Shown one piece after another: positions 1-51,717 of a DNA stretch of 51,717 nucleotides. Positions within the stretch are counted from its first letter, which is position 1. Each line of letters starts with the position of its first letter. The stretch comes from Elusimicrobiota bacterium (GTDB taxonomy: Bacteria; Elusimicrobiota; Elusimicrobia; UBA1565; UBA9628): assembly GCA_003151975.1 (NCBI GenBank), contig PLZD01000059.1, forward strand, positions 7,380 to 59,096. Direction: 5' to 3'. Made by a program: the position numbers and the translations under genes. The notes under the pieces are model-generated. The model was given only the letters and a program-made list of their open reading frames with translations, made no database searches and was not told the DNA's origin.

Positions 1-165
1 GTGGCCGACGGCAAGATCGTCAGCAGGAAGAAATACCCTTCGCGCGGCCAGTTGGCCGCGTGGGCGGGAGTCCCCGTGGCCGGTTCCAAGGCTGCGGCGC
101 CGTCAGCGGCGTGCTGCACTCCGAAGAAAGCCTCGAAGGGACGAGCGGCCAAGGGCTGCTGCTAA
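1..165 (+). CDS. arsD: ArsD, C-terminal part (arsenic metallochaperone), cut by window edge
   Basis: Frame 1 is open from the first base to a TAA at 163-165 and encodes 54 residues. The segment VADGKIVSRKKYPSRGQLAAW matches the C-terminal strand/helix of ArsD, where the family reads like LVDGEIV..YPSR.QLA.W. The tail carries vicinal cysteine pairs (residues 39-40, and CC as the last two residues), as in ArsD proteins with C-terminal Cys pairs. ArsD hands arsenite to the ArsA ATPase. The stop overlaps the arsA start as TAATG, so the two are probably translationally coupled. The first half, with the CC-x-CG arsenic site, lies outside the window. The identification rests on a short conserved segment plus the adjacent arsA. 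Confidence 0.8.
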   Translation: MADGKIVSRKKYPSRGQLAAWAGVPVAGSKAAAPSAACCTPKKASKGRAAKGCC

Positions 166-1931
166 TGGATTCTTCAATGGTCTTCCTTAAGAAGGCCACG
201 CGGCACATGTTCTTCACCGGCAAGGGAGGAGTCGGCAAGACCTCGCTCTCTTGCGCTGTCGCGGTCGCCTTGGCGGACAGCGGCAAACGGGTGCTGCTCG
301 TCAGCACGGACCCGGCCTCGAATCTGGACGAGGTCCTGGGTACTGCGCTCACTTCCCATCCGAAAGGGATCAAGGGTGTTCCGCGCTTGTCGGCTTTGAA
401 CATCGACCCCGAGAGGGCCGCGCGCGAGTACCGGGAGCGAGTGGTGGGGCCGTACAGGAAAGTCCTGCCCAAGGCGGCCGTGGCGAGCATAGAGGAGCAG
501 TTATCGGGGGCCTGCACCACCGAGATCGCCTCCTTCGACGAATTCTCGAAGCTGTTGGGCGATCCTGCCGAGACCAAGGAATTCGACCATGTTCTCTTCG
601 ACACCGCGCCGACCGGCCACACGCTGAGACTGCTCGAACTGCCGGCGGCCTGGAGCGGCTTCATCGAATCCAATGCGGGCGGGACTTCCTGTCTCGGACC
701 TCTCTCCGGGCTGAAGACGCAGCAAGCCCTCTACACGGCGGCGCGCAAGGCGCTGTCGGACTCGGCTCGGACGACCGTCGTTCTGGTCTCACGGCCGGAG
801 CGGACTTCTCTTGAGGAGGCGGAGCGCACGCGCAAGGAGTTGGCTTCGCTCTCGGTCAAGCATCTGAAGCTTGTCATCAACGGGGTCTTCAAGGCGGCTG
901 ATTCCTCCGACGTGATCGCTTGCTCGCTGGAGGAGCGTGGTCGCGAAGCTCTGAGACATATCCCTAAACCTCTGTCGCTGTTGCCCAAGATGGAACTCCC
1001 TTTGCTGTCGTTTGCGCTTGTCGGAGCGGACTCTCTGCGCGGGATGCTGCGGCCTGGCGCGGCGCCGCCGCGCGCCGCCGTCGTTCTTGGGAGAAGCTCC
1101 TCGCCCAGCAGACGAACATGGACATTCCCCGATTTGGTCTCGGACCTAGATAGTCTCGGCCGCGGGGTCATCATGACGATGGGCAAGGGAGGCGTCGGCA
1201 AGACCAGCGTTGCCGTCTCGATTGCCGTCGACTTGGCTAAGCGAGGGCATCCGGTTCGCCTTACGACGACCGACCCGGCGGCGCACGTGGAAACGGTGCT
1301 CCACGGGCAGATCGTGCGGGGCCTTCATGTCAGCCGCATCGATCCCGAAGCGGAGACCCGGGCGTATACGAGAGAGGTTCTGGAAAGCTCCGGCTGCGGG
1401 CTCGACAAGAAGGGGCGGGCGCTTTTGGAAGAGGAGCTGCGCTCTCCGTGCACCGAGGAGATCGCGGTATTCAGGGCGTTCGCGCGAGCAGTCGATGAGG
1501 GCAAGGGCGGCTTCGTCATCATCGACACCGCTCCTACGGGGCACACCTTGCTGCTGCTCGACGCTGCCGAGGCGTATCATCGCGAGGTTTCCAAGTCGAT
1601 GGGAGAGATCCCGGAATCGGTGCGCCGGCTTTTGCCGCGCCTGCGTGATCCGCGATTCACGCGGATGTTGCTGGTCACTCTTCCTGAGGCAACCCCGGTC
1701 CACGAGGCCGCAGCCCTTCAGCGCGACCTCAAGCGCGCAGGCATCGCGCCTTACGCGTGGGTGATCAACCAAAGCTTGACCCCCGTCCAGACGCACGACC
1801 CCGTGCTTGTCGCGAGAAAAGGAAACGAGCGGCGCTACATCGACGAGGCCTGCGCTCTATCGTCCCGAGTCGCCGTCGTGCCGTGGCTTGCGCAGGACGC
1901 GGGGGCCAATCGCCTCAGCCTTGCGGCCTAA
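165..1931 (+). CDS. arsA: ArsA, tandem-domain arsenite-transporting ATPase
   Basis: A 588-residue soluble ATPase that energises arsenite export. It has two homologous halves, each with a deviant Walker A (GKGGVGKTS at about residues 19-27 and 340-348) and a DTAPTGH switch motif. The three metalloid-binding cysteines known from E. coli ArsA are present: C117 in GACTTE, C176 in TSCLGP and C429 in SPCTEE. The ATG at 165 is chosen because it overlaps the arsD stop and sits 18 codons before the first P-loop. An upstream GTG at 60 would only translate arsD sequence in another frame. The length matches full-size bacterial ArsA. ArsB/Acr3 and ArsR are not in the window and may lie upstream. A strong terminator follows. 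Confidence 0.96.
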   Translation: MDSSMVFLKKATRHMFFTGKGGVGKTSLSCAVAVALADSGKRVLLVSTDPASNLDEVLGTALTSHPKGIKGVPRLSALNIDPERAAREYRERVVGPYRKVLPKAAVASIEEQLSGACTTEIASFDEFSKLLGDPAETKEFDHVLFDTAPTGHTLRLLELPAAWSGFIESNAGGTSCLGPLSGLKTQQALYTAARKALSDSARTTVVLVSRPERTSLEEAERTRKELASLSVKHLKLVINGVFKAADSSDVIACSLEERGREALRHIPKPLSLLPKMELPLLSFALVGADSLRGMLRPGAAPPRAAVVLGRSSSPSRRTWTFPDLVSDLDSLGRGVIMTMGKGGVGKTSVAVSIAVDLAKRGHPVRLTTTDPAAHVETVLHGQIVRGLHVSRIDPEAETRAYTREVLESSGCGLDKKGRALLEEELRSPCTEEIAVFRAFARAVDEGKGGFVIIDTAPTGHTLLLLDAAEAYHREVSKSMGEIPESVRRLLPRLRDPRFTRMLLVTLPEATPVHEAAALQRDLKRAGIAPYAWVINQSLTPVQTHDPVLVARKGNERRYIDEACALSSRVAVVPWLAQDAGANRLSLAA

Positions 1932-1999
1932 TAATGATTCCCGTATCTCTGAGCCACGGAAGTTCGAAACTCGTCCGAGAAGGGCAGCCGCTTTGCTGA

Positions 2000-2029
2000 A
2001 GCCCTCCAACGATGGAGGGCTTTCTTTTT
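2000..2029 (+). terminator. Rho-independent terminator after arsA
   Basis: Perfect 9-bp stem AGCCCTCCA / TGGAGGGCT with an ACGA tetraloop, followed by a T-rich tract (TTCTTTTT). It lies 69 nt after the arsA stop and ends the ars operon. Confidence 0.92.
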
Positions 2030-2068
2030 CGAGGTATTGGGGCTATCCTTCCATGACCAAGGTAAAAC

Positions 2069-3244
2069 ATGGCCCGAACGACCTTATCCGCGGTCTGTTT
2101 GCTTCTCGCTTGCGCGGCCGGCGCATTCGCCGCGTCGACTCGCGTGGACGCGGTCGATCCCGTTCCCGAGACCGCGCTGGCGCGTCCCAACGGAATCCTG
2201 CCTCTGCCGCAAGGACTTGACCTCTCATTGTCTCCTTTGGCGCCCGCCGCCGTCCCCAACATCGAAGTCCAACAGCAAGTCTCCGCGGATCCGCTGAATG
2301 TCCTGCAGCCTCTCCAGGTCCAGGTCCCGCTGACCGTCGCCCCTCAAGCCGAGACTCCCCGGCCCGCCGATTTCAAGCAGAAGGTCGAGCAGTTGTCCGT
2401 CGCCGCTTTGGAATCCGGCAAAGAAATCTCGGCGCCGGCGGCAGACGGCGGGCGCGACGCCGCGGGACGGCAATTCGGGCTGTTGACCGACGAACACCAG
2501 GCCGCCGCGCAAGAAGATGAGCCGACCGAGGAAGACCGCCGGGCGGCGACGCGCGCGCTCATCCTTCGGCGGCCCGCCCTTCCGCCGCGCGTGGCCAAAA
2601 CTATCGAGCGCGAGATGGGCTTGACCACGAACGATCCGCTGTTTACTTACATCAGCAAGGACGGGAGCCAGGCGCGCAACTCGCACACCAACGCGCCCTT
2701 GGGCGAGGCGTACGCTCCGGTCAATCCGATCCATGTGATCGCGGGCCTGTTCCTCCTTCGCCAGGACTCGCGCGCCTACTACGACAGCCTCAAGAATCGT
2801 CAGACGGGCGTGGTGGCCACGGGCGTGCGCGGAGGCGTCGACTCGATGGTCGATTCTTTGCTGGAGAAGGGCTTCATCCCGCCGCGCTCGGCCGGCCGCA
2901 ATCTGCGGTTCAAGAACGGCGTTTACATGGATCTTCCCAACTACATCCACGAGGCCCGCAAATACGCGGCGGTCGATCCCGCCTTGGCCGACGGCAAGGA
3001 CCGCTATCCCATTTTTATCTCATTCCGCGCCGGAGACGTCCACAACCCAGGGTCGGAGTTCGAGGGCCGCATCATGGGCGACGGAGGCACGCTGGGGCAG
3101 GTCGCCTTGGACCCGGTCACGCCGAAGGATATCGTCTCGATCTACGTGCCGAAGGCGCGCGTCGCGCAGACTATCGCCCGACTAAAAGGCACCGCGCTCG
3201 CGCATGTCCAAGTCTACTCCACGGACATTCTACCCAACCACTAG
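2069..3244 (+). CDS. Secreted protein of unknown function (391 aa)
   Basis: The N-terminus MARTTLSAVCLLLACAAGAF has a positive end, a hydrophobic core and an AxA-type cleavage region, so the protein is exported. Residues about 25-170 are a Pro/Gln/Ala-rich linker. Residues about 190-390 form a compact globular domain (starting near LTTNDPLFTYIS) with a VRGG motif and a C-terminal beta-rich segment. I do not recognise the domain. The VRGG segment and mixed alpha/beta pattern recall the ADP-ribosyltransferase-like fold, but no catalytic triad can be assigned. A TATCCT -10 box at 2045-2050 sits 18 nt before the ATG. An ATG at 2053 is in another frame. The gene follows the ars terminator, so it is a separate unit. 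Confidence 0.75.
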   Translation: MARTTLSAVCLLLACAAGAFAASTRVDAVDPVPETALARPNGILPLPQGLDLSLSPLAPAAVPNIEVQQQVSADPLNVLQPLQVQVPLTVAPQAETPRPADFKQKVEQLSVAALESGKEISAPAADGGRDAAGRQFGLLTDEHQAAAQEDEPTEEDRRAATRALILRRPALPPRVAKTIEREMGLTTNDPLFTYISKDGSQARNSHTNAPLGEAYAPVNPIHVIAGLFLLRQDSRAYYDSLKNRQTGVVATGVRGGVDSMVDSLLEKGFIPPRSAGRNLRFKNGVYMDLPNYIHEARKYAAVDPALADGKDRYPIFISFRAGDVHNPGSEFEGRIMGDGGTLGQVALDPVTPKDIVSIYVPKARVAQTIARLKGTALAHVQVYSTDILPNH

Positions 3245-3286
3245 GTTTTGGCCTGCGCCGGACGACTTTTTATTATCATGCTGATC

Positions 3287-3727
3287 ATGATTCGGCTTCT
3301 TTCGGTCATCGCGCTCTTCGCGGCCGCGTCGGCCATTGCCGCTGACCCTTCGGTTCCGGCATCCAGCGATCAGGCGTCTCAAGCCGCCGAAACGCCGGAA
3401 TTCGCGAAATTGAGCAAGCTGCTATCGTATTACAAAGTCGAACGCTGCGGACTTTGCGCGGTGCGGGCGGATTCTCGCGGGATCTCCTGCCGGATTCCTC
3501 TGCGATTGGAAGATAATTGCCGAGACAATTGCGGGAAGGAAGTCCTCGTCGTTTCCGCTCAGACGTTAAAGAAGCGCGGGTTCACGGCCGAAGCTGAAGG
3601 TTTTGTCGCGGCGGGCGCCGTGAAATTCGAGGGCACGGCTCTCATCTGGGCCGTCGAAAAAGCGCAGCGATTGAAAGGCGTCGACCGGAGAAAGTTCTCG
3701 GCGTCCGCCGTGGCGACGTGCCGCTAG
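3287..3727 (+). CDS. Small secreted Cys-containing protein (146 aa), unknown
   Basis: The start MIRLLSVIALFAAASAIAAD is a classic signal peptide, with likely cleavage after AIA. The mature part has six cysteines, including a CGLC motif resembling a redox or metal site and a later DNCRDNCGK segment. I know no family for it. Starts at 3248 (TTG) and 3278 (ATG) are also in frame. ATG 3287 is preferred because it begins the signal peptide and lies 10 nt after a TATTAT -10 box (3271-3276). The gene starts 42 nt after the preceding secreted protein, so read-through is also possible. Confidence 0.7.
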   Translation: MIRLLSVIALFAAASAIAADPSVPASSDQASQAAETPEFAKLSKLLSYYKVERCGLCAVRADSRGISCRIPLRLEDNCRDNCGKEVLVVSAQTLKKRGFTAEAEGFVAAGAVKFEGTALIWAVEKAQRLKGVDRRKFSASAVATCR

Positions 3728-3797
3728 CGGCCTGTTTCGCCAGGATTGGGTTGAAGCGGAACCGAATAGGAAATAGCCTCCGGATGGACTTCATTTA

Positions 3798-4907
3798 TCA
3801 GCGCATCATGATGAAGCCGAGCGCGCCGCCGCCCAACACCAGCCACGCGGAGTTGACGCGGCAGCGAATCAGAAGAAAAGCGCTGGCCAGCGCCAGCAGG
3901 CTTGTCGGCGCGTCGACCACGGCCGAGCGGACCAGCATTAATGCCACGACCAGCATCAACGCAAGCGACGCGGCGTTGACCCCGTCGAGAAACGCCCCCG
4001 CGGCCGGGGATCGGCGCAGCCGTGGGATCAGCGGCCCGCTGACGGCGACGAACACGAAGGACGGCAGAAAGATTCCGATCGTGGCCAGCGCCGCGCCGGG
4101 AAGGCCGCCCAACAGGTAGCCGATGAAAGTCGCCGTGGTAAACACCGGGCCGGGCGTGAACTGACCCACCGCAACGGCATCCAACAGTTGAGAAGACGTC
4201 AGCCAGCCCAGGCGCTCGACCAAATCCACCCGCAAGAAAGCGAGCAGCACGTAGCCGCTGCCGTACAGAACGGCGCCGATCTTAAGGAAGACGGCGAAGA
4301 GTTTCCATAAGGCAAAAGGCGAGGCCGACAGCAACGGCGCTGATCTCGCCCGATGCTCCAGCGCGCAGATCGTTCCCGCGGCGAGCAGGATGAGGAGAAA
4401 ATTGACGCCCAGAAAACTCCCCGCGGCCGCGGCCAAGGCGACGGCGGCCAGCGGCCGCGACTTTATCGCCGTCCGGCCCAAACTCCAGAGCGCCTGGACG
4501 ACGACCGCGATGATCACGGGTTTGATTCCATAGAGCAATCCCGCCGCCTGGGGCAAGGCGCCGAATTTCGCGTACGCCCATGCGAATGCGAGAGTGACGA
4601 AGGCCGCGGGCAGGATGAAGCAAGCTCCGCCCAAGAAAATACCGGGCCAGCCCAGGACGCGATAGCCGATGAAGATCGCCATTTCAGTGGAGTTGGGCCC
4701 TGGTATGAGATTGACCGCGCCCAGCATGTCTAGAAATTCGTCACGACTAAGCCAATGGCGGCGGCCGACCACTTCCTCTTCCATCATTGCGATGTGCGCG
4801 GCTGGGCCGCCGAACGCCGTGAGCCCGAGGCGAAGAAAATAGGCGGCCACATCCGTCGCCGGAATGTTTTCTTTCACCGGGCCTCTATTCGAGGGTTCAG
4901 GTCCCAT
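3798..4907 (-). CDS. chrA: ChrA, chromate transporter (two CHR domains)
   Basis: A 369-residue integral membrane protein of the CHR superfamily, which exports chromate. Both halves are present: the N-terminal one with GLTAFGGPAAHIAMM and NLIPGPNSTEMAIFIGY, and the C-terminal one with AVGQFTPGPVFTTATFIGYL. It therefore belongs to the long-chain form of about 10-13 TM segments. The ATG at 4907 lies 7 nt after a TACAAT -10 box (4915-4920), with no Shine-Dalgarno. A palindrome covers that -10 box, implying repression. No chrB regulator gene is visible. Together with arsDA and the P-type ATPase it gives the window an ion-stress flavour. The substrate could differ in detail, but the family is clear. 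Confidence 0.93.
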   Translation of the reverse strand: MGPEPSNRGPVKENIPATDVAAYFLRLGLTAFGGPAAHIAMMEEEVVGRRHWLSRDEFLDMLGAVNLIPGPNSTEMAIFIGYRVLGWPGIFLGGACFILPAAFVTLAFAWAYAKFGALPQAAGLLYGIKPVIIAVVVQALWSLGRTAIKSRPLAAVALAAAAGSFLGVNFLLILLAAGTICALEHRARSAPLLSASPFALWKLFAVFLKIGAVLYGSGYVLLAFLRVDLVERLGWLTSSQLLDAVAVGQFTPGPVFTTATFIGYLLGGLPGAALATIGIFLPSFVFVAVSGPLIPRLRRSPAAGAFLDGVNAASLALMLVVALMLVRSAVVDAPTSLLALASAFLLIRCRVNSAWLVLGGGALGFIMMR

Positions 4908-4909
4908 GA

Positions 4910-4931
4910 CGATTATTGTAAACGATAATCG
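4910..4931. promoter_or_regulatory. Palindromic operator candidate over the chrA -10 box
   Basis: Inverted repeat CGATTAT (4910-4916), 8-nt spacer, ATAATCG (4925-4931). It covers the chrA -10 box TACAAT (minus strand, 4915-4920), which is 7 nt from the ATG. A repressor bound here would block the polymerase. The spacing does not match a standard Fur box and no regulator is encoded nearby. The divergent gene has its own -10 (TAGAAT, 4966-4971). Confidence 0.6.
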
Positions 4932-4981
4932 CCGCTTCTGATCACCTCTGCGCTCGCAGAACCGGTAGAATCTAGCGTGCC

Positions 4982-7033
4982 ATGAAGCGGATCATAGTCG
5001 CCGCCATCCTCGGAGCGTGCTTGGTGCTGGGATCGGCGTCCTCCGCCGTAAAACTCGATCTTCCGCGGGCCGCCCTCAATTTCGATCCCAACGCGGCGGC
5101 CTGGCACGTCTCGGCCAGGATCTGCAACGCCGACCATAACGCGTCCGGCGAATTGAACCTGGACCTTCGTCTCTACGATCTCCGATACTCGCAGGGGGAT
5201 ATCGAGAAAGGAGGCATTCCTTTCAAGAGCATCGGCCATAAGAGCCTGTCGCCGCTCCAGCCTAACGCCTGCCTGGATGATCCGGACATCGGCGTCGACA
5301 TCGATACGAAAAAGGTGGAGCCCGGGACTTACCACATCGTTCTCTCCGTCGGCGATTGGGACGGGACTCGGTGGTCCGGGGGAACTCGGAAGCAGATCGA
5401 TCAGGATTTCGTCAAGAACTCGCCTTTGGGCGGCGGTCAGCTCGGCTCGCCGTCGTCCCCCAAGAAAGCCGGCTCCGCGTCCTTGGCCCGCAAGCCCTTG
5501 GAGGTGAGCCGGGCCGACCTGACGTTCGATCGGAGCTGGGATGCTTGGCGCCTGTCGACGAAAATATGCAACGTCGACAGCGGCCAGTCCGGCACCTTAG
5601 GGCTGGACCTGCGGCTCTACGATCTTCGCTACTCGCCCGAGGACATCCAGAAAGGAGGCATCCCTTTCAAGAGCGTCGGCCGCAAGAACCTTGAGCCGCT
5701 CCAGCCGGGCGCCTGCTTGGATGATCCGAACATCGTCTTCACGATCGAGACGAAGAGCGTTGAGCCCGGAACCTACCACGTCGTGTTGTCCGTCGGCGAT
5801 TGGGAGGGGACTCGCTGGTCCGGAGGGATCCGGCGGCAATTCGAGAAGGATTTCGTCAAGGATGTCCCTCTTGGACAAGGCCAAGCCGCGGTCTCCGTCG
5901 TCAATGAAGTCTCCGCCTCCCCGAAGCCGGCGGAGGCGCCATCCGGCTCGGAACGGACTTTCCCGTCCATATTCCAGGCGTGGAGCGGCGCCGAGAATCT
6001 CGACGAGCCTCCCCTGCGGTCGCTCGTCCGCCACGATCTCGCGATCGTCTCCCCGGCGACGATGGGGATGAAGTGGACCGGATCTTACGCCGGCCTCTCG
6101 ACCGGTTTCGATCCGGCCGGGATCGCCCGCGGCCGCGCGACGCGCGCCCAGCTGGCGGCGGCAAATCCCAACTTGATCCTGCTGATGGAAGTGCGCTACC
6201 GCGACGCGCCCGTCGATTATCTTCCTCCCGATTCCGCGCTGTGGGCCAGGGACGGCGGATCGGGCGCGCTCGTTCCCGGATACGCCATCGGAGCGCGTAA
6301 ATACATGAAGCTCGATTATGCGCGCGCGGACCTGCAGAAGATCGCGGCCATTCAATGCCAGGCGGTCGTCGCGAGCGGCGTATTCGACGGCTGCTTCCTG
6401 GATTGGTGGCAGGACGACGCCCCTCACATCGCGATGCTTCAGAAGATCCGTGGGCTGGTCGGCGACGGCGCGCTTCTCTTGGTGAACAGCAACGACCGGC
6501 AGGCTCCGGGTTCGGCCGCGTATCTTAACGGGATCTACATGGAGGGCTATCGCAGCAAGTCCGTCGAAGATTGGGAAAGGCTTCGCGGAACGCTCGAATG
6601 GGCGGAGAAGACCATCACCAACCATTCTCCTCGCATCAACTGTCTCGAGACCTGGTTCGGAACTTCCCGGGAGGCGCCCGCGGACCTCCAAAAAATGCGC
6701 ATGACGACCACGCTCGTCCTCACCCGTTCCGATGGCTACGCCCTCTTCGGAGACCCCGACGGGACGGGAAAGCCCGAGCACGCCCATGATTGGTATAGGT
6801 TTTGGGACAAGACGCTGGGCCGCCCGCTCGAAGCGCCGGAAAGACAACCCAAGGACAACGGCGCGTGGCTGCGCCGCTTCGCCAAGGGGACGGCGGTCTA
6901 CAATCCTCTGGGCAATCCGCGAGGGACCGCCACCGTCGCTTTCACCGATGATCGGACGAGCGCGGCGACCGGATCGGTCGGGAAGGTTTTCACCGTTCCC
7001 GCGGGAGACGGCGATCTTTTCCTGCAGCGATGA
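4982..7033 (+). CDS. Exported glycoside-hydrolase-like protein (GHL15-type) with duplicated N-terminal module
   Basis: 683 residues with a signal peptide (MKRIIVAAILGACLVLGSAS). Two tandem modules of about 115 residues follow (about 22-140 and 170-292). They are close copies sharing DLRLYDLRYS, KGGIPFKS, LQP.ACLDDP and EPGTYH.VLSVGDW, and look like beta-sandwich binding domains. Residues about 320-683 resemble the hypothetical glycosyl hydrolase 15 (GHL15) TIM-barrel family, with FDGCFLDWW as a probable barrel strand carrying an acidic residue and a later LVNSND. Such proteins are thought to act on polysaccharides, but the substrate is unknown. TAGAAT at 4966-4971, 10 nt before the ATG, suggests an almost leaderless mRNA. 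The hydrolase call is moderate. Export and the internal duplication are certain. Confidence 0.72.
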   Translation: MKRIIVAAILGACLVLGSASSAVKLDLPRAALNFDPNAAAWHVSARICNADHNASGELNLDLRLYDLRYSQGDIEKGGIPFKSIGHKSLSPLQPNACLDDPDIGVDIDTKKVEPGTYHIVLSVGDWDGTRWSGGTRKQIDQDFVKNSPLGGGQLGSPSSPKKAGSASLARKPLEVSRADLTFDRSWDAWRLSTKICNVDSGQSGTLGLDLRLYDLRYSPEDIQKGGIPFKSVGRKNLEPLQPGACLDDPNIVFTIETKSVEPGTYHVVLSVGDWEGTRWSGGIRRQFEKDFVKDVPLGQGQAAVSVVNEVSASPKPAEAPSGSERTFPSIFQAWSGAENLDEPPLRSLVRHDLAIVSPATMGMKWTGSYAGLSTGFDPAGIARGRATRAQLAAANPNLILLMEVRYRDAPVDYLPPDSALWARDGGSGALVPGYAIGARKYMKLDYARADLQKIAAIQCQAVVASGVFDGCFLDWWQDDAPHIAMLQKIRGLVGDGALLLVNSNDRQAPGSAAYLNGIYMEGYRSKSVEDWERLRGTLEWAEKTITNHSPRINCLETWFGTSREAPADLQKMRMTTTLVLTRSDGYALFGDPDGTGKPEHAHDWYRFWDKTLGRPLEAPERQPKDNGAWLRRFAKGTAVYNPLGNPRGTATVAFTDDRTSAATGSVGKVFTVPAGDGDLFLQR

Positions 7034-7097
7034 CTCGCCCGCCCCGGGGGAAATCCAGGCTTGATTCGGCGCGTCGAATGTCATTAGATTGAACAGG

Positions 7098-8270
7098 ATG
7101 GCCAATCACGCGGACGACGGCGACGACGATTTCTCGAAGCTTCTCGGGGATTCCCTTGAGGCTGCCGATAAAACTTTCGCGCCCGGCGACCGCGTGCGCG
7201 CGGAAATCCTGGCGGTCGGCCAGGAGGACGGCATCGTGGCGCTGGCGCCCGGCAAGGAGGGCGTCGTGGCCTCGGCGGAACTCGCGGGCCGCGCGGCGGG
7301 CGAGAAGATCGACCTCTTCGTCACCTCCGTGCGCCACTCGGAAATCCGGCTTTCGATCAACCCCACCGACAAGAATCTCGCCGAGGACTTGAAGGAAGCT
7401 TTTGAGACCAGCCGGCCCGTGGAAGGACGAGTCTCGGAAGTCTGCAAGGGCGGCGTGCGCGTCAGCGTGAAGGGCAAGAGCGCGTTCTGCCCGATCAGCC
7501 AGCTGGACCTCAAGCGCGTGGAGACGGGCGCGGAATTTGTCGGCAAGACTTTCGTTTTTCGCATCACGGAATTCGCCGAGGGCGGCCGCAGCGTCGTGCT
7601 CTCGCGCCGCAAACTGTTGGAGGAGGAGCAGGCGCGCGCCGTGACCGCTTTCCTCGGACAAAACCTCGACGGCTCCATCGTGGAGGGGAAAGTCTCGCGC
7701 CTGGAAAAATTCGGCGCCTTCATCGAGCTGGTCCCCGGCGTCGAGGGACTCGCCCACATCTCGGAGCTGGCCTGGTCGCGTTTGGAGTCGCCGTCGGACC
7801 TTTTGACCGTGGGCCAGTCCGTCGCCGTGAAGCTGCTCAAGCGCGAGACGGTGGAAGGCCGCCTCAAGATTTCGCTGTCGCTCAAGCAGGCGACGGAAAA
7901 ACCGGCGGCCTCGCCGGCTTCCGCCGTCGTCGATCCTTGGGCGAAGTACGCCGCCGGTCAGACGGTCGCGGGCAAGATCACGCGTAAGGAGCCCTACGGC
8001 CTCTTCATTCAGCTCGAGCCCGGCGTCGTCGGGCTGCTGCATCAGTCCAAGGTCTCCGATCAGGCGGATTTTCAAATGGAGCGGCAGAAGGTCGGAGACT
8101 CGATTCGCGTGGAGATCGGCGAGGTCAAGCTCGCGGATCGCCGGATTTCGCTCCAGCTGCCGCGCGACGCGGACGCCGACGAGTGGAAAGGACATCTGCA
8201 AACCGGCGACGCGGCGCCGGGCTCCTTGGGCGAGCAGCTCCGCGCGGCGCTCGAGAAAAAGAAGCGCTAG
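7098..8270 (+). CDS. S1 RNA-binding domain protein (RpsA-like, four S1 repeats)
   Basis: 390 residues of soluble protein with about four S1/OB-fold repeats beginning near residues 24, 105, 195 and 285. The third is the most typical (EGKVSRLEKFGAFIELVPGV followed by EGLAHISELAW), and the fourth has VAGKITRKEPYGLFIQLEPG. It resembles truncated ribosomal protein S1 or an S1-containing accessory protein and probably binds mRNA. A TTG at 7089 is in frame, but ATG 7098 lies 7 nt after TAGATT (7085-7090), the usual local pattern. The isochorismatase-like gene follows after 12 nt, so the two are likely co-transcribed. Abundant leaderless mRNAs around it make an S1 paralogue interesting, but a functional link is speculation. 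Confidence 0.88.
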   Translation: MANHADDGDDDFSKLLGDSLEAADKTFAPGDRVRAEILAVGQEDGIVALAPGKEGVVASAELAGRAAGEKIDLFVTSVRHSEIRLSINPTDKNLAEDLKEAFETSRPVEGRVSEVCKGGVRVSVKGKSAFCPISQLDLKRVETGAEFVGKTFVFRITEFAEGGRSVVLSRRKLLEEEQARAVTAFLGQNLDGSIVEGKVSRLEKFGAFIELVPGVEGLAHISELAWSRLESPSDLLTVGQSVAVKLLKRETVEGRLKISLSLKQATEKPAASPASAVVDPWAKYAAGQTVAGKITRKEPYGLFIQLEPGVVGLLHQSKVSDQADFQMERQKVGDSIRVEIGEVKLADRRISLQLPRDADADEWKGHLQTGDAAPGSLGEQLRAALEKKKR

Positions 8271-8282
8271 CTCCGGGCCGCG

Positions 8283-8846
8283 ATGAAAACCGCCCTGCTC
8301 ATCGTCGACATTCAAAACGACTACTTTCCCGGCGGGAGAATGGTCCTCGACGGCGCCGTGGAGGCGAGCCTGAATGCGGCCGCCCTGCTCTCCGCTTTCC
8401 GGGGGCTGAAGCTGCCGCTGGTTCATGTGCGGCACGTATCGAAGCATGCGGGCGCGACCTTCTTTCTGCCCGGCTCGGAAGGGGCCGAGATCCACAAGAG
8501 CGTCGCGCCGCTGACCGGCGAGACCGTTATCGAGAAGAATTATCCGAACAGCTTCAGGCAGACGGAGCTGCTCGAACATTTGAGGAAGGGTCAAATCGAA
8601 AGGCTCGTGATCGCCGGGATGATGACGCACATGTGTATCGACACGACGACTCGGGCCGCTTGCGATTTGGGATTTGACCTGCAGTTGGCGCACGACGCTT
8701 GCGCGACGAAGTCCTTGTCGTTCGGCGGCGTCGAGGTTCCGGCAAGCCTTGTGCACAATGCCTACATCGCCGCGTTGGACGGCACCTTCGCCAAAGCCAT
8801 GCGCTCCGAGGACCTCATCGCGGCGTTGGCGCCAAAGCAATCATGA
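8283..8846 (+). CDS. Isochorismatase/nicotinamidase-family cysteine hydrolase
   Basis: 187 residues with the family's catalytic triad in order: Asp9 in IVDIQNDYF, a Lys in VIEKNYPNSF, and the nucleophilic Cys in AGMMTHMCIDTT. Members hydrolyse amide or enol-ether bonds (nicotinamide, isochorismate, N-carbamoyl compounds). Sequence alone does not fix the substrate. The nicotinamidase subgroup normally has a DxHxxxH metal site, which is not evident, so a general cysteine hydrolase is the safer call. Its stop overlaps the next start as ATGA, so it is translationally coupled to the PhyH-type oxygenase. Confidence 0.9.
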   Translation: MKTALLIVDIQNDYFPGGRMVLDGAVEASLNAAALLSAFRGLKLPLVHVRHVSKHAGATFFLPGSEGAEIHKSVAPLTGETVIEKNYPNSFRQTELLEHLRKGQIERLVIAGMMTHMCIDTTTRAACDLGFDLQLAHDACATKSLSFGGVEVPASLVHNAYIAALDGTFAKAMRSEDLIAALAPKQS

Positions 8847-9691
8847 GCCTCTCGACCATCGAACTGCCGCGCGCCGGGGCCGTTCCGCCGAAAGCGCTGC
8901 GGCAAGTCCAGTCCGCCATGAAGCGCGACGGCGCCGTCGTGCTCGACGGCCTCTTTCCGCCGGCGCTGCTAAAAAAGCTGAGCGCCGAAGTCCGCCGTCG
9001 GCACGGGAGCGGGCAGCTGCGCGAGCGCGGCCTCGTGCGCGACATCGCGGGCCGCTACGCCGCCGTGCTGCCGTTCGAAGGCCCGTTTCTCGATTCGCGC
9101 TTCTACGCGAACCCCGCGCTGCACAAGATGCTCGCCGCGCTGTTGGGCTCCGATTACCGCATCAGCAGCCTCGAGACCGTGATCGCTTCGCCCGGCGCCT
9201 ACGAGCAGCATCAGCACATCGACGGTCCCATCCGCTTCGACGTCTCGCTGGGAAAATCCAAGAAGGCTTATCACGGCGATCTCTCCGGCCTGCCGCCGTA
9301 CGCCGTCACGCTTTGCGTGCCGCTCTGCGACGTCGCCGAAGACAACGGCCCGACCGCGATCTGGGCCGGCTCGCACCGGACCGCGCTCAACGCGAAGCCA
9401 CCGAGCGAGGCGTGCATCCGCCGCGACTACCGCGAGGAGCACGTTGTCGGTCGCTTGGGGCGCGCTTTCTTCTTCGACTACCGCGTCTTTCATTGCGGCA
9501 TGCCGAACATGACGCCGGAAGTCCGGCCCGTCTTGATGTTCGTGTTCACGCGGGCGTGGTTTCGCGACCAGAACCTCTGCGACGTGTATCCGCGCGTCGT
9601 CATCTCGAAGCGCAATCTCTCTCGAGTCCCTCGGCGTTATAAAGACCTGTTTCTGCTCGCTCCGTCGTCGCGCCGCCCGCTTTGGGACTGA
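8843..9691 (+). CDS. Phytanoyl-CoA dioxygenase (PhyH) family Fe(II)/2-oxoglutarate oxygenase
   Basis: 282 residues. The 2-His-1-carboxylate iron site is visible as HID in YEQHQHIDGPIRFD and the distal His in DYRVFHCGMPN, followed by an Arg (EVRPVLMFVF) for 2-oxoglutarate. An IWAGSHR turn typical of PhyH proteins lies between them. These enzymes hydroxylate small molecules, and the substrate here is unknown. ATG 8843 is chosen for its ATGA overlap with the upstream gene. Further upstream in the same frame is only the shadow of that gene. The convergent gene begins 3 nt after the stop. Confidence 0.85.
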   Translation: MSLSTIELPRAGAVPPKALRQVQSAMKRDGAVVLDGLFPPALLKKLSAEVRRRHGSGQLRERGLVRDIAGRYAAVLPFEGPFLDSRFYANPALHKMLAALLGSDYRISSLETVIASPGAYEQHQHIDGPIRFDVSLGKSKKAYHGDLSGLPPYAVTLCVPLCDVAEDNGPTAIWAGSHRTALNAKPPSEACIRRDYREEHVVGRLGRAFFFDYRVFHCGMPNMTPEVRPVLMFVFTRAWFRDQNLCDVYPRVVISKRNLSRVPRRYKDLFLLAPSSRRPLWD

Positions 9692-9694
9692 GGC

Positions 9695-10390
9695 TTACCA
9701 GAGGCCGGGCAGCGTGCCCTTTGGAGGGTCCTTGAGGTCCTTGCCGCAATATCTCGCGGGCAGGCATTTCTCCCTCTGATCGTTGAGCTTGTCCACCCAG
9801 CTGAAAGATTCCTTGAGGGTGCGCTCGGCGTACTTGGCGCGCTGCGCTTCGGACATCGCTTGAGCTACGGGCTCGAGGCACCAGCAATCGGAAGGGTTCA
9901 TCGAGGGCTTCGACGCCTGGGTCGCGTAAAGCTGCTTGAAGCCGAGGCTCACGAGATAGCGGTCGGCGCCTTTGGCCAGCATCGCTTTCTGGGAGTCGTC
10001 GCCGAGGTCGACGGCCTTCTTGAACCAAGCAAAAGCGTGGAGATAGTCGTCGGAGGTTGCGCCATGCTGATAGACGAGTGCCGCGGCCGCGTAATCCTTG
10101 GCGCTGGAGAGACAGCCCTCGGCGGCGATCTCGGCGACGCGCGCGCGGCGGGCGTCGTCGCGCGGCCCGACCACTTTCCAATCGATGGAATCGATAGGTC
10201 CTTGGCGGTCGGCCTGGTCCTCGTCCTCGAGCTTCTGCAGTTCCGCGGAGCGCGCGCGCTGGAGGTCGGCGGGACACGGGACCGGCCGATCGCTCGACTT
10301 GAACTTGACGCCGGGCAACGCGGGGTCGCCGGCGCGGGCGATCGCCGCGCAGCAAAAAGCCAGAACGGCCACGACGGCCGGAGCCCTCAT
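9695..10390 (-). CDS. Secreted protein, DUF6624-like
   Basis: 231 residues with a signal peptide (MRAPAVVAVLAFCCAAIARA). The mature part has a DEDQADRQ segment, an AAALVYQHG repeat-like helix and a RYLVSLGFKQLYATQ segment. These resemble the DUF6624 pattern (.DQ..R, a.l.vQH, DR....G..QlYGTQ), whose function is unknown. The C-terminal 80 residues contain several cysteines. ATG 10390 is preferred over the longer ORF because it begins the signal peptide and lies 7 nt after TAAACT (10398-10403, minus). The family link is from memory and moderate. Confidence 0.7.
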   Translation of the reverse strand: MRAPAVVAVLAFCCAAIARAGDPALPGVKFKSSDRPVPCPADLQRARSAELQKLEDEDQADRQGPIDSIDWKVVGPRDDARRARVAEIAAEGCLSSAKDYAAAALVYQHGATSDDYLHAFAWFKKAVDLGDDSQKAMLAKGADRYLVSLGFKQLYATQASKPSMNPSDCWCLEPVAQAMSEAQRAKYAERTLKESFSWVDKLNDQREKCLPARYCGKDLKDPPKGTLPGLW

Positions 10391-10458
10391 GCTCTCAAGT
10401 TTAGGGCCGCGAAGCCCAAGTGTCAAGGGCTCGGGCAATGTTGTACGATCGATGGATC

Positions 10459-11799
10459 ATGAGCGAATGGGAAGGCTCCATCGTCGCGCGCCTACTGCAC
10501 TTTTTGACGCGCGACCTCTGGCGCATCCGTATTAGGGACCTGCCGCGGTCGCATTCGCTGCTCATCCAGCCTCTGCGCGTTGTGGTGCGGGCCTGGCGCG
10601 GCTTCGACGAGGACAAGTGCCGCCTGCGCGCCTCGGCGCTGACGTTTTACACCTTGCTCTCGATGGTCCCGGTCGCGGCGATGGCCTTCGGCGTCGCCAA
10701 GGGCTTCGGACTGCAGCAGGTCCTCGAGAAGGTCATCCTGGAGCGCCTGCGCGGGCAGGAGAGGATCGCCGAGCAAGTGATCGCGTTCTCCGATAAGCTT
10801 CTCGACAGCGCGCAAGGCGGCCTCATCGCCGGCATCGGCGTGGCCGTCTTATTTTGGACGGTCATTCAGGTCCTTGGGAACATCGAGGAGTCCTTCAACG
10901 ACATCTGGGGCGTGCGCCATCCGCGCACGCTGATGCGCAAGCTCGCCGACTACCTCTCGATCATGCTGATCTGCCCGGTTCTGCTGATCCTCTCGAGCTC
11001 GGCGACGCTCTTCATCGCGGGCGAGGTCCATTTCATCGTCGCCCAGCTTTCCTTCCTCGGGCCGTTGGCGCCGCTGATTTTCTTCTCGCTGAAAATCCTG
11101 CCCTACGCGGCGATGTGGGTGATGTTCTCGTTCGTCTACATCTGCATGCCCAACACGAACGTGAAGATTTCCGCGGGACTTCTGGGCGGCGTGGCGGCGG
11201 GCACGGTCTATCAGTTGACCCAGTGGATCTACGTGAAGTTTCAGATCGGCGTCAGCGGCTACGGCGCGGTCTACGGCAGCTTCGCGGCCCTGCCGCTCTT
11301 TCTCGCCTGGCTCGAGCTGAGCTGGACGATCGTGCTTTGGGGCGCGGAGATCTCGTTTGCCGCCCAGAATGTGGCCACTTACGAGTTCGAGCCGGAGTGC
11401 CTCGAGGCCAGCCCCGCCTTCAAGAGGCTGCTCACGTTGCGCACGGCGACCTCGGTCGTCAAGCGCTTCTGCGAAAGCGCGCCCGCGCCCACGGAGGCCG
11501 ACCTCACGCGCGAGCTCGATATTCCCATCCGGCTCATGCGCCAGATCCTCTTCGAGCTGGTCTCATGCGGAGTGCTGACCGAGGTCGTCTCCGACGGCAG
11601 CGAGGAGAAGGCCTACCACCCGGCGCGCAGCGACGAGGAACTCACGATCAAGAATGTCATCGACTTGCTCGACCAAAAGGGGACGACCGACATCCCGGTC
11701 ATCGAATCCGACGAGCTCGAGAAGTTGCGCTCCAGCCTCGAGGCGTTCTCGAAGGCGATGCGCGATTCGCCCGCCAACATCCTGCTGAAGGAGGTCTGA
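10459..11799 (+). CDS. YihY/BrkB-family inner-membrane protein with C-terminal winged-helix region
   Basis: 446 residues. The YihY/virulence factor BrkB hallmark is present: basic amphipathic N-terminus, then DKCRLRASALTFYTLLSMVP and a GNIEESFNDIWG motif, with about six TM segments up to residue 320. Residues about 325-446 are soluble and look like a winged-helix domain (TEADLTRELDIPIRLMRQIL), a known YihY extension once confused with RNase BN. The biochemical function of the family is unsettled. ATG 10459 is used because TACGAT (10444-10449) lies 9 nt upstream; an ATG at 10438 lies before that box. The carbonic anhydrase gene starts 3 nt after the stop, so they form an operon. Confidence 0.88.
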   Translation: MSEWEGSIVARLLHFLTRDLWRIRIRDLPRSHSLLIQPLRVVVRAWRGFDEDKCRLRASALTFYTLLSMVPVAAMAFGVAKGFGLQQVLEKVILERLRGQERIAEQVIAFSDKLLDSAQGGLIAGIGVAVLFWTVIQVLGNIEESFNDIWGVRHPRTLMRKLADYLSIMLICPVLLILSSSATLFIAGEVHFIVAQLSFLGPLAPLIFFSLKILPYAAMWVMFSFVYICMPNTNVKISAGLLGGVAAGTVYQLTQWIYVKFQIGVSGYGAVYGSFAALPLFLAWLELSWTIVLWGAEISFAAQNVATYEFEPECLEASPAFKRLLTLRTATSVVKRFCESAPAPTEADLTRELDIPIRLMRQILFELVSCGVLTEVVSDGSEEKAYHPARSDEELTIKNVIDLLDQKGTTDIPVIESDELEKLRSSLEAFSKAMRDSPANILLKEV

Positions 11800-11802
11800 G
11801 GG

Positions 11803-12351
11803 ATGAAGGATTTCATCGACATCGCTTCCGAGTCCGACATCCCCGAGCGCTGGAGATCGACGCCCATCGGCGCCTTGCTGCGCTACCACAACCTCGGCGC
11901 GCCGCTGCCGCCGCGAGCCGACAAGCCGGAGCTTCTCATCGGCATGTGCATGGACAGCCGCAAGCATCTGCGCATCCCCGACAATTTCGCCTTCATCCTG
12001 CGCACCGGCGGCGCGAATCTGCGCTTGGCCGAGTTTCGCGTCTCCTACGCCATCGCCGTCGGCGGCGTGCGCGCGATCGCGCTGATGGGGCACACCAACT
12101 GCGGCATGTCGGGGCTGGCGTTGCGCAGAGAGCTGTTCATCGACGGGCTGGCGGCCGTGGGCTGGACGCGCGAGGACGCGCAGGCGCATTTCGACCGCTT
12201 CGCGCCCGAGCACGAGATCGGCGTCGAGGGGGACTTTATCCGCGGAGAGACCCGCAGGCTGCGCGCGCTGTATCCGAAAGTGGAAGTGGCGCCTCTGCTC
12301 TACCGGATCGAGGACAACTCGGTCGCGCTGCTGCGCGAAAGCAAGCCCTAA
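11803..12351 (+). CDS. Beta-class carbonic anhydrase-like protein
   Basis: 182 residues. Zinc ligands of the beta-carbonic anhydrases are present: C49-x-D51-x-R53 in GMCMDSRKH and H97-x-x-C100 in GHTNCGMSG, with the usual spacing of about 48 residues. It would interconvert CO2 and bicarbonate in the cytoplasm. It is somewhat short for the class and the C-terminal part is divergent. It directly follows the YihY-type membrane protein (3-nt gap), suggesting a membrane-associated role in pH or ion balance, though this is inference. Confidence 0.87.
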   Translation: MKDFIDIASESDIPERWRSTPIGALLRYHNLGAPLPPRADKPELLIGMCMDSRKHLRIPDNFAFILRTGGANLRLAEFRVSYAIAVGGVRAIALMGHTNCGMSGLALRRELFIDGLAAVGWTREDAQAHFDRFAPEHEIGVEGDFIRGETRRLRALYPKVEVAPLLYRIEDNSVALLRESKP

Positions 12352-12354
12352 GGC

Positions 12355-12777
12355 TTACTGATCTTCGAAGTCGGCGGCGGTGGGCGCTGCGCGCTTAAGC
12401 GCGTCGCCGTCGACCACGACGGTGACGGGCGCGCTGACCCAGCGGTCGTTGAAGCGGGTGATGATGATCAGGCGGTAGCGCCAGGTCCCCTCGGCGAGCT
12501 TGCCGTCCTCGAAGCGGAGGTCTCCGGGACCGGTGCCGGAGAAGATCGCGGGGTCCTCGGGATAAACGGGGGTTTCCTTGGTCGAGGATTTCACGAGCTT
12601 GTAGGCCAGGAAGTCGTCGCGCTTGTAGCGCCGCCAAGTGCACACCACGCGCCCGTCATCGATCTTCGCCTTGAAGCCGGTCACGTCGACCTCGACGGGA
12701 GCGCGGTAGGCCACGGTGTCGGCGCCGAGTGCTGCCAAAGGCAAGAGAGCCGCGAGCACGACGAGGGCCGCTTTCAT
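12355..12777 (-). CDS. Small exported fibronectin-III-like protein
   Basis: 140 residues: signal peptide (MKAALVVLAALLPLAALGAD), then one domain with alternating strands (VDVTGFKAKIDDGRVVCTW, ...TWRYRLIIITRF, ...SAPVTVVV) like an Ig/FN3 fold. Function unknown. The ATG at 12777 lies 6 nt after a perfect TATAAT (12784-12789, minus). The longer ORF starts upstream of that box and is not used. Its 3' end faces the carbonic anhydrase gene with a 3-nt gap. Confidence 0.7.
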   Translation of the reverse strand: MKAALVVLAALLPLAALGADTVAYRAPVEVDVTGFKAKIDDGRVVCTWRRYKRDDFLAYKLVKSSTKETPVYPEDPAIFSGTGPGDLRFEDGKLAEGTWRYRLIIITRFNDRWVSAPVTVVVDGDALKRAAPTAADFEDQ

Positions 12778-12816
12778 GGACCCATTATACCTCAAATGCT
12801 ATCATCCGAAACAAGG

Positions 12817-13344
12817 ATGAACCTCGACGAGACCCGCGCCCGCGCGCAGTCCTACTGGTCGTCTGCCAAGTCGACGCTAGAGACGCTTTGCCTGTGCTTG
12901 ATGGCCGTAGGCGCGCTCGCGCTCGTCATCCATTCGTGGATCCTTCTTTCGAACAACAACGAGAAAGGCGCCGTCGGCGCCCTTCTCAGCGTGGCGGTCG
13001 GAGCGGCGGGAGGCGTGCTCTACGTCGAGCAGTGGCTGGCCGTCGCGCAAGGATCGGTCTATCTCGCCGGGGCGGCGTGGGGCCGAGCCGATCGCTCTCA
13101 GTGCGCCCGGATGGCCGGGATGAGCGCCGCGGTCGCGGCGATCTGGTGGGCGTTGTTCGTCTACGGCGGCAACATCGCCCTGGGATTTGACTTCGGCATG
13201 GAGGGCCGCGAGGCGACGATGAGGCTCGCGGCGTTCTGGCTCCTGCTGGTCAATCATCTGCTCCGCGTCCCAGGGCGCCTGCGCATCACGTGGCTCGCGG
13301 CGACGACGCAGAAGGCCCCCGAGTCGCACGCCGTCACCCTCTAA
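12817..13344 (+). CDS. Multi-pass membrane protein, unknown
   Basis: 175 residues with about four hydrophobic segments (near residues 22-45, 55-85, 100-125 and 130-150) and a charged N-terminus (MNLDETRARAQSYW). I do not recognise the family. ATG 12817 is preferred: TATCAT at 12800-12805 is 11 nt upstream and the ATG at 12796 precedes that box. It is divergent from the FN3-like gene, with both promoters packed into 39 bp. Confidence 0.65.
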   Translation: MNLDETRARAQSYWSSAKSTLETLCLCLMAVGALALVIHSWILLSNNNEKGAVGALLSVAVGAAGGVLYVEQWLAVAQGSVYLAGAAWGRADRSQCARMAGMSAAVAAIWWALFVYGGNIALGFDFGMEGREATMRLAAFWLLLVNHLLRVPGRLRITWLAATTQKAPESHAVTL

Positions 13345-13350
13345 AAAGAA

Positions 13351-13390
13351 GACCCCCGCCCCGCGCTTGCGCGCGAGACGGGGGTTTCTT
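13351..13390. terminator. Bidirectional terminator between convergent genes
   Basis: Long GC hairpin with outer arms GACCCCCG and CGGGGGTTT, an inner GC-rich part, and A/T tracts on both flanks. It lies between the ends of the membrane protein (13344) and the Gly/Pro/His-rich protein (13408) and can serve both strands. Confidence 0.8.
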
Positions 13391-13407
13391 AATCGTTCAG
13401 CCCAGGT

Positions 13408-14406
13408 TTAGTGGACCGAGACTTTCGTCGAGCGTATCCCTGCCGGGCAATACTGCGCGACCTGGTCGTCGTAGGACACCAAGCAGCTGTCGAAGCAGGA
13501 ATTGGTGTTGGCGTTGCATTGATCCTCGCATTCCGAGCCGCCGCCGACTGCGTCGCAGTCCTTGCGGCACTGATCATGCTCGTCCTGACAGGCGTCGTTG
13601 CACTGGCCCAAGAGGCCGTCGTAGTGGGCGACGCACTCGGAGCGGCGCTCGCCGCGCCAGATGACCCAGCCCCACCAGTACGGGTAGCCGTAGCGGTCCC
13701 AGTACCAGCGATCGTGGTGATGGCCCCAGCCGGGATGTCCTTCCCAGCGGCCCCAGTCGCGATTCGGGGCGTGCTCGTGGTGGCCGGGCTCGTGCGTCGG
13801 CGGATGGCCGTGTCCCGGATGCGTCGGGGGCGGATTGTGCCCGCCCGGATGACCGCCGCCCGGAGGAGGCGGATGATGACCGCCGCCCGGAGGGGGATTC
13901 GGATGACCGCCGCCCGGAGGATTGGGGTGCCCGCCGCCCGGAGGGTTGGGGTGCCCGCCGCCGGGAGGATTCGGATGTCCGCCGCCGGGATTTCCGCCGC
14001 CCGGGGGATGGCTCGGAGGAGGATTCGGATGTCCGCCGCCGGGATTTCCGCCGCCCGGAGGATGGCTCGGGGGCGGGCTCGGATGACCGCCGCCTCCACC
14101 GCCGCCGCCCGGAGGATGAACGCCGTCCGCGTCCTCATCCACCTGAGACTGCTTGTCTTGATACGCTTGCTCGGCTGCGGCGTCGGCCTTAGCCTGAGCT
14201 TCATCGGCGGCCTGCTGGTCCAGCGCTTGCCGGGTCAGGGCCGCGTTCTTCTGGACGCTTTGCTTGAGGTCGCCCGTTTGCGAGTAGATCGGGCTGTCCT
14301 TGCTCAGCGTGCCGTTGACCGTTTGTTCGAACGTCTGAGCTGCGAGACGGCCCGCGCCGAGCGTCGTTAAGACGGCGGCGGCGAGCCAGATGCTGCGGTA
14401 ATGCAT
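13408..14406 (-). CDS. Secreted Gly/Pro/His-repeat, Cys-rich protein (paralogue 1)
   Basis: 332 residues in four parts. First a signal peptide (MHYRSIWLAAAVLTTLGAG). Then a conserved alpha-helical segment, TFEQTVNGTLSKD...QT.DLKQSV.KNAA. Then a long low-complexity region built from PPGGGHPNP units, rich in His, Gly and Pro. Last, a Trp/His-rich stretch and a C-terminal Cys-rich domain with CDAVGGGSECEDQC. The neighbouring gene has the same plan. The His-rich repeats suggest metal binding or a cell-surface matrix. ATG 14406 has the best Shine-Dalgarno spacing (GGAGG, 8 nt). ATG 14412 is also in frame. A TCCGG-CAGT-CCGGA hairpin (14422-14435) precedes the ribosome site. Confidence 0.8.
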   Translation of the reverse strand: MHYRSIWLAAAVLTTLGAGRLAAQTFEQTVNGTLSKDSPIYSQTGDLKQSVQKNAALTRQALDQQAADEAQAKADAAAEQAYQDKQSQVDEDADGVHPPGGGGGGGGHPSPPPSHPPGGGNPGGGHPNPPPSHPPGGGNPGGGHPNPPGGGHPNPPGGGHPNPPGGGHPNPPPGGGHHPPPPGGGHPGGHNPPPTHPGHGHPPTHEPGHHEHAPNRDWGRWEGHPGWGHHHDRWYWDRYGYPYWWGWVIWRGERRSECVAHYDGLLGQCNDACQDEHDQCRKDCDAVGGGSECEDQCNANTNSCFDSCLVSYDDQVAQYCPAGIRSTKVSVH

Positions 14407-14551
14407 TCGCATTTCCTCCAGTCCGGCAGTCCGGAACTTGAAGTCGCGCTCAAAGGTGCAACCCAAAATAACAATTAGCCTCCAAACTGGCAAGAACTAT
14501 TTTGCCCGAAAGACCTATTATTTTAGGGGGCCCTTAGACCCATAAAACGAA

Positions 14552-14581
14552 GCGCCCTCCCGGGTTTCCCCGGGAGGGCGC
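14552..14581 (-). terminator. Terminator between the two paralogues
   Basis: Perfect 13-bp stem GCGCCCTCCCGGG / CCCGGGAGGGCGC. Read on the minus strand it has a GAAA tetraloop and is followed by TTCGTTTTAT. It ends the transcript of paralogue 2, so paralogue 1 has its own promoter. Confidence 0.85.
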
Positions 14582-14611
14582 GTTGTCAGCGAGTTGCGTT
14601 AACTAGTTCTG

Positions 14612-15556
14612 TTACGGAATGCGGATGACGATTCCGATCGGCGGCCAGACCGCGGGGTAGCCGCAGTTCCAGTAGCCGCGATACGAGAACTCGCAGGAGT
14701 TGACCGCGTTGCGGGTCTCGGAATCGCACTGGTAGTAGCACTCGGAGCCGCCGCCGACGTTGTCGCATTGGCTCTTGCAGATCGCATTGTCGTTCCAGGC
14801 TGCGTCGGAACACTCGCGATAGCGGGCGCCGTAGTAGCCGTCACAAGCATAGCCGCCCGGGACGAAGACCCAAGGTCTCCAACCCCACCAGATGTAGCGG
14901 CCGTCGTGCCAGCCCCAGCGTCCGTGAGCGCCCCAACCGGGGTGCCCGTGCCAGCGATCATTCCAATGACCGGGACCGTGCGGGCCCGGGTGCGGGCCGG
15001 GATGCGGCCCGGGGTGCGGGATGGGATGCGGGCCAGGATGACCGCCGGGATTGCCGCCGGGATGACCGCCAGGGTTGCCGCCGGGATGCCCGCCGGGGTT
15101 GCCGCCGGGATGCCCGCCAGGGTTGCCGCCGGGATGGCCGCCGCCGGGATGACCGCCGCCGGGGTTGCCGCCGCCGTGCTGTCCGCCGCCGCCGTGTTGT
15201 CCGCCGCCGAAGGCTGCGTCCTCGAGGGTCGCGCCGCCGAGGTAGACGCCGTCGGTCGAAGCGCTGTCGTCGGTGTTGACGACATCCTCATAGATGAGGT
15301 TCTCTTCGAGGGGGGCGTTCTTCAGCTCGAGCTGCTTGAATGCGGCCTTCTCTTGCTTCGTAGCGGCCGCGCTGATCGCCGCGTTTTCCTTCACGCTGGC
15401 CTTGAGGTCCGTGGTCTGCGTGAGGATCGTGTTATCCTTGCTGAGGGTGCTATTGACGGTCTGTTCGAAGTTCTGCGGCTCTGCGGCGAGATTCCCTGCG
15501 ACGGTCGCGGCGAAGAACGCGGCGGCGATCGCTAGAATCGATTTACACTTAGGCAT
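14612..15556 (-). CDS. Secreted Gly/Pro/His-repeat, Cys-rich protein (paralogue 2)
   Basis: 314 residues with the same four-part plan as its neighbour. A signal peptide (MPKCKSILAIAAAFFAATVA) is followed by FEQTVNSTLSKD..ILTQTTDLKASVKENAA. A region of HPGGNPGG-type repeats (about residues 115-195) comes next. The end is Trp-rich with a Cys-rich domain carrying CDNVGGGSECYYQC. The two genes arose by duplication but the repeats have diverged in unit (GGNPGGHP here). Shine-Dalgarno GGAGG lies 11 nt before the ATG. The -10 box is TATAAT at 15612-15617 and a leader hairpin sits between. Likely exported to periplasm or surface; function unknown. Confidence 0.82.
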   Translation of the reverse strand: MPKCKSILAIAAAFFAATVAGNLAAEPQNFEQTVNSTLSKDNTILTQTTDLKASVKENAAISAAATKQEKAAFKQLELKNAPLEENLIYEDVVNTDDSASTDGVYLGGATLEDAAFGGGQHGGGGQHGGGNPGGGHPGGGHPGGNPGGHPGGNPGGHPGGNPGGHPGGNPGGHPGPHPIPHPGPHPGPHPGPHGPGHWNDRWHGHPGWGAHGRWGWHDGRYIWWGWRPWVFVPGGYACDGYYGARYRECSDAAWNDNAICKSQCDNVGGGSECYYQCDSETRNAVNSCEFSYRGYWNCGYPAVWPPIGIVIRIP

Positions 15557-15572
15557 TTCTTGCTGTCCTCCA

Positions 15573-15617
15573 AGCCCGGTAACTTTCCCAGGTTCCGGGC
15601 TAAGTGAAAATATTATA
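15573..15617 (-). promoter_or_regulatory. Promoter and 5' leader hairpin of paralogue 2
   Basis: On the minus strand a TATAAT -10 box (15612-15617) is followed after about 10 nt by a hairpin with arms AGCCCGG / CCGGGCT (15595-15601 and 15573-15579), extended by an inner GTT/AAC. Transcription should start near 15605, so the hairpin forms the very 5' end of the mRNA, just before the Shine-Dalgarno. A 5'-stabilising role is plausible. Confidence 0.6.
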
Positions 15618-15658
15618 CACGCCTCCGGGAGTTGTTTAGCACCTAATTAAATAGGCAT

Positions 15659-15714
15659 TGGACCTATACGAGGATGGGACTAAAGGCCTATATTAAAATA
15701 GGCCAAAAGGACTA
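15659..15714 (-). repeat. Degenerate 8-nt tandem array upstream of paralogue 2
   Basis: Read on the minus strand in steps of 8 from 15714, the octamers are TAGTCCTT, TTGGCCTA, (TTTTAATA), TAGGCCTT, TAGTCCCA, (TCCTCGTA) and TAGGTCCA. Five of seven match TAGGCCTN closely and all five are in exact 8-nt phase. The array ends about 40 nt upstream of the -10 box. A related array lies at 38939-39002. Confidence 0.6.
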
Positions 15715-15786
15715 TGGGTCCACCGGGCCCAACGGGGAAGCCCAAAGACCCTCCCCGTCGAGCGCGGCGGCTGGTACTCTTAAGGC

Positions 15787-17553
15787 ATGAAGCTTTGGCC
15801 GTTCGTTTTCGCCGCGCTGCTGTGCGCCGGCTCCGCCTTTGGAGTCGAAATCAAGCTGCCTGGAGATATTCCTCAAGCGCAATCTCTGGCGCTGATCCAG
15901 GATCTTCGCCGGGTTGCCGGTCTACCCGCGCTCTCGCCGGCGACTTTGAATGCGCTCGCGCTCTCACCTGAAACGGCGGCCGCGGCCAAGATCGCGGCCG
16001 CCCAGGCGCTTCTGGAACAGGTCAGCCCGCAATTCTCAAGCGAGATCACACCGGAGACGAAACTTTTTGATCCGCCCTTTCTCGCCGAGAGGCGCCGCGC
16101 GATCGGCGCCGCGCGCTCCGTGCTCGCGGAAGCGGGTGTTTCGCGCCTGCGCGACGGCCTCTCGGATTCCGCGGGCATCTCGCCGCGGGCTCTCGAGAAC
16201 GCCTACACGGCGCCCGCGCATCTCGAGGCCCTCGCGTCGGAGGTGCCGGGCATCAACGGCGATCACGTGCGTGACCGCATCCAAGACGGCGCGCCGCGCC
16301 AGGCTTTGGACATGCTCCAGCGGTACATCAAGATGCGGCCGGAAGCGCGCGAGGGAGAGAAGGGCCGGCGCATCTCGCGGCTCGTGCGGGAGCTTAAAAT
16401 CGCGCCCGAGTCTCCGCTCGTGACCAGCTTCTACGCCAATCTCGGCGCGGCGCGCGTTTTGCTTTCGCAGCGGCGCTACGGCGAGGCGCTGGCGCAGGCG
16501 CAGAATCTTCAACTGTCCGTCAGATCCTGGGGCTTGCGCACGGGCACCATGCATGCGCTCTGGATGGACGCCGGCGAAGTCTCCGACAAGATTCGCGACC
16601 GCGGCATGTCGGCGCTGTACGGCGCGCGCGGGGGCATGACCTCCTCTAAGCTCGCCGAGCACGTTGCCTCTCTCGGACCGCAGGCGTTCGTCGGAGATCT
16701 GCTGCCTCGCGAGCCTGTCCGCATCCAATGCTACGGCGACTGCAAGATCCAGCAGACCTACAACCATCCGCAGCTCTCGCTCGTCGCGGAGCAAATGCCT
16801 TATCCGACTTTTCTGAATGCCGTCGAGGCCAAGCTTTCGAATCCCGACGCCCGGCACGAAGGACTTATGGAGTTCGAGACCGGCTTCGCGGTGCGCGAAC
16901 TCGGCCTCAAGATCGTCGACGCCGGTTCCGTGAAGAGCGCCGATCAGCTCGCGGGCCTTCTGCGCGAGCGCGGCGCGCTGATCGCCACGATTCGCTTCAA
17001 TCCTGCCAAGAGCTTCAAGGAAGCGCGGGGCAACCACGCCGTCATCGTGCAGGGCGCCTACTTCGAGGACGGCGCCTGGAAATTCGTGATGATCGACTCC
17101 AACCACAGCCGGCCGCAGGTCTTCGGCTTCGACGAGTTGGGAATTTTCGGAGCCTCCGGCTACGCATCGATGGAACCGATGGGAGACGACGCCAAGGAAC
17201 TGCCGAAGGCTTTAAAAGGGATCACGGATCCGGCGGCCCGCATGCGCAAGGCGGTCGGGGAATTTTACGGGAAGTACGGCGCGGTTCGCGAGGTCGTGCC
17301 GTGGTATAAGAGCTTTTTCTGGGGCGTGGTGAACATCGCGCGGGAGCGGCTGGGCTGGGATCCGATCGAGCCCGGGTCGCGCGAGGTGGTGGACTCCAAT
17401 CTAATCCCGCTCGGAAACAAGCTCCCGGCCAAATGGCAGGCGGCATTGAACCGCGGCCTGCGCCTGCCGAAAGCCGCGATCGTGACGACACCCGACGGAC
17501 GGCGCTTCCTCAATAAGCTCGTCGTCGAGCGGCTGCTGGCCCAAAAATCGTAG
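15787..17553 (+). CDS. Exported papain-like-fold protein
   Basis: 588 residues with a signal peptide (MKLWPFVFAALLCAGSAF). The first 300 residues are helical and TPR-like (YGEALAQAQNLQL). The C-terminal half carries elements of a papain-like cysteine peptidase in order: a Cys in CYGDCKIQQ (about residue 320), GNHAVIVQGAYFEDG with the His, and VMIDSNHSR with the Asp/Asn. The order and spacing resemble C39-like or transglutaminase-like peptidases, but I cannot name the family. TACTCT lies 6 nt before the ATG (15775-15780) with no Shine-Dalgarno. The ABC-F gene follows 16 nt later with its own -10 over this gene's stop. Confidence 0.7.
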   Translation: MKLWPFVFAALLCAGSAFGVEIKLPGDIPQAQSLALIQDLRRVAGLPALSPATLNALALSPETAAAAKIAAAQALLEQVSPQFSSEITPETKLFDPPFLAERRRAIGAARSVLAEAGVSRLRDGLSDSAGISPRALENAYTAPAHLEALASEVPGINGDHVRDRIQDGAPRQALDMLQRYIKMRPEAREGEKGRRISRLVRELKIAPESPLVTSFYANLGAARVLLSQRRYGEALAQAQNLQLSVRSWGLRTGTMHALWMDAGEVSDKIRDRGMSALYGARGGMTSSKLAEHVASLGPQAFVGDLLPREPVRIQCYGDCKIQQTYNHPQLSLVAEQMPYPTFLNAVEAKLSNPDARHEGLMEFETGFAVRELGLKIVDAGSVKSADQLAGLLRERGALIATIRFNPAKSFKEARGNHAVIVQGAYFEDGAWKFVMIDSNHSRPQVFGFDELGIFGASGYASMEPMGDDAKELPKALKGITDPAARMRKAVGEFYGKYGAVREVVPWYKSFFWGVVNIARERLGWDPIEPGSREVVDSNLIPLGNKLPAKWQAALNRGLRLPKAAIVTTPDGRRFLNKLVVERLLAQKS

Positions 17554-17569
17554 AATAGTCGCGTCCCCG

Positions 17570-19318
<1,749 letters not shown>

Positions 19319-19381
19319 AGCTCGCGCGCGAAGCGCGCGAGCAGCCCGCCGCAGGCGCCCTCAAGTCAGCCTCGACCGACC

Positions 19382-19407
19382 ATATCCGCGCTGGCGCGGA
19401 TATTTTC
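19382..19407 (+). terminator. Terminator after the ABC-F gene
   Basis: Perfect 10-bp stem ATATCCGCGC / GCGCGGATAT with a 2-nt apex, followed by TTTC. A second hairpin, GCTCGCGCGC-GAA-GCGCGCGAGC (19321-19343), sits just after the stop but has no T tract. The convergent gene ends at 19406. Confidence 0.7.
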
Positions 19408-19846
19408 AGCGCGGCGCGGCTTGCCAGGTGATCAGGCCGAGGCCCGCGAGGCTGACCGCGACTCCCGCCAAGGCGGTCCAGCCGATCTTGTCGCCGAAGA
19501 AAGCCCGCCCGATGGGCATCAGCAGCGCAGTCTGGCAGACGGTGACGACCAGCGAGAGCAGTCCGATGCGCCAGCCGGCGCGGTAGGCGAGAAGAAAACC
19601 CGTCTCGATTACGATCACCGAGAGTCCGAGACCGACGGTAGTCCAGGACAAGACGCTGAAATCAGAAGCGAAGTTCCGCCCGCTCGTCGCTATATAAAGG
19701 AAGAGACAGCCCACCGCGGCTGTCGCGAAGCTGAGCGAGAGCGAAAGAAACGGATTGGCCGACGCCGGCGTCAACTTCTGAGACAAGTGGTAGAGGATGT
19801 TGCCGAGGACCGCGCAGAGCAGGGGAACGGCGACAAAGCCTTTCAA
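19406..19846 (-). CDS. Small EamA/DMT-like four-to-five TM transporter (half size)
   Basis: 146 residues with four or five hydrophobic helices and the EamA-like end pattern (PIGRAFFGDKIGWTALAGVAVSLAGLGLI). Full EamA proteins have two such halves, so this would act as a dimer, as SMR proteins do. The start is a TTG overlapping the upstream TGA (TTGA, 19843-19846), analogous to an ATGA coupling. The longer ORF upstream is only a shadow of the DUF4279-like gene. Substrate unknown. Confidence 0.75.
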   Translation of the reverse strand: MKGFVAVPLLCAVLGNILYHLSQKLTPASANPFLSLSLSFATAAVGCLFLYIATSGRNFASDFSVLSWTTVGLGLSVIVIETGFLLAYRAGWRIGLLSLVVTVCQTALLMPIGRAFFGDKIGWTALAGVAVSLAGLGLITWQAAPR

Positions 19847-20295
19847 GGCGTCCCGGTTCCGCCGCCCGCGCCGCCGGCTCCTCCGGCCTTGGGCGGCGGA
19901 GGCGCATCGGCGATGACTTGCGAGTCGATGTCGAGCTTGGCGCCCATGACGGCCAGCCAGCGCACGGTGTCGCGGTCGAAATGCAGCCAAGGCGCGCGCC
20001 TGCGAGTCAGCGAGAGCGTGAACTCGACGGTCACTTCCTTGGCCATCGCGCCCAGCGCCTGAGCGCAGGGCTTGAGCCGGTCGAGCATACCGCCCACGTG
20101 CTGCTCGACAGAGGACTGGGGCCCGAGCTTTGACTCGAGCTCGAAGCCGTGGAGTTTCTCGATCGCGCCGAAGGCTCCGCGCGGCGAGCCGGCGAGCCAC
20201 TCGCGGTCGGGCTTAAGATTGAGCTTGGCCGCCAAATCCTTCGCCGTGATCGTGGCGCTGGTGACCTTAAAATTGACGGTGGTTTGTTCTCTCAC
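19843..20295 (-). CDS. DUF4279-like cytoplasmic protein
   Basis: 150 residues without signal or TM segments. The pattern FKVTSATITAKDLAAKLNLKP, then a long middle with SSVEQHVGGMLDRL, and a final WLAVMGAKLDIDSQV resembles DUF4279, whose function is unknown. The C-terminus is a Gly/Pro tail. The GTG at 20295 lies 6 nt after a perfect TATAAT (20302-20307, minus), which excludes the longer ORF. It is coupled to the downstream small transporter. Confidence 0.75.
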   Translation of the reverse strand: MREQTTVNFKVTSATITAKDLAAKLNLKPDREWLAGSPRGAFGAIEKLHGFELESKLGPQSSVEQHVGGMLDRLKPCAQALGAMAKEVTVEFTLSLTRRRAPWLHFDRDTVRWLAVMGAKLDIDSQVIADAPPPPKAGGAGGAGGGTGTP

Positions 20296-20314
20296 GAAAC
20301 GATTATACCTTGTT

Positions 20315-21226
20315 CTATTCCGCGGGAAAAAGCGCGCGAGAGACCGCTTGAGGGCATTCCTGCTGGGGCAGATGGCCGCAGTCCGGCACGAATTCGAGCT
20401 TGGCGCCCGGTATGAGCCGGGCATAGCCCTCGCCGACCGCGCGCGGCACGACGCCGTCGGTCGCTCCCCAGATAATCGTGGTCCGCGCGCGAATCGCGCT
20501 TGCGCGCGCATCGAGCTGGTCCTCCTTCTTGAGGGCGGCTACGATGGCCGCCGCGGGGCGCGAGCGGATGCTCTCGACGACCTCGGCCAGCGCGCGGTCG
20601 GGCGCGGGCGGCGGGTTGTGGTAGCAGCGCTTCAGGAAGTCGCGCATGTTCTCTACCGTCGGATTCTGGAGCGTGCGCGCCGTCTGCACCAGCACGCCGG
20701 TCGGATCATCTAGTCCCGCAGCGTCGAGCAGCATGAGCGACTTCACGCCCTCGGGCCATTGCAGCGCGATCTCGGCGGCAAGCCACCCGCCGAGGCTGTT
20801 GCCGACGACGGTCCACTCGGGGCACTTGGCCTTGAGCGCGTCCTTGATCGTCGAGGCCATCGCGGGGATCGCGTAGCCGGCGGGATTCAACGGCGGCTGC
20901 GAACCCTCGCTTCCCGGGATTTCGACGGCCAGCAGGTCGACTCCGGCGGGGGGCTTTGCCGCGCCTCCGTGCCCGAGCAAAATATTGTCCCAAGTCAGAG
21001 CCGAGTCGCCGAGGCCGTGGATCAGCGCGACGCACCGGCAGGGCTTTTCGGGGGCGCAAAGGTTCTCCTCGTAGGCCGCAAGCGTTCCGGCGCGCACGCG
21101 GCGCACGCCGCTCGCATTGAGCCTCGCGGCGCGCAAAGCGTCCATCGTCTCAACCGGGCGCCATAAGAAAATCCCGACGAGCGCGATGACGAATACCGCG
21201 GTGGAAAGGACGAACCTTGAGCGCAT
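20315..21226 (-). CDS. Membrane-anchored alpha/beta-hydrolase
   Basis: 303 residues. An N-terminal hydrophobic segment (FVLSTAVFVIALVGIFLW) anchors or exports it. The fold carries an HGLGDSALTWD oxyanion segment, the nucleophile elbow GNSLGGW, an acidic member in IWGATDGVVP and a catalytic His in VPDCGHLPQQE. The triad is complete, so it is probably an active esterase, lipase or C-C hydrolase of unknown substrate. TAGAAT (21236-21241, minus) is 9 nt before the ATG. It is divergent from the gene at 21264. Confidence 0.88.
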   Translation of the reverse strand: MRSRFVLSTAVFVIALVGIFLWRPVETMDALRAARLNASGVRRVRAGTLAAYEENLCAPEKPCRCVALIHGLGDSALTWDNILLGHGGAAKPPAGVDLLAVEIPGSEGSQPPLNPAGYAIPAMASTIKDALKAKCPEWTVVGNSLGGWLAAEIALQWPEGVKSLMLLDAAGLDDPTGVLVQTARTLQNPTVENMRDFLKRCYHNPPPAPDRALAEVVESIRSRPAAAIVAALKKEDQLDARASAIRARTTIIWGATDGVVPRAVGEGYARLIPGAKLEFVPDCGHLPQQECPQAVSRALFPAE

Positions 21227-21235
21227 GGGTAGACA

Positions 21236-21257
21236 ATTCTACCAAAAGCGGTACAAT
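21236..21257. promoter_or_regulatory. Divergent leaderless promoter pair
   Basis: Minus-strand TAGAAT at 21236-21241 serves the hydrolase (9 nt to ATG). Plus-strand TACAAT at 21252-21257 serves the gene at 21264 (6 nt to ATG). Neither gene has a Shine-Dalgarno, and only 37 bp separate the two start codons. Confidence 0.7.
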
Positions 21258-21263
21258 ATCCCC

Positions 21264-21662
21264 ATGAGCGAAGAGAAAGCCCCCGACTTCAACATGGACT
21301 CAAAGGACCTTTGGCGCGAGGAGGTCTTCACCGACCGCAAGGTCGGCACCATCCGCCGCCTGACGCCGATCAAGAGCGATGGCTCCGTCGATTCTTCCCG
21401 CAAAGCCATCTACGCCGGCGAGACCCAAATTTTGACTCCGGCCGGAGCTCTGCCTCTGCACTTCGAGATTCCCGCCGACAACCTGGAGGCCGCGATCAAG
21501 GGCTACGGGCCCGCCGTGCAGGTCGCGTTCCAGGAGACGATGGAAGAGCTCAAGGAGCTGCGCCGCAAGGCGGCCTCGCAGATCGTCATCCCTCAGGGCG
21601 GGGGGAGCGGGCTCGGAAATCTCAACATGCCGCCGCAGGGCGGCAAGCTCAAGCTTCCCTAA
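21264..21662 (+). CDS. Conserved-looking cytoplasmic protein, unknown
   Basis: 132 residues, no signal peptide or TM segment. It starts with an acidic stretch (MSEEKAPDFNMDSKDLWREE). A beta-rich part follows (VGTIRRLTPIKSDG, FEIPADNLEAAIKGYGPAV), then a helix (FQETMEELKELRRKA) and a Gly-rich tail. I do not recognise it. The start is fixed by TACAAT 6 nt upstream. Confidence 0.7.
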   Translation: MSEEKAPDFNMDSKDLWREEVFTDRKVGTIRRLTPIKSDGSVDSSRKAIYAGETQILTPAGALPLHFEIPADNLEAAIKGYGPAVQVAFQETMEELKELRRKAASQIVIPQGGGSGLGNLNMPPQGGKLKLP

Positions 21663-21669
21663 GAATCGC

Positions 21670-22878
21670 TTAGAGGGCGCGGCACCAGAGCGCCTTCAAG
21701 TACTCGCCTTCCGGGTGGTCGACGCCGAAGGGGTGATCGGGGCCCGCGCCGCTCTTTCGGAAGATCTGCACGCGCCGTCCCGCGGAGCCCGCGGCCGTGC
21801 GCACGAACTGCTGGAACTCGTCCATCGAGAGCAATCCGCTGCAGGAATGGGTCACCATGATCCCACCTTCCTCTAATAAGTGGAAGCCGAGCCGGTTTAG
21901 GTCGGTGTATTTCTGGCGGCCCTCCATGTAGCCTTCCTTCGAGGCGATGAGTTTATAGGGGTCGAGCACGATAAGGCCGAAGCGCTGGCGGTTGACATGC
22001 GCCTGGCGCATGTAGGGGAAAGCGTCGACGCAGACGGCGTCGATTTTGACCTGATTGATGTTGGCATTGCGGCGGATGAGCGCCGCGGCGTTTTGATCGA
22101 GTTCGACGCAAGTGACGTCGGCGGCCTCGCCGAGCTTCTTCGCGTAAATGCCGAAGCCGCCGGTGTAGCTGCAGATGTCGAGCACGCGGCGACCCTTGGC
22201 CATCTTCGCCACAGCCAGGCGGTTCTCGCGCTGGTCGCAGAAAAATCCAGTCTTGTAGCCGCCGGAGGGCTCGACTTCGAAGATCACGCCGTTTTCCTTG
22301 ATGCGCGTCTTGACCAGCGGCCCCAACGGAAGCTTGAAGCCTTCCTGGCTCTGCGTGTATTCGCTCGCGCGGCGCACGAACTTGGCGTCGGGGAAATGCT
22401 CTTTGAGCAGCCGCTCGATGCGCCCGGCTTCGCGAAACATTCCGAGCGAATAGAATTCGAGCACGATTTGATCCGCGTAGCGGTCGATCACTAAACCTGG
22501 CAGGCCGTCGCCGTTGTCGTGCACGAGGCGGTAGGCGTCGGAGACCGCGTCGAGCTTCAAGACATCGCGGCGGAAAGCGACCGCGGCCTTGAGCCGCTCG
22601 GCGAAGAAGCGCTCGGTGTCAAATCCGGTGACGCCGCGCGTCAGCAGCCGCAGCGCGATGAGACTTTTGGGATTATAGAGGGCGGTGCCGTAGGGCGCGT
22701 CGGCCTTGTCGTAGACGGCGACGATGTCGCCGGGCTTGGCGCGCGGGTCGGCATCCGAGATCATCCGCTTGTAGAGCTGGATGCCCGAGGAGGCGGAGCG
22801 CAAGCGCACCCACGGAATCGGCAGCGCGTGGCCCTTCGGGGGCGTTAAGCCTTTGGATGAGGGGCCGGATTCTTCCAC
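21670..22878 (-). CDS. RlmI-like class I SAM-dependent 23S rRNA (cytosine-C5) methyltransferase
   Basis: 402 residues. An N-terminal PUA-like part (GDIVAVYDKADAPYGTALYNP) and an EEHD-like middle (DGLPGLVIDRYAD, then FCDQRENR) precede the Rossmann domain. That domain has LDICSYTGGFGIYAKKLGA-type SAM binding, CVELDQNA, the motif LDPYKLIA where most members have DPPKF, and a catalytic Cys in THSCSG. It fits the RlmI/RlmK-like family. A GTG start at 22878 is chosen because TATAAT (22885-22890, minus) lies 6 nt upstream. The Pro-to-Tyr change in DPP(Y)K is a mild oddity. Confidence 0.9.
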   Translation of the reverse strand: MEESGPSSKGLTPPKGHALPIPWVRLRSASSGIQLYKRMISDADPRAKPGDIVAVYDKADAPYGTALYNPKSLIALRLLTRGVTGFDTERFFAERLKAAVAFRRDVLKLDAVSDAYRLVHDNGDGLPGLVIDRYADQIVLEFYSLGMFREAGRIERLLKEHFPDAKFVRRASEYTQSQEGFKLPLGPLVKTRIKENGVIFEVEPSGGYKTGFFCDQRENRLAVAKMAKGRRVLDICSYTGGFGIYAKKLGEAADVTCVELDQNAAALIRRNANINQVKIDAVCVDAFPYMRQAHVNRQRFGLIVLDPYKLIASKEGYMEGRQKYTDLNRLGFHLLEEGGIMVTHSCSGLLSMDEFQQFVRTAAGSAGRRVQIFRKSGAGPDHPFGVDHPEGEYLKALWCRAL

Positions 22879-22884
22879 GCCGTC

Positions 22885-22892
22885 ATTATAGT
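22885..22892. promoter_or_regulatory. Overlapping bidirectional -10 boxes
   Basis: Minus-strand TATAAT (22885-22890) and plus-strand TATAGT (22887-22892) share four base pairs. They lie 6 nt before the methyltransferase GTG and 12 nt before the glycosyltransferase GTG. The two start codons are only 26 bp apart, so both mRNAs must be nearly leaderless. Confidence 0.72.
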
Positions 22893-22904
22893 ATTCTCTC
22901 AGCC

Positions 22905-24404
22905 GTGAGAGGGTCATGGTTCAAGCGGGATTTGCCTCTGGCGGCCGCGTGCGCCTTTGTCTTATCCGCTCTGATGGTGCCGCTGGCCCTGCACCTTAAA
23001 TTCGACTACGACGAGTGGCTCGAGTTTCACGCGATCTGGCAGGTCGGCGCGGGCCACAAGCCTTACGTCGATTTCTACTTCGCGCGCCCGCCTTACAATT
23101 GGCTGGCTTGGGCGCCGGTCCTCAAGCTGCTGCCCGAGAAGCTCGAGTCGCTCGTGTGGCTGAGGCTCGGGAATCTTGTTTCGTCTTTTCTGGCTCTGGC
23201 GCTTTGGCTTTATGCGGCGCTTACGCGTTCGTCCGACCGGTCATGGAAAACCTGCGCTCTTGCCGCGACGGCGCTCGTCGTCCTGCAAGTCCCCGTGATC
23301 TTCACCTTCGCGCAATTTCGGCCGGACCACTTCGTTTTGGCGACGGCTATGCTCGGCTTGATGCTCATGGAGAATCCTCGGCCGGCGCGTTGGGCCGCCG
23401 CGGGCGCGTTGTTCAGCACGGGCTTGCTGCTGACGCCCAAGCTCATCCTCATCTATGGGGCCGCGGGGCTCCTCTTCGGTTTGGACCTGTGGAAAACAGA
23501 CAGGAAGCAAGCGGCGCGCTGTTTGGGTTCGCTTATCGCAAGTTTCGCCGCGGCGTTTTTGATCGTCAACGCGGCCACGATGGCTTGCGGCATCGACCTC
23601 GGGCCGTATTTCTTCGGCGTGATCGAGCGGCATCTCGCCGCGACGGCGCATTCCGGCTATCGGTTCGGGTTGGCGCGCATGATCATTTTGCGTACGGCTT
23701 ACAATCCGCTCTGGCTGCTCATTTTCGCGGGGGGGACTTACGCTTCGGTCGCGGAATTCCGCGAGCACGGCTGGCGCAGAAACAAATTCATGCTCGTGAT
23801 GCTGATATTCGCGGTGGTTCAGCCTCTGTGGGTCAAATATTTCTACGACCAGTATCTTTACACCGTCCTGCTCGTTTGGAGCCTGCCGCTGGCGCTCTTC
23901 CTTCATCGCGCTGGGAAGTGGCGAAGTCAGTCGGCGCAGGGAGCGCTGGCCGTCCTTCTGCTGGCGGGAGTCTTTCACGCCTTGCCGGAGTTTCTTGATT
24001 TCCGGCGCGACCGGCTCGGCATGGAGGAGGACGTCGCGATCGGCGACAAAATATTGGAGCTGGCTCCCGAGGGCCGGCCCGTCGCGATGCAGCCACCGCG
24101 CCACCCGGTCTTCCGCGAGGACTCGACTTTGTTCATCGACCACTCACTCACGCCCGGAGGAGGTCCCGTGACGGAACAGCTGATGAGCGGCTCCTTGATC
24201 TACGCGAAGAGCTTCAGCTACGAAGGCTATCTCGAGCAGCTCCAGCGCCGTCCGCCGAGCGTGATCTGGGTCAACACGATGTTCACGGGACCCGAATATC
24301 GCGCCGCGATCGACCAATTCACGCGCGTCCTTCATCCGAAGGACTACGAAGCGCGGGACGTCTTCGGCGTCTCGGTCCTGGTCCGACGCGCTACCAGACC
24401 CTAG
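22905..24404 (+). CDS. GT-C (ArnT/PMT-like, GT39-type) membrane glycosyltransferase
   Basis: 499 residues with about 9-11 TM segments. The first periplasmic loop has FDYDEWLEFHAIW and PYVDFYFARPPYNW, the acidic catalytic loop typical of lipid-linked-sugar glycosyltransferases (GT39/ArnT-like). The C-terminal 130 residues form a periplasmic domain. It would move a sugar from a polyprenyl-phosphate donor to lipid, protein or glycan. GTG 22905 is set by the bidirectional promoter. An in-frame start at 22857 lies before it. It overlaps the end of the convergent M13 gene by 14 bp. Confidence 0.82.
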   Translation: MRGSWFKRDLPLAAACAFVLSALMVPLALHLKFDYDEWLEFHAIWQVGAGHKPYVDFYFARPPYNWLAWAPVLKLLPEKLESLVWLRLGNLVSSFLALALWLYAALTRSSDRSWKTCALAATALVVLQVPVIFTFAQFRPDHFVLATAMLGLMLMENPRPARWAAAGALFSTGLLLTPKLILIYGAAGLLFGLDLWKTDRKQAARCLGSLIASFAAAFLIVNAATMACGIDLGPYFFGVIERHLAATAHSGYRFGLARMIILRTAYNPLWLLIFAGGTYASVAEFREHGWRRNKFMLVMLIFAVVQPLWVKYFYDQYLYTVLLVWSLPLALFLHRAGKWRSQSAQGALAVLLLAGVFHALPEFLDFRRDRLGMEEDVAIGDKILELAPEGRPVAMQPPRHPVFREDSTLFIDHSLTPGGGPVTEQLMSGSLIYAKSFSYEGYLEQLQRRPPSVIWVNTMFTGPEYRAAIDQFTRVLHPKDYEARDVFGVSVLVRRATRP

Positions 24405-26892
24405 CGGGCGCCGGGTTGACCATCGCATCCCCGGCCTGGCACGAGAAGGCCTGCGAGAACTCCGACATGTTGGACAGCGTGCCGTCGACGCGAAACTGCG
24501 AGGGCGGGTGCGGGTCGAAGGCCTCGAGGCGCGCGGCCTGGTCGGTCTGGTTTTCGCACCAGATCTGGCCGAAGCCAAGGAAGAATCTCTGCGCCGGCGT
24601 GAAGCCGTCGATCTTCTGCCCGGGCTGGCCGGCCTGCGCCTTCATGTAGGCGGCGTACGCGAGGCGAATGCCGCCGTTATCCGCCGTATTCTCGCCCAAG
24701 GTCAGCGCGCCGTTGACGTGCACGTCTTTCTTGGGATCGCCGCCCGGGTCCTTGGCGATGACGAACTTCGAGTACTGGTCGACGAGTCCTTTCGAGCGCT
24801 TCTCGAAGGCGTCTTGATCGGCCGGAGTCCACCAGTTGTTCAGGTTGCCCTTGCCGTCGTACTGATGGCCCTGGTCGTCGAAGCCGTGCGTCAGCTCGTG
24901 GCCCTCGACGGCGCCGATCGCGCCGTAGTTGGCCGCCGGATCGGCCTTGTCATCGTAGAACGGCTTCTGAAGTATGCCCGCGGGAAAGTTGATGTTGTTG
25001 TTGGCGGGGTCGTAGTACGCGTTGACGGTGGGCGGCGTCATGCCCCACTCCTTGCGGTCGGCGGGCTTGCCGATCTTGGCCAAGTCGCGCTTGGTCTCCA
25101 TTGCGGCCGAGCGGTCGATGTTGCCCAAGGCGTCGGTCTTGGAGATCTTGAGCTTAGAGTAGTCGCGCCACTTGTCGGGGTAGCCGATCTTGTTGGTCAC
25201 CTCGGAGAGCTTCTCGAGCGCCTTCTTCTGGGTCGGCGGGCTCATCCAGGCGACGCCCTTGATGTCGTCCTGCATCGCAGATTCGATCTCGCCGATCATC
25301 GCGAGAGCCGCGTCCTTGTCCTTGCCGTCGAAAGCCTGCTTGACGTAGTCGCGGCCCAAGGCGTCGCCCATGATGCCGTCGGCTTGGCCCACGCAGCGCT
25401 TCCAGCGCGGCTTCTGCTGCTTCTGCCCCGCGAGGCGCTTGCCCCAGAACGCGAAGTTCTCGCCGTCGAAGGCCGACGAGAGCATCGAGGCGCGGCCGTG
25501 GATGACCTGCCAGCGCAGGTACGATTTCCACGCCGAGAGCGGCGTGGAGGTCAGCACCGCATCGAGTTTCTGGAAGTACGGCATCGTGTTAACGTCGATC
25601 TGGACCATCTTGGGCGCCCCGAGGGCCTTGAAGTACGCCGCCCAATCGAAGGAAGGGGTGAGCGCCTCGAACTTGGAAAGCGGCGTCTTGGCGTGCGTCA
25701 GGTTCGGATCTCGGAGGCTGACGCGGTCCATGGAGATCGTCGCCAGGGCGGTTTCGACCGCGACGACTGCGCCTGACTCGGTCGCAGCTTCCTTTTTCGT
25801 GTCTCCCGCAAGCTCGAACATCTTCGCGGCGTGCTCGCCGTAGGCCTTCAGGTCGTCCTTGTGCGAGTCCTCGAGGTAATAATCCCGGTCGGGCAGCGAG
25901 TAACCGCCTTGGCCGATCGCGGCGATGTTCATCGTCGCGTTCTCGAAGTCCTGCTCCGAGCCGAAGCCGAAGATTCCGCCGAAACCCTTCGCGTGCATCT
26001 TGCCGAGCTGGGCCGCGAGGCCTTTGAGGCTTGAAAGGCTGCCGACTTTGGCGAGATCGGGCTTCAAGGGGGCCGAGCCTTTTTTCTCGATGGCCTTTTG
26101 GTCCATGCAGGCCGCGTAGATCTCGCCGAGTTTTTTCTCATCCGCGTCCTTCGCCGTGGCCGCGGTGGAGGCTTTCTCGAGGATGTCCTTGAGGATGTTC
26201 TGGTTGCGCTCGTGCAGCTCGGAGAATCGGCCCCAGCTCGACTGGTCGGACGGGATCGGATTGTTCTTGAGCCACGAGCCGCAGGCGTATTGATAGAAAT
26301 CGGCGCAGGGACTGACCGCGTGGTTGATGGCGGAAAGCTCGACTCCTGAACTCGGAGCCTTTGCCAGGGCGGGAGCGGCCCCGGGCTTCCCGGGCGCTCC
26401 GGCGGGCGGCGCGGCCACGACGGGACCTGCGACCGAGCCTGCGGCATGGTTCTGGTCGTAGAATTTGTTCTGATCGCCGACGACAAGCGCTGCCGGGAGG
26501 CTCGCCGAGACGGTCTTGGCGACTTCGTCGGCGGAGATCTTGCGCGCGGCGGCGGAGCCGTCGCCGGCGTTGGTCAGCGCGGTTTGAATCGTCAGCTTGT
26601 CGCCCCACGTCCCGGTCAGTGAATCTAAAGTTTCCTTCCTTCTGTTCGTGTCGACCTTGGCCGACCAGCCGGCCGCGGTGATCTTGACGACGGGTCCGGG
26701 CAGGACCTCGCGCGTCGAGGGCTCCGCAAGAAGCTCGCCGATGGCGAGCTGGGCGGCCTTGGCCTTGGCGTCGGTGTCGGGATTCTGGGACGGCGAGAGC
26801 TTGAGAGTGACGGTGATCTGGGGCGCTGCGGCAAAGGAAGAAACGGCGAGTCCTGCGGCCAGCATGAGGGTTAAGGGGGCGTTGATTTTCAT
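24391..26892 (-). CDS. Exported M13 (neprilysin/PepO-like) zinc metallopeptidase
   Basis: 833 residues, longer than the usual 650-700 because of an N-terminal extension of about 160 residues after the signal peptide (MKINAPLTLMLAAGLAVSSF). The extension contains a SIMPL-like beta/alpha pattern. The M13 part begins near SGVELSAINHAVSPCADFYQYACG. The active site is complete: HELTH (665-669), then GENTADNGG with the third zinc ligand, plus NNINFPAGIL upstream. It cleaves oligopeptides outside the cytoplasm. A promoter at 27059-27064 drives a transcript starting at a purine-type riboswitch 95 nt upstream. A second -10, TATCAT (26905-26910), sits 12 nt before the ATG and could give a riboswitch-free message. 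Confidence 0.94.
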   Translation of the reverse strand: MKINAPLTLMLAAGLAVSSFAAAPQITVTLKLSPSQNPDTDAKAKAAQLAIGELLAEPSTREVLPGPVVKITAAGWSAKVDTNRRKETLDSLTGTWGDKLTIQTALTNAGDGSAAARKISADEVAKTVSASLPAALVVGDQNKFYDQNHAAGSVAGPVVAAPPAGAPGKPGAAPALAKAPSSGVELSAINHAVSPCADFYQYACGSWLKNNPIPSDQSSWGRFSELHERNQNILKDILEKASTAATAKDADEKKLGEIYAACMDQKAIEKKGSAPLKPDLAKVGSLSSLKGLAAQLGKMHAKGFGGIFGFGSEQDFENATMNIAAIGQGGYSLPDRDYYLEDSHKDDLKAYGEHAAKMFELAGDTKKEAATESGAVVAVETALATISMDRVSLRDPNLTHAKTPLSKFEALTPSFDWAAYFKALGAPKMVQIDVNTMPYFQKLDAVLTSTPLSAWKSYLRWQVIHGRASMLSSAFDGENFAFWGKRLAGQKQQKPRWKRCVGQADGIMGDALGRDYVKQAFDGKDKDAALAMIGEIESAMQDDIKGVAWMSPPTQKKALEKLSEVTNKIGYPDKWRDYSKLKISKTDALGNIDRSAAMETKRDLAKIGKPADRKEWGMTPPTVNAYYDPANNNINFPAGILQKPFYDDKADPAANYGAIGAVEGHELTHGFDDQGHQYDGKGNLNNWWTPADQDAFEKRSKGLVDQYSKFVIAKDPGGDPKKDVHVNGALTLGENTADNGGIRLAYAAYMKAQAGQPGQKIDGFTPAQRFFLGFGQIWCENQTDQAARLEAFDPHPPSQFRVDGTLSNMSEFSQAFSCQAGDAMVNPAPARVW

Positions 26893-26950
26893 ATTGATCA
26901 AACTATGATACCTCGCTCAATCGAATTCGCTCTGGGTCTTAGAGCCGCAC

Positions 26951-26979
26951 TCGGGCGCGGTCTTTGGACCCACGCCCGA
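26951..26979 (-). other. Hairpin in the M13 leader, possible expression platform
   Basis: Strong stem with outer arms TCGGGCG / CGCCCGA and inner GGTC / GACC around a CAAA loop (minus-strand reading), 7 nt after the aptamer's P1. No T tract follows, so it is not a plain terminator. The plus-strand riboswitch copy is also followed by a CAAA-looped hairpin. Confidence 0.5.
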
Positions 26980-26986
26980 ATAGTTC

Positions 26987-27051
26987 TCCTGGTGACGCCG
27001 GCTTGGGCCCGGCGGTGGAGGCTCCCCGACCTGATCTCGAGGATTACAGGA
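26987..27051 (-). promoter_or_regulatory. Purine-family riboswitch, probable 2'-dG-II class, copy before M13 peptidase
   Basis: Three-way junction in 65 nt. P1 is TCCTG/CAGGA and P2 is TCCTCGA/TCGGGGA with loop GATCAGG. P3 is CGCCGG/CCGGCG with loop GCCCAAG. J1/2 is TAA, J2/3 is GCCTCCAC and J3/1 is TCAC. Positions 22-72 align without gaps to the B. subtilis xpt guanine aptamer (L2 32-38, J2/3 46-53). G37 and G38 of the loop-loop contact are kept and C's are available in L3. U47 and U51 are both C, the changes linked to 2'-deoxyguanosine binding. A TATACT box ends 7 nt before P1, so the transcript begins at the aptamer. The family fold is well supported. The exact ligand is inferred. Confidence 0.8.
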
Positions 27052-27058
27052 TCGTTCA

Positions 27059-27064
27059 AGTATA
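27059..27064 (-). promoter_or_regulatory. -10 box of the riboswitch-M13 transcript
   Basis: TATACT on the minus strand, 7 nt before the first base of P1 and between the histidine kinase stop and the aptamer. A -35 match is weak (CTGGAA, 27082-27087, 17-bp spacer). Confidence 0.65.
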
Positions 27065-27098
27065 GCGGAACGCGGCAGGCCTTCCAGGAGCGACGGGC

Positions 27099-28208
27099 CT
27101 AGGCGCGAGTAGGACTTTGGTCCTGGGCGGCCGGCAGGCTGAACGAGAACCGCGAGCCCGAGTTCTGGCTGCTCTCTATGTCGAGGCGGGCGCCGTGACT
27201 GGCGAGCATGTCGCGCGCGGTCTTGAGGCCGAGCCCGAAGCCCGCGGCCATCTTCTTTCCCCGGGAAGAGCGAGTGAAGCCTTTGAGGGCTTCCTCTTGT
27301 TCCTCGGGGCTCATGCCGATGCCGTTATCCGAGATCGAGAAAAGCACGGCGATCGGCGGCTCGCCCGAGGGCTTGAGCTCGACCGCGACGCGTCCGCCGG
27401 GGCGCGTGTACTTGATCGCGTTGCCGATGAGATTGGTCAGGACGAGGTGCAGGGCGTCGGGGTCGGCGCGGACAAAGAGGGGCCGGGGCGGAAGTTTCAC
27501 CGACATTTCCATCTTTTTCTGCCGCGCCGAGGACTCGATCACGGCCAGCGCGGAGCGCGCCAGTTCCGCGGCGTCGACCCGCCGGATCTCGAGCGCGAAG
27601 TGCCCAGATTCCATGCGCGCCTCGTTAAGCAGGTTCTCGACGTCGCGCTTGAGGCTTGTGATGTTGCGGTGCAGGACGTCGTACATCTCCGCTTGATGAG
27701 GCTTGGGCTCGTCGCCCATCTCCTCTTCGAGCACGAAGATGGCCATGCCCATCGTGGTCAACGCGTTGCTGACCTCGTGGCTGACGATGGAGAGCATGTC
27801 GCTCTTTGTCTGCGCCCGAGCCTTCTCGAGGACGATGTCGGATTCCAGCATCGAGACCAGCAGAGCGACGGCCAAAAAAATGGAGAGGCAGAGCGCGGCG
27901 TTGATCAATGAGAGCTGGAGAGGCGTTAGATTCCAATCGGTCAGCCACAGCTGGTCCGTGTAGAAATTCCAGTAGTCGGACGCGAACCAAGTCGCCGCCG
28001 CGAGAATCGAAACGGAAAACCCGGCGAGCCGCCCGCAATAGCGCGCCGCGAAAGCGACGGGGATGATGTAGAAAAAATCGAAGTTGTATTCCTTGCTCGA
28101 TCCGTGATGGAACAGGCCCACGAGCAATAGAATCAGGAGGCCGAGCCCCAGCGAGACGCGGGGCGAGCGGTCGAGCCAATCATCCAGGGCAAGCGTAAAT
28201 TTCGGCAT
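27099..28208 (-). CDS. Membrane sensor histidine kinase (paralogue A)
   Basis: 369 residues. Three or four TM segments (about 19-120) with little periplasmic sequence form a MASE-like input. HisKA follows with H144 in SIVSHEVSNAL. The HATPase domain has an N-box LIGNAIKYT, G1 DNGIGM and G2 GFGLGLKTA. The phosphotransfer and ATP sites are complete. No response regulator is adjacent. The protein shares layout and the SHE-x-x-NA H-box with the kinase at 49400. It lies 53 nt downstream of the MurU-like gene on the same strand, so it may be co-transcribed with the cell-wall recycling pair. Confidence 0.92.
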   Translation of the reverse strand: MPKFTLALDDWLDRSPRVSLGLGLLILLLVGLFHHGSSKEYNFDFFYIIPVAFAARYCGRLAGFSVSILAAATWFASDYWNFYTDQLWLTDWNLTPLQLSLINAALCLSIFLAVALLVSMLESDIVLEKARAQTKSDMLSIVSHEVSNALTTMGMAIFVLEEEMGDEPKPHQAEMYDVLHRNITSLKRDVENLLNEARMESGHFALEIRRVDAAELARSALAVIESSARQKKMEMSVKLPPRPLFVRADPDALHLVLTNLIGNAIKYTRPGGRVAVELKPSGEPPIAVLFSISDNGIGMSPEEQEEALKGFTRSSRGKKMAAGFGLGLKTARDMLASHGARLDIESSQNSGSRFSFSLPAAQDQSPTRA

Positions 28209-28261
28209 GGAAGGGTCTGCTGAGAAGGGCTTTTTAATTCACGCAACGGACCTGCCTGACT

Positions 28262-28999
28262 TTAGTCGGGCAGTCCGTGCTCTTCGGCGTGGCGGCGGAT
28301 CTCTTCGAGTTTGCCGAGGCCCCCGATGTCGCGCCAGAGATATTCGTCGGCGCGGAACGCCTTGATCTCCTCGCCGGCGGAGGCCAGGCGCAGATAAGCC
28401 TGAGTGATCGAGAAGACGCCGGTCTCGATGAGCTTTGGAAAAATGTCGGGCGACAGCGCGTGTATGCCGTCGAAGGCCAATCGTTCGGCTTGCGGGACCG
28501 GAGTCTTGGTCCAGACGACCTTGCCCTCGTTCTTGGACTCCCAGCCGCTTAGCTTGTCTTCCTTGTCGAAGAGGAACAGCCGCCCGCTCTTGCGGGTCCT
28601 CACGGATAAAGTCGCCAAGGCTTTTTTGGCGAGGTGCTGGGCGTAGAGCTTCTGCAAGTCCACGCCGCTGAAGACGTCGACGTTGTGCAGCAGGAAGGGC
28701 TTGCCGTCGTCGAAGAACGCCGCCGCGTTCTTGAGGCCTCCGCCGGTGTCGAGCAATTCCGTTTCGCGCGAGAGTTCGATGCGGATGCCGAAATTCTTGC
28801 GGCCCTTTAGAAAGGCCGCGATCAGGTCGGGGAAATGGAACACGTTGACGACGATCTCGTCGACGCCCGCCGCCATGAGCCGGCGGATCACGATCTCGAG
28901 CATCGGCTTGCCGCCGACCTCGACGAGCGCCTTGGGCTTCTCGTCGGTCAGGGGCCGAAGCCGGCTGCCGACGCCGGCCGCCAGCACCATCGCCTTCAT
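28262..28999 (-). CDS. Sugar-1-phosphate nucleotidyltransferase, MurU-like
   Basis: 245 residues. The NTP-transferase signature is intact: MKAMVLAAGVGSRLRPLTDEKPKALV at the N-terminus (first 20 residues hold the GxGxRxRPLT loop), then DTGGGLKNA and NVDVFSG for metal and sugar binding. MurU uridylylates N-acetylmuramic acid 1-phosphate in the AmgK-MurU peptidoglycan recycling route. ATG 28999 overlaps the upstream stop (ATGA), coupling it to the AmgK/RapZ-type gene. That pairing is the main reason to prefer MurU over other nucleotidyltransferases. Confidence 0.88.
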   Translation of the reverse strand: MKAMVLAAGVGSRLRPLTDEKPKALVEVGGKPMLEIVIRRLMAAGVDEIVVNVFHFPDLIAAFLKGRKNFGIRIELSRETELLDTGGGLKNAAAFFDDGKPFLLHNVDVFSGVDLQKLYAQHLAKKALATLSVRTRKSGRLFLFDKEDKLSGWESKNEGKVVWTKTPVPQAERLAFDGIHALSPDIFPKLIETGVFSITQAYLRLASAGEEIKAFRADEYLWRDIGGLGKLEEIRRHAEEHGLPD

Positions 29000-30429
29000 G
29001 CGAGTTTTTGAAGGGCCAAGTGGCGCAGCTCGACGCCGACGCCGGGGATCTCTCGGAGCTTCTTGGCCAGCAGCTCGGAACAATAGACGGAGCGATGACG
29101 CCCGCCCGTGCAGCCGAACGAGACCGAGAGGTCGGAGAAATTGCGGCTCTTATAGTTCGCGATCGAGTCCTCGACGAGGGCGCTCGCGTGGTCCAGGAAA
29201 GTCTTGACCGCCGCTTCCTTGTGAAGGAAACTGATCACGGGCGCGTCCTTGCCGGTGAGCTTCGCGTATTTTTCGAAGCGGCCGGGATTGGGCAAAGCGC
29301 GGCAATCGAACACGAAGCCACCGCCGTGGCCGTGCGTGTCGGCCGGCACGCCGTCGCGAAACGAAAAGCTTTGCAGGCGGACCGTGAGCTTGAGCTCGGC
29401 CGCGCCGAATTGCCTCAGGTAGGAAGAGCCCACCAGCGACTTGAAGACTCCCATCAAAGCGGGGAGCTTGACCGGCAGTTCGGCCGTGCGCAGCAGATAC
29501 TCCAGATTGCGGATCGCGTAGGGGATGCTCTGCAGGAAGTGCGTCTTCCTTTCATAGAAGCCGCGCAAGCCGTAGGTGCCCAGGGCCTGCATGATCCGGA
29601 TGAAGACGAAGCCGTGGTAGTGCGCGAGGAATTTCTTCTTGTCGAAACGCGCTCGTTTGTGCGCTTCCTCTATATAAAGCTCGAGCAGCTCCTCGCGCAC
29701 GGCAAAGGGCATATCGGCTTTGGCGTCGAACAGCAAAGAGGCGATGTCGTACTGCAAGGCTCCTTTCCGGCCGCCTTGGTAGTCGATGAACCAGGGCTTG
29801 CCGTCCACGACCATGATATTGCGCGACTGGAAATCGCGGTACAGGAAAAAGTCGTGCGGAGCCTCCAGGAGGTATTCGGAAAAGGCCTCGAAATCCTCCT
29901 CCAGGGCCTGCTCGTCGAAGGGGATGTTCGCGAGCTTGAGAAAGTAATATTTGAAATAGCTGAGGTCCCACATCATCGACTTCTTGTCGAAGCTCGCGCG
30001 CGGGTAGCAGAGGCGGTAGTCGAGCGTCTTGCCCGCGTCGACCTGGAACTTCGGCAGCAGCTTGACCGCGAGCTTATAGACGTCGACGACTTCCTTCGGG
30101 AAGCCCGCGGCCGTGCGCTTCTTCGAGAGCAGGTCGAAGAGCGTCGTGTCGCCCAGGTCTTGCTCCAGATAAACGTTGTTCGCGGCGTCCTCGGCGTAGA
30201 TCTCCGGCACGGGCAGGCCGCACTTCAGGAAATGGCGGGAAAAAGCGATGAACGCGGCGTTCTCCTGCGGATCGTCGTTGTGGACGCCGACGACCGTCTT
30301 CTTGGAGCCGGAGAGCCGGTAGATCAGGCGGTTGGAGGCGTGAGCCTTGAGCGGGGTGATCGACTTAGGGGCCGCCCCGAAGTGCTTTTTGTAAAGCTGC
30401 TTTAGGAATTCTTGAGCCTCGTCTTCCAC
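28996..30429 (-). CDS. AmgK-like sugar kinase fused to a RapZ C-terminal domain
   Basis: 477 residues. Residues about 1-320 are an APH/choline-kinase fold: a catalytic loop in LYRDFQSRNIMV (Tyr where many kinases have His) and a metal site in WFIDYQGGRKGALQYD. This matches AmgK, which phosphorylates MurNAc/GlcNAc. Residues about 340-477 match the RapZ C-terminal domain: DCRALPNPG, LTGKDAPV and FGCTGGRHRS. RapZ in enterobacteria senses glucosamine-6-phosphate, so a sensor fused to the kinase is a reasonable idea. The RapZ N-terminal P-loop domain is absent. GTG 30429 lies 7 nt after TATACT (30437-30442, minus). Confidence 0.88.
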   Translation of the reverse strand: MEDEAQEFLKQLYKKHFGAAPKSITPLKAHASNRLIYRLSGSKKTVVGVHNDDPQENAAFIAFSRHFLKCGLPVPEIYAEDAANNVYLEQDLGDTTLFDLLSKKRTAAGFPKEVVDVYKLAVKLLPKFQVDAGKTLDYRLCYPRASFDKKSMMWDLSYFKYYFLKLANIPFDEQALEEDFEAFSEYLLEAPHDFFLYRDFQSRNIMVVDGKPWFIDYQGGRKGALQYDIASLLFDAKADMPFAVREELLELYIEEAHKRARFDKKKFLAHYHGFVFIRIMQALGTYGLRGFYERKTHFLQSIPYAIRNLEYLLRTAELPVKLPALMGVFKSLVGSSYLRQFGAAELKLTVRLQSFSFRDGVPADTHGHGGGFVFDCRALPNPGRFEKYAKLTGKDAPVISFLHKEAAVKTFLDHASALVEDSIANYKSRNFSDLSVSFGCTGGRHRSVYCSELLAKKLREIPGVGVELRHLALQKLA

Positions 30430-30436
30430 GAATCCG

Positions 30437-30470
30437 AGTATAGCGAATGCGTCGCGCCAAAAGCTATGAT
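30437..30470. promoter_or_regulatory. Divergent leaderless promoters
   Basis: Minus-strand TATACT (30437-30442) is 7 nt from the kinase GTG. Plus-strand TATGAT (30465-30470) is 6 nt from the GTG at 30477. Both genes use GTG and neither has a Shine-Dalgarno. Confidence 0.68.
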
Positions 30471-30476
30471 GGCCCG

Positions 30477-31130
30477 GTGACGAGGACGCTCCTGTCCATC
30501 CTCCTGCTGGTCTGCGCCGGCCCCGCCCGCGCGAAGGACCGCGGCCTGACCGGGCTTTGGACTCTCAACGGCGCGCCCTACGCCGAGTTTAAGTCGGACG
30601 GAACTTGTTGGGTCGGCCAAGCGAAAGGCAAGTGGAAAGCTGACGGAAAGACTTTGGTCCTGTCCTACGACAACGGCGCGCGCGAGGTCATGAACTTCAG
30701 TCTCTCCGGCAGCTCGCTGACCGTCACGATGAACGGCCATAGCAGGACCCTGGCGCGCGGCCAGGGACAGCCGGCCTCGGGCCGGGGCATACCGAAAGAC
30801 CAATTGACGGCCCTGCTTATGTCCTCGCCCTGGTGTTATTTCAGCTACAACCAGATCTCCGGCGCCTCGCATCAGGAACGCATCGTATTCGGCGCGGGAG
30901 GCCTTTGGTCGTCGGGAAAGCGCGGCGAGACGTATTCGAGAGGCGCCGGCGGCACGGTCGCGGGACAGAAGGATTCGCGCGGAGGCGGGCGCTGGCTCGT
31001 CTCCGGCGGCAAGCTCCTCATGTCCGAGGGAGAGGCGCCCATGCAGGACACGGGGCTGACCGTCTCGCGGAACTCGAACGGGTACCCGGTGCTTCACTCC
31101 GGAAAAAAAGAATACTCGCAGTGCCGCTAG
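30477..31130 (+). CDS. Secreted protein with repeated beta motifs, unknown
   Basis: 217 residues. The GTG start gives MTRTLLSILLLVCAGPARAK, a good signal peptide; the in-frame ATG at 30447 lies upstream of the -10 box and is rejected. The mature part begins GLTGLWTLNGAPYAEFKSDGTCWVG, like small lipocalin or DUF-type beta-barrels that start with L.G.W. A second copy-like segment (GAGGLWSSGKRGETYSRG) lies near residue 140. Function unknown. Confidence 0.75.
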   Translation: MTRTLLSILLLVCAGPARAKDRGLTGLWTLNGAPYAEFKSDGTCWVGQAKGKWKADGKTLVLSYDNGAREVMNFSLSGSSLTVTMNGHSRTLARGQGQPASGRGIPKDQLTALLMSSPWCYFSYNQISGASHQERIVFGAGGLWSSGKRGETYSRGAGGTVAGQKDSRGGGRWLVSGGKLLMSEGEAPMQDTGLTVSRNSNGYPVLHSGKKEYSQCR

Positions 31131-31159
31131 CCGTTAACCGAGATATTACCCCGCCCCCC

Positions 31160-31188
31160 TTGCGCTTTTTCGGAACCTCATCTATCCT
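31160..31188 (+). promoter_or_regulatory. Promoter of the exported ClpP-like protease gene
   Basis: -35 TTGCGC (31160-31165), 17-bp spacer, -10 TATCCT (31183-31188). The leader is about 23 nt with an AAGC/GCTT hairpin (31193-31206) directly before the Shine-Dalgarno GAGGAG. Unlike most neighbours, this gene has a true leader. Confidence 0.6.
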
Positions 31189-31217
31189 TCAGAAGCTTTT
31201 CCGCTTGAGGAGAGAAG

Positions 31218-32753
31218 ATGAGAAATATCCGACTCGCCGCGCTCGTCGTGTCCGCCGCGATCCTGGTCAGCGCCGCGGCGTCGGCGCAAATGTTTCCCGG
31301 CGTCGGCTTCAGCACGGCGCCGCCCACGGCCGACGAGCTCGCCCTCAAGAGGCTCATGACGGAGAACGCGCTCGAGCGCGAGCGCAACTTCCAGAGGCTC
31401 AAGAAGCTCACCGACGAGCGCGACGAGCTGCAGATCCGCTCGATGATTCTGTCCGAGAGGCAGCGGCTCGAGACCGCGGACCTAGACCAGGAGCTCAAGA
31501 AGCTCTCGATTCAGAATTCCATCGCGGGCGAGAAGGAGCGGCTCGCCAACGAGCCCCGCGAAGCGCAATACAAAAGCCTCACGCTGGACAACAACCTGAC
31601 CTCGGAGAGGGCGCGCGCGGCGCTGACCGACGAGCGCGGCGCCTACGACAAGCTCGCCCTCGACAACAACATGGCCTCCGAAAAGCTGAAGATGACCATG
31701 GCCGACGAGCGCAGCGTCTTCGACAAGCTCTACCTCGACAACAATCTCGCCTCCGAGAAGCTCCGCTTGAGCCTGGCGCCCCAGCGCGAGGCGACCGAGA
31801 AGCTGCGCGTCGACAACGACCTCAAGCGCCAGCAGCTCGACGCCCAAGTCATCAAGGACGACGCCGAGAAGGCTTCCATCGACATGGAGATGCGGCGGAT
31901 CGACTTCGAGGAGCGCAAGCTGCGCTACGAGGCGGCCCAGATGGACCACAAGACCGTGGCGCTCAAGGATGATCTGGAAGTCCGCTCGCAGAAGGAGAAA
32001 TGGAAAGCCGAGGCCAACCGCGAGCCCGACTACGTTTTGGAACCCTTCAAAGACGGGCGCCTGGTCGTCTCGGACCGCCGGATCGCGCTCAACGGGGTCA
32101 TCATCTCAGGCACCGCCGACTACGTGACCGAGCGCATCGAGTACTTCAACAACAAATCCGAGACCCTGCCCATCTTCATCGTCATCGACGACTGCCCGGG
32201 CGGCTCGGTCATGCAGGGCTACCGCATCGTCAAGGCGATCAAGGCGAGCAAGGCGCCCGTGCACGTGGTCGTGAAATCCTTCGCGGCCTCGATGGCCGCG
32301 GTCATCACGACGCTGGCGCCGCACTCGTACGCATATCCCAACGCGGTCATCCTGCACCACCAGATGTCCACGATGGTCTGGGGCAACATGACCAATATTA
32401 AGGAGCAGCTCGAACTCGCCAAGGAGTGGTACAAGCGCCTGGCCGAGCCCGTGGCCGAGAAGATGGGCGTGAGCCAAGACGAGATGGTCAAGGAGATGTA
32501 CAAGCACAACTCCGAAGGCAACTGGGAAGAGTTCGCCGACAAGGCCAAGAAGCTCCACTGGGTCGACAACATCGTCGACGACATCCGCGAGACCGGCGTC
32601 GTCAAGCAGCCCACGAGCGAGGCCCCGGTCTTTAAGTGGTTCTTCAACCAGAAAGAGGAGGTCGATCCCAAGGGCGAGCGCTATGTGACTCTGCCCCGGC
32701 TCGATCCGTTCGACTTCTACTACCTCTACAACCCCGACCATTACTACCGCTAA
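31218..32753 (+). CDS. Exported ClpP-like serine protease with long coiled-coil N-terminus
   Basis: 511 residues. A signal peptide (MRNIRLAALVVSAAILVSAA) is followed by about 230 residues of charged coiled coil. These contain three or four repeats of about 24 residues of the form LDNNLxSEKxRxxLxDERxxxDKL (about 122-205). Residues about 275-490 are a ClpP/crotonase fold: DCPGGSV, nucleophile S358 in SFAASMAAV, and H381 in ILHHQM. The third triad residue is not obvious, because the region after the handle helix reads HNSEGNWEEF rather than the usual Asp segment. It resembles ClpP rather than SppA in the Ser motif, yet it is exported, where ClpX/ClpA partners are absent. Shine-Dalgarno GAGGAG precedes the ATG. 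Confidence 0.83.
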   Translation: MRNIRLAALVVSAAILVSAAASAQMFPGVGFSTAPPTADELALKRLMTENALERERNFQRLKKLTDERDELQIRSMILSERQRLETADLDQELKKLSIQNSIAGEKERLANEPREAQYKSLTLDNNLTSERARAALTDERGAYDKLALDNNMASEKLKMTMADERSVFDKLYLDNNLASEKLRLSLAPQREATEKLRVDNDLKRQQLDAQVIKDDAEKASIDMEMRRIDFEERKLRYEAAQMDHKTVALKDDLEVRSQKEKWKAEANREPDYVLEPFKDGRLVVSDRRIALNGVIISGTADYVTERIEYFNNKSETLPIFIVIDDCPGGSVMQGYRIVKAIKASKAPVHVVVKSFAASMAAVITTLAPHSYAYPNAVILHHQMSTMVWGNMTNIKEQLELAKEWYKRLAEPVAEKMGVSQDEMVKEMYKHNSEGNWEEFADKAKKLHWVDNIVDDIRETGVVKQPTSEAPVFKWFFNQKEEVDPKGERYVTLPRLDPFDFYYLYNPDHYYR

Positions 32754-34150
32754 GGTTTGTCTTTGACGAGTCTTAGCAGTTCGGGCCCCGTGGTCTCGCC
32801 GACGCGGTGCGCGAACACGCGGCGTTCGGGGTCTATCACCACGATTTTCCCGAGCGCGGAAAGCTCCGCGGGCTCGATGACGCCGCGATAGCCGGGCAAG
32901 CGCGCGTAGCGGCCGTCTCCGGGCGTCAGATCGAGCAGGAGATGCCGGCGCTCGGGCAGATAGTGGGAGCGCAGCGCCGCGTACTCGAGCGCGCCCCAAT
33001 GCACGACGGGCTCATCTGCCGGGGAAGCGCGGCGCACGAAGGCGCTCAAGGCGTCCAGCCTTGGATCGAAGACGAGATTCGAGGCGAAATACGCGCAGGT
33101 CCCACAGATCGCCGCGCCCGCCAAGCCGATGCGCGCGACGGCGCTCCAAGGCCCTTTGAGCGCGCGCTCCGCGCTCAACGCGAGAAGCGGATAGACCGAA
33201 AGTCCGAGGAAAATCAGATAGCGCGCCTGGAACGCGGGCTTGCCGTTGATCCAGCCGACGACGGCGGCCGCGGCCAAGGGCACGGCGATGTTGACGAGGC
33301 AGAAGCGCAGCTCGCTCTTCAGGCGCCAAACGCCGGCCGCGCCGAGCGTTGCGGCCGCGAGGCCGATGGCCAGCAAAGTCCTCGGCAAGGCCAGCGCCAT
33401 GTAGGCCGGATCGAAAAGGAAAGAGCCGAGCAGGCGCCCGAGCGTGACCGCGTTTAAGGGCTCGTTCTGAAACCAAATTCCGAGCGCCATGCGCCTCTGC
33501 GCGAGCGCGGCGAGTAAGCCGGGCATGAAGCAAAGTCCGGCCGCGGCGTGCGCGGCAAGCCAGGGCGCGAGCCTCTTTCTTTCCGGAGGATTGACGAAAA
33601 GTCCGAGAAGGAAAAATCCGTAGAAATAATGCGTGTAGAGTCCGCACGCCGCGAGCGCGGCGTAGAGAAGCGCCTCGCGGCCGGACCAGCCCTCGCGCAA
33701 CCGCAAGGCGACCAGCATCTGGCCCGCCGCAAGCAACAGCACGAGCGAATAGCAGCGGCCCGTCTGGGCTCCGTGAATCCAGAGCGAGGAGAACGCGCCC
33801 AGGAAAAACGCCAAAGTCGCCGCGGCCGGCGCGAGCCTTCGGCAGAGCGACCAATACAGCGGCAAGGCCGCGATCCCGCAAAGCGCCGAAAACAGTCGCA
33901 AGCCGATCATCGCGTCGGGCCAAGGCGGCAGCCAGAACCGCATCAATAAAAAGTGCAGGGCCGGAGTCGTCTCGAGCGAAGCGACCAGGCCGGGGATGTC
34001 GGAGGCGGGCTGACGCGCGATCATCAAGGTGACCGCCTCGTCGGACCACAGCGAGGGCCGGCCGAGCCAAAGCAGGCGGGCAAGCGCTCCCAGCGCCAGC
34101 ACGCCCGCCGCCGCTGGATTGCGGCGGACCCAGTCCTTGGCTGCTCTCAT
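32750..34150 (-). CDS. GT-C (GT39/ArnT-like) membrane glycosyltransferase
   Basis: 466 residues with about 10 TM segments. The first loop carries SLWSDEAVTLMIA with the catalytic-type acidic pair, as in GT39/GT83 polyprenyl-phosphate-sugar transferases. The C-terminal 100 residues are soluble. ATG 34150 is chosen over the longer ORF because TATACT (34158-34163, minus) lies 7 nt upstream. It overlaps the end of the ClpP-like gene by 4 bp. It is a distant relative of the GT-C protein at 22905; donor and acceptor are unknown. Confidence 0.82.
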   Translation of the reverse strand: MRAAKDWVRRNPAAAGVLALGALARLLWLGRPSLWSDEAVTLMIARQPASDIPGLVASLETTPALHFLLMRFWLPPWPDAMIGLRLFSALCGIAALPLYWSLCRRLAPAAATLAFFLGAFSSLWIHGAQTGRCYSLVLLLAAGQMLVALRLREGWSGREALLYAALAACGLYTHYFYGFFLLGLFVNPPERKRLAPWLAAHAAAGLCFMPGLLAALAQRRMALGIWFQNEPLNAVTLGRLLGSFLFDPAYMALALPRTLLAIGLAAATLGAAGVWRLKSELRFCLVNIAVPLAAAAVVGWINGKPAFQARYLIFLGLSVYPLLALSAERALKGPWSAVARIGLAGAAICGTCAYFASNLVFDPRLDALSAFVRRASPADEPVVHWGALEYAALRSHYLPERRHLLLDLTPGDGRYARLPGYRGVIEPAELSALGKIVVIDPERRVFAHRVGETTGPELLRLVKDKP

Positions 34151-34157
34151 ACCGGCG

Positions 34158-34206
34158 AGTATAGCGAAAATGAGACCTTGACGATCCTGGCTTCCGGGGT
34201 TATCCT
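34158..34206. promoter_or_regulatory. Divergent leaderless promoters
   Basis: Minus-strand TATACT (34158-34163) is 7 nt before the glycosyltransferase ATG. Plus-strand TATCCT (34201-34206) is 6 nt before the S1/P1 nuclease ATG. No Shine-Dalgarno on either side. Confidence 0.68.
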
Positions 34207-34212
34207 TCACGT

Positions 34213-35253
34213 ATGCGACCCCTCGCACCGCGCATTGCGCTGTTAGCCGTTTCCTGCCTTTGGATTCCTGCCTCCTGCTTCGCCTGGTCCCACGACGAGC
34301 ACAGCGCCATCGCCGACCGCGCGATGACGTTGCTCCAGCAGCAGAACTCGCCCGCGGTGACGGCCATCGCGCAGATCCTTCCCGCGGGCGCGACTCTGGC
34401 GTCGATCGCGCCTTGCGCCGACGACATCCGCCACCCTCCGAAGGGCGCCGGTGCGACCACGACTTGCGGCGGCCTGACTTTGGCGTGGAACTCGGCGAGC
34501 GAACCCTGGCATTTCATCGACGAGCCGGTCTCCGAGAATCCGGCGAGCGCCTCCGACATGCAGAAATATTGCGCCGGAGGCAATTGCATCATCGGCGCGT
34601 TTCATAACCAGCTGCAAATACTGACGGGAAAGGCGCCGGGCGACAAGGCCACGGCCCTGATGTTCGTCGTGCATCTCGTCGGCGACGCGCACCAGCCTCT
34701 GCATTGCGCCACCCAGCTGGTCCTGGATTCCAGCGGCAATCCTCAGCCCGATCCCAAGCGCCCGGGAAAAATGCTCAGCGACGGCGGCGGCAACGCCAAG
34801 GCGGTCTCGATCCCGGGCACGACCCCGAAGTATCCGCTTGAAATGCACTCGCTTTGGGATCAAGACATGCAGGCCGCGGACGTCCCGGGCATAGACTTGT
34901 CGGGCGCTTCTTGGCAAAGCCTCGATCCGGGAACGACGCCTGACGCCGTGGTCGCCCAGGCCGCGTTCGAGAGCTTCGGCATCGCCCGGACGGTGATCTA
35001 CCCGAACTACACCGATTCAAACGCCGCGAACAATCCCGACGCCATGCCGCTCGCCTCCGACGGCGTCACGCGGATCGTGACGCCGAAGTATCAGTCGGAC
35101 ATGAGGGGGCTCGCCGAGCTGCGCCTGCAGTTGGCCGCGGTCCGCCTGGCGGCCATACTCGACAACGCGTTGGCCGGCGCGCCCCAGACGGGGTCTGCGC
35201 CCGCGCAAAGTCTGGGCTCGGGAAAGGGAGCGGCGGTCAGGACGCCATGGTGA
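34213..35253 (+). CDS. Secreted S1/P1 nuclease (copy 1)
   Basis: 346 residues with a signal peptide ending FA, so that mature protein begins with W25, whose main chain is a zinc ligand in this family. Other ligands are visible: H30, a D in APCADDIRH, H in PWHFIDEP, H and D in VVHLVGDAHQPLHC, and H/D in MHSLWDQD. S1/P1 enzymes cut single-stranded DNA and RNA and have 3'-nucleotidase activity. A 60-residue insertion (DPKRPGKM..) sits before the DGGGNAKAV segment. The second copy follows after 4 nt, so they form an operon under the leaderless promoter at 34201. Confidence 0.94.
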   Translation: MRPLAPRIALLAVSCLWIPASCFAWSHDEHSAIADRAMTLLQQQNSPAVTAIAQILPAGATLASIAPCADDIRHPPKGAGATTTCGGLTLAWNSASEPWHFIDEPVSENPASASDMQKYCAGGNCIIGAFHNQLQILTGKAPGDKATALMFVVHLVGDAHQPLHCATQLVLDSSGNPQPDPKRPGKMLSDGGGNAKAVSIPGTTPKYPLEMHSLWDQDMQAADVPGIDLSGASWQSLDPGTTPDAVVAQAAFESFGIARTVIYPNYTDSNAANNPDAMPLASDGVTRIVTPKYQSDMRGLAELRLQLAAVRLAAILDNALAGAPQTGSAPAQSLGSGKGAAVRTPW

Positions 35254-35257
35254 AACT

Positions 35258-36253
35258 ATGAAAATCGCTACCAAGTCGGGGCGAGCGGCGCTGGCGGCGT
35301 TGGTGCTGTTGTGGCCGCAGCTCCTGATGGCTTGGTCGGAAAACGGCCATCGCATCGTCGGCCAGATCGCGCAGGATTTGTTGACGAAGGATCCCGGCGG
35401 CGCCAACGCCATCGCCGGCATCAAGGACGTGATGGGCGCGAGCTACGGCCCGAACGCCCTGGCCAACATCGCGCCCTGCGCGGATTTCGTGCGCCACGCA
35501 AACGAGGACGGCTCGGCGGTCCCCGATGCGGGGGGCACGATCAACTGCGGCGGGCTGACCATCCCCGTCGAACCCGAGAGCGCGCCCTGGCATTTCGTCG
35601 ACGTGCCGATTACCGAGTCGGCCGACTCGGTCGGGAATTTTTGCGGCGCGAAGGGCTGCGTGATCAGCGCGATCTCAAACGCCGTCTCCGTCCTGCAGAC
35701 CAGCGCCGTGCAGGCCGACCGGCAGAAGCAGTTGATGTATCTCGTGCACTTCGTGGGCGATGCGCATCAGCCTCTGCATTGCGCCTATGCCGTCCTTTCG
35801 GACGGCAGTCCCGACCGCGGCGGCAATTGCGAGCACATCCGCTACGGCGGCAAGTCGATGGCCTTCCACGCGTTGTGGGATCATCGGCTCAACGCGGCGG
35901 ATGCGCCCAATTGGCAAGCGGAGGCGCAGCGGTTGGAGGGCGGCGCTTCGGTTCCGACCGTCACGAACGCGGGCGCTGTCGCATTGCAGGCGGCCACCGA
36001 AAGCTTCCAGGACGGCCACGACGTCATGAACGAGTTCCTGCAGCTTCCCAACGCCGCAGCCCAGCAGTGTACGAGGACTCCGGGCCAGCGCATTCCATCG
36101 GTCGTCCTGCCGGACGGTTATGAGGGCCAGTATGCCGCCAAGATCGACGAGCGCCTGCAGATGGCGGGCGCTCGGCTGGCGGGGCTCTTGAAGCTCGCCT
36201 TCGGCGGCAACGGCCAGGCGCCGCGGATTATCTCAAGGGCTGTGGCGCCTTAA
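35258..36253 (+). CDS. Secreted S1/P1 nuclease (copy 2)
   Basis: 331 residues; same family as the upstream gene but clearly diverged. The signal peptide ends MA before W26. Ligand motifs are H31 (WSENGHRIV), APCADFVRH, PWHFVDVPI, LVHFVGDAHQPLHC, DRGGNCEHI and FHALWDH. All nine zinc-ligand positions appear to be present, so it should be active on nucleic acids outside the cytoplasm. Six cysteines suggest disulphides. Its 3' end overlaps the convergent PLC-like gene by 26 bp. Confidence 0.94.
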   Translation: MKIATKSGRAALAALVLLWPQLLMAWSENGHRIVGQIAQDLLTKDPGGANAIAGIKDVMGASYGPNALANIAPCADFVRHANEDGSAVPDAGGTINCGGLTIPVEPESAPWHFVDVPITESADSVGNFCGAKGCVISAISNAVSVLQTSAVQADRQKQLMYLVHFVGDAHQPLHCAYAVLSDGSPDRGGNCEHIRYGGKSMAFHALWDHRLNAADAPNWQAEAQRLEGGASVPTVTNAGAVALQAATESFQDGHDVMNEFLQLPNAAAQQCTRTPGQRIPSVVLPDGYEGQYAAKIDERLQMAGARLAGLLKLAFGGNGQAPRIISRAVAP

Positions 36254-37610
36254 GCCCGGCCAACGCCGGGAGCGAGAACCGCAGGTACTTCTCCGGGGAG
36301 CGGCCGACGTTTCCCACGGCATCGGACGCCGACACTCGGAATCCATAGAGTCCTCCGCCGGCGGGCGCGGCGAACTCCGTAGAGGCTCCCTGAGGCTTCG
36401 CGTCGACGGTCCGCCAATCCGTCCAAGAATTTCCGTTCCAGCGCCGGTACTCGAACCGGTAGCTTCTCCGGTCGACGCCGCTTTGCGCGTCAACGGCTGA
36501 GGCATGCAGGATCACGCGCTGGATCGAGGTCTGGTCCGGGCTCTTGGGATCGGAGGAATTCAGGGAATCCAGCTTGACCTCGGGCGCCGTGTGATCGATC
36601 TGCTTGAAAAAGTAGACGAACAGCGCGGCGACCCGTTTGTAGGCCAACGGCATCAAGACGCGGCCCTCTTCCTTGAGCTGCGCCTCCTTGAAGTGGGTCT
36701 TGCGGCGTCGCCCGCGATCCGCATCGCCGTCGACTCCCAGAAGGCCGGGGCCGTTGCCCGCGTCATAGTGGTGCGTGATCTCTCCGGTCTTGCGGAAAAT
36801 CTCATAGAGCGTCGAAAATGATTCGACGGGCCCTTCCGGCACTTGAAGCCACTCGGCGTAGTGGTCTCCCATGTAGGACTCGTACATGTCGGAGTTGTGG
36901 AAGGGGTGCGCCCAGAGCAGGTTGTGCGCGGGAACGGTCAAGTCTTCGAGGAGATGCGCGACGTGGCCGAGATACCAGTAGGCCTTGGCCTTGTCTCCTT
37001 TCCTATATAAAGACAGGACGCCGAGGCCCTTGGTCCCGCGGTGCGCGCCGGAATTGTCGCTCCAGTCCTTATCGTACTTGCCGTTGATGCCGTAGCCGCC
37101 GGACCAATACTTGTGCGCCCTGTTCACGGAACTGTCGAAGCCGAGCCAGCCGGCGTAGTCGCCCTTTTTGTAGTTCCAGAAATGCCGGTTGAACGACATG
37201 ATGTCGTTGAAGGGGTTGAGGTTGGCCTTGTCCTCTTCGTAGGAGCCGGAGATCACGGTGTTGTGGCCTTCCCCGGGCTTGTCGCCCGAGATGCCGCCGA
37301 TGAAGCTCTCCAGTTCTCCGCCCTCGTATTGGGCCGCGTACATCTCGTAGGCCGTGCGCGTGATGTGCATGTGCGCCACAGTGCTGTGCTCGGCTTCGAC
37401 GGGCTTGTTCGGGTCGTCGGTCGGCTCCGACGGCGGCTCGTCGGCCGGAGCGGCGGCCACCGGCGGCAGCGCCGGCGCGCCTTCGTCCTTGACCTGCGCC
37501 CAATCGGACTTGAAATAGTTTTCGCGCAGGGATGACCCGCTCGTCTGGATCGCGGCGAAAGAAACGGTCGAGAGGAGAAGGGCCAGGGCGGAGAGGGCGA
37601 TTTTTTTCAT
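36228..37610 (-). CDS. Exported zinc-dependent phospholipase C-like protein with C-terminal Ig-like domain
   Basis: 460 residues with a signal peptide (MKKIALSALALLLSTVSFA). Residues about 75-345 show the zinc phospholipase C / S1-P1 fold. It has HMHITRTAYEMY with an early His, LGHVAHLLEDLTVPAH with the central zinc cluster (H..H...ED), then HYAEWLQ. Residues about 350-455 are an Ig/FN3-like domain (SAVDAQSGVDRRSYRFEY), often used to bind surfaces. Probable substrate: phospholipid or another phosphodiester. Shine-Dalgarno AAGGAGG lies 9 nt before the ATG, in contrast to the leaderless neighbours. Confidence 0.85.
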   Translation of the reverse strand: MKKIALSALALLLSTVSFAAIQTSGSSLRENYFKSDWAQVKDEGAPALPPVAAAPADEPPSEPTDDPNKPVEAEHSTVAHMHITRTAYEMYAAQYEGGELESFIGGISGDKPGEGHNTVISGSYEEDKANLNPFNDIMSFNRHFWNYKKGDYAGWLGFDSSVNRAHKYWSGGYGINGKYDKDWSDNSGAHRGTKGLGVLSLYRKGDKAKAYWYLGHVAHLLEDLTVPAHNLLWAHPFHNSDMYESYMGDHYAEWLQVPEGPVESFSTLYEIFRKTGEITHHYDAGNGPGLLGVDGDADRGRRRKTHFKEAQLKEEGRVLMPLAYKRVAALFVYFFKQIDHTAPEVKLDSLNSSDPKSPDQTSIQRVILHASAVDAQSGVDRRSYRFEYRRWNGNSWTDWRTVDAKPQGASTEFAAPAGGGLYGFRVSASDAVGNVGRSPEKYLRFSLPALAGLKAPQPLR

Positions 37611-37630
37611 GCGTGCGGCCTCCTTGTTAT

Positions 37631-38896
37631 TTATGGGACCATCGGGTCATCGGTGAAGAGCTGGCCGGCGATGGCGCGCGCGGCTCTTTCCGCGGCGGTG
37701 ACCTTGTGGCTCAGAATGCGCCGGCTTTGCCGCAGATCGGGCTCGAAGAGCTTGGCGTTGACCGTGGACGCCAGGCGGGCGTCGGTGGCGACGATGTTGA
37801 GCTCGTCGTTGTGGACCAGGCTTCGGGGATCGAGATTCGAGGAGCCGAAGGTGGTCCAATAGTCGTCGATGACCGCGACCTTCTCGTGCGCCATGCGGTT
37901 CTGGTATTCGTAGACCTCGGCGCCCGCCGAGAGCAGGTCGGGATAGAAGGCGCGCGAGGCGTCCTGCATGAGCTTGATGTTGTTCTTCGCCGGCAAAACG
38001 ATTTGGACTTTCACTCCGCGGCGCGCGGCGGTCTCCAGAGCCTTAATGACGCCCGCGTCCACGAAGTAGGGGTCCGCGATGCGGATGAGCTTCTGCGAGG
38101 TCGCAAACGCCGCGAGATACGCGCGCCGGATGTTCTGATCGTGGTCGGCGCCTAGGTGCGCGACGACGCGCGTCTGCGCGCCGTCGGGCTGGTCGGCCGA
38201 GGGGGGCAGCAGGTTCTCACCCGGCTCGGTCGTTCCGCCCACCGCTTGCCACTGCGAGAGAAACGCCTTCTGGAGCAGGGCCACCGCGGGTCCCCGGATC
38301 AACGACTGCTGATCGTGCCATTGCTCTTGATAAGTCTCGCCGATGTTCATGCCGCCGGTAAATCCGATGAGCCCGTCGACGACCATGACTTTGCGGTGGT
38401 CCAGGTGCGTGTCGAGCGGCGGCGCGGGGCGCACCAGCACATGCACGCCTTCGCCGCGCAGATAGCCGAGGAGCGCTTTGACGTCTTGGTGGTCCGTGTT
38501 CGAGCCCTTGGCGTCGAGCAGCACGCGCACGCGCACGCCCCCAGCGGCTTTTTTCGCCAGCACGCGGGCCAGCGACCAGCCGATCTTGTCGGCTTGATAT
38601 TGGAAGACTTCGATGTGGATCGAGTTGCGGGCGCCCGAGACCGCGGCCAGCGCCGGAGCCATGACCTCGCGGTCGACGAGAAAATCGATCGAGTTCTTGC
38701 CCGCGTTTTGTGCGCCCGCGGATGCGTCGATGTAGGCGAGATATCCAAGCCAGTCGCCGGGCGTGAACACGGGCTTGGCCATAACCGCAATGGTCGGCGC
38801 GCCGCGTTGGAACTTGAAGGCGACCGGGCTCGGCGCCCAGTCTTGCGCCGACGCCGTCGCGCCGATCACGAGCAAAAAGGAGGCGATCATCCTCAC
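37631..38896 (-). CDS. Exported PLD-superfamily protein (cardiolipin synthase-like, two HKD motifs)
   Basis: 421 residues with a short signal peptide (MRMIASFLLVIGATASAQ). HKD motif 1 is HRKVMVVD with GFTGGMNIG after it, and motif 2 is HEKVAVID with FGSSNLDPRS. This pairing matches cardiolipin synthase-type PLDs, but such enzymes are normally membrane-bound and cytoplasm-facing. Export suggests a secreted phospholipase D or nuclease role. GTG 38896 lies 6 nt after TAGACT (38903-38908, minus). ATG 38890 is also possible. The PLC-like gene follows after 20 nt but has its own Shine-Dalgarno. Confidence 0.87.
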   Translation of the reverse strand: MRMIASFLLVIGATASAQDWAPSPVAFKFQRGAPTIAVMAKPVFTPGDWLGYLAYIDASAGAQNAGKNSIDFLVDREVMAPALAAVSGARNSIHIEVFQYQADKIGWSLARVLAKKAAGGVRVRVLLDAKGSNTDHQDVKALLGYLRGEGVHVLVRPAPPLDTHLDHRKVMVVDGLIGFTGGMNIGETYQEQWHDQQSLIRGPAVALLQKAFLSQWQAVGGTTEPGENLLPPSADQPDGAQTRVVAHLGADHDQNIRRAYLAAFATSQKLIRIADPYFVDAGVIKALETAARRGVKVQIVLPAKNNIKLMQDASRAFYPDLLSAGAEVYEYQNRMAHEKVAVIDDYWTTFGSSNLDPRSLVHNDELNIVATDARLASTVNAKLFEPDLRQSRRILSHKVTAAERAARAIAGQLFTDDPMVP

Positions 38897-38938
38897 TTCG
38901 CGAGTCTAGCAAAAGCCGAAATGAAGGGAAAGAGGAAA

Positions 38939-39002
38939 TAGGTCGTTAGGCCTATGTCATTCTAGGCCCTTAGGGACTTGCGGCCTGGGCCTTTTAGGCT
39001 AT
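38939..39002 (+). repeat. Degenerate 8-nt tandem array over the riboswitch promoter
   Basis: TAGG occurs at 38939, 38947, 38963, 38971 and 38995: spacings 8, 16, 8 and 24, all multiples of 8. In phase the octamers are TAGGTCGT, TAGGCCTA, (TGTCATTC), TAGGCCCT, TAGGGACT, (TGCGGCCT), (GGGCCTTT) and TAGGCTAT. Consensus TAGGCCTT. The last unit overlaps the -10 box, so a protein bound here would directly affect transcription. Confidence 0.65.
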
Positions 39003-39005
39003 CCT
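38978..39005 (+). promoter_or_regulatory. Promoter of the riboswitch-HKD nuclease transcript
   Basis: -35 TTGCGG (38978-38983), 16-bp spacer, -10 TATCCT (39000-39005). The aptamer P1 begins 7 nt later at 39013, which should be the transcription start. The -35 resembles that at 31160. Confidence 0.65.
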
Positions 39006-39012
39006 CATGACA

Positions 39013-39077
39013 TCCTGTAATCCTCGAGATCAGGTCGAGGAGCATCCACCGCCGGGCCTAATCCGGCGTCACCAGGG
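39013..39077 (+). promoter_or_regulatory. Purine-family riboswitch, probable 2'-dG-II class, copy before HKD nuclease
   Basis: Same 65-nt architecture as the minus-strand copy at 26987-27051. P1 is TCCTG/CAGGG and P2 is TCCTCGA/TCGAGGA with loop GATCAGG. P3 is CGCCGG/CCGGCG with loop GCCTAAT. J2/3 is GCATCCAC and J3/1 is TCAC. The copies differ at only five positions. Two are in stems and keep pairing (P2 U-A versus U-G, P1 U-G versus U-A); the rest fall in J2/3 and L3. In xpt numbering positions 47 and 51 are C and 74 is C, as expected for a guanine-base ligand with a deoxyribose. J3/1 is two nt longer than in xpt. Ligand assignment is inferred. Confidence 0.82.
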
Positions 39078-39099
39078 GATAAAGGCCGTCGTAGGGCCG

Positions 39100-39148
39100 G
39101 CTTCTCTGGCAAACCATGAGAAGCTTCTCTGAGGAGGACTATCTCATG
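39100..39148 (+). other. Possible translational expression platform before the HKD nuclease
   Basis: Hairpin GCTTCTCTGG-CAAA-CCA-t-GAGAAGC (39100-39124). Its 3' part CATGAG (39115-39120) is also complementary to CTCATG (39143-39148), which contains the start codon and would enclose the Shine-Dalgarno GAGGAGG (39131-39137). The two folds exclude each other, as expected of a riboswitch that gates translation. This is a reading of the sequence, not a calculated fold. Confidence 0.45.
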
Positions 39149-40420
39149 AAGAAGATGCAACCGGTCGGGAAGCTCGCCGCAGCCGCACTTCTCGCCTTGC
39201 TGGTTCCCCAAGCAACGATGGCGGCCGACATGTCGGCGTTCCTGGAGAATCTCGATCTCGGCAAGAGCGGGGTCTTCTCGGATATCTCGACGGTCCGCGC
39301 GCCCAAAGCGCCGTGGAGCCCCTCGCATACTCCCGCGCGTCCGCCGCAGCCCAAGCCCGCCCCCAATCCCGGCGGCGGCTCGAGCGCCGGAAGCGTTTCG
39401 CTCAACGGGACGACTCTGCCGAGCTTCATCTTCACGGGCCGCGGCGGCGACGTCTCGGCGCAAGTCGCGGCCGCGATAGACGCGTCCCGAATCTCGGTGA
39501 ACGTGGCGCTCTACACGCTGACGCTTCCTAATGTGGCCGACTCGCTGGTGCGCGCCAAACAGCGCGGCGTGGCCGTGCAGGTCGTCTACGATTTCGGTCA
39601 CTCATCGAGCGCGGGCGGCGCGAGCGTCGGTTCGCAGCCGAGCGCGGGAGCTTCCGAGAAGATCGGCCAGCTGCTCTCCGCCGGCATACCCGTTCGCGTC
39701 CTGCGCGGCTCGGGCCCCTACGGCATCATGCACAATAAATTCGCCGTCATCGACGGCCAGCTCGTCGAGACCGGTTCGTTCAACTGGACGACGGCGGCCG
39801 ACACGAAGAACCACGAGAACGCGTTGTTTCGCACGGACGGAAATCTGATCGCCGACTATCAAGCGTACTTCGATTGGATGTGGCGCCAGGCCGGTCAGGC
39901 CGGCGGCGGCTCGGCTCCCGGACCGACGGGCACCCCGCCGTCCTGCGCCGACGGCCCGTCGGCTCTCGGCCGGACATGGCCCGAATGTTCGTTCTCTCCC
40001 GGCGGCCCCACCGAGGCGCTCATCGCGCAGGCCATCGGCTTGGCCAAGACGCGCGTGCACATCGCGATGTTCAGCTTCACCTCGCCGTCGATCGTGCAGG
40101 CGATCATCGCCGCGAATAACCGCGGCGTCGACGTTATGCTCGTCTTCGACCGCCTGCAGGCGAAGACCGAGGCGGGCCTTAAACCCCTGCAGGACGCGGG
40201 CGTGCCTTATCGCTTGAACTCGGGACTCGGCGGCAGCGGCGGCGTGCTGCACGACAAGTTCGGGCTCTTTGACGATCTGCTCGAGACCGGCTCGTTCAAC
40301 TATACGACCAACGCGAGCCAGAACAACTTCGAGAACGCGTTTTTCTCATCGGCTTCGTCGGACCTGGACGGCTACGAGTCGGAGTTCCAGGCGATCTACG
40401 CGGAGGGATCGAACTCCTAG
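39146..40420 (+). CDS. Secreted tandem-HKD PLD-superfamily nuclease/phospholipase
   Basis: 424 residues: signal peptide (MKKMQPVGKLAAAALLALLV), a Pro/Gly linker (about 60-90), then two PLD repeats. Repeat 1 has HNKFAVID followed by TGSFNWT, and repeat 2 has HDKFGLFD followed by TGSFNYT. The MHNKFxxxD...GSFNWT form is that of the Nuc-like endonuclease branch rather than classic lipid-cutting PLD, so DNA is a likely substrate. The two repeats form one active site in such enzymes. Expression is probably gated by the 2'-deoxyguanosine-type riboswitch upstream. ATG 39146 has an ideal Shine-Dalgarno. The preceding in-frame ATG at 39116 lies inside the leader hairpin. Confidence 0.88.
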   Translation: MKKMQPVGKLAAAALLALLVPQATMAADMSAFLENLDLGKSGVFSDISTVRAPKAPWSPSHTPARPPQPKPAPNPGGGSSAGSVSLNGTTLPSFIFTGRGGDVSAQVAAAIDASRISVNVALYTLTLPNVADSLVRAKQRGVAVQVVYDFGHSSSAGGASVGSQPSAGASEKIGQLLSAGIPVRVLRGSGPYGIMHNKFAVIDGQLVETGSFNWTTAADTKNHENALFRTDGNLIADYQAYFDWMWRQAGQAGGGSAPGPTGTPPSCADGPSALGRTWPECSFSPGGPTEALIAQAIGLAKTRVHIAMFSFTSPSIVQAIIAANNRGVDVMLVFDRLQAKTEAGLKPLQDAGVPYRLNSGLGGSGGVLHDKFGLFDDLLETGSFNYTTNASQNNFENAFFSSASSDLDGYESEFQAIYAEGSNS

Positions 40421-41040
40421 CGCCGGCGTCCGTGATGACGGCCGCCGGATTGGCTTCCGCGGTTCGGATGCCCTTGCGGCATCCGTGAGCCGCCGCGGGC
40501 TGTAGCCGGCGTCTCCTCCGAGCTGTATGACGCGCCCCCGCTTCCGCCCGATTCCATTGAGCTGAACTGAAAGCCCGTCAGGCGGGGCTGCGTCGCGTTC
40601 CCGGGCGGGGGTCCCGTCGGCCGTCCCATCCCGGGAAACGCGGTCAACGGCAAACCGGGAGGCGGCCCGATCGGAAGCTCGTCGGTTTTCGTCTGAGCGG
40701 GCGCCTGAGGTCGCGGCGGCGCGGGCGGAGGGGCCGTCGTCTCGCTCGCCGGAGTCGTCGCCGTCAAGGTCCCGCCGGGATTCGTCCTTGGTTTTCCCTC
40801 GAGCTCCGTGGGCACCGAGAGCAGCATGCGGTCTAGCGCGGGACCAGGATCGAAAGCCGAGTCCCGCTGGGCCTGCGCACTCTGTTCGTCGATCGCGTTG
40901 CTCGGGGCGTTGGAGCGCGGAGCGAAGAGTTCGGGTCTCGCGTCGTTGGCCGGAGGCGGAGGATTCAAATGATGGGCGAGCAGGCCCAATCCCAATAAGC
41001 TGGGCGCGGTGAGCAGGAGCCGGCTTTTTGCGTTCTCCAT
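40417..41040 (-). CDS. Pro-rich membrane-anchored protein, unknown
   Basis: 207 residues. One N-terminal hydrophobic segment (LLLTAPSLLGLGLLAHHL) and then a low-complexity, Pro/Thr/Gly-rich tail ending in a basic stretch (GGRHHGRRR). No recognisable domain. TATCCT on the minus strand lies about 28 nt before the ATG. Its end overlaps the HKD nuclease stop by 4 bp. Low complexity makes it a weaker gene call, although the hydrophobic start and promoter support it. Confidence 0.55.
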   Translation of the reverse strand: MENAKSRLLLTAPSLLGLGLLAHHLNPPPPANDARPELFAPRSNAPSNAIDEQSAQAQRDSAFDPGPALDRMLLSVPTELEGKPRTNPGGTLTATTPASETTAPPPAPPRPQAPAQTKTDELPIGPPPGLPLTAFPGMGRPTGPPPGNATQPRLTGFQFSSMESGGSGGASYSSEETPATARGGSRMPQGHPNRGSQSGGRHHGRRR

Positions 41041-41124
41041 GGCGCGTCGTCGGAGGGGCGTTGCCGATAGGATATCAGAGGGCCGCCGGAATAGATTGCA
41101 GGGGGGAAAAAAGTCGGTAAAGCC

Positions 41125-41595
41125 TTATTTCGGTCCGAAAATGCGGTTTTGAGCCGTTTCGTCGAGGATCAGGAAGCGGCCGCGGGCGCCGGCGTAGGTT
41201 TTGCCCTCGGGCCCGATGAGCGCGCCGTCGACGAACACGACGCGGTGGCGCACGGCCACGATCGCGGTCTCAACTAATAGCTCGGCATTGACCGGCACGC
41301 TCGCGCGGAACTCCGTCTCGAGATGCACGGTCAGCACGGGGTGGCCGGCAAGCCAGGCCGCGCCGCCCAGCGCCTCATCGAGCACGGTCAGGATCATGCC
41401 GCCGTGGATCTGCCCCGGCGCGCCTTCGGAGAGCGGCCCGAACTTGGCCACGGCCGCGAGGCTTTGGTCGGGGCGCTGGAAATATTTCAGCGAGACTAGT
41501 TCTTCGAGAGAGGTCGGCCCCGTGAACATCTTTCGCGCGGCCGCGAACGGAAAAGGCTGGACTGGCTTCCAATCCTTTTCCGGGTAGGGTGGCAC
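41125..41595 (-). CDS. Hotdog-fold thioesterase (PaaI/4HBT-like)
   Basis: 156 residues. The hotdog central helix and its preceding loop read GQIHGGMILTVLDEALGG, the acyl-CoA thioesterase signature (HGG followed by an acidic residue on the helix). Strands follow in the usual order (LTVHLETEFRASVPV, ARGRFLIL). It would hydrolyse an acyl-CoA or similar thioester. GTG 41595 directly abuts the TAA of the MarR gene (TAAGTG), so both are on one mRNA and probably under MarR control. Confidence 0.88.
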   Translation of the reverse strand: MPPYPEKDWKPVQPFPFAAARKMFTGPTSLEELVSLKYFQRPDQSLAAVAKFGPLSEGAPGQIHGGMILTVLDEALGGAAWLAGHPVLTVHLETEFRASVPVNAELLVETAIVAVRHRVVFVDGALIGPEGKTYAGARGRFLILDETAQNRIFGPK

Positions 41596-42114
41596 TTATT
41601 TTCCCGCGTAGGAGGGCAGGCCCAGCTCGACCTTGCTCACGAGCCTTTGCAGCGCGCGTCGCTCGTCGTCGCTGAGGCCCTTCATCAAGGCGCGCACGCG
41701 CCTGTAGCGGTCGGGCAGGATGTCTTCGATAAATTTCTTACCCTTCGGAGTCATGTGCACGTCGATCGAGCGCGCGTCGCGCCCGGCCTCGCGCTTGACC
41801 ATGCCGTCGCGCTCCAGGCCGTCGAGCAGCCCGGTGATGGTCGCACGCGTGACGCCGATGGCGTCAGCCAATTCCGACGGCGTCGCGGGACGCCCCGGGT
41901 CCTTGTTAATGTGGAAGAGGACCGAGAGTTTGCCGCGCGAGGTCTTCTGACGGCTCAGCTGCTCATCGGTCATGTTGAGAATCTGGGCCGCGACGCGCAG
42001 CAAAGCCGACATCGCCTCGACGGCGGTGAGGTCCATCTCGGGATAGCGGCGGGCCTGCCGCTCGAGCACCTCGTGGGGCGTGGCCTTCTTCGGAAAAAAG
42101 ATGGTCGATGCCAT
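41596..42114 (-). CDS. MarR-family transcriptional regulator
   Basis: 172 residues, all helical with a winged helix-turn-helix: RPATPSELADAIGVTRATITGLLDGLERDGMVKREAGRDARSIDVHMT contains the HTH (about residues 80-110) and the wing with its conserved Asp-x-Arg. Such proteins usually repress their own operon and respond to phenolic or lipophilic ligands. ATG 42114 is chosen because a consensus promoter (TTGACA-17-CATACT) lies just upstream. A longer ORF to 42207 would start before it. The thioesterase gene follows without a gap, and the TolC-RND efflux genes diverge upstream, so they may be further targets. Confidence 0.92.
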   Translation of the reverse strand: MASTIFFPKKATPHEVLERQARRYPEMDLTAVEAMSALLRVAAQILNMTDEQLSRQKTSRGKLSVLFHINKDPGRPATPSELADAIGVTRATITGLLDGLERDGMVKREAGRDARSIDVHMTPKGKKFIEDILPDRYRRVRALMKGLSDDERRALQRLVSKVELGLPSYAGK

Positions 42115-42161
42115 ATTCGTTAGCTTCCGAATAGTATGCGTCGGATGAAAGCGATTGTCAA
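42114..42161 (-). promoter_or_regulatory. MarR promoter and palindromic operator
   Basis: On the minus strand: -35 TTGACA (42156-42161), 17-bp spacer, -10 CATACT (42133-42138). Between the -10 and the ATG lies an inverted repeat TATTCG-N8-CGAATA (42114-42119 and 42128-42133), the right size for a MarR dimer and placed for autorepression. It is the best sigma70-like promoter I see in the window. Confidence 0.7.
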
Positions 42162-42242
42162 GGATGAGCGCTACCAAGGTTTCATAAATTCTCAATAGGT
42201 CCGCCATTGACGGAACCGAGTTTATCCGTTACACTGAGGGCG

Positions 42243-42554
42243 ATGAGGCTGTTGTCCGGATTGCTCTGCGCGGTGCTGGCGTTCAACTCGGCGGCCCGCG
42301 TGTATGCCCAAGCCCGAGCGCTCTGCGCGTCGGCGCGGACGCATCGTACCGCCTTGCTGGCGGACGCCGCGCCCGGAGCCCTCGCGACGATCAGCCGCGC
42401 GCGACGGCGCAAGCCGAGCGTGGCCAGGGTCTCGTTCGCCTTGGGTCTCGCCTCGCATCCTATGTCATCCTCTCCGCACGCCTCGGTCGCCGCCGCCAAC
42501 GGCGGTTTGCCGCATTCCGCCAACGCCGCGCCGCCCGACCACCCGCCCGCGTAG
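42243..42554 (+). CDS. Small exported Ala-rich protein, unknown
   Basis: 103 residues. Signal-peptide-like start (MRLLSGLLCAVLAFNSAARV), then a basic, Ala/Pro/Ser-rich chain with two Cys and no recognised domain. TACACT (42230-42235) lies 7 nt before the ATG, the local leaderless pattern. It precedes the TolC gene by 78 nt. It is far too short to be a membrane-fusion adaptor. Low complexity keeps the confidence moderate. Confidence 0.55.
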   Translation: MRLLSGLLCAVLAFNSAARVYAQARALCASARTHRTALLADAAPGALATISRARRRKPSVARVSFALGLASHPMSSSPHASVAAANGGLPHSANAAPPDHPPA

Positions 42555-42632
42555 ACTTAACTTCCTTCGGCCGTCCTGGCCGCCGCATCTGAAGTTTACT
42601 TGAACCGTTTCAAGCTCCATATTAGAGGAACC

Positions 42633-43928
42633 ATGAGATCATTAGCGCGCATTTGGCTCGCCGTTGCCGTCGGCTTCTGCGTTCAGAACGCAGTTGCCCG
42701 CGAATTATCGCTGGCCGACGTCTTGAAGGCGGCCGAGGAAAACAGCCCGCGCCTCAAGGAGTCGTTCTTAAAGGAACTGGCCGCTCATGAAGGCGTGGGC
42801 GCCGCCCAGGCGGCCTACTATCCTTCGCTCGCGGGCGAAGCGGTCGACAGTTGGGGCTTCCCTGGCTCGAGCGGCGCTTTGGGCATCGGGGGACTCATGG
42901 GCTCGCCGTATCGCTCGGGTGCGGCCGCCGGCGTGGTGGCCCAGGACACCCTGTTTGATTTCGGACGCACCTACACGACGGTCAAGTCGTCGAAATACGC
43001 CGAGCAGACGCAGCATGAAGAGGGCGCGGTCGACCGCTACGCGGTGGATCAGGACATACTGCAGACTTTCTACGAGTGCTCCCGCTTTCGCAGCGAGCAC
43101 GAAGTGTGGGACAGCATCCACGGCGAGATCGAGCTCGTGACCAAGGAAGTCGTGCGCTTCGTCAACACCGGGCAGCGGTCGGTGGTCGACCGCTACCTTT
43201 CGCAGGCGCAGGTGGAGGAGGCGCGCACGAACCGGAACTTCTTTCATTCGCGCATGGATTCGACCGTCGGCCGTTTGGCGCTGCTGATGGGAAGCCATGA
43301 ACAGGACCTTTCTTGTCCCGCTTTGCCGAGCTTGGACCAGAGCGTTCCCTTGAGCCCCACGGGGGCCGTCAATCCGTATGTCTTGAAGGCGAGGACCGAG
43401 ATCGATTTGGCGCAGAACCGCTTGTTCGGAGCCAAGACCGAGTACCTTCCCAAAATCATCGGGGTCGCCAGCGCCGGCGGCATGGAAAAGGTCCGGCTCG
43501 TCGACCGCACGGACTACTCCGGCGCGCTCGGCGTCATCGTGCCGCTCTTCGACGGTCTCGGCACGGTCCACCGCGTCAAGCAGGCCCGCGCCGAGCTCGA
43601 CGCCAAGCGCCAAGGCCTGGCCGCGGTCCAGCTCAAGATGGACGAGCTCAATTCGCGCTACGACGAGATCATCAACGCGTCTCAGGCGCGCATCGAGCAT
43701 CTCGAGCGCGAGGAGAAGCTGGCGCAAGAGGGCTTTTCCGTCGCCAAGAACCGCTACTTCAAGTTCCAGGGAACCTTGGTCGACCTGCGCGACGCCCTGC
43801 GCAACCTCGGCCGCATCGAGACCGAGATGAAGGACACGCAGGCCAATCTTTTGGAAGCGGTCGGCGCCAAGATGCTCCTCAACGGCGGCGTCGCGACGGG
43901 CTATGAGATCAACGAGAGGAAGCCATGA
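42633..43928 (+). CDS. TolC-family outer-membrane efflux protein
   Basis: 431 residues with a signal peptide (MRSLARIWLAVAVGFCVQNA). Two OEP repeats follow: long helices with AEENSPRLKESFLKE...AAQAAYYPSL in the first and KARTEIDLAQNRLFGAKTEYLPKI in the second, the usual position of the Y.P motif. It forms a trimeric outer-membrane channel for export. ATG 42633 has an upstream AGAGGAA. A TTG at 42600 is in frame but less likely. The RND pump gene overlaps its stop (ATGA). Confidence 0.9.
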   Translation: MRSLARIWLAVAVGFCVQNAVARELSLADVLKAAEENSPRLKESFLKELAAHEGVGAAQAAYYPSLAGEAVDSWGFPGSSGALGIGGLMGSPYRSGAAAGVVAQDTLFDFGRTYTTVKSSKYAEQTQHEEGAVDRYAVDQDILQTFYECSRFRSEHEVWDSIHGEIELVTKEVVRFVNTGQRSVVDRYLSQAQVEEARTNRNFFHSRMDSTVGRLALLMGSHEQDLSCPALPSLDQSVPLSPTGAVNPYVLKARTEIDLAQNRLFGAKTEYLPKIIGVASAGGMEKVRLVDRTDYSGALGVIVPLFDGLGTVHRVKQARAELDAKRQGLAAVQLKMDELNSRYDEIINASQARIEHLEREEKLAQEGFSVAKNRYFKFQGTLVDLRDALRNLGRIETEMKDTQANLLEAVGAKMLLNGGVATGYEINERKP

Positions 43929-46900
43929 GCAAAATCGACATGATCAAGAAGATCGAGGACCTCGGAATGGAGATCGGCCGTGAGCACAAGAAGGAAGAGC
44001 GCCGAGGCTTGCCGGGGTTCGCGGTGGCCAACCCGCACGTCGTGGTCGTGGCCTTCCTTATCGTCGGCTTGTTGGGCGGACTGTCGCTTCTGACGATGCC
44101 CAAGGATTTGTTGCCCGCCGGAAATTTCCCGGCCGTGCAGATCATCTCGTTCTACCCGGGCATGCCCGTGACCGACGTCGCTCAAGACCTCACGACGCAG
44201 TTCGAGCTCTATACGGGCGCCGCCGTCGGCATCGAGCGCCAGGAGTCCAAGTCGATCGTCGGCGTCAGCATCACGCGCAACTTCTTCAACTCCTCGATCA
44301 GCCTCGACTCGGCGATCTCGCAGTGCGCCTCATTGGTCATGTCGGTCCTGCGCCAGCTGCCTCCCGGAACGCAGCCGCCGCTGATCCTGCCGTTCGATCC
44401 GATGGCCTCGATGCCCTTGGCCTTGGTCGCCGTCAGCGGCGAGCACAGCGAGAAGGATCTTTACGATACGGCCCGCTATCGCGTGCGCAACGCCGTGCAG
44501 GCCATTCCCGGCGCGATGTCGCCGACCGTCATGGGCGGCACCGTGCGCCAGGCGATCGCCTATGTCGATCCGGACAAGCTCAACCAATTCAACCTGTCTC
44601 CGGTCGAGATCCTCGACAGGCTCGCCGCGCTCAACACCTTCCTACCGGCCGGCGACGCGAAGATCGGCAAGCTCGACTACCAGATCACGAGCAACGGCAT
44701 GGTCGACACGGTCGACGAAATGAACAAGTTCCCGCTGCGCGCGTTCAACGGCGTCAGCGTGCGGCTCGACCAGGTCGGCAAGGCCCAGGACGCAAGCCAA
44801 ATTCAGACCAGCGTCGTCTCCATCAACGGCAAGCGCCAGGTCTATGTCCCGGTCTACCGCCAGCCCGGCGCCAATTCCCTGGCCGTCGTCGACCAAGTAG
44901 GCGCCACGCTGAAGACTTTGCACGAGCGCTTCACCGATTACACATTCACTTTGGTCGCCGACCAGTCGTTGTTCATCCGCCACGCCATCCACAGCATCAC
45001 CGAGGAGACGCTCATCGGCGGCGGACTTGCGGCGCTGCTGGTGTTCTTATTTCTCGGGAACCCGCGCGCGACCTTCGCGATCCTGCTGTCCCTGCCGCTG
45101 GCGATCCTGACTGCCTTCCTCGGCCTGCAGGCGACGGGGCAGACGATCAACGCGATGACGCTGGGCGGCCTGGCGCTTTCTATCGGCGTTCTCGTGGACA
45201 ACTCGATTGTCGTCATCGAGAACATCTCGAAGAAACTCGAATCGGGTCTGCCGCCGTATCAGGCCGCCGTCGAGGGGGGCGCCGAGGTCGCGATGCCCGT
45301 GCTGACGTCCACGATCGCGACTTTGATCGTATTCTTTCCAGTCGTCTTTCTCGAGGGCATCGTCAAGGTGCTTTTCTTGGCGCTGGCCAAGGCCGTGATC
45401 TTCGCCATGCTCGGCTCGTATTTCGCCGCGATGACCGTGATGCCGCTCTTCTCCTCGCGCTTTCTCAAGTCCACGGCGCGCGAGGACCTGCCGCTGGTGC
45501 TCGCGTTCATGCAGGGGCTCGTCGACAAGCTGACCGAGTTCTACGGCCGCCTGCTGAGGCTCGCCGTCGAGTGGCGCAAGCTGTTCCTGACGACGGTGGT
45601 CGTCGTCCTTGCCGGAGCCGCCGTCATTTGCGCTCCCCGCATCGGCACGGAGCTCTTTCCCAAGGCCGACGCCGGGAGCTTCCAGCTCGACATGCGCTTG
45701 GCGACCGGCACGCGTATCGAGCTCACGCAGGAATTCGCCGAGAAGGTCACCGCGAGGCTCAAGGAATGGATACCGCCCTCCGACCTCAAGCTGGTCATCT
45801 CGAATGCCGGCGTCTATTACGGCTATCCCGCCGCTTACACGCCCAACAGCGGATCTCAAGACGTCTTCTTCATCGTGGACCTCAAGGACGACCGCAAGGA
45901 GACTTCCCAGTACTACGCGCGTCTCATCCGCGAGCGCATGAAAAGCGAATTCCCGGACGCCGAGGTGGGCGTCGAGCTCGGAGGCTTGTTGACCTCGGCG
46001 CTCAACGGCGGGCTCAAGTCGCCCATCGACGTGCAGATCGTCGGCCCCGACATGAAGGTCGCTCACGGCGTGGCGGAGTCTCTGGCGGCGAAAATCAAGG
46101 GCTTGCGCGGCGCCGTGGACGTGCGCATCCAGCAGCGCTTGGACGCGCCCGAGATCAAGCTCAAGATCGACCGGCAAAGAACCGAGGAGCTCGGCCTGAC
46201 GACCAAGGTCGTCATCGAAAACGTGCTGAGCGCGGTGGCCGGCAGTTCGACCTTCAGCCCGCTGATCTGGGTCGATCCCAAGTCCGGGGTGGAATATTTC
46301 CTCGGCGTGCAGTTCGCGGAAACGGCCGTCTCGAAGTTTTCCGACCTCGAGGGCATTCCGATCCGCGGGCCCGAGCAAAGCCGCGCCGTGCCGCTCAAGC
46401 GCATCGCCAAGATCGAGAAGTCCCTGGCGCCCAGCGAGATCAACCACGTCAACCTCGATCCCGTCGTCGATATCTATCTGGACGCGCAGGGGCGCGACAT
46501 CGGAGGGCTCTCGGGCGAGATCGACGCGATCATTCACGCGGCCACGCTGCCCGCCACCTACTCGGCGCGCATCCGCGGCGAGTATTCCCAGATGAAGAGG
46601 GCCGTGGGTTCGCTCGGCGGCGGCTTTTTGCTTGCGGTGGTGCTCGTCTACCTCATCCTTGTGATCCAGTTCCGGTCTTATCTTCTCCCGTCGATCATCT
46701 TGTCGACGATCCCGCTGGGTCTGGTCGGAATCGTAATCATGCTCGCCGTCACGCATACTTATTTCAGCATCCAAGCCGCGATCGGCGCGATCTTCATGAT
46801 CGGCATCGCGGTCGCCAACGGCGTGCTGTTGATCGAGTTCATCGTGCATCACCACGAGCAGGGCGGCGACGCCGACGAGGCGGTCGTGAAGGGCTCGATG

Positions 46901-47107
46901 GCGCGTCTGCGGCCGATCCTGATGACCTCGCTTGCCTCCATCTTCGGCCTCATACCGATGGCCGTGGGCTACGGCCACGGCGCGGAGGCCAACATTCCTC
47001 TGGGCCGCGCGGTCATCGGCGGGCAGCTGGTGTCGGTGACGCTGACGCTGTTCGTCGTGCCGATTTTGTACCGCATGCTGGCGCAGAAGCCGAACCGTAC
47101 ACACTGA
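43925..47107 (+). CDS. RND-superfamily efflux pump (inner-membrane transporter)
   Basis: 1060 residues, the normal size of AcrB/CusA-type pumps, with 12 TM segments and two large periplasmic loops. TM4 carries GGLALSIGVLVDNSIVVIENI: the first proton-relay Asp is present but the second position is Asn rather than Asp, as in many pumps outside the AcrB group. GxxxGxE-like and FxxxLxxIP segments occur (IILSTIPLGLVGIV). An extra 30-residue cytoplasmic N-terminus (MSKIDMIKKIEDLGMEIGRE) precedes TM1. It is coupled to the TolC gene, but no periplasmic adaptor (MFP) is encoded in the window. Substrate unknown. Confidence 0.93.
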   Translation: MSKIDMIKKIEDLGMEIGREHKKEERRGLPGFAVANPHVVVVAFLIVGLLGGLSLLTMPKDLLPAGNFPAVQIISFYPGMPVTDVAQDLTTQFELYTGAAVGIERQESKSIVGVSITRNFFNSSISLDSAISQCASLVMSVLRQLPPGTQPPLILPFDPMASMPLALVAVSGEHSEKDLYDTARYRVRNAVQAIPGAMSPTVMGGTVRQAIAYVDPDKLNQFNLSPVEILDRLAALNTFLPAGDAKIGKLDYQITSNGMVDTVDEMNKFPLRAFNGVSVRLDQVGKAQDASQIQTSVVSINGKRQVYVPVYRQPGANSLAVVDQVGATLKTLHERFTDYTFTLVADQSLFIRHAIHSITEETLIGGGLAALLVFLFLGNPRATFAILLSLPLAILTAFLGLQATGQTINAMTLGGLALSIGVLVDNSIVVIENISKKLESGLPPYQAAVEGGAEVAMPVLTSTIATLIVFFPVVFLEGIVKVLFLALAKAVIFAMLGSYFAAMTVMPLFSSRFLKSTAREDLPLVLAFMQGLVDKLTEFYGRLLRLAVEWRKLFLTTVVVVLAGAAVICAPRIGTELFPKADAGSFQLDMRLATGTRIELTQEFAEKVTARLKEWIPPSDLKLVISNAGVYYGYPAAYTPNSGSQDVFFIVDLKDDRKETSQYYARLIRERMKSEFPDAEVGVELGGLLTSALNGGLKSPIDVQIVGPDMKVAHGVAESLAAKIKGLRGAVDVRIQQRLDAPEIKLKIDRQRTEELGLTTKVVIENVLSAVAGSSTFSPLIWVDPKSGVEYFLGVQFAETAVSKFSDLEGIPIRGPEQSRAVPLKRIAKIEKSLAPSEINHVNLDPVVDIYLDAQGRDIGGLSGEIDAIIHAATLPATYSARIRGEYSQMKRAVGSLGGGFLLAVVLVYLILVIQFRSYLLPSIILSTIPLGLVGIVIMLAVTHTYFSIQAAIGAIFMIGIAVANGVLLIEFIVHHHEQGGDADEAVVKGSMARLRPILMTSLASIFGLIPMAVGYGHGAEANIPLGRAVIGGQLVSVTLTLFVVPILYRMLAQKPNRTH

Positions 47108-47111
47108 TGAA

Positions 47112-47516
47112 ATGATGAAAACGGTTCTCATCGTCGACGACGACGCGGACATGCGGCGTTTGATCGCCGTTCTGCTCGACGGAGAATTCACGGTGGTCCA
47201 AGCGCGGGATGGTAGCGAAGGATTGCGGGCCTTACAGGAGCATCATCCCGCCCTGGCGATTATCGACCTGGGAATGCCTGGAATGAGCGGTTTAGATCTG
47301 CTCCGCGCCGCGCGCAAGGACGGAGGGAGTACCTCCTTCATCATGCTGACCGGTTCGCACGAGAATGATTCCATCGTGGCAGCCTTGGCGGCGGGGGCCG
47401 CGACTTACATCACCAAACCCTGGGAGCCCGAAAGGTTGAGGGCAGAAATCCGAAGGCATTTGTCGCCCGCCAAGCCAGGGCGGGCGTCGGGAAGACCATG
47501 GCGAATCGAGCGTTGA
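47112..47516 (+). CDS. Single-domain response regulator (CheY-like receiver)
   Basis: 134 residues, one receiver domain only. The acidic pocket is D9-D10-D11, the phosphoacceptor is D52 (IIDLGMPGMSG), with T80 (MLTGS) and K102 (ITKPW). All active-site residues are present, so it should be phosphorylated. No output domain, so it likely passes signal to a partner. It starts 4 nt after the RND stop and overlaps the next gene by 19 nt, tying signalling to the efflux operon. The kinase at 49400 is the probable partner. Confidence 0.92.
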   Translation: MMKTVLIVDDDADMRRLIAVLLDGEFTVVQARDGSEGLRALQEHHPALAIIDLGMPGMSGLDLLRAARKDGGSTSFIMLTGSHENDSIVAALAAGAATYITKPWEPERLRAEIRRHLSPAKPGRASGRPWRIER

Positions 47517-49390
47517 GCGCCGTCGTCGGAACCGTTCTGCTCCTGCCGCTGCGGGCCGGGGCCGCCGACACGCATAAGGCCGTCGTCGTCGCCGCGATCT
47601 CGGGCTACAGCTGGGGCTACCACGACGCCCGGGGGCGCTTCGTCCTCAGCCCAAAGCTTCCGCCCGGCTTCGAGTGGGGCTACTCCGAGGACATGGCCCC
47701 CATCCGCATCGGAAGAAAGCGAGGCTTCATGAACCGGGCCCACCAGGTCGTGATCGCTCCGCGCTTCGAGGCGGTGGGCGCGTTCTCCGAGGGCTTGGCC
47801 GCGGTGAAGCTCGACGGACGTTACGGCTTCGTCGACAAGACGGGCAAGATGGTCGTGTGGCCGCGCTTCGAGGCGGCGGGTAAGTTCTCGCAAGGCTTGG
47901 CGCCCGTCAAGCTCGACGGCCGTTGGGGCTTCATCACTCACGGCGGCAAGTGGGCGGTCCGCCCGCGGTTCGATGAAGCGGGCGAATTTTCCGAGAATCT
48001 TGCGGCGGTCAAGGCCGAAGGCAAATGGGGCTACGTCGACCTCAAAGGGCGAGAGGTGCTTTCTCCGCGCTTCGACCATGCCGGCTCCTTTGAGGACGGA
48101 GCCGCCCACGTGAAGGCGGACGGCGAATCCTTTTACATCAACCGCAGCGGCACGCGCGTGGAGAAGGCGTTGGACGTCGCCACGATCGCCGTCGCGACGG
48201 CGACCGTCACCGTCGACGGCAAGCACCTTAGGATACAGCGCAAGGAAGGCAAGCCCCCGCCGGAGCGGCTCAACTTCTCGCGCAGCTTTTCACAAGGCCT
48301 GGCGGGGCTGCGCATCGGCGGGCTCTACGGCTTCATCGACACCAACGGCGCCGTCGTCATACCGCCCGAGTACGGCGAGGCGGGAAATTTCAGCGGAGGA
48401 CTGGCGAGCGTGCGGATCCACGGCAAGTGGGGCTTCATCAACAAGAGCCGGCAGCTCGTCGTCGACCCTCAGTTCGATTCCGTCTGGGGATTCGGCGAGG
48501 GCCTTTGCCCGGTGCAGTCCGGCGGCGTCTGGGGCTACATCGATCCGTCGGGATCTCCGGTCATCCCGCCGCAGTTCGAGGCGACCTACGGCTTCTCGGA
48601 GGGCCTCGCCCCGACCGAGCAGGCGGACGTCTGGGGCTTCATCGACAAGACCGGGAAGTTCGTGATCGATCCTGCCTACAACGCGGCCCAGAACTTTTCT
48701 CCGGAGGGGCTTGCCGCGGTCAAGTTCGGCGGGCTGTGGGGCTTCATCGACAAGCAGGGCAAGACCGCGATCCAGCCGTGGTACGAGCGGACCTGGGGCT
48801 TTTCGGAGGGCCTAGCCGCCGTGGAGTTCGACGGAAAGTGGGGCTATATCGACACGACCGGGACCACCGTGATCCAGCCGCTGTTTGAGGAGACCTGGGG
48901 CTTCTCCCAGGGTCTTGCCGTCGTGAAGACCTCGTCGGGCTACGGCTACATCGACAAGAGCGGCGCCGTCAAGATCGGCCCGGGCTTCGATTACGCGCTG
49001 AGCTTCTCAGGCGGACTGGCCTTGGTCATGGTCGACGGGTTGTGGGGGTACATCGATCCGTCGGGCGGCATGGCGATCCCCGCCGCGTACGACCAAGCCT
49101 TCGCGTTCTCGGCCGACGGCCTGGCCTTGGTGCGCCAGCAGGGAGAATATTTTTACATCGGCAAGGACGGTTCGAAGAGGCTGGTGCCCGATCTCGGACA
49201 GAACGAGACGGCGGCCAAGCCCGCAGCGGCTCCGCCGGCGAGGGCGCTCAACACCTATCTCGACAACGATAAGCACGTCGTGGACCGCCCCGTCTTCAAC
49301 GAGGACATGGGGCTTGCCGCCATCAGCGTCAACGGAGCTTTCGGCTACATTGACATGAACGGCGACTATATTTGGATTCCGACTCCGTAA
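47498..49390 (+). CDS. Exported WG-repeat (KWG) protein
   Basis: 630 residues: signal peptide (MANRALSAVVGTVLLLPLRAGA) and then about 14 WG repeats of about 40 residues each. Each contains an F.EGLA.V...G.WG(F/Y)ID...G pattern, covering nearly the whole mature protein and expected to form a beta-propeller-like or solenoid binding surface. The second-to-last unit degenerates (EYFYIG). It lies between a receiver and a histidine kinase in a run of overlapping or closely spaced genes and could act as a periplasmic sensor or binding partner for the kinase. That role is inference. Confidence 0.92.
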   Translation: MANRALSAVVGTVLLLPLRAGAADTHKAVVVAAISGYSWGYHDARGRFVLSPKLPPGFEWGYSEDMAPIRIGRKRGFMNRAHQVVIAPRFEAVGAFSEGLAAVKLDGRYGFVDKTGKMVVWPRFEAAGKFSQGLAPVKLDGRWGFITHGGKWAVRPRFDEAGEFSENLAAVKAEGKWGYVDLKGREVLSPRFDHAGSFEDGAAHVKADGESFYINRSGTRVEKALDVATIAVATATVTVDGKHLRIQRKEGKPPPERLNFSRSFSQGLAGLRIGGLYGFIDTNGAVVIPPEYGEAGNFSGGLASVRIHGKWGFINKSRQLVVDPQFDSVWGFGEGLCPVQSGGVWGYIDPSGSPVIPPQFEATYGFSEGLAPTEQADVWGFIDKTGKFVIDPAYNAAQNFSPEGLAAVKFGGLWGFIDKQGKTAIQPWYERTWGFSEGLAAVEFDGKWGYIDTTGTTVIQPLFEETWGFSQGLAVVKTSSGYGYIDKSGAVKIGPGFDYALSFSGGLALVMVDGLWGYIDPSGGMAIPAAYDQAFAFSADGLALVRQQGEYFYIGKDGSKRLVPDLGQNETAAKPAAAPPARALNTYLDNDKHVVDRPVFNEDMGLAAISVNGAFGYIDMNGDYIWIPTP

Positions 49391-49399
49391 GGAGGATTC

Positions 49400-50494
49400 G
49401 TGCTCAAGAGACTGGTCGCGGCGCTCGATCGAAGTGGAAAAACCGCTCAGTTCGCGCTGGCCTTGGCGATCATGGCCGCGGTCTATTCGGTCGACCAGCT
49501 CGTCGGAGTCCGGCTCAGCCTGCTGACCTTCTTCTGGGTGCCCGTCGCGCTGGCCACCTGGTACTGCGGCATGGCGCCGGGACTCTTCTTGGCGGCGGTC
49601 AGCATCGGCTTGGCGATCCGCCGGGATCTTCTCCTCGGACGCCATTACAGCCATCCGCTCTTTCTCGTTTGGGATTTCTTGGACCGCGGAATCTCTTTCA
49701 CATTTTTCGTTTGGGTGCTGGCGCGACTCAAATCCGCCTATGAGAGCGAGGGTGAGAGCCGCCGCCTCAGCCAGGAGATAGAACGCCTCAAATCCTCCAT
49801 GCTGGCCGTCATGAGCCATGAGATCAACAACGCGATCTCCGTGCTCAAAATGTCCGTCTTCCTGATGCGCGAGCACGAGGACGACGCGGCGGCCCGCGCG
49901 CGCAGCCTGGAGACCATCGACCGTGTGCTGGTCAACATGCAGCTGGCCGCCGCCAATTTCCTCGACAACGCAAGAATGGAGTCGGGACGGCTTGTCCTCA
50001 AACCCGAAACCGTGGACGCCTCGGCAATGCTCAAAGAGCTCATCGCCATGTTCTCGCCGCTTTTTCATCAACGCGAGCTCACGGTTGTATTCGACTCGCC
50101 CGAGTCTCGCTCCGTCTGGGCCGACCGCGCGGCGTTGTCGCTCATCTTGAGCAACCTCATCGGCAACGCGGTCAAATACAACAAAGAAGCGGGGCGCGTG
50201 ACCGTCAAGGTCGAGGAGTCGCGCGAGCAGCGCGCCAGCGTGAAGATTTCCGTCACGGATACCGGGATCGGCATTAGCGCCAAGGACCGCAAGAAGATCG
50301 TGCAGGCATTCGTGCGCCTGCCCGAAGGCCGCGTGATGGCGCGCGGCTACGGGCTGGGCTTGAAGACGGTCAACGAGATGCTGTTGCTTCACGGCTCCCA
50401 TCTGGACATCGAGAGCGAGGCGGGCAAGGGTTCCTGTTTCTCCTTCACTCTGCCCCGCCCGTTGGATTCCAACGATCGGAGGCCGTATGCATAA
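49400..50494 (+). CDS. Membrane sensor histidine kinase (paralogue B)
   Basis: 364 residues. Three or four TM segments (about 17-110) without a large periplasmic domain, then HisKA with H140 in AVMSHEINNAI, N-box LIGNAVKYN, G1 DTGIGI and G2 GYGLGLKTVNEML. Active-site motifs are complete. It shares the SHE-x-x-NA box and the GLGLKT region with the kinase at 27099, so both belong to one expanded family. GTG 49400 follows an ideal GGAGG 9 nt after the WG-repeat stop. The downstream receiver-like gene overlaps by 8 bp. Confidence 0.92.
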   Translation: MLKRLVAALDRSGKTAQFALALAIMAAVYSVDQLVGVRLSLLTFFWVPVALATWYCGMAPGLFLAAVSIGLAIRRDLLLGRHYSHPLFLVWDFLDRGISFTFFVWVLARLKSAYESEGESRRLSQEIERLKSSMLAVMSHEINNAISVLKMSVFLMREHEDDAAARARSLETIDRVLVNMQLAAANFLDNARMESGRLVLKPETVDASAMLKELIAMFSPLFHQRELTVVFDSPESRSVWADRAALSLILSNLIGNAVKYNKEAGRVTVKVEESREQRASVKISVTDTGIGISAKDRKKIVQAFVRLPEGRVMARGYGLGLKTVNEMLLLHGSHLDIESEAGKGSCFSFTLPRPLDSNDRRPYA

Positions 50495-50858
50495 AATTGT
50501 AGCCATAAATATCGAAGGCGATCTGTTCGAGCTGCTCGAGTACCACTTGTCCCCTGGTCACAGGATTATCCGAGCTCAGAGCGGAGCGCGGGGGCTTCGA
50601 CTCATCCAGAAGCACAGACCCCACCTGGTGGTCCTGGATCTCGATCTGGCCGGCAAGAAGGGCCGCGAGATTCTGAAGGGGATCGCGGACTGCGATGTTA
50701 AAGCCAGGGTCATCGTCCTATGCGAGGCGGTTGCCGTTCAGCACGCGCTCAGTTGCGTGGGCAGACGCGCTAGCGACGTCATCAGCAAGCCGTTCCTCGT
50801 CACCGAGCTCCTGCGCAAGATCAAGAGGAGCTTGCCCGTTACTCGCGCTGGGCCATGA
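50487..50858 (+). CDS. Degenerate receiver-domain protein
   Basis: 123 residues with receiver topology. The phosphoacceptor D51 (VVLDLDLAGKKG) and the K101 (ISKPF) are kept. The N-terminal acidic pair is changed to NIEGD (residues 8-12) and the conserved Thr/Ser is Cys79 (IVLCEA). Metal binding may be weaker and phosphorylation doubtful, so it may be an atypical receiver. It is translationally overlapped with the kinase. Its 3' end overlaps the convergent ATPase gene by 20 bp. Confidence 0.82.
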   Translation: MHKIVAINIEGDLFELLEYHLSPGHRIIRAQSGARGLRLIQKHRPHLVVLDLDLAGKKGREILKGIADCDVKARVIVLCEAVAVQHALSCVGRRASDVISKPFLVTELLRKIKRSLPVTRAGP

Positions 50859-51717
50859 CGTTAAGAACGCGCCATTGGATCATCGCGACTTTCACGGCAT
50901 CATTCACGATGAGGCACGCGCCCGCGGAATAGGAAAAAATCTCGAGTATCTGCCGCCAAGGCAACGGCTTGAGTCCCGGGAGACCGACGAGAGTCAGGGC
51001 GGTTCCGGCGACCGCGTCTACCGAGAGAGCCGCCAAGAAGGTCTTGCTGGGCATCGTCGCCCAGAACCAGCTGCGCTCGCGCGCCGACACGATGGAGAAT
51101 ACGGCGAAGTAGAGCAGCGTCAGGAAGCTGAAGGTGTAGAGCGCGTCGTTATCGGCCGCGAGGCCGAAGCGCGACCAGTCGATCCATAGGAGCAAGAGCG
51201 TTTCCGCGACCATCGCGACGCCGAGGACCACGGACACAGTGATGAACCCCCCGATATTCCATGTCTCGGGCTGTTTCGACGGACGGACGTTGTCTGTGGC
51301 AAGAGAGATCTTCGCGAAGTCCGTCATGAAGACCAGCAGGAGCATCGCAAACGCCGAGACGACGAACTTGCCGGTCACGACGAAGGCGATGGCGACGAAT
51401 GCCGCCTTCAGGATCGTCCGGCTGATCTTGTTGATGATCCAGGTCAGAATGCGCTGGTAGATCGTCCGTCCCTGTTCGACCAGCGCCACGATGTTCGTCA
51501 GCCCCGGTTCGGTCAGGACGACGCTGGCGGCGCCCTTGGCAACGTCGGTCGCGGTGCTGACCGCGATGCCCACTTCGGCCTGGCGTAGCGCGGGCGCATC
51601 GTTGACGCCGTCGCCCGTCATGCCGGTCACGTGCCCCGCGGCCTGCAGGTGCTGCACCACGATGTATTTGTCCTCCGGATACACTTCGGCGAAACCATCG
51701 GCGCCCGCCAACAAGTC
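50839..51717 (-). CDS. P-type ATPase, C-terminal part (P3A proton-pump type), cut by window edge
   Basis: About 292 residues, open to the last base of the window. The hinge motif TGDGVNDAPALRQAEVGIAV is followed by KGAASVVLTEPGLTNIV and six TM segments (IINKISRTILKA.., FAMLLLVFMTDFAKISLATD..). The DGFAEVYPEDKY segment and the SLATDNV end of M5-M6 are typical of plasma-membrane H+-ATPases (P3A) rather than heavy-metal P1B pumps. The phosphorylation site DKTGT lies outside. It would pump protons out of the cytoplasm. Confidence 0.9.
   Translation of the reverse strand, partial: DLLAGADGFAEVYPEDKYIVVQHLQAAGHVTGMTGDGVNDAPALRQAEVGIAVSTATDVAKGAASVVLTEPGLTNIVALVEQGRTIYQRILTWIINKISRTILKAAFVAIAFVVTGKFVVSAFAMLLLVFMTDFAKISLATDNVRPSKQPETWNIGGFITVSVVLGVAMVAETLLLLWIDWSRFGLAADNDALYTFSFLTLLYFAVFSIVSARERSWFWATMPSKTFLAALSVDAVAGTALTLVGLPGLKPLPWRQILEIFSYSAGACLIVNDAVKVAMIQWRVLNVMAQRE

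Follow-up and report, generated by a model that had tools for sequence, protein, structure and literature searches.

An element of 71 nt lies upstream of an M13 metallopeptidase gene in a 51,717-nucleotide stretch of an Elusimicrobiota genome, here called the window. It raises two questions: is it a genuine riboswitch aptamer, and does it control the peptidase as part of a wider response? We take up identity, leader anatomy and the genes behind related copies in turn.

The aptamer and its neighbour at 39 kb

Four features of the window define the locus and its closest counterpart.

26984-27054, minus strand: the element under study, a 2'-dG-II aptamer (W27)
39010-39080, plus strand: a second 2'-dG-II aptamer (W39)
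24391-26901, minus strand: M13 metallopeptidase (PF05649, PF01431) with a signal-like, hydrophobic N-terminus, starting at ATG 26892 or TTG 26901
39116-40420, plus strand: PLD-family protein, the target of W39, likely start ATG 39146 (PF13091 in two stretches)

A cmscan of the window matched both aptamers to the 2'-dG-II purine riboswitch model RF03165, W27 with 61.9 bits (E 2.1e-13) and W39 with 71.7 bits (E 1.6e-16). These scores are far outside chance expectation and agree with the original prediction on the place of W27 and on its riboswitch class. W27 exceeds the curated Rfam cut-off of 60 bits by a narrow margin and is the lowest scorer among the seven 2'-dG-II copies of the genome. Its predicted fold is the expected three-way junction of P1, P2 and P3, and its pocket matches the other copies at model positions 7-10, 36-39 and 63-65, with a sole departure from A to C at model position 34. 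The folding energy of the aptamer alone is ordinary (z -0.61); therefore, the case for W27 stands on the family model. The class is already known, and the W27 copy is new. The downstream gene was likewise correctly named an M13 metallopeptidase, with both M13 Pfam domains above cut-off (PF05649 at 417 bits, PF01431 at 232.5 bits).

Recounting the earlier span of 26987-27051 gave the five differences previously reported between W27 and W39 in 65 positions. The stem differences keep pairing, as had been claimed, but the further claim that two copies alone reveal selection on RNA structure is not supported. They are single wobble changes (U-A versus U-G in P2, U-G versus U-A in P1) that are one-sided and include no double compensation, so the W27/W39 pair alone tells little about structural selection. 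The two copies are 60/65 identical while their flanks are unlike, which supports selection on the aptamer. An alignment read by eye shows a compensatory exchange of A-U for G-C in P3 against the copy on contig C9, and among 112 unique aptamers most P2 and P3 pairs carry compensatory changes; 90.6% of cells are paired, a share that drops to 73.9% when partners are shuffled. In a hand alignment, the position matching U51 of the guanine class is a C in all 112 ungapped copies.

Promoters, leaders and the direction of switching

The sequences around the two aptamers contain the following elements.

27110-27125, minus strand: 16-bp dyad CAGGACCAAAGTCCTA, starting 71 nt upstream of W27 (matrix score 18.1, reached by 0 of 50 shuffles)
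38939-38954, plus strand: perfect dyad TAGGTCGTTAGGCCTA in the W39 promoter, found by sequence and matrix
15675-15714 and 14502-14517: further sites of the dyad in the window
27059-27064, minus strand: -10 box TATACT, 7 nt before the 5-bp P1 of W27
26949-26982, minus strand: strong independent hairpin predicted in the W27 leader, with no U tract after it
26905-26910, minus strand: candidate proximal -10 box TATCAT, preceded by a weak dyad; transcription from here could skip the riboswitch
39081-39149, plus strand: W39 leader, in which folds predicted with and without the aptamer enforced pair the P1 3' strand with UUCUCUGG and allow a second hairpin to hide the SD (39131-39137) and ATG 39146

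The dyad, TAGGNCYWWRGNCCTA, occurs 32 times in the genome versus 3 times for the reversed pattern, and is often repeated at steps of ~24 bp. With a matrix built from 29 sites that do not adjoin riboswitches, each of the seven aptamers of the genome has a dyad 69-75 nt upstream (start ~72 nt); the W27 site, CAGGACCAAAGTCCTA, has one mismatch to TAGGNCNNNNGNCCTA. Among the copies from four families of the phylum, the dyad precedes the aptamer in 50/74, 7/14, 4/9 and 30/40 cases (shuffle p <=0.02), counts that are not independent because the copies are related. Some relatives with small genomes, most of which have no such riboswitch, are likewise enriched in exact dyads. In this genome, most products of the genes that follow the dyad have signal-like N-termini; among them are GH25 lysozymes, an amidase, a transglycosylase and several proteases. 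By sequence, the dyad is common to the riboswitch promoters and to those of other putatively secreted lytic enzymes of the genome. Counted from the P1 start set in the original prediction, the -10 box does end 7 nt before P1 in both window copies (TATACT for W27; TATCCT at 39000-39005 for W39). Between 24 and 8 nt upstream of the aptamer, 47% of copies carry the pattern TANNNT; in control stretches the share is 4-11%. Family membership, the intact pocket, the common promoter architecture and the conservation of the aptamer between diverged flanks together argue that W27 is a true aptamer of the 2'-dG-II riboswitch class, with 2'-deoxyguanosine as its predicted ligand.

The direction of control can be read from the copies of the phylum as a whole. 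In 95 of 142 copies, the P1 3' strand is also part of a hairpin with a U tract behind it; shuffled leaders would give 10.1 such cases. Since P1 and the terminator have this strand in common, a ligand-stabilised P1 would break the hairpin, which makes the arrangement that of an ON switch. Adenine ON switches resemble this architecture, with the P1 3' strand within the terminator. The ligand should thus turn these genes on, a direction drawn from an anatomy that most phylum copies have and W27 does not. The W39 leader has no U tract; according to a single fold prediction, a strand would be released when P1 forms and could then expose the SD.

The anatomy of the W27 leader bears on a rival reading, in which W27 is a real aptamer without an expression platform, does not control M13 and is bypassed by a promoter at TATCAT. 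A search for an intrinsic terminator found no terminator-like site in the W27 leader, and its folds gave no recognisable sequestering platform or supported switch; both results agree with a bypass, as do the weak dyad (26957-26972, shuffle P 0.042) and the -10 box downstream of the aptamer. The association with M13 was moreover found at W27 only, with none of the other copies examined lying directly before such a gene. The same reading sits poorly with the conservation of the aptamer between flanks that are not conserved, and with an upstream promoter whose dyad occupies the same position as in the other copies. We consider a bypass unlikely, and control of M13 by W27 plausible from the sequence, with a confidence limited by the missing platform and by the uniqueness of the M13 association.

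Two further proposals for this gene were rejected. Pairing between aptamer and RBS as a translational switch was matched by 34 of 100 shuffled leaders. M13 genes are present in 40 of the 56 genomes of the order; conserved riboswitch control of M13 was discarded, as the riboswitch lies 7-10 kb from M13 and faces away in five genomes.

Distribution and target genes

Relatives do carry more copies, as the element was expected to have if real: a 2'-dG-II match is present in 38 of 56 genomes of the order and in 97 of 341 Elusimicrobiota genomes. A scan of public genomes with the aptamer pattern returned, among the matches listed, Elusimicrobia, Elusimicrobiota or Elusimicrobiales MAGs and entries named only 'bacterium'; the pattern had no match in viral contigs. 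A 2022 paper assigns 2'-dG-II to Bacteroidetes (PMC8872408). The matches within the phylum indicate that the class is widespread in Elusimicrobiota, which is a new result.

The seven copies of this genome precede genes for M13, PLD, an S8 subtilase, a phosphatase, GTP cyclohydrolase II, a receiver domain and a secreted HNH-like protein, the last with the motif EFDHLIPL..GG..NLWP read by eye. Across the phylum, the genes behind 143 copies were read. In other genomes, the targets include ComEC-like MBL proteins (eight fetched loci) as well as solute-binding proteins, and some copies precede small peptides accompanied by radical SAM genes. This picture is incomplete because many targets have no Pfam family. 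The targets are rich in secreted nucleases and proteases. Signal peptides are predicted in 104/142 targets versus 22/39 window genes, an enrichment too weak to carry the argument. Two targets of this genome, GTP cyclohydrolase II and the receiver domain, fall outside the secreted hydrolases and count against the main reading.

Several loci deserve mention in their own right. Fifteen fetched copies from another family of the phylum are followed by a small signal-like peptide ORF and then a radical SAM gene (L139, L141-L143, L145, L146, L149, L153, L154, L157, L161, L166, L167, L169 and others), and other copies precede small peptides paired with solute-binding proteins; these loci resemble clusters for modified peptides that would be under riboswitch control. 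The GTP cyclohydrolase II gene behind one copy of this genome (L079, 603-1256, plus strand) is followed by a glycosyltransferase gene and is an odd target for 2'-dG-II. The region around W39 (window 34213-40420) brings two PLD proteins (37631-38896 and 39116-40420) close to an S1/P1 nuclease (35258-36253), in what resembles a cluster of genes for secreted nucleases and lipases.

Taken together, we assign a probability of about 0.6 to the reading in which the M13 mRNA starts with the 71 nt of W27, a real aptamer and one of seven copies that raise mostly secreted hydrolases. These copies would sense 2'-deoxyguanosine, probably set free from DNA, and sensing would raise the expression of their targets. 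Control of M13 and a signal from lysed cells both gain weight from the nuclease and protease targets and from the ON anatomy, and a response to dead cells as food would fit the regulon. A role in deoxynucleotide homeostasis rather than sensing of outside DNA, as for 2'-dG-I of Mesoplasma, which precedes a ribonucleotide reductase gene (PMC8872408), could accommodate the GTP cyclohydrolase II copy but is very improbable, since the representative targets scanned included nucleases, proteases and ComEC-like proteins and no ribonucleotide reductase or nucleoside salvage gene.

More tentatively, the dyad and the lysed-cell signal may belong to a two-layer scavenging or predatory programme, in which a dyad-binding regulator would act at the promoters of secreted lytic enzymes, with 2'-dG-II ON riboswitches as a second layer on a subset of these genes, and DNA from lysed cells would raise nuclease, protease and peptide-maturation genes. 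The portion of the literature covered gave no link between Elusimicrobiota and predation.

Relation to known riboswitches

The wider regulon is more interesting than the W27 copy alone. Through it, a riboswitch class with little documentation gains a host phylum, a broad target set and a predicted direction of control, and it becomes testable whether free 2'-deoxyguanosine is a signal of lysed neighbours for bacteria that secrete lytic enzymes.

Previously reported 2'-dG-II targets are a receiver domain, a phospholipase D, ComEC and an endonuclease (PMC8872408). The copies described here resemble the known class (RF03165) in their covariance-model match, three-way junction, pocket residues and these target types. 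They differ in their host, Elusimicrobiota rather than Bacteroidetes, in an M13 target outside the published list (PMC8872408), and in that W27 has no recognisable expression platform. Guanine and adenine riboswitches, of the same Rfam clan, have the same three-stem-junction scaffold (PMC9295807); unlike them, the 2'-dG-II copies carry a C at the U51 equivalent, and W27 has no terminator. The 2'-dG-I riboswitch of Mesoplasma florum differs in host, target genes and sequence class (PMC8872408), and is expected to have its ligand in common with the copies described here.

Follow-up and report, generated by a model that had tools for sequence, protein, structure and literature searches.

The 51,717-nucleotide stretch of Elusimicrobiota DNA analyzed here (the window) contains a run of five adjacent genes coding for two S1/P1 nucleases, a phospholipase C (PLC)-like protein, a cardiolipin-synthase-like PLD protein and a tandem-HKD protein, along with two 2'-dG-II riboswitch aptamers (Table 1). 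A preliminary description had arrived at the same list of parts, and signal peptides are indeed predicted for the products of all five genes by a custom rule applied across the run. Both S1/P1 proteins pass the Pfam cut-off (29.5 bits), and the HKD protein contains two PLDc_2 stretches with HKD motifs (cut-off 27 bits). A comparison of the latter with the PDB recovered the Nuc endonuclease (1byr, e-value 2.2e-20) and NucT (6ehi, 1.3e-12). Since the NucT models were matched below their cut-off (88.8 bits vs 297 for the equivalog), we name it Nuc-like rather than NucT. Similarly, the PLD gene product falls under the cardiolipin synthase equivalog cut-offs (201 vs 290, with 201.5 for TIGR04265, and 181 vs 281). 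The HKD start is placed at the ATG at 39146, to which the GAGGAGG at 39132-39138 is well suited; a longer reading frame, taken earlier, begins at 39116.

Table 1. Predicted genes and regulatory features of the window (window coordinates)
Feature	Position	Strand	Support and remarks
Operator array without aptamer, before the gene at 13408-14466 (-), product with signal-like N-terminus	14501-14543		PWM 10.7, 9.0
Operator array without aptamer, between divergent genes 14612-15556 (-) and 15787-17553 (+)	15650-15753		PWM up to 13.0
M13 peptidase, exported, behind second aptamer	24391-26901	-	Peptidase_M13_N 417 bits, Peptidase_M13 232 bits
Second 2'-dG-II aptamer	26984-27054	-	RF03165 61.9 bits
Operator array, two copies, upstream of second aptamer	27085-27126		PWM 10.0, 5.5; spacing 24
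S1/P1 nuclease a, predicted exported	34213-35253	+	PF02265 118 bits; custom signal peptide rule
S1/P1 nuclease b, predicted exported, 4 nt downstream of a	35258-36253	+	PF02265 140 bits; PDB S1/P1 nucleases down to 2.7e-14
PLC-like protein, predicted exported, with C-terminal FnIII/Ig-like module	36228-37610	-	Second gene of PLD-PLC pair
Cardiolipin-synthase-like PLD, predicted exported, 20 nt upstream of PLC gene	37631-38896	-	PLDc_2 141 bits
Operator array, three palindrome copies (38939-38955, 38963-38979, 38986-39002)	38939-39002		PWM 9.4, 15.6, 7.3; spacing 24, 23
2'-dG-II riboswitch aptamer	39010-39080	+	RF03165 71.7 bits, E 1.6e-16
Element complementary to P1 3' strand, no U tract; alternative partner about 39114-39125	39101-39110	+	Duplex -11.2 kcal/mol; folds
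Predicted sequestor hairpin spanning Shine-Dalgarno (39132-39138) and AUG (39146)	39115-39149	+	Folding
Tandem-HKD (Nuc/NucT-like) protein, predicted exported, riboswitch target	39146-40420	+	PLDc_2 157 bits in total

The PLC-like protein had been described as a zinc phospholipase C with an Ig-like domain. Single-sequence searches recovered no match to it in Pfam, NCBIfam or the PDB. A profile of 9 sequences run against the PDB placed phospholipase C at the top, yet with e-values of only 0.02-0.05, and indicated a C-terminal FnIII-type module (chitinase A1, e-value 0.19). The spacing H-x3-D-x5-H (H219, D223 and H229) is invariant across the 9 sequences. As no phospholipase C family model scored over its cut-off, we call the protein PLC-like. 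A relationship with the S1/P1 nucleases was discarded after profile-profile comparison (probability just 1.9), and the single-sequence AlphaFold model is of low confidence (pLDDT 37.9).

Both aptamers pass the 60-bit cut-off of the RF03165 covariance model, the second one barely, in agreement with the earlier report of a riboswitch near 39013 and a further copy before the M13 peptidase gene, which starts 82 nt downstream of the latter. Each contains UGUA, UCCAC and ACCA, with C51 in J2/3, C74/C78 in J3/1 and U22 in J1/2; in the available part of the published account C51 and C74/C78 are the specificity bases of the 2'-dG-II class (PMC8872408). The predicted ligand of both is 2'-deoxyguanosine (2'-dG).

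Aptamers of this type were found in 96 of 340 Elusimicrobiota genomes, and a single genome carries as many as 9; the source genome has 7, and 30 of 57 related genomes, the source included, carry at least one. The sites scoring at least 60 bits (n = 83) have UGUA in J1/2 in 82 cases and CCA in J2/3 in all 83. We surveyed 100 of the 102 aptamer matches, and the 97 first genes behind them, called with a custom ORF scorer rather than a standard gene finder, fall into 39 clusters; the 146-site counts given below omit sites under 45 bits. First genes are enriched for exported products: a stricter signal-peptide rule called 64 of 123 exported, compared with 212 of 1163 controls (odds 4.9, p 2.5e-15; related sites are not independent), and 39 of 70 when one first gene per cluster was taken. 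A permissive rule, later replaced, had given 81 of 123 vs 610 of 1258. Among the first genes are some coding for nuclease-like proteins, proteases and lipoproteins and some belonging to type IV secretion (T4SS) operons (5 of the 146 aptamers) and peptide-signalling-like operons (13); the most frequent target is one lipoprotein family (31), whose structural model (pLDDT 72.7) has no PDB match at an e-value of 0.001, the best being 0.05. The suggestion that exported digestion of DNA, lipid and protein stands under a deoxynucleoside sensor is supported at the level of a regulon, where exported nuclease-like proteins and proteases lie behind aptamers and the operator arrays described below adjoin the PLD-PLC genes of the window and a PLC homolog of one relative (G038); it is not supported for the local run.

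Where the target is of the enzyme type, position 24 of the aptamer is A in 28 of 32 cases; in front of lipoprotein genes and genes of clusters 1 and 2 it is mostly G (33, vs 10 with A). Separate ligand classes for these two subtypes were considered and set aside; the ligand-contacting bases are identical, and lineage history is therefore sufficient to explain the difference. Outside the phylum, a Balneola metagenome-assembled genome has a 57.9-bit aptamer 47 nt upstream of a gene for an exported protein combining LTD and Exo_endo_phos domains; a pattern search of viral contigs recovered no aptamer. The regulon proposed below accounts less well for part of the targets: 59 of the 123 first genes were not called plain exported under the stricter rule, the most frequent family is that of the lipoproteins, and GTP cyclohydrolase II (C27) and an IS1595-like gene sit awkwardly with it.

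The targets could in principle belong to a stress or defence response, with the aptamers sensing intracellular 2'-dG from the turnover of the cell's own or phage DNA during stress, infection or starvation. Sensing does require 2'-dG inside the cell, the targets include cytosolic proteins (GTP cyclohydrolase II, a receiver domain, cluster 1), and a ComEC-like MBL target protein weakly matches the Avs1a and 6A-MBL defence models. Against this, about half of the first genes were called exported as opposed to 18% of the controls, and we regard this explanation as unlikely, if the most credible of the alternatives to a regulon responding to external DNA.

A direction of switching is predicted from the leaders. 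In 76 of 144 of them, a terminator begins with the 3' strand of P1, compared with 103 of 2880 dinucleotide shuffles; by virtue of this double use, formation of P1 would break the terminator, and 2'-dG should turn these genes on. The other 68 leaders have no P1-competing terminator under the rule used; among 46 folded leaders of this kind, P1 formation exposes the Shine-Dalgarno region in 16 and occludes it in 3. In the predicted folds of the HKD leader a sequestor hairpin covers the start: the unpaired probability of the AUG rises from 0.02-0.12 with P1 barred to 0.38-0.96 with P1 formed, while accessibility of the Shine-Dalgarno sequence changes little, the clear difference being at the AUG alone. 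A duplex search of the M13 leader recovered no P1-competing element, and a scan of 38850-39200 for consensus promoters and terminators passed nothing. Guanine riboswitches are commonly feedback off switches, and by this precedent 2'-dG might instead shut the genes off, so that nuclease production stops once nucleoside is sufficient; the Shine-Dalgarno region does close upon P1 formation in 18 of all 95 folded leaders (24 open and 53 change little, with no trend). However, 15 of these 18 have the P1-competing terminator, where Shine-Dalgarno accessibility is not the expected readout, and we give the off reading little credence.

A second layer of control is suggested by arrays of palindromes with a spacing of about 24 nt, which precede most aptamers and also some riboswitch-free secreted proteases. 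An operator match of at least 9/12 occurs at 100 of 146 aptamer sites, corresponding to 1.05 per 130 nt vs a background of 0.057. Table 1 gives four such arrays in the window, as against 0-1 per shuffled window in 20 shuffles; the products of the divergent genes flanking one of them have signal-like N-termini and no Pfam matches. Of the 15 arrays counted as riboswitch-free, three (two in L116 and one in L117) precede weak aptamers missed by the regular expression. At the genome scale, exact single-operator searches gave 16 forward matches vs 12 in the control, and operator pairs with 3 mismatches showed no excess (89 vs 107 in the reversed control); neither count is a gauge of how large the operator regulon is.

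That the five adjacent, predicted exported phosphodiesterases and the riboswitch form one co-regulated system digesting external DNA and phospholipid, as originally proposed, is highly improbable: although an array separates the PLD-PLC genes from the riboswitch gene, and the PLC homolog of one relative (G038) has a similar array 24 nt before its start, orientation divides the genes into no fewer than three transcription units (+ +, - -, +), of which only the last, the separate HKD unit, is led by the aptamer, none of the 146 aptamers has an S1/P1 or PLC homolog behind it, no operator array precedes the S1/P1 pair at 34050-34213, and in a synteny survey of 57 genomes (own included) the S1/P1, PLC, PLD and HKD homologs lie apart, with the run in 0 of 56 relatives. 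The only recurring neighbors observed in this survey are a tandem S1/P1 pair (G035) and, in four genomes of one genus (g6) that is without the 2'-dG-II aptamer, S1/P1 adjoining a PLD protein that is longer and of another kind. The S1/P1 pair of the window probably falls outside the regulon, showing no sign of riboswitch or operator membership; the PLD-PLC pair may have no more than the operator array in common with the riboswitch gene.

The aptamers, target genes, terminator overlap and operators are evident from the sequence; from them we infer a ligand, a direction in cells, a regulator and a role as follows. Rather than a gene cluster, the window probably contains two members of a regulon whose genes are scattered. 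In each, an array of 17-bp palindromes, the site of a putative DNA-binding regulator, would be followed first by a promoter and then by a 2'-dG-II aptamer. 2'-dG, the nucleoside left by DNA degradation, would reach the cytoplasm and stabilize P1, which would turn the gene on by blocking either 1) a transcription-ending hairpin (about half of the leaders) or 2) a hairpin hiding the ribosome site (the HKD leader). The products would often be exported (HKD, HNH-like and ComEC-like nuclease-type proteins, proteases and lipoproteins), with T4SS and peptide-signalling-like operons as further targets elsewhere in the phylum. The likely role is to sense lysed neighbors or free DNA and to answer by extracellular digestion, DNA transfer and signalling. 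More tentatively, and at somewhat less than even chances, 2'-dG could be a lysed-cell signal across Elusimicrobiota, a phylum known mostly from metagenomes, with a dedicated regulator on the 24-nt-spaced arrays and the on riboswitch as two layers driving a secretome of nucleases, proteases and lipoproteins, conjugation and modified-peptide signalling. If so, DNA breakdown products would prompt the cells to feed extracellularly and to exchange genes, and a nucleoside would serve as a released-DNA cue controlling secretion, conjugation and peptide signalling.

The predicted mechanism is reminiscent of the adenine riboswitch, an on switch acting through terminator disruption, in that the P1 3' strand is common to the terminator, which the ligand would break; the 2'-dG-II leaders differ from it in ligand pocket and targets. 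The HKD protein, a putative nuclease, shares HKD motifs, a 1byr match at an e-value of about 2e-20 and a predicted signal peptide with the Nuc/NucT nucleases of the PLD family, and is distinguished by having both HKD halves on one chain and by its predicted riboswitch control. The aptamers themselves share the RF03165 model and specificity bases with the published 2'-dG-II class. The structure of that class is solved, yet its biology, in the available part of the account, amounts to a short gene list: it is placed in Bacteroidetes, and four kinds of downstream genes are named, PLD, ComEC, endonuclease I and receiver (PMC8872408). PLD genes behind such aptamers are thus already published; the new part is the regulon. 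Compared with that account, the aptamers described here are mainly from Elusimicrobiota, reach 9 copies per genome, have predicted on-type platforms and a DNA operator layer, and also precede protease, lipoprotein, T4SS and peptide-operon targets, and with many copies, defined targets and a readable on mechanism in one phylum the purpose of the class becomes testable.

Five adjacent ORFs (34213-40420) make up the run, coding for two S1/P1 nucleases (+ strand), a PLC-like protein and a cardiolipin-synthase-like PLD (both - strand), and a tandem-HKD protein (+ strand) similar to the nuclease Nuc (1byr, 2.2e-20). ORFs, orientation and domains are as the preliminary description had them, and a signal-peptide rule predicts export for all five products; of the proposed zinc PLC, the ORF stands, whereas its phospholipase C identity is weak. 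Just outside the run, 31218-32753 codes for a protein with a ClpP-like domain at its C-terminal end (67.5 bits) and a signal-like N-terminus. The genes had further been read, together with the riboswitch, as a module digesting external nucleic acid, phospholipid and protein. The run is not a module: the gene orientations imply at least three transcription units, a synteny survey of 57 genomes (own included) recovered no second run among the matches listed, and no S1/P1 or PLC homologue follows any of 146 aptamers within 6 kb on its strand. Individually, S1/P1 is present in 24 of these genomes, the PLC-like protein in 11, the PLD in 48 and the HKD protein in at least 46, among the matches listed. 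Exceptions to this scatter are a tandem S1/P1 pair in one relative (G035) and, in four genomes of genus g6, which lacks the aptamer, an S1/P1 gene adjoining a longer PLD protein.

Rfam searches recovered both expected copies of the 2dG-II aptamer, at the HKD gene and before the M13 protease (see table). The genome has seven in all, whose targets are a tyrosine-phosphatase-like exported protein, GTP cyclohydrolase II, a receiver domain, the HKD protein, an S8 protease, an exported endonuclease-like protein (weak HNH_5 match, below cut-off) and the M13 protease. Matches occur in 30 of the 57 genomes at E 0.01 (27 over the cut-off of 60 bits) and in 96 of 340 phylum genomes at 1e-6 (88 over cut-off). 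When named genomes were scanned with an aptamer pattern, at least 110 stretches matched; of 80 matches listed, 68 are labelled Elusimicrobia, Elusimicrobiales or Elusimicrobiota, 11 only "bacterium" and one Balneola. In this Balneola sp. MAG (L195:1-4006) a 57.9-bit 2dG-II-like aptamer lies 47 nt upstream of a gene whose exported product combines lamin-tail, Exo_endo_phos and C-terminal sorting domains. An IS1595-type zinc-ribbon protein is encoded behind weak 2dG-II-like elements (L122:487-1490, L130:7700-8727; 52.3 and 31.8 bits).

Features of the window
Feature	Position	Strand	Source
2dG-II aptamer (HKD gene)	39010-39080	+	Rfam
2dG-II aptamer (M13 protease)	27054-26984	-	Rfam
Operator array at HKD riboswitch	38939-39002		
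Operator array without riboswitch	14501-14543		
Operator array without riboswitch	15650-15753		

Of 102 aptamers, 100 were placed in sequence stretches, 97 of them with a first gene (39 clusters); adding 52 non-duplicate pattern-scan sites and removing those below 45 bits gave the 146-site set. Behind these aptamers we find a lipoprotein family (31/146), ComEC-like MBL proteins (16; the one tested matched the C-terminus of the ComEC_Rec2 model at 108 bits, below its cut-off of 190), endonuclease-like (7), phosphatase-like (5) and HKD (4) proteins, two further first-gene families, clusters 1 and 2 (7 each), and T4SS genes (5; TraG P-loop at 143 bits, coupling protein domains), while S8, M13, trypsin, M48 and S41 proteases are first genes at single sites each. 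Thirteen aptamers precede at least two of a solute-binding protein, a histidine kinase and a radical SAM or YcaO maturase (the YcaO match being just below cut-off; Pfam examples), in some cases with a signal-like peptide of roughly 60 aa as first ORF. First genes are more often called exported (64/123) than other genes of the same loci (212/1163). Two aptamer subtypes, distinguished by A or G at position 24, differ in the target classes they precede (A24 in 28/32 versus 10/43).

Among individual loci, the aptamer-led operons at L247, L204, L037, L046 and L266 code for a family-5 solute-binding protein or variant, a radical SAM/YcaO maturase and a histidine kinase, the first four also for a small signal-like peptide (55-66 aa); a role in modified-peptide signalling is possible. 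In the aptamer-led operons of L071, L083 and L086 a small protein with an EYPYCTMYGV-type motif precedes TraC/TraG-type ATPases and coupling proteins. Directly 3' of a 78-bit aptamer of the own genome (C27; L098:7009-7659) lies GTP cyclohydrolase II, whose Shine-Dalgarno (SD) is predicted open at 0.52 with the aptamer stem P1 and 0.13 without.

In 76 of the 144 leaders of sufficient length, the P1 3' strand has its complement and a U tract downstream, as against 103 of 2880 dinucleotide shuffles (within 40 nt, 74 versus 33). Since P1 and such a terminator are mutually exclusive, ligand-stabilised P1 should block termination and give read-through. Results for P1 versus SD or AUG are energy-model predictions: among 46 folded leaders without this terminator, SD accessibility is predicted to rise in 16 and fall in 3 when P1 forms, with no trend over all 95 folded. 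The P1 3' strand of the HKD leader could pair with 39101-39110, freeing 39115-39129 to cover SD and AUG; the AUG is modelled as 0.02-0.12 unpaired when P1 is barred, against 0.38-0.96 when it is formed, varying with folded length.

Upstream of most aptamers stand copies of a palindrome near TAGGYCY-N3-RGRCCYA, most commonly 23-25 nt apart. A match of at least 9/12 lies within 130 nt at 100 of 146 sites, and such matches number 1.05 per 130 nt there, compared with 0.057 in the rest of the same loci. With a matrix built from these same upstream regions (score at least 8), 118 sites have a match and 45 a pair, against 403 single matches and 38 pairs in the remaining 1.57 Mb. The window holds four arrays, including those at both riboswitches (20 shuffled windows: 0 or 1 each). 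The loci hold 66 distinct arrays, 51 of them close to an aptamer; the 15 others include three ahead of weak aptamers and ones ahead of three S8, one C11 and one M48 protease, and of a PLC-like gene in a relative (G038). Because the array at the HKD riboswitch has the PLD-PLC genes on one side and the HKD gene on the other, the PLD-PLC genes could share a regulator with the HKD gene, though not the riboswitch; the window scan found no array at the S1/P1 pair.

Our literature search, which covered few subscription journals, found no report of this regulon or operator. The accessible part of PMC8872408 (2022) places the 2'-dG-II class in Bacteroidetes, with receiver domain, PLD, ComEC and endonuclease I genes after the aptamers; those of PMC9295807 and PMC9481103 add nothing about targets of the class. 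On that account, PLD genes being among those targets, the HKD-riboswitch pair is one more case of a known association, whereas the host phylum, the ON design, the secretome bias, the T4SS and peptide operons and the operator layer appear new within the literature searched.

What the first reader, a model, noticed from the sequence alone, without database searches (positions are those of the whole stretch)
39013..39077. 2'-deoxyguanosine-type riboswitch before a secreted tandem-HKD nuclease
A three-way junction (P1 5 bp, P2 7 bp, P3 6 bp) matches the purine riboswitch at nucleotide level. Its L2 GATCAGG corresponds to GATATGG, J1/2 TAATC is identical to xpt, and J2/3 lines up without gaps. Positions 47 and 51 are C instead of U, the change that converts guanine to 2'-dG recognition in known relatives. 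Elongated J3/1 (UCAC) is a local feature. The 2'-dG-II class was described from metagenomic sequences; I recall phospholipase D-type genes among its neighbours but cannot check that here. The gene controlled is a Nuc-like enzyme that could release deoxynucleotides, so the ligand and the target would be in one circuit.
Basis: partly seen in the sequence, partly recalled or inferred. Interest (0 to 1): 0.92.

Follow-up and report, generated by a model that had tools for sequence, protein, structure and literature searches.

The report
2'-deoxyguanosine riboswitch before secreted nuclease-like gene
The RNA is a genuine copy of a known riboswitch class that senses a DNA building block; here it very probably switches ON a secreted DNA-cutting-type enzyme, and six more copies in the same genome sit mostly in front of other secreted enzymes, suggesting the cell uses DNA debris as a cue to make digestive enzymes.

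Summary
Confirmed. Window 39010-39080 (+) is a 2'-dG-II riboswitch (Rfam RF03165, 71.7 bits, gathering 60, E 1.6e-16); the ordinary purine model finds nothing in the genome. A second copy (27054-26984, -) precedes an M13 peptidase; the genome holds seven, and 88 of 341 genomes of its phylum (probably Elusimicrobiota) hold one or more above cut-off. The class and its association with phospholipase D-type genes are already published, so the RNA is a new member of a known kind.

What seems new, within the papers I could read: (1) Direction. In 132 of 175 loci the 3' strand of P1 is the 5' arm of a terminator (about 23 in shuffles), with three-strand compensatory changes; other copies hide the Shine-Dalgarno in the aptamer. 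Ligand should turn genes ON. The window copy is predicted to be a translational ON switch. (2) Context. 148 of 176 aptamers follow a sigma70-type promoter with a tandem dyad, which also precedes many genes without riboswitch, mostly secreted peptidases, lysozyme-like and nuclease genes. The riboswitch is thus a second layer on part of an exoenzyme regulon.

Ligand binding, ON direction and nuclease activity are untested at the bench. Long J3/1 is a class hallmark, not a local feature.

The parts
38939..38982 (+). Tandem dyad element (TAGGTCGTTAGGCCTA 38939-38954, 8-nt gap, TAGGCCCTTAGGGACT 38963-38978), candidate transcription-factor operator
   Evidence: PWM 37 bits; model R1 27.6 bits, E 1.1e-5 in the own genome; same element upstream of 148/176 aptamers
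38978..39005 (+). Predicted sigma70-type promoter: -35 TTGCGG (38978-38983), 16-nt spacer, -10 TATCCT (39000-39005); start of transcription expected near the first P1 base
   Evidence: TANNNT at spacer 15-19 in 120 of 148 loci versus 7 of 148 at a control spacing; coordinates
39010..39080 (+). 2'-dG-II aptamer: P1 39013-39017/39073-39077, P2 39021-39027/39035-39041, J2/3 GCAUCCAC 39042-39049 (C51 = 39047), P3 39050-39055/39063-39068, J3/1 39069-39072
   Evidence: RF03165, 71.7 bits, E 1.6e-16
39072..39109 (+). Anti-P1 helix: CCAGGGGA (39072-39079) with UUCUCUGG (39102-39109); excludes P1
   Evidence: Formed in the MFE fold; positional counterpart of the anti-P1 terminators in 132/175 loci
39100..39150 (+). 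Predicted translational platform: GCUUCUC (39100-39106) can pair GAGAAGC (39118-39124) only when P1 is formed; otherwise 39116-39150 folds over SD GAGGAGG (39131-39137) and AUG 39146
   Evidence: Start codon unpaired 0.02 free, 0.77 with the aptamer forced; SD 0.40 to 0.58
39146..40420 (+). Secreted tandem-HKD (PLDc_2 x2) protein, 424 aa, nuclease-like, signal peptide MKKMQPVGKLAAAALLALLVPQATMA
   Evidence: PF13091 E 2.4e-46, two stretches; NucT models below cut-off; PDB 1BYR E 2.2e-20
26984..27054 (-). Second 2'-dG-II aptamer
   Evidence: RF03165, 61.9 bits, E 2.1e-13
27082..27124 (-). Tandem dyad element of the second copy
   Evidence: Model R1 28.5 bits, E 5.8e-6 (converted to window coordinates)
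24391..26892 (-). Secreted M13 (neprilysin/PepO-type) peptidase controlled by the second copy
   Evidence: PF05649 E 1.3e-124, PF01431 E 5e-69

Best explanation
Window 39010-39080 is a 2'-dG-II riboswitch, transcribed from a sigma70-type promoter that starts at about the first base of P1 and carries a tandem-dyad element just upstream of its -35 box. With no ligand, the 3' strand of P1 is taken by a downstream anti-P1 helix, and the Shine-Dalgarno and start codon of the next gene are folded away. With 2'-deoxyguanosine bound, P1 is held, the released strand GCUUCUC pairs with GAGAAGC instead, and the start codon is exposed: a translational ON switch for a secreted tandem-HKD nuclease-like enzyme. 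Across the genome and its relatives the same aptamer, mostly with an anti-P1 terminator, is layered on part of a larger regulon of secreted enzymes marked by the dyad element. Shown: class membership, promoter and dyad conservation, mutually exclusive helices. Inferred: ligand in vivo, ON direction, nuclease activity, and the purpose (2'-dG from degraded DNA as a cue to make digestive exoenzymes).
For: Rfam match over the gathering score; seven copies over the cut-off in the own genome; 88 of 341 phylum genomes over the cut-off; RF00167 finds none in the own genome; C51 in 165/176 relatives. ON: anti-P1 terminator in 132/175 loci versus 23 in shuffles; position 3 of the P1 3' strand changes G to C in 13 loci with matching changes in both partner strands; SD complementary over 10-12 nt to AUCCACCUCC of J2/3-P3 in about ten loci; window folds. 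Context: dyad at PWM > 8 in 148/176, best control 7.0; promoter spacing; operator-only genes encode S8, M14, trypsin-like, S46, C1, C11 peptidases, GH25, amidase, SLT and endonuclease I.
Against: No ligand binding or expression data. In the window copy the free-state ensemble is about 10 kcal/mol below the aptamer-forced one, so the switch would have to be kinetic or helped by tertiary contacts that the model leaves out. The window copy has no terminator; its platform rests on one sequence's predicted fold. Own-genome targets such as GTP cyclohydrolase II and a receiver domain are not exoenzymes, and many class relatives have radical SAM genes downstream. The signal-peptide heuristic gives 61% for riboswitch genes against 43% for nearby control genes, a modest excess. 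NucT models match the HKD protein only below their cut-offs.
Confidence: 0.78

Rival explanations
1. Ordinary guanine (or other nucleobase) riboswitch that happens to resemble 2'-dG-II.
For: Same three-way-junction clan; a few distant phylum-level matches (G335-G338) carry the guanine-type J2/3 GUUUCUAC.
Against: Those distant matches score below the cut-off. All seven own-genome copies are over the 2dG-II cut-off, RF00167 finds none of them, and the window copy has C51 and the long J3/1.
Confidence: 0.06
2. OFF switch: 2'-dG represses the nuclease and the other targets by feedback, as in most guanine riboswitches.
For: Feedback repression would fit a product-sensing circuit in principle.
Against: In 132/175 loci the terminator uses the P1 3' strand as its 5' arm with three-strand compensation, so ligand-bound P1 prevents termination; the SD-complement type also predicts ON.
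Confidence: 0.07
3. The HKD protein is a lipid-cleaving phospholipase D or has another role, so it does not feed 2'-dG back to the switch; the riboswitch reports intracellular deoxynucleoside status.
For: PF13091 covers lipases and nucleases; PDB matches include mitochondrial cardiolipin hydrolase (MitoPLD); targets such as GTP cyclohydrolase II and peptidases do not make 2'-dG.
Against: The best PDB match is Nuc endonuclease 1BYR and the best NCBIfam models are NucT; other class members sit before ComEC-like metallo-beta-lactamase proteins, and the published target list has ComEC and endonuclease I (PMC8872408).
Confidence: 0.3

Closest known systems
2'-dG-II riboswitch, Rfam RF03165
   Same: Full-length model match over the gathering score, C51, long J3/1, GG/CC loop contact, downstream PLD-type gene as in the published list (receiver domain, phospholipase D, ComEC, endonuclease I; PMC8872408)
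   Different: Host appears to be Elusimicrobiota, whereas PMC8872408 names Bacteroidetes; seven copies in one genome; target set extended to S8, M13 and C1 peptidases, a phosphatase, radical SAM and peptide-binding proteins
2'-dG-III riboswitch (PMC9295807)
   Same: Nucleoside sensor on the purine scaffold, predicted genetic ON switch that activates a degradative gene (nucleoside hydrolase)
   Different: Different J2/3, found in Firmicutes, binds guanosine about as well
Adenine/guanine riboswitch expression platforms of the anti-P1 terminator type (e.g. pbuE; own knowledge)
   Same: P1 3' strand is the 5' arm of the terminator, so ligand gives ON
   Different: Other ligand, other targets
Nuc endonuclease (PDB 1BYR) / NucT
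   Same: HKD phosphodiesterase fold, secreted
   Different: Two HKD domains in one chain; scores below the NucT equivalog cut-offs

Membership tests
2'-dG-II riboswitch (RF03165) | Covariance-model score at or above the curated gathering score | tested here: met
   71.7 and 61.9 bits against 60
2'-dG-II riboswitch (RF03165) | Three-way junction with P1, P2, P3 and L2-L3 GG/CC contact | tested here: met
   Full model alignment; L2 GATCAGG, L3 GCCTAAT
2'-dG-II riboswitch (RF03165) | C at position 51, which contacts the nucleoside | tested here: met
   C at 39047; 165 of 176 relatives
2'-dG-II riboswitch (RF03165) | Lengthened J3/1, exclusive to class II | tested here: met
   UCAC, 39069-39072; class hallmark per PMC8872408
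2'-dG-II riboswitch (RF03165) | Preferential binding of 2'-deoxyguanosine | not testable with these tools
   Needs in-line probing or ITC
Guanine/purine riboswitch (RF00167) | Match to the RF00167 covariance model | tested here: not met
   No match at E <= 0.001 in the own genome
Genetic ON riboswitch | Ligand-stabilised P1 excludes a terminator or sequestering helix | tested here: met
   132/175 loci with anti-P1 terminator, covariation, window fold; sequence-level only
Nuc/NucT nuclease | PLDc_2 domain with HxK(x)4D motif | tested here: met
   Two domains, HNKFAVID and HDKFGLFD
Nuc/NucT nuclease | NCBIfam NucT equivalog cut-off | tested here: not met
   Best 88.8 bits against 297

The most novel reading that the evidence does not exclude
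A large branch of Elusimicrobiota runs a two-layer digestion programme: an unidentified regulator binds a tandem TAGGYC-N4-GRCCYA element at dozens of promoters of secreted peptidases, lysozymes and nucleases, and 2'-dG ON riboswitches on part of these genes use a DNA breakdown product as the signal that dead or lysed cells are at hand. This would supply the missing physiological purpose of the 2'-dG-II class.
Probability: 0.45. Interest if true: 0.72.

Novelty: new member of a known kind. Interest (0 to 1): 0.52.

Why it matters
2'-dG-II was defined by structure and binding, but its biological purpose has been unclear from a handful of target genes. The locus and its relatives give a direction (ON), a promoter context and a broad list of secreted targets, which makes the question 'why sense free deoxyguanosine?' directly testable with reporters. 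The same data expose an uncharacterised operator and regulon in a little-studied phylum.

Tried and rejected
Chance structure: rejected by Rfam E-values and 88 genomes with the element. Guanine riboswitch: RF00167 has no hit; only the distant f29 matches look guanine-like. OFF switch: rejected by terminator geometry. Dyad as a genome-wide repeat or uptake sequence: too few sites (dozens, promoter-placed). My first palindrome pattern for it was one base too long and found only three hits, so a sequence model was built instead. The pattern scan of genome contigs had a gap one base too long, so it found a single real 2dG-II locus (L039, uncultured Elusimicrobia, confirmed) and says nothing about other phyla. 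16S comparison failed: no 16S gene in either genome. The original 2017 and 2019 papers on 2'-dG-II are not held, so an earlier statement of ON direction cannot be excluded.

Full report
OBSERVATION. cmscan of the window against Rfam 15 gives two matches over the gathering score, both RF03165 (2dG-II): 39010-39080 (+), 71.7 bits, E 1.6e-16, and 26984-27054 (-), 61.9 bits. C51 is the class signature (165 of 176 relatives). Position 47 is U or C throughout the class (99 and 73), so it does not set specificity. The elongated J3/1 is described as exclusive to class II (PMC8872408). The plain purine model RF00167 finds nothing in the genome.

DISTRIBUTION. The own genome (4.64 Mb, 96% complete) has seven copies, all over the cut-off. 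In its phylum 97 of 341 genomes match at E <= 0.001 and 88 over the cut-off. A named genome, 'uncultured Elusimicrobia' (L039, handle G341), holds five matches, three over the cut-off. One of its riboswitch-controlled proteins is 57% identical to the counterpart in a genome of the window's own class. I infer that the phylum is Elusimicrobiota; there is no 16S gene to prove it. The distant f29 matches have J2/3 GUUUCUAC or GUAUCUAC, score below the cut-off and lack the promoter element, so they are probably guanine-type.

TARGETS. Own genome: secreted DSP-type phosphatase, GTP cyclohydrolase II, lone receiver domain, tandem HKD (window), subtilisin, secreted HNH-like protein (motif only, no Pfam match) and M13 peptidase. 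In 163 downstream proteins of the own genome and its relatives Pfam finds metallo-beta-lactamase (ComEC-like) in 18, radical SAM in 19, peptide-binding SBP_bac_5 in 9, plus PLD, receiver, papain and other domains. The published list (receiver domain, phospholipase D, ComEC, endonuclease I; PMC8872408) fits this picture. ORFs were chosen by script, so some downstream genes may be wrong.

EXPRESSION PLATFORM. Of 175 loci with enough sequence, 132 have a hairpin followed by a T-rich stretch whose 5' arm is the 3' strand of P1, against a mean of 23 in shuffled downstream sequence (L005 is a likely false positive among them). P1 and the terminator compete for the same strand, so ligand-stabilised P1 should allow read-through. 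At position 3 of the P1 3' strand, 13 loci have C for G with compensation in the P1 5' strand, and 12 have it in the terminator. P1 5' letters equal terminator 3' letters in 63% of cells, against 54% (maximum 57.5%) under permutation. Of the loci without terminator, about ten have a Shine-Dalgarno stretch complementary over 10-12 nt to the aptamer's AUCCACCUCC, a second ON design.

WINDOW COPY. No terminator. The free fold has CCAGGGGA:UUCUCUGG instead of P1 and hides the AUG at 39146 (unpaired 0.02); with the aptamer forced, GCUUCUC:GAGAAGC forms and the AUG opens (0.77). This is a thermodynamic prediction for one sequence without tertiary contacts.

PROMOTER AND DYAD. 148 of 176 aptamers have a rigid tandem dyad (two TAGGYC-N4-GRCCYA boxes, 24-nt period) upstream, median 25 bits; the best downstream control is 7.0. 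A -10 TANNNT lies 15-19 nt (94 of them at 17) from the -35 hexamer at the end of the dyad in 120 of 148, against 7 at a control spacing. A sequence model finds many sites in the own genome and in relatives, including genomes where no riboswitch was found. Genes behind sites without riboswitch mostly start with a signal peptide (34 of 41 by a crude rule; 104 of 170 riboswitch genes; 43 of 100 control genes) and include S8, M14, trypsin-like, S46, C1 and C11 peptidases, GH25, amidase, SLT, GH75 and endonuclease I. Since some sites are counted on both strands, site numbers are approximate.

MECHANISM. A two-layer control is the simplest reading: a regulator at the dyad, and 2'-dG as a second input on some genes. 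2'-dG is a product of DNA breakdown, so the ligand may report digested DNA. This last step is inference; peptidase, phosphatase and GTP cyclohydrolase targets argue for a general cue rather than a closed nuclease loop.

NOVELTY. The class, its ligand and its PLD association are known. Direction, dyad element and exoenzyme context are not in the papers I could read; the two primary 2'-dG-II papers were not available.

Noticed in passing
window 34213-36253 (+): Two tandem secreted S1/P1-type nuclease genes (the second matches PF02265 at E 1.5e-40; the first is alike by eye) without a riboswitch of their own, close to the riboswitch-controlled HKD gene.
   Followed up: partly
window 37631-38896 (-): A cardiolipin-synthase-like PLD gene is divergent from the riboswitch-controlled HKD gene; the tandem dyad lies in the gap between the two and could serve both.
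   Followed up: partly
window 36228-37610 (-): A secreted 460-aa protein without a Pfam or NCBIfam match; by eye it resembles zinc-dependent phospholipase C-type proteins.
   Followed up: no
L197-L256 (dyad sites in own genome and relatives): Tandem TAGGYC-N4-GRCCYA dyads with a 24-nt period mark many promoters of secreted hydrolases, also in genomes where no 2'-dG-II riboswitch was found; the regulator is unknown.
   Followed up: partly
L002 (G000:C27:132906-132976): A 2'-dG-II riboswitch stands directly before GTP cyclohydrolase II (RibA), an unexpected target for a deoxyguanosine sensor.
   Followed up: no
L011, L013, L015-L020, L033, L150, L153, L160, L169: In another family of the same class the riboswitch often precedes radical SAM genes, often with a short ORF in between; two YcaO matches occur among the downstream proteins.
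   Followed up: no
L121-L125 (G335-G338): Below-threshold RF03165 matches with guanine-type J2/3 GUUUCUAC or GUAUCUAC, without the dyad; probably guanine riboswitches of a distant branch of the phylum.
   Followed up: partly
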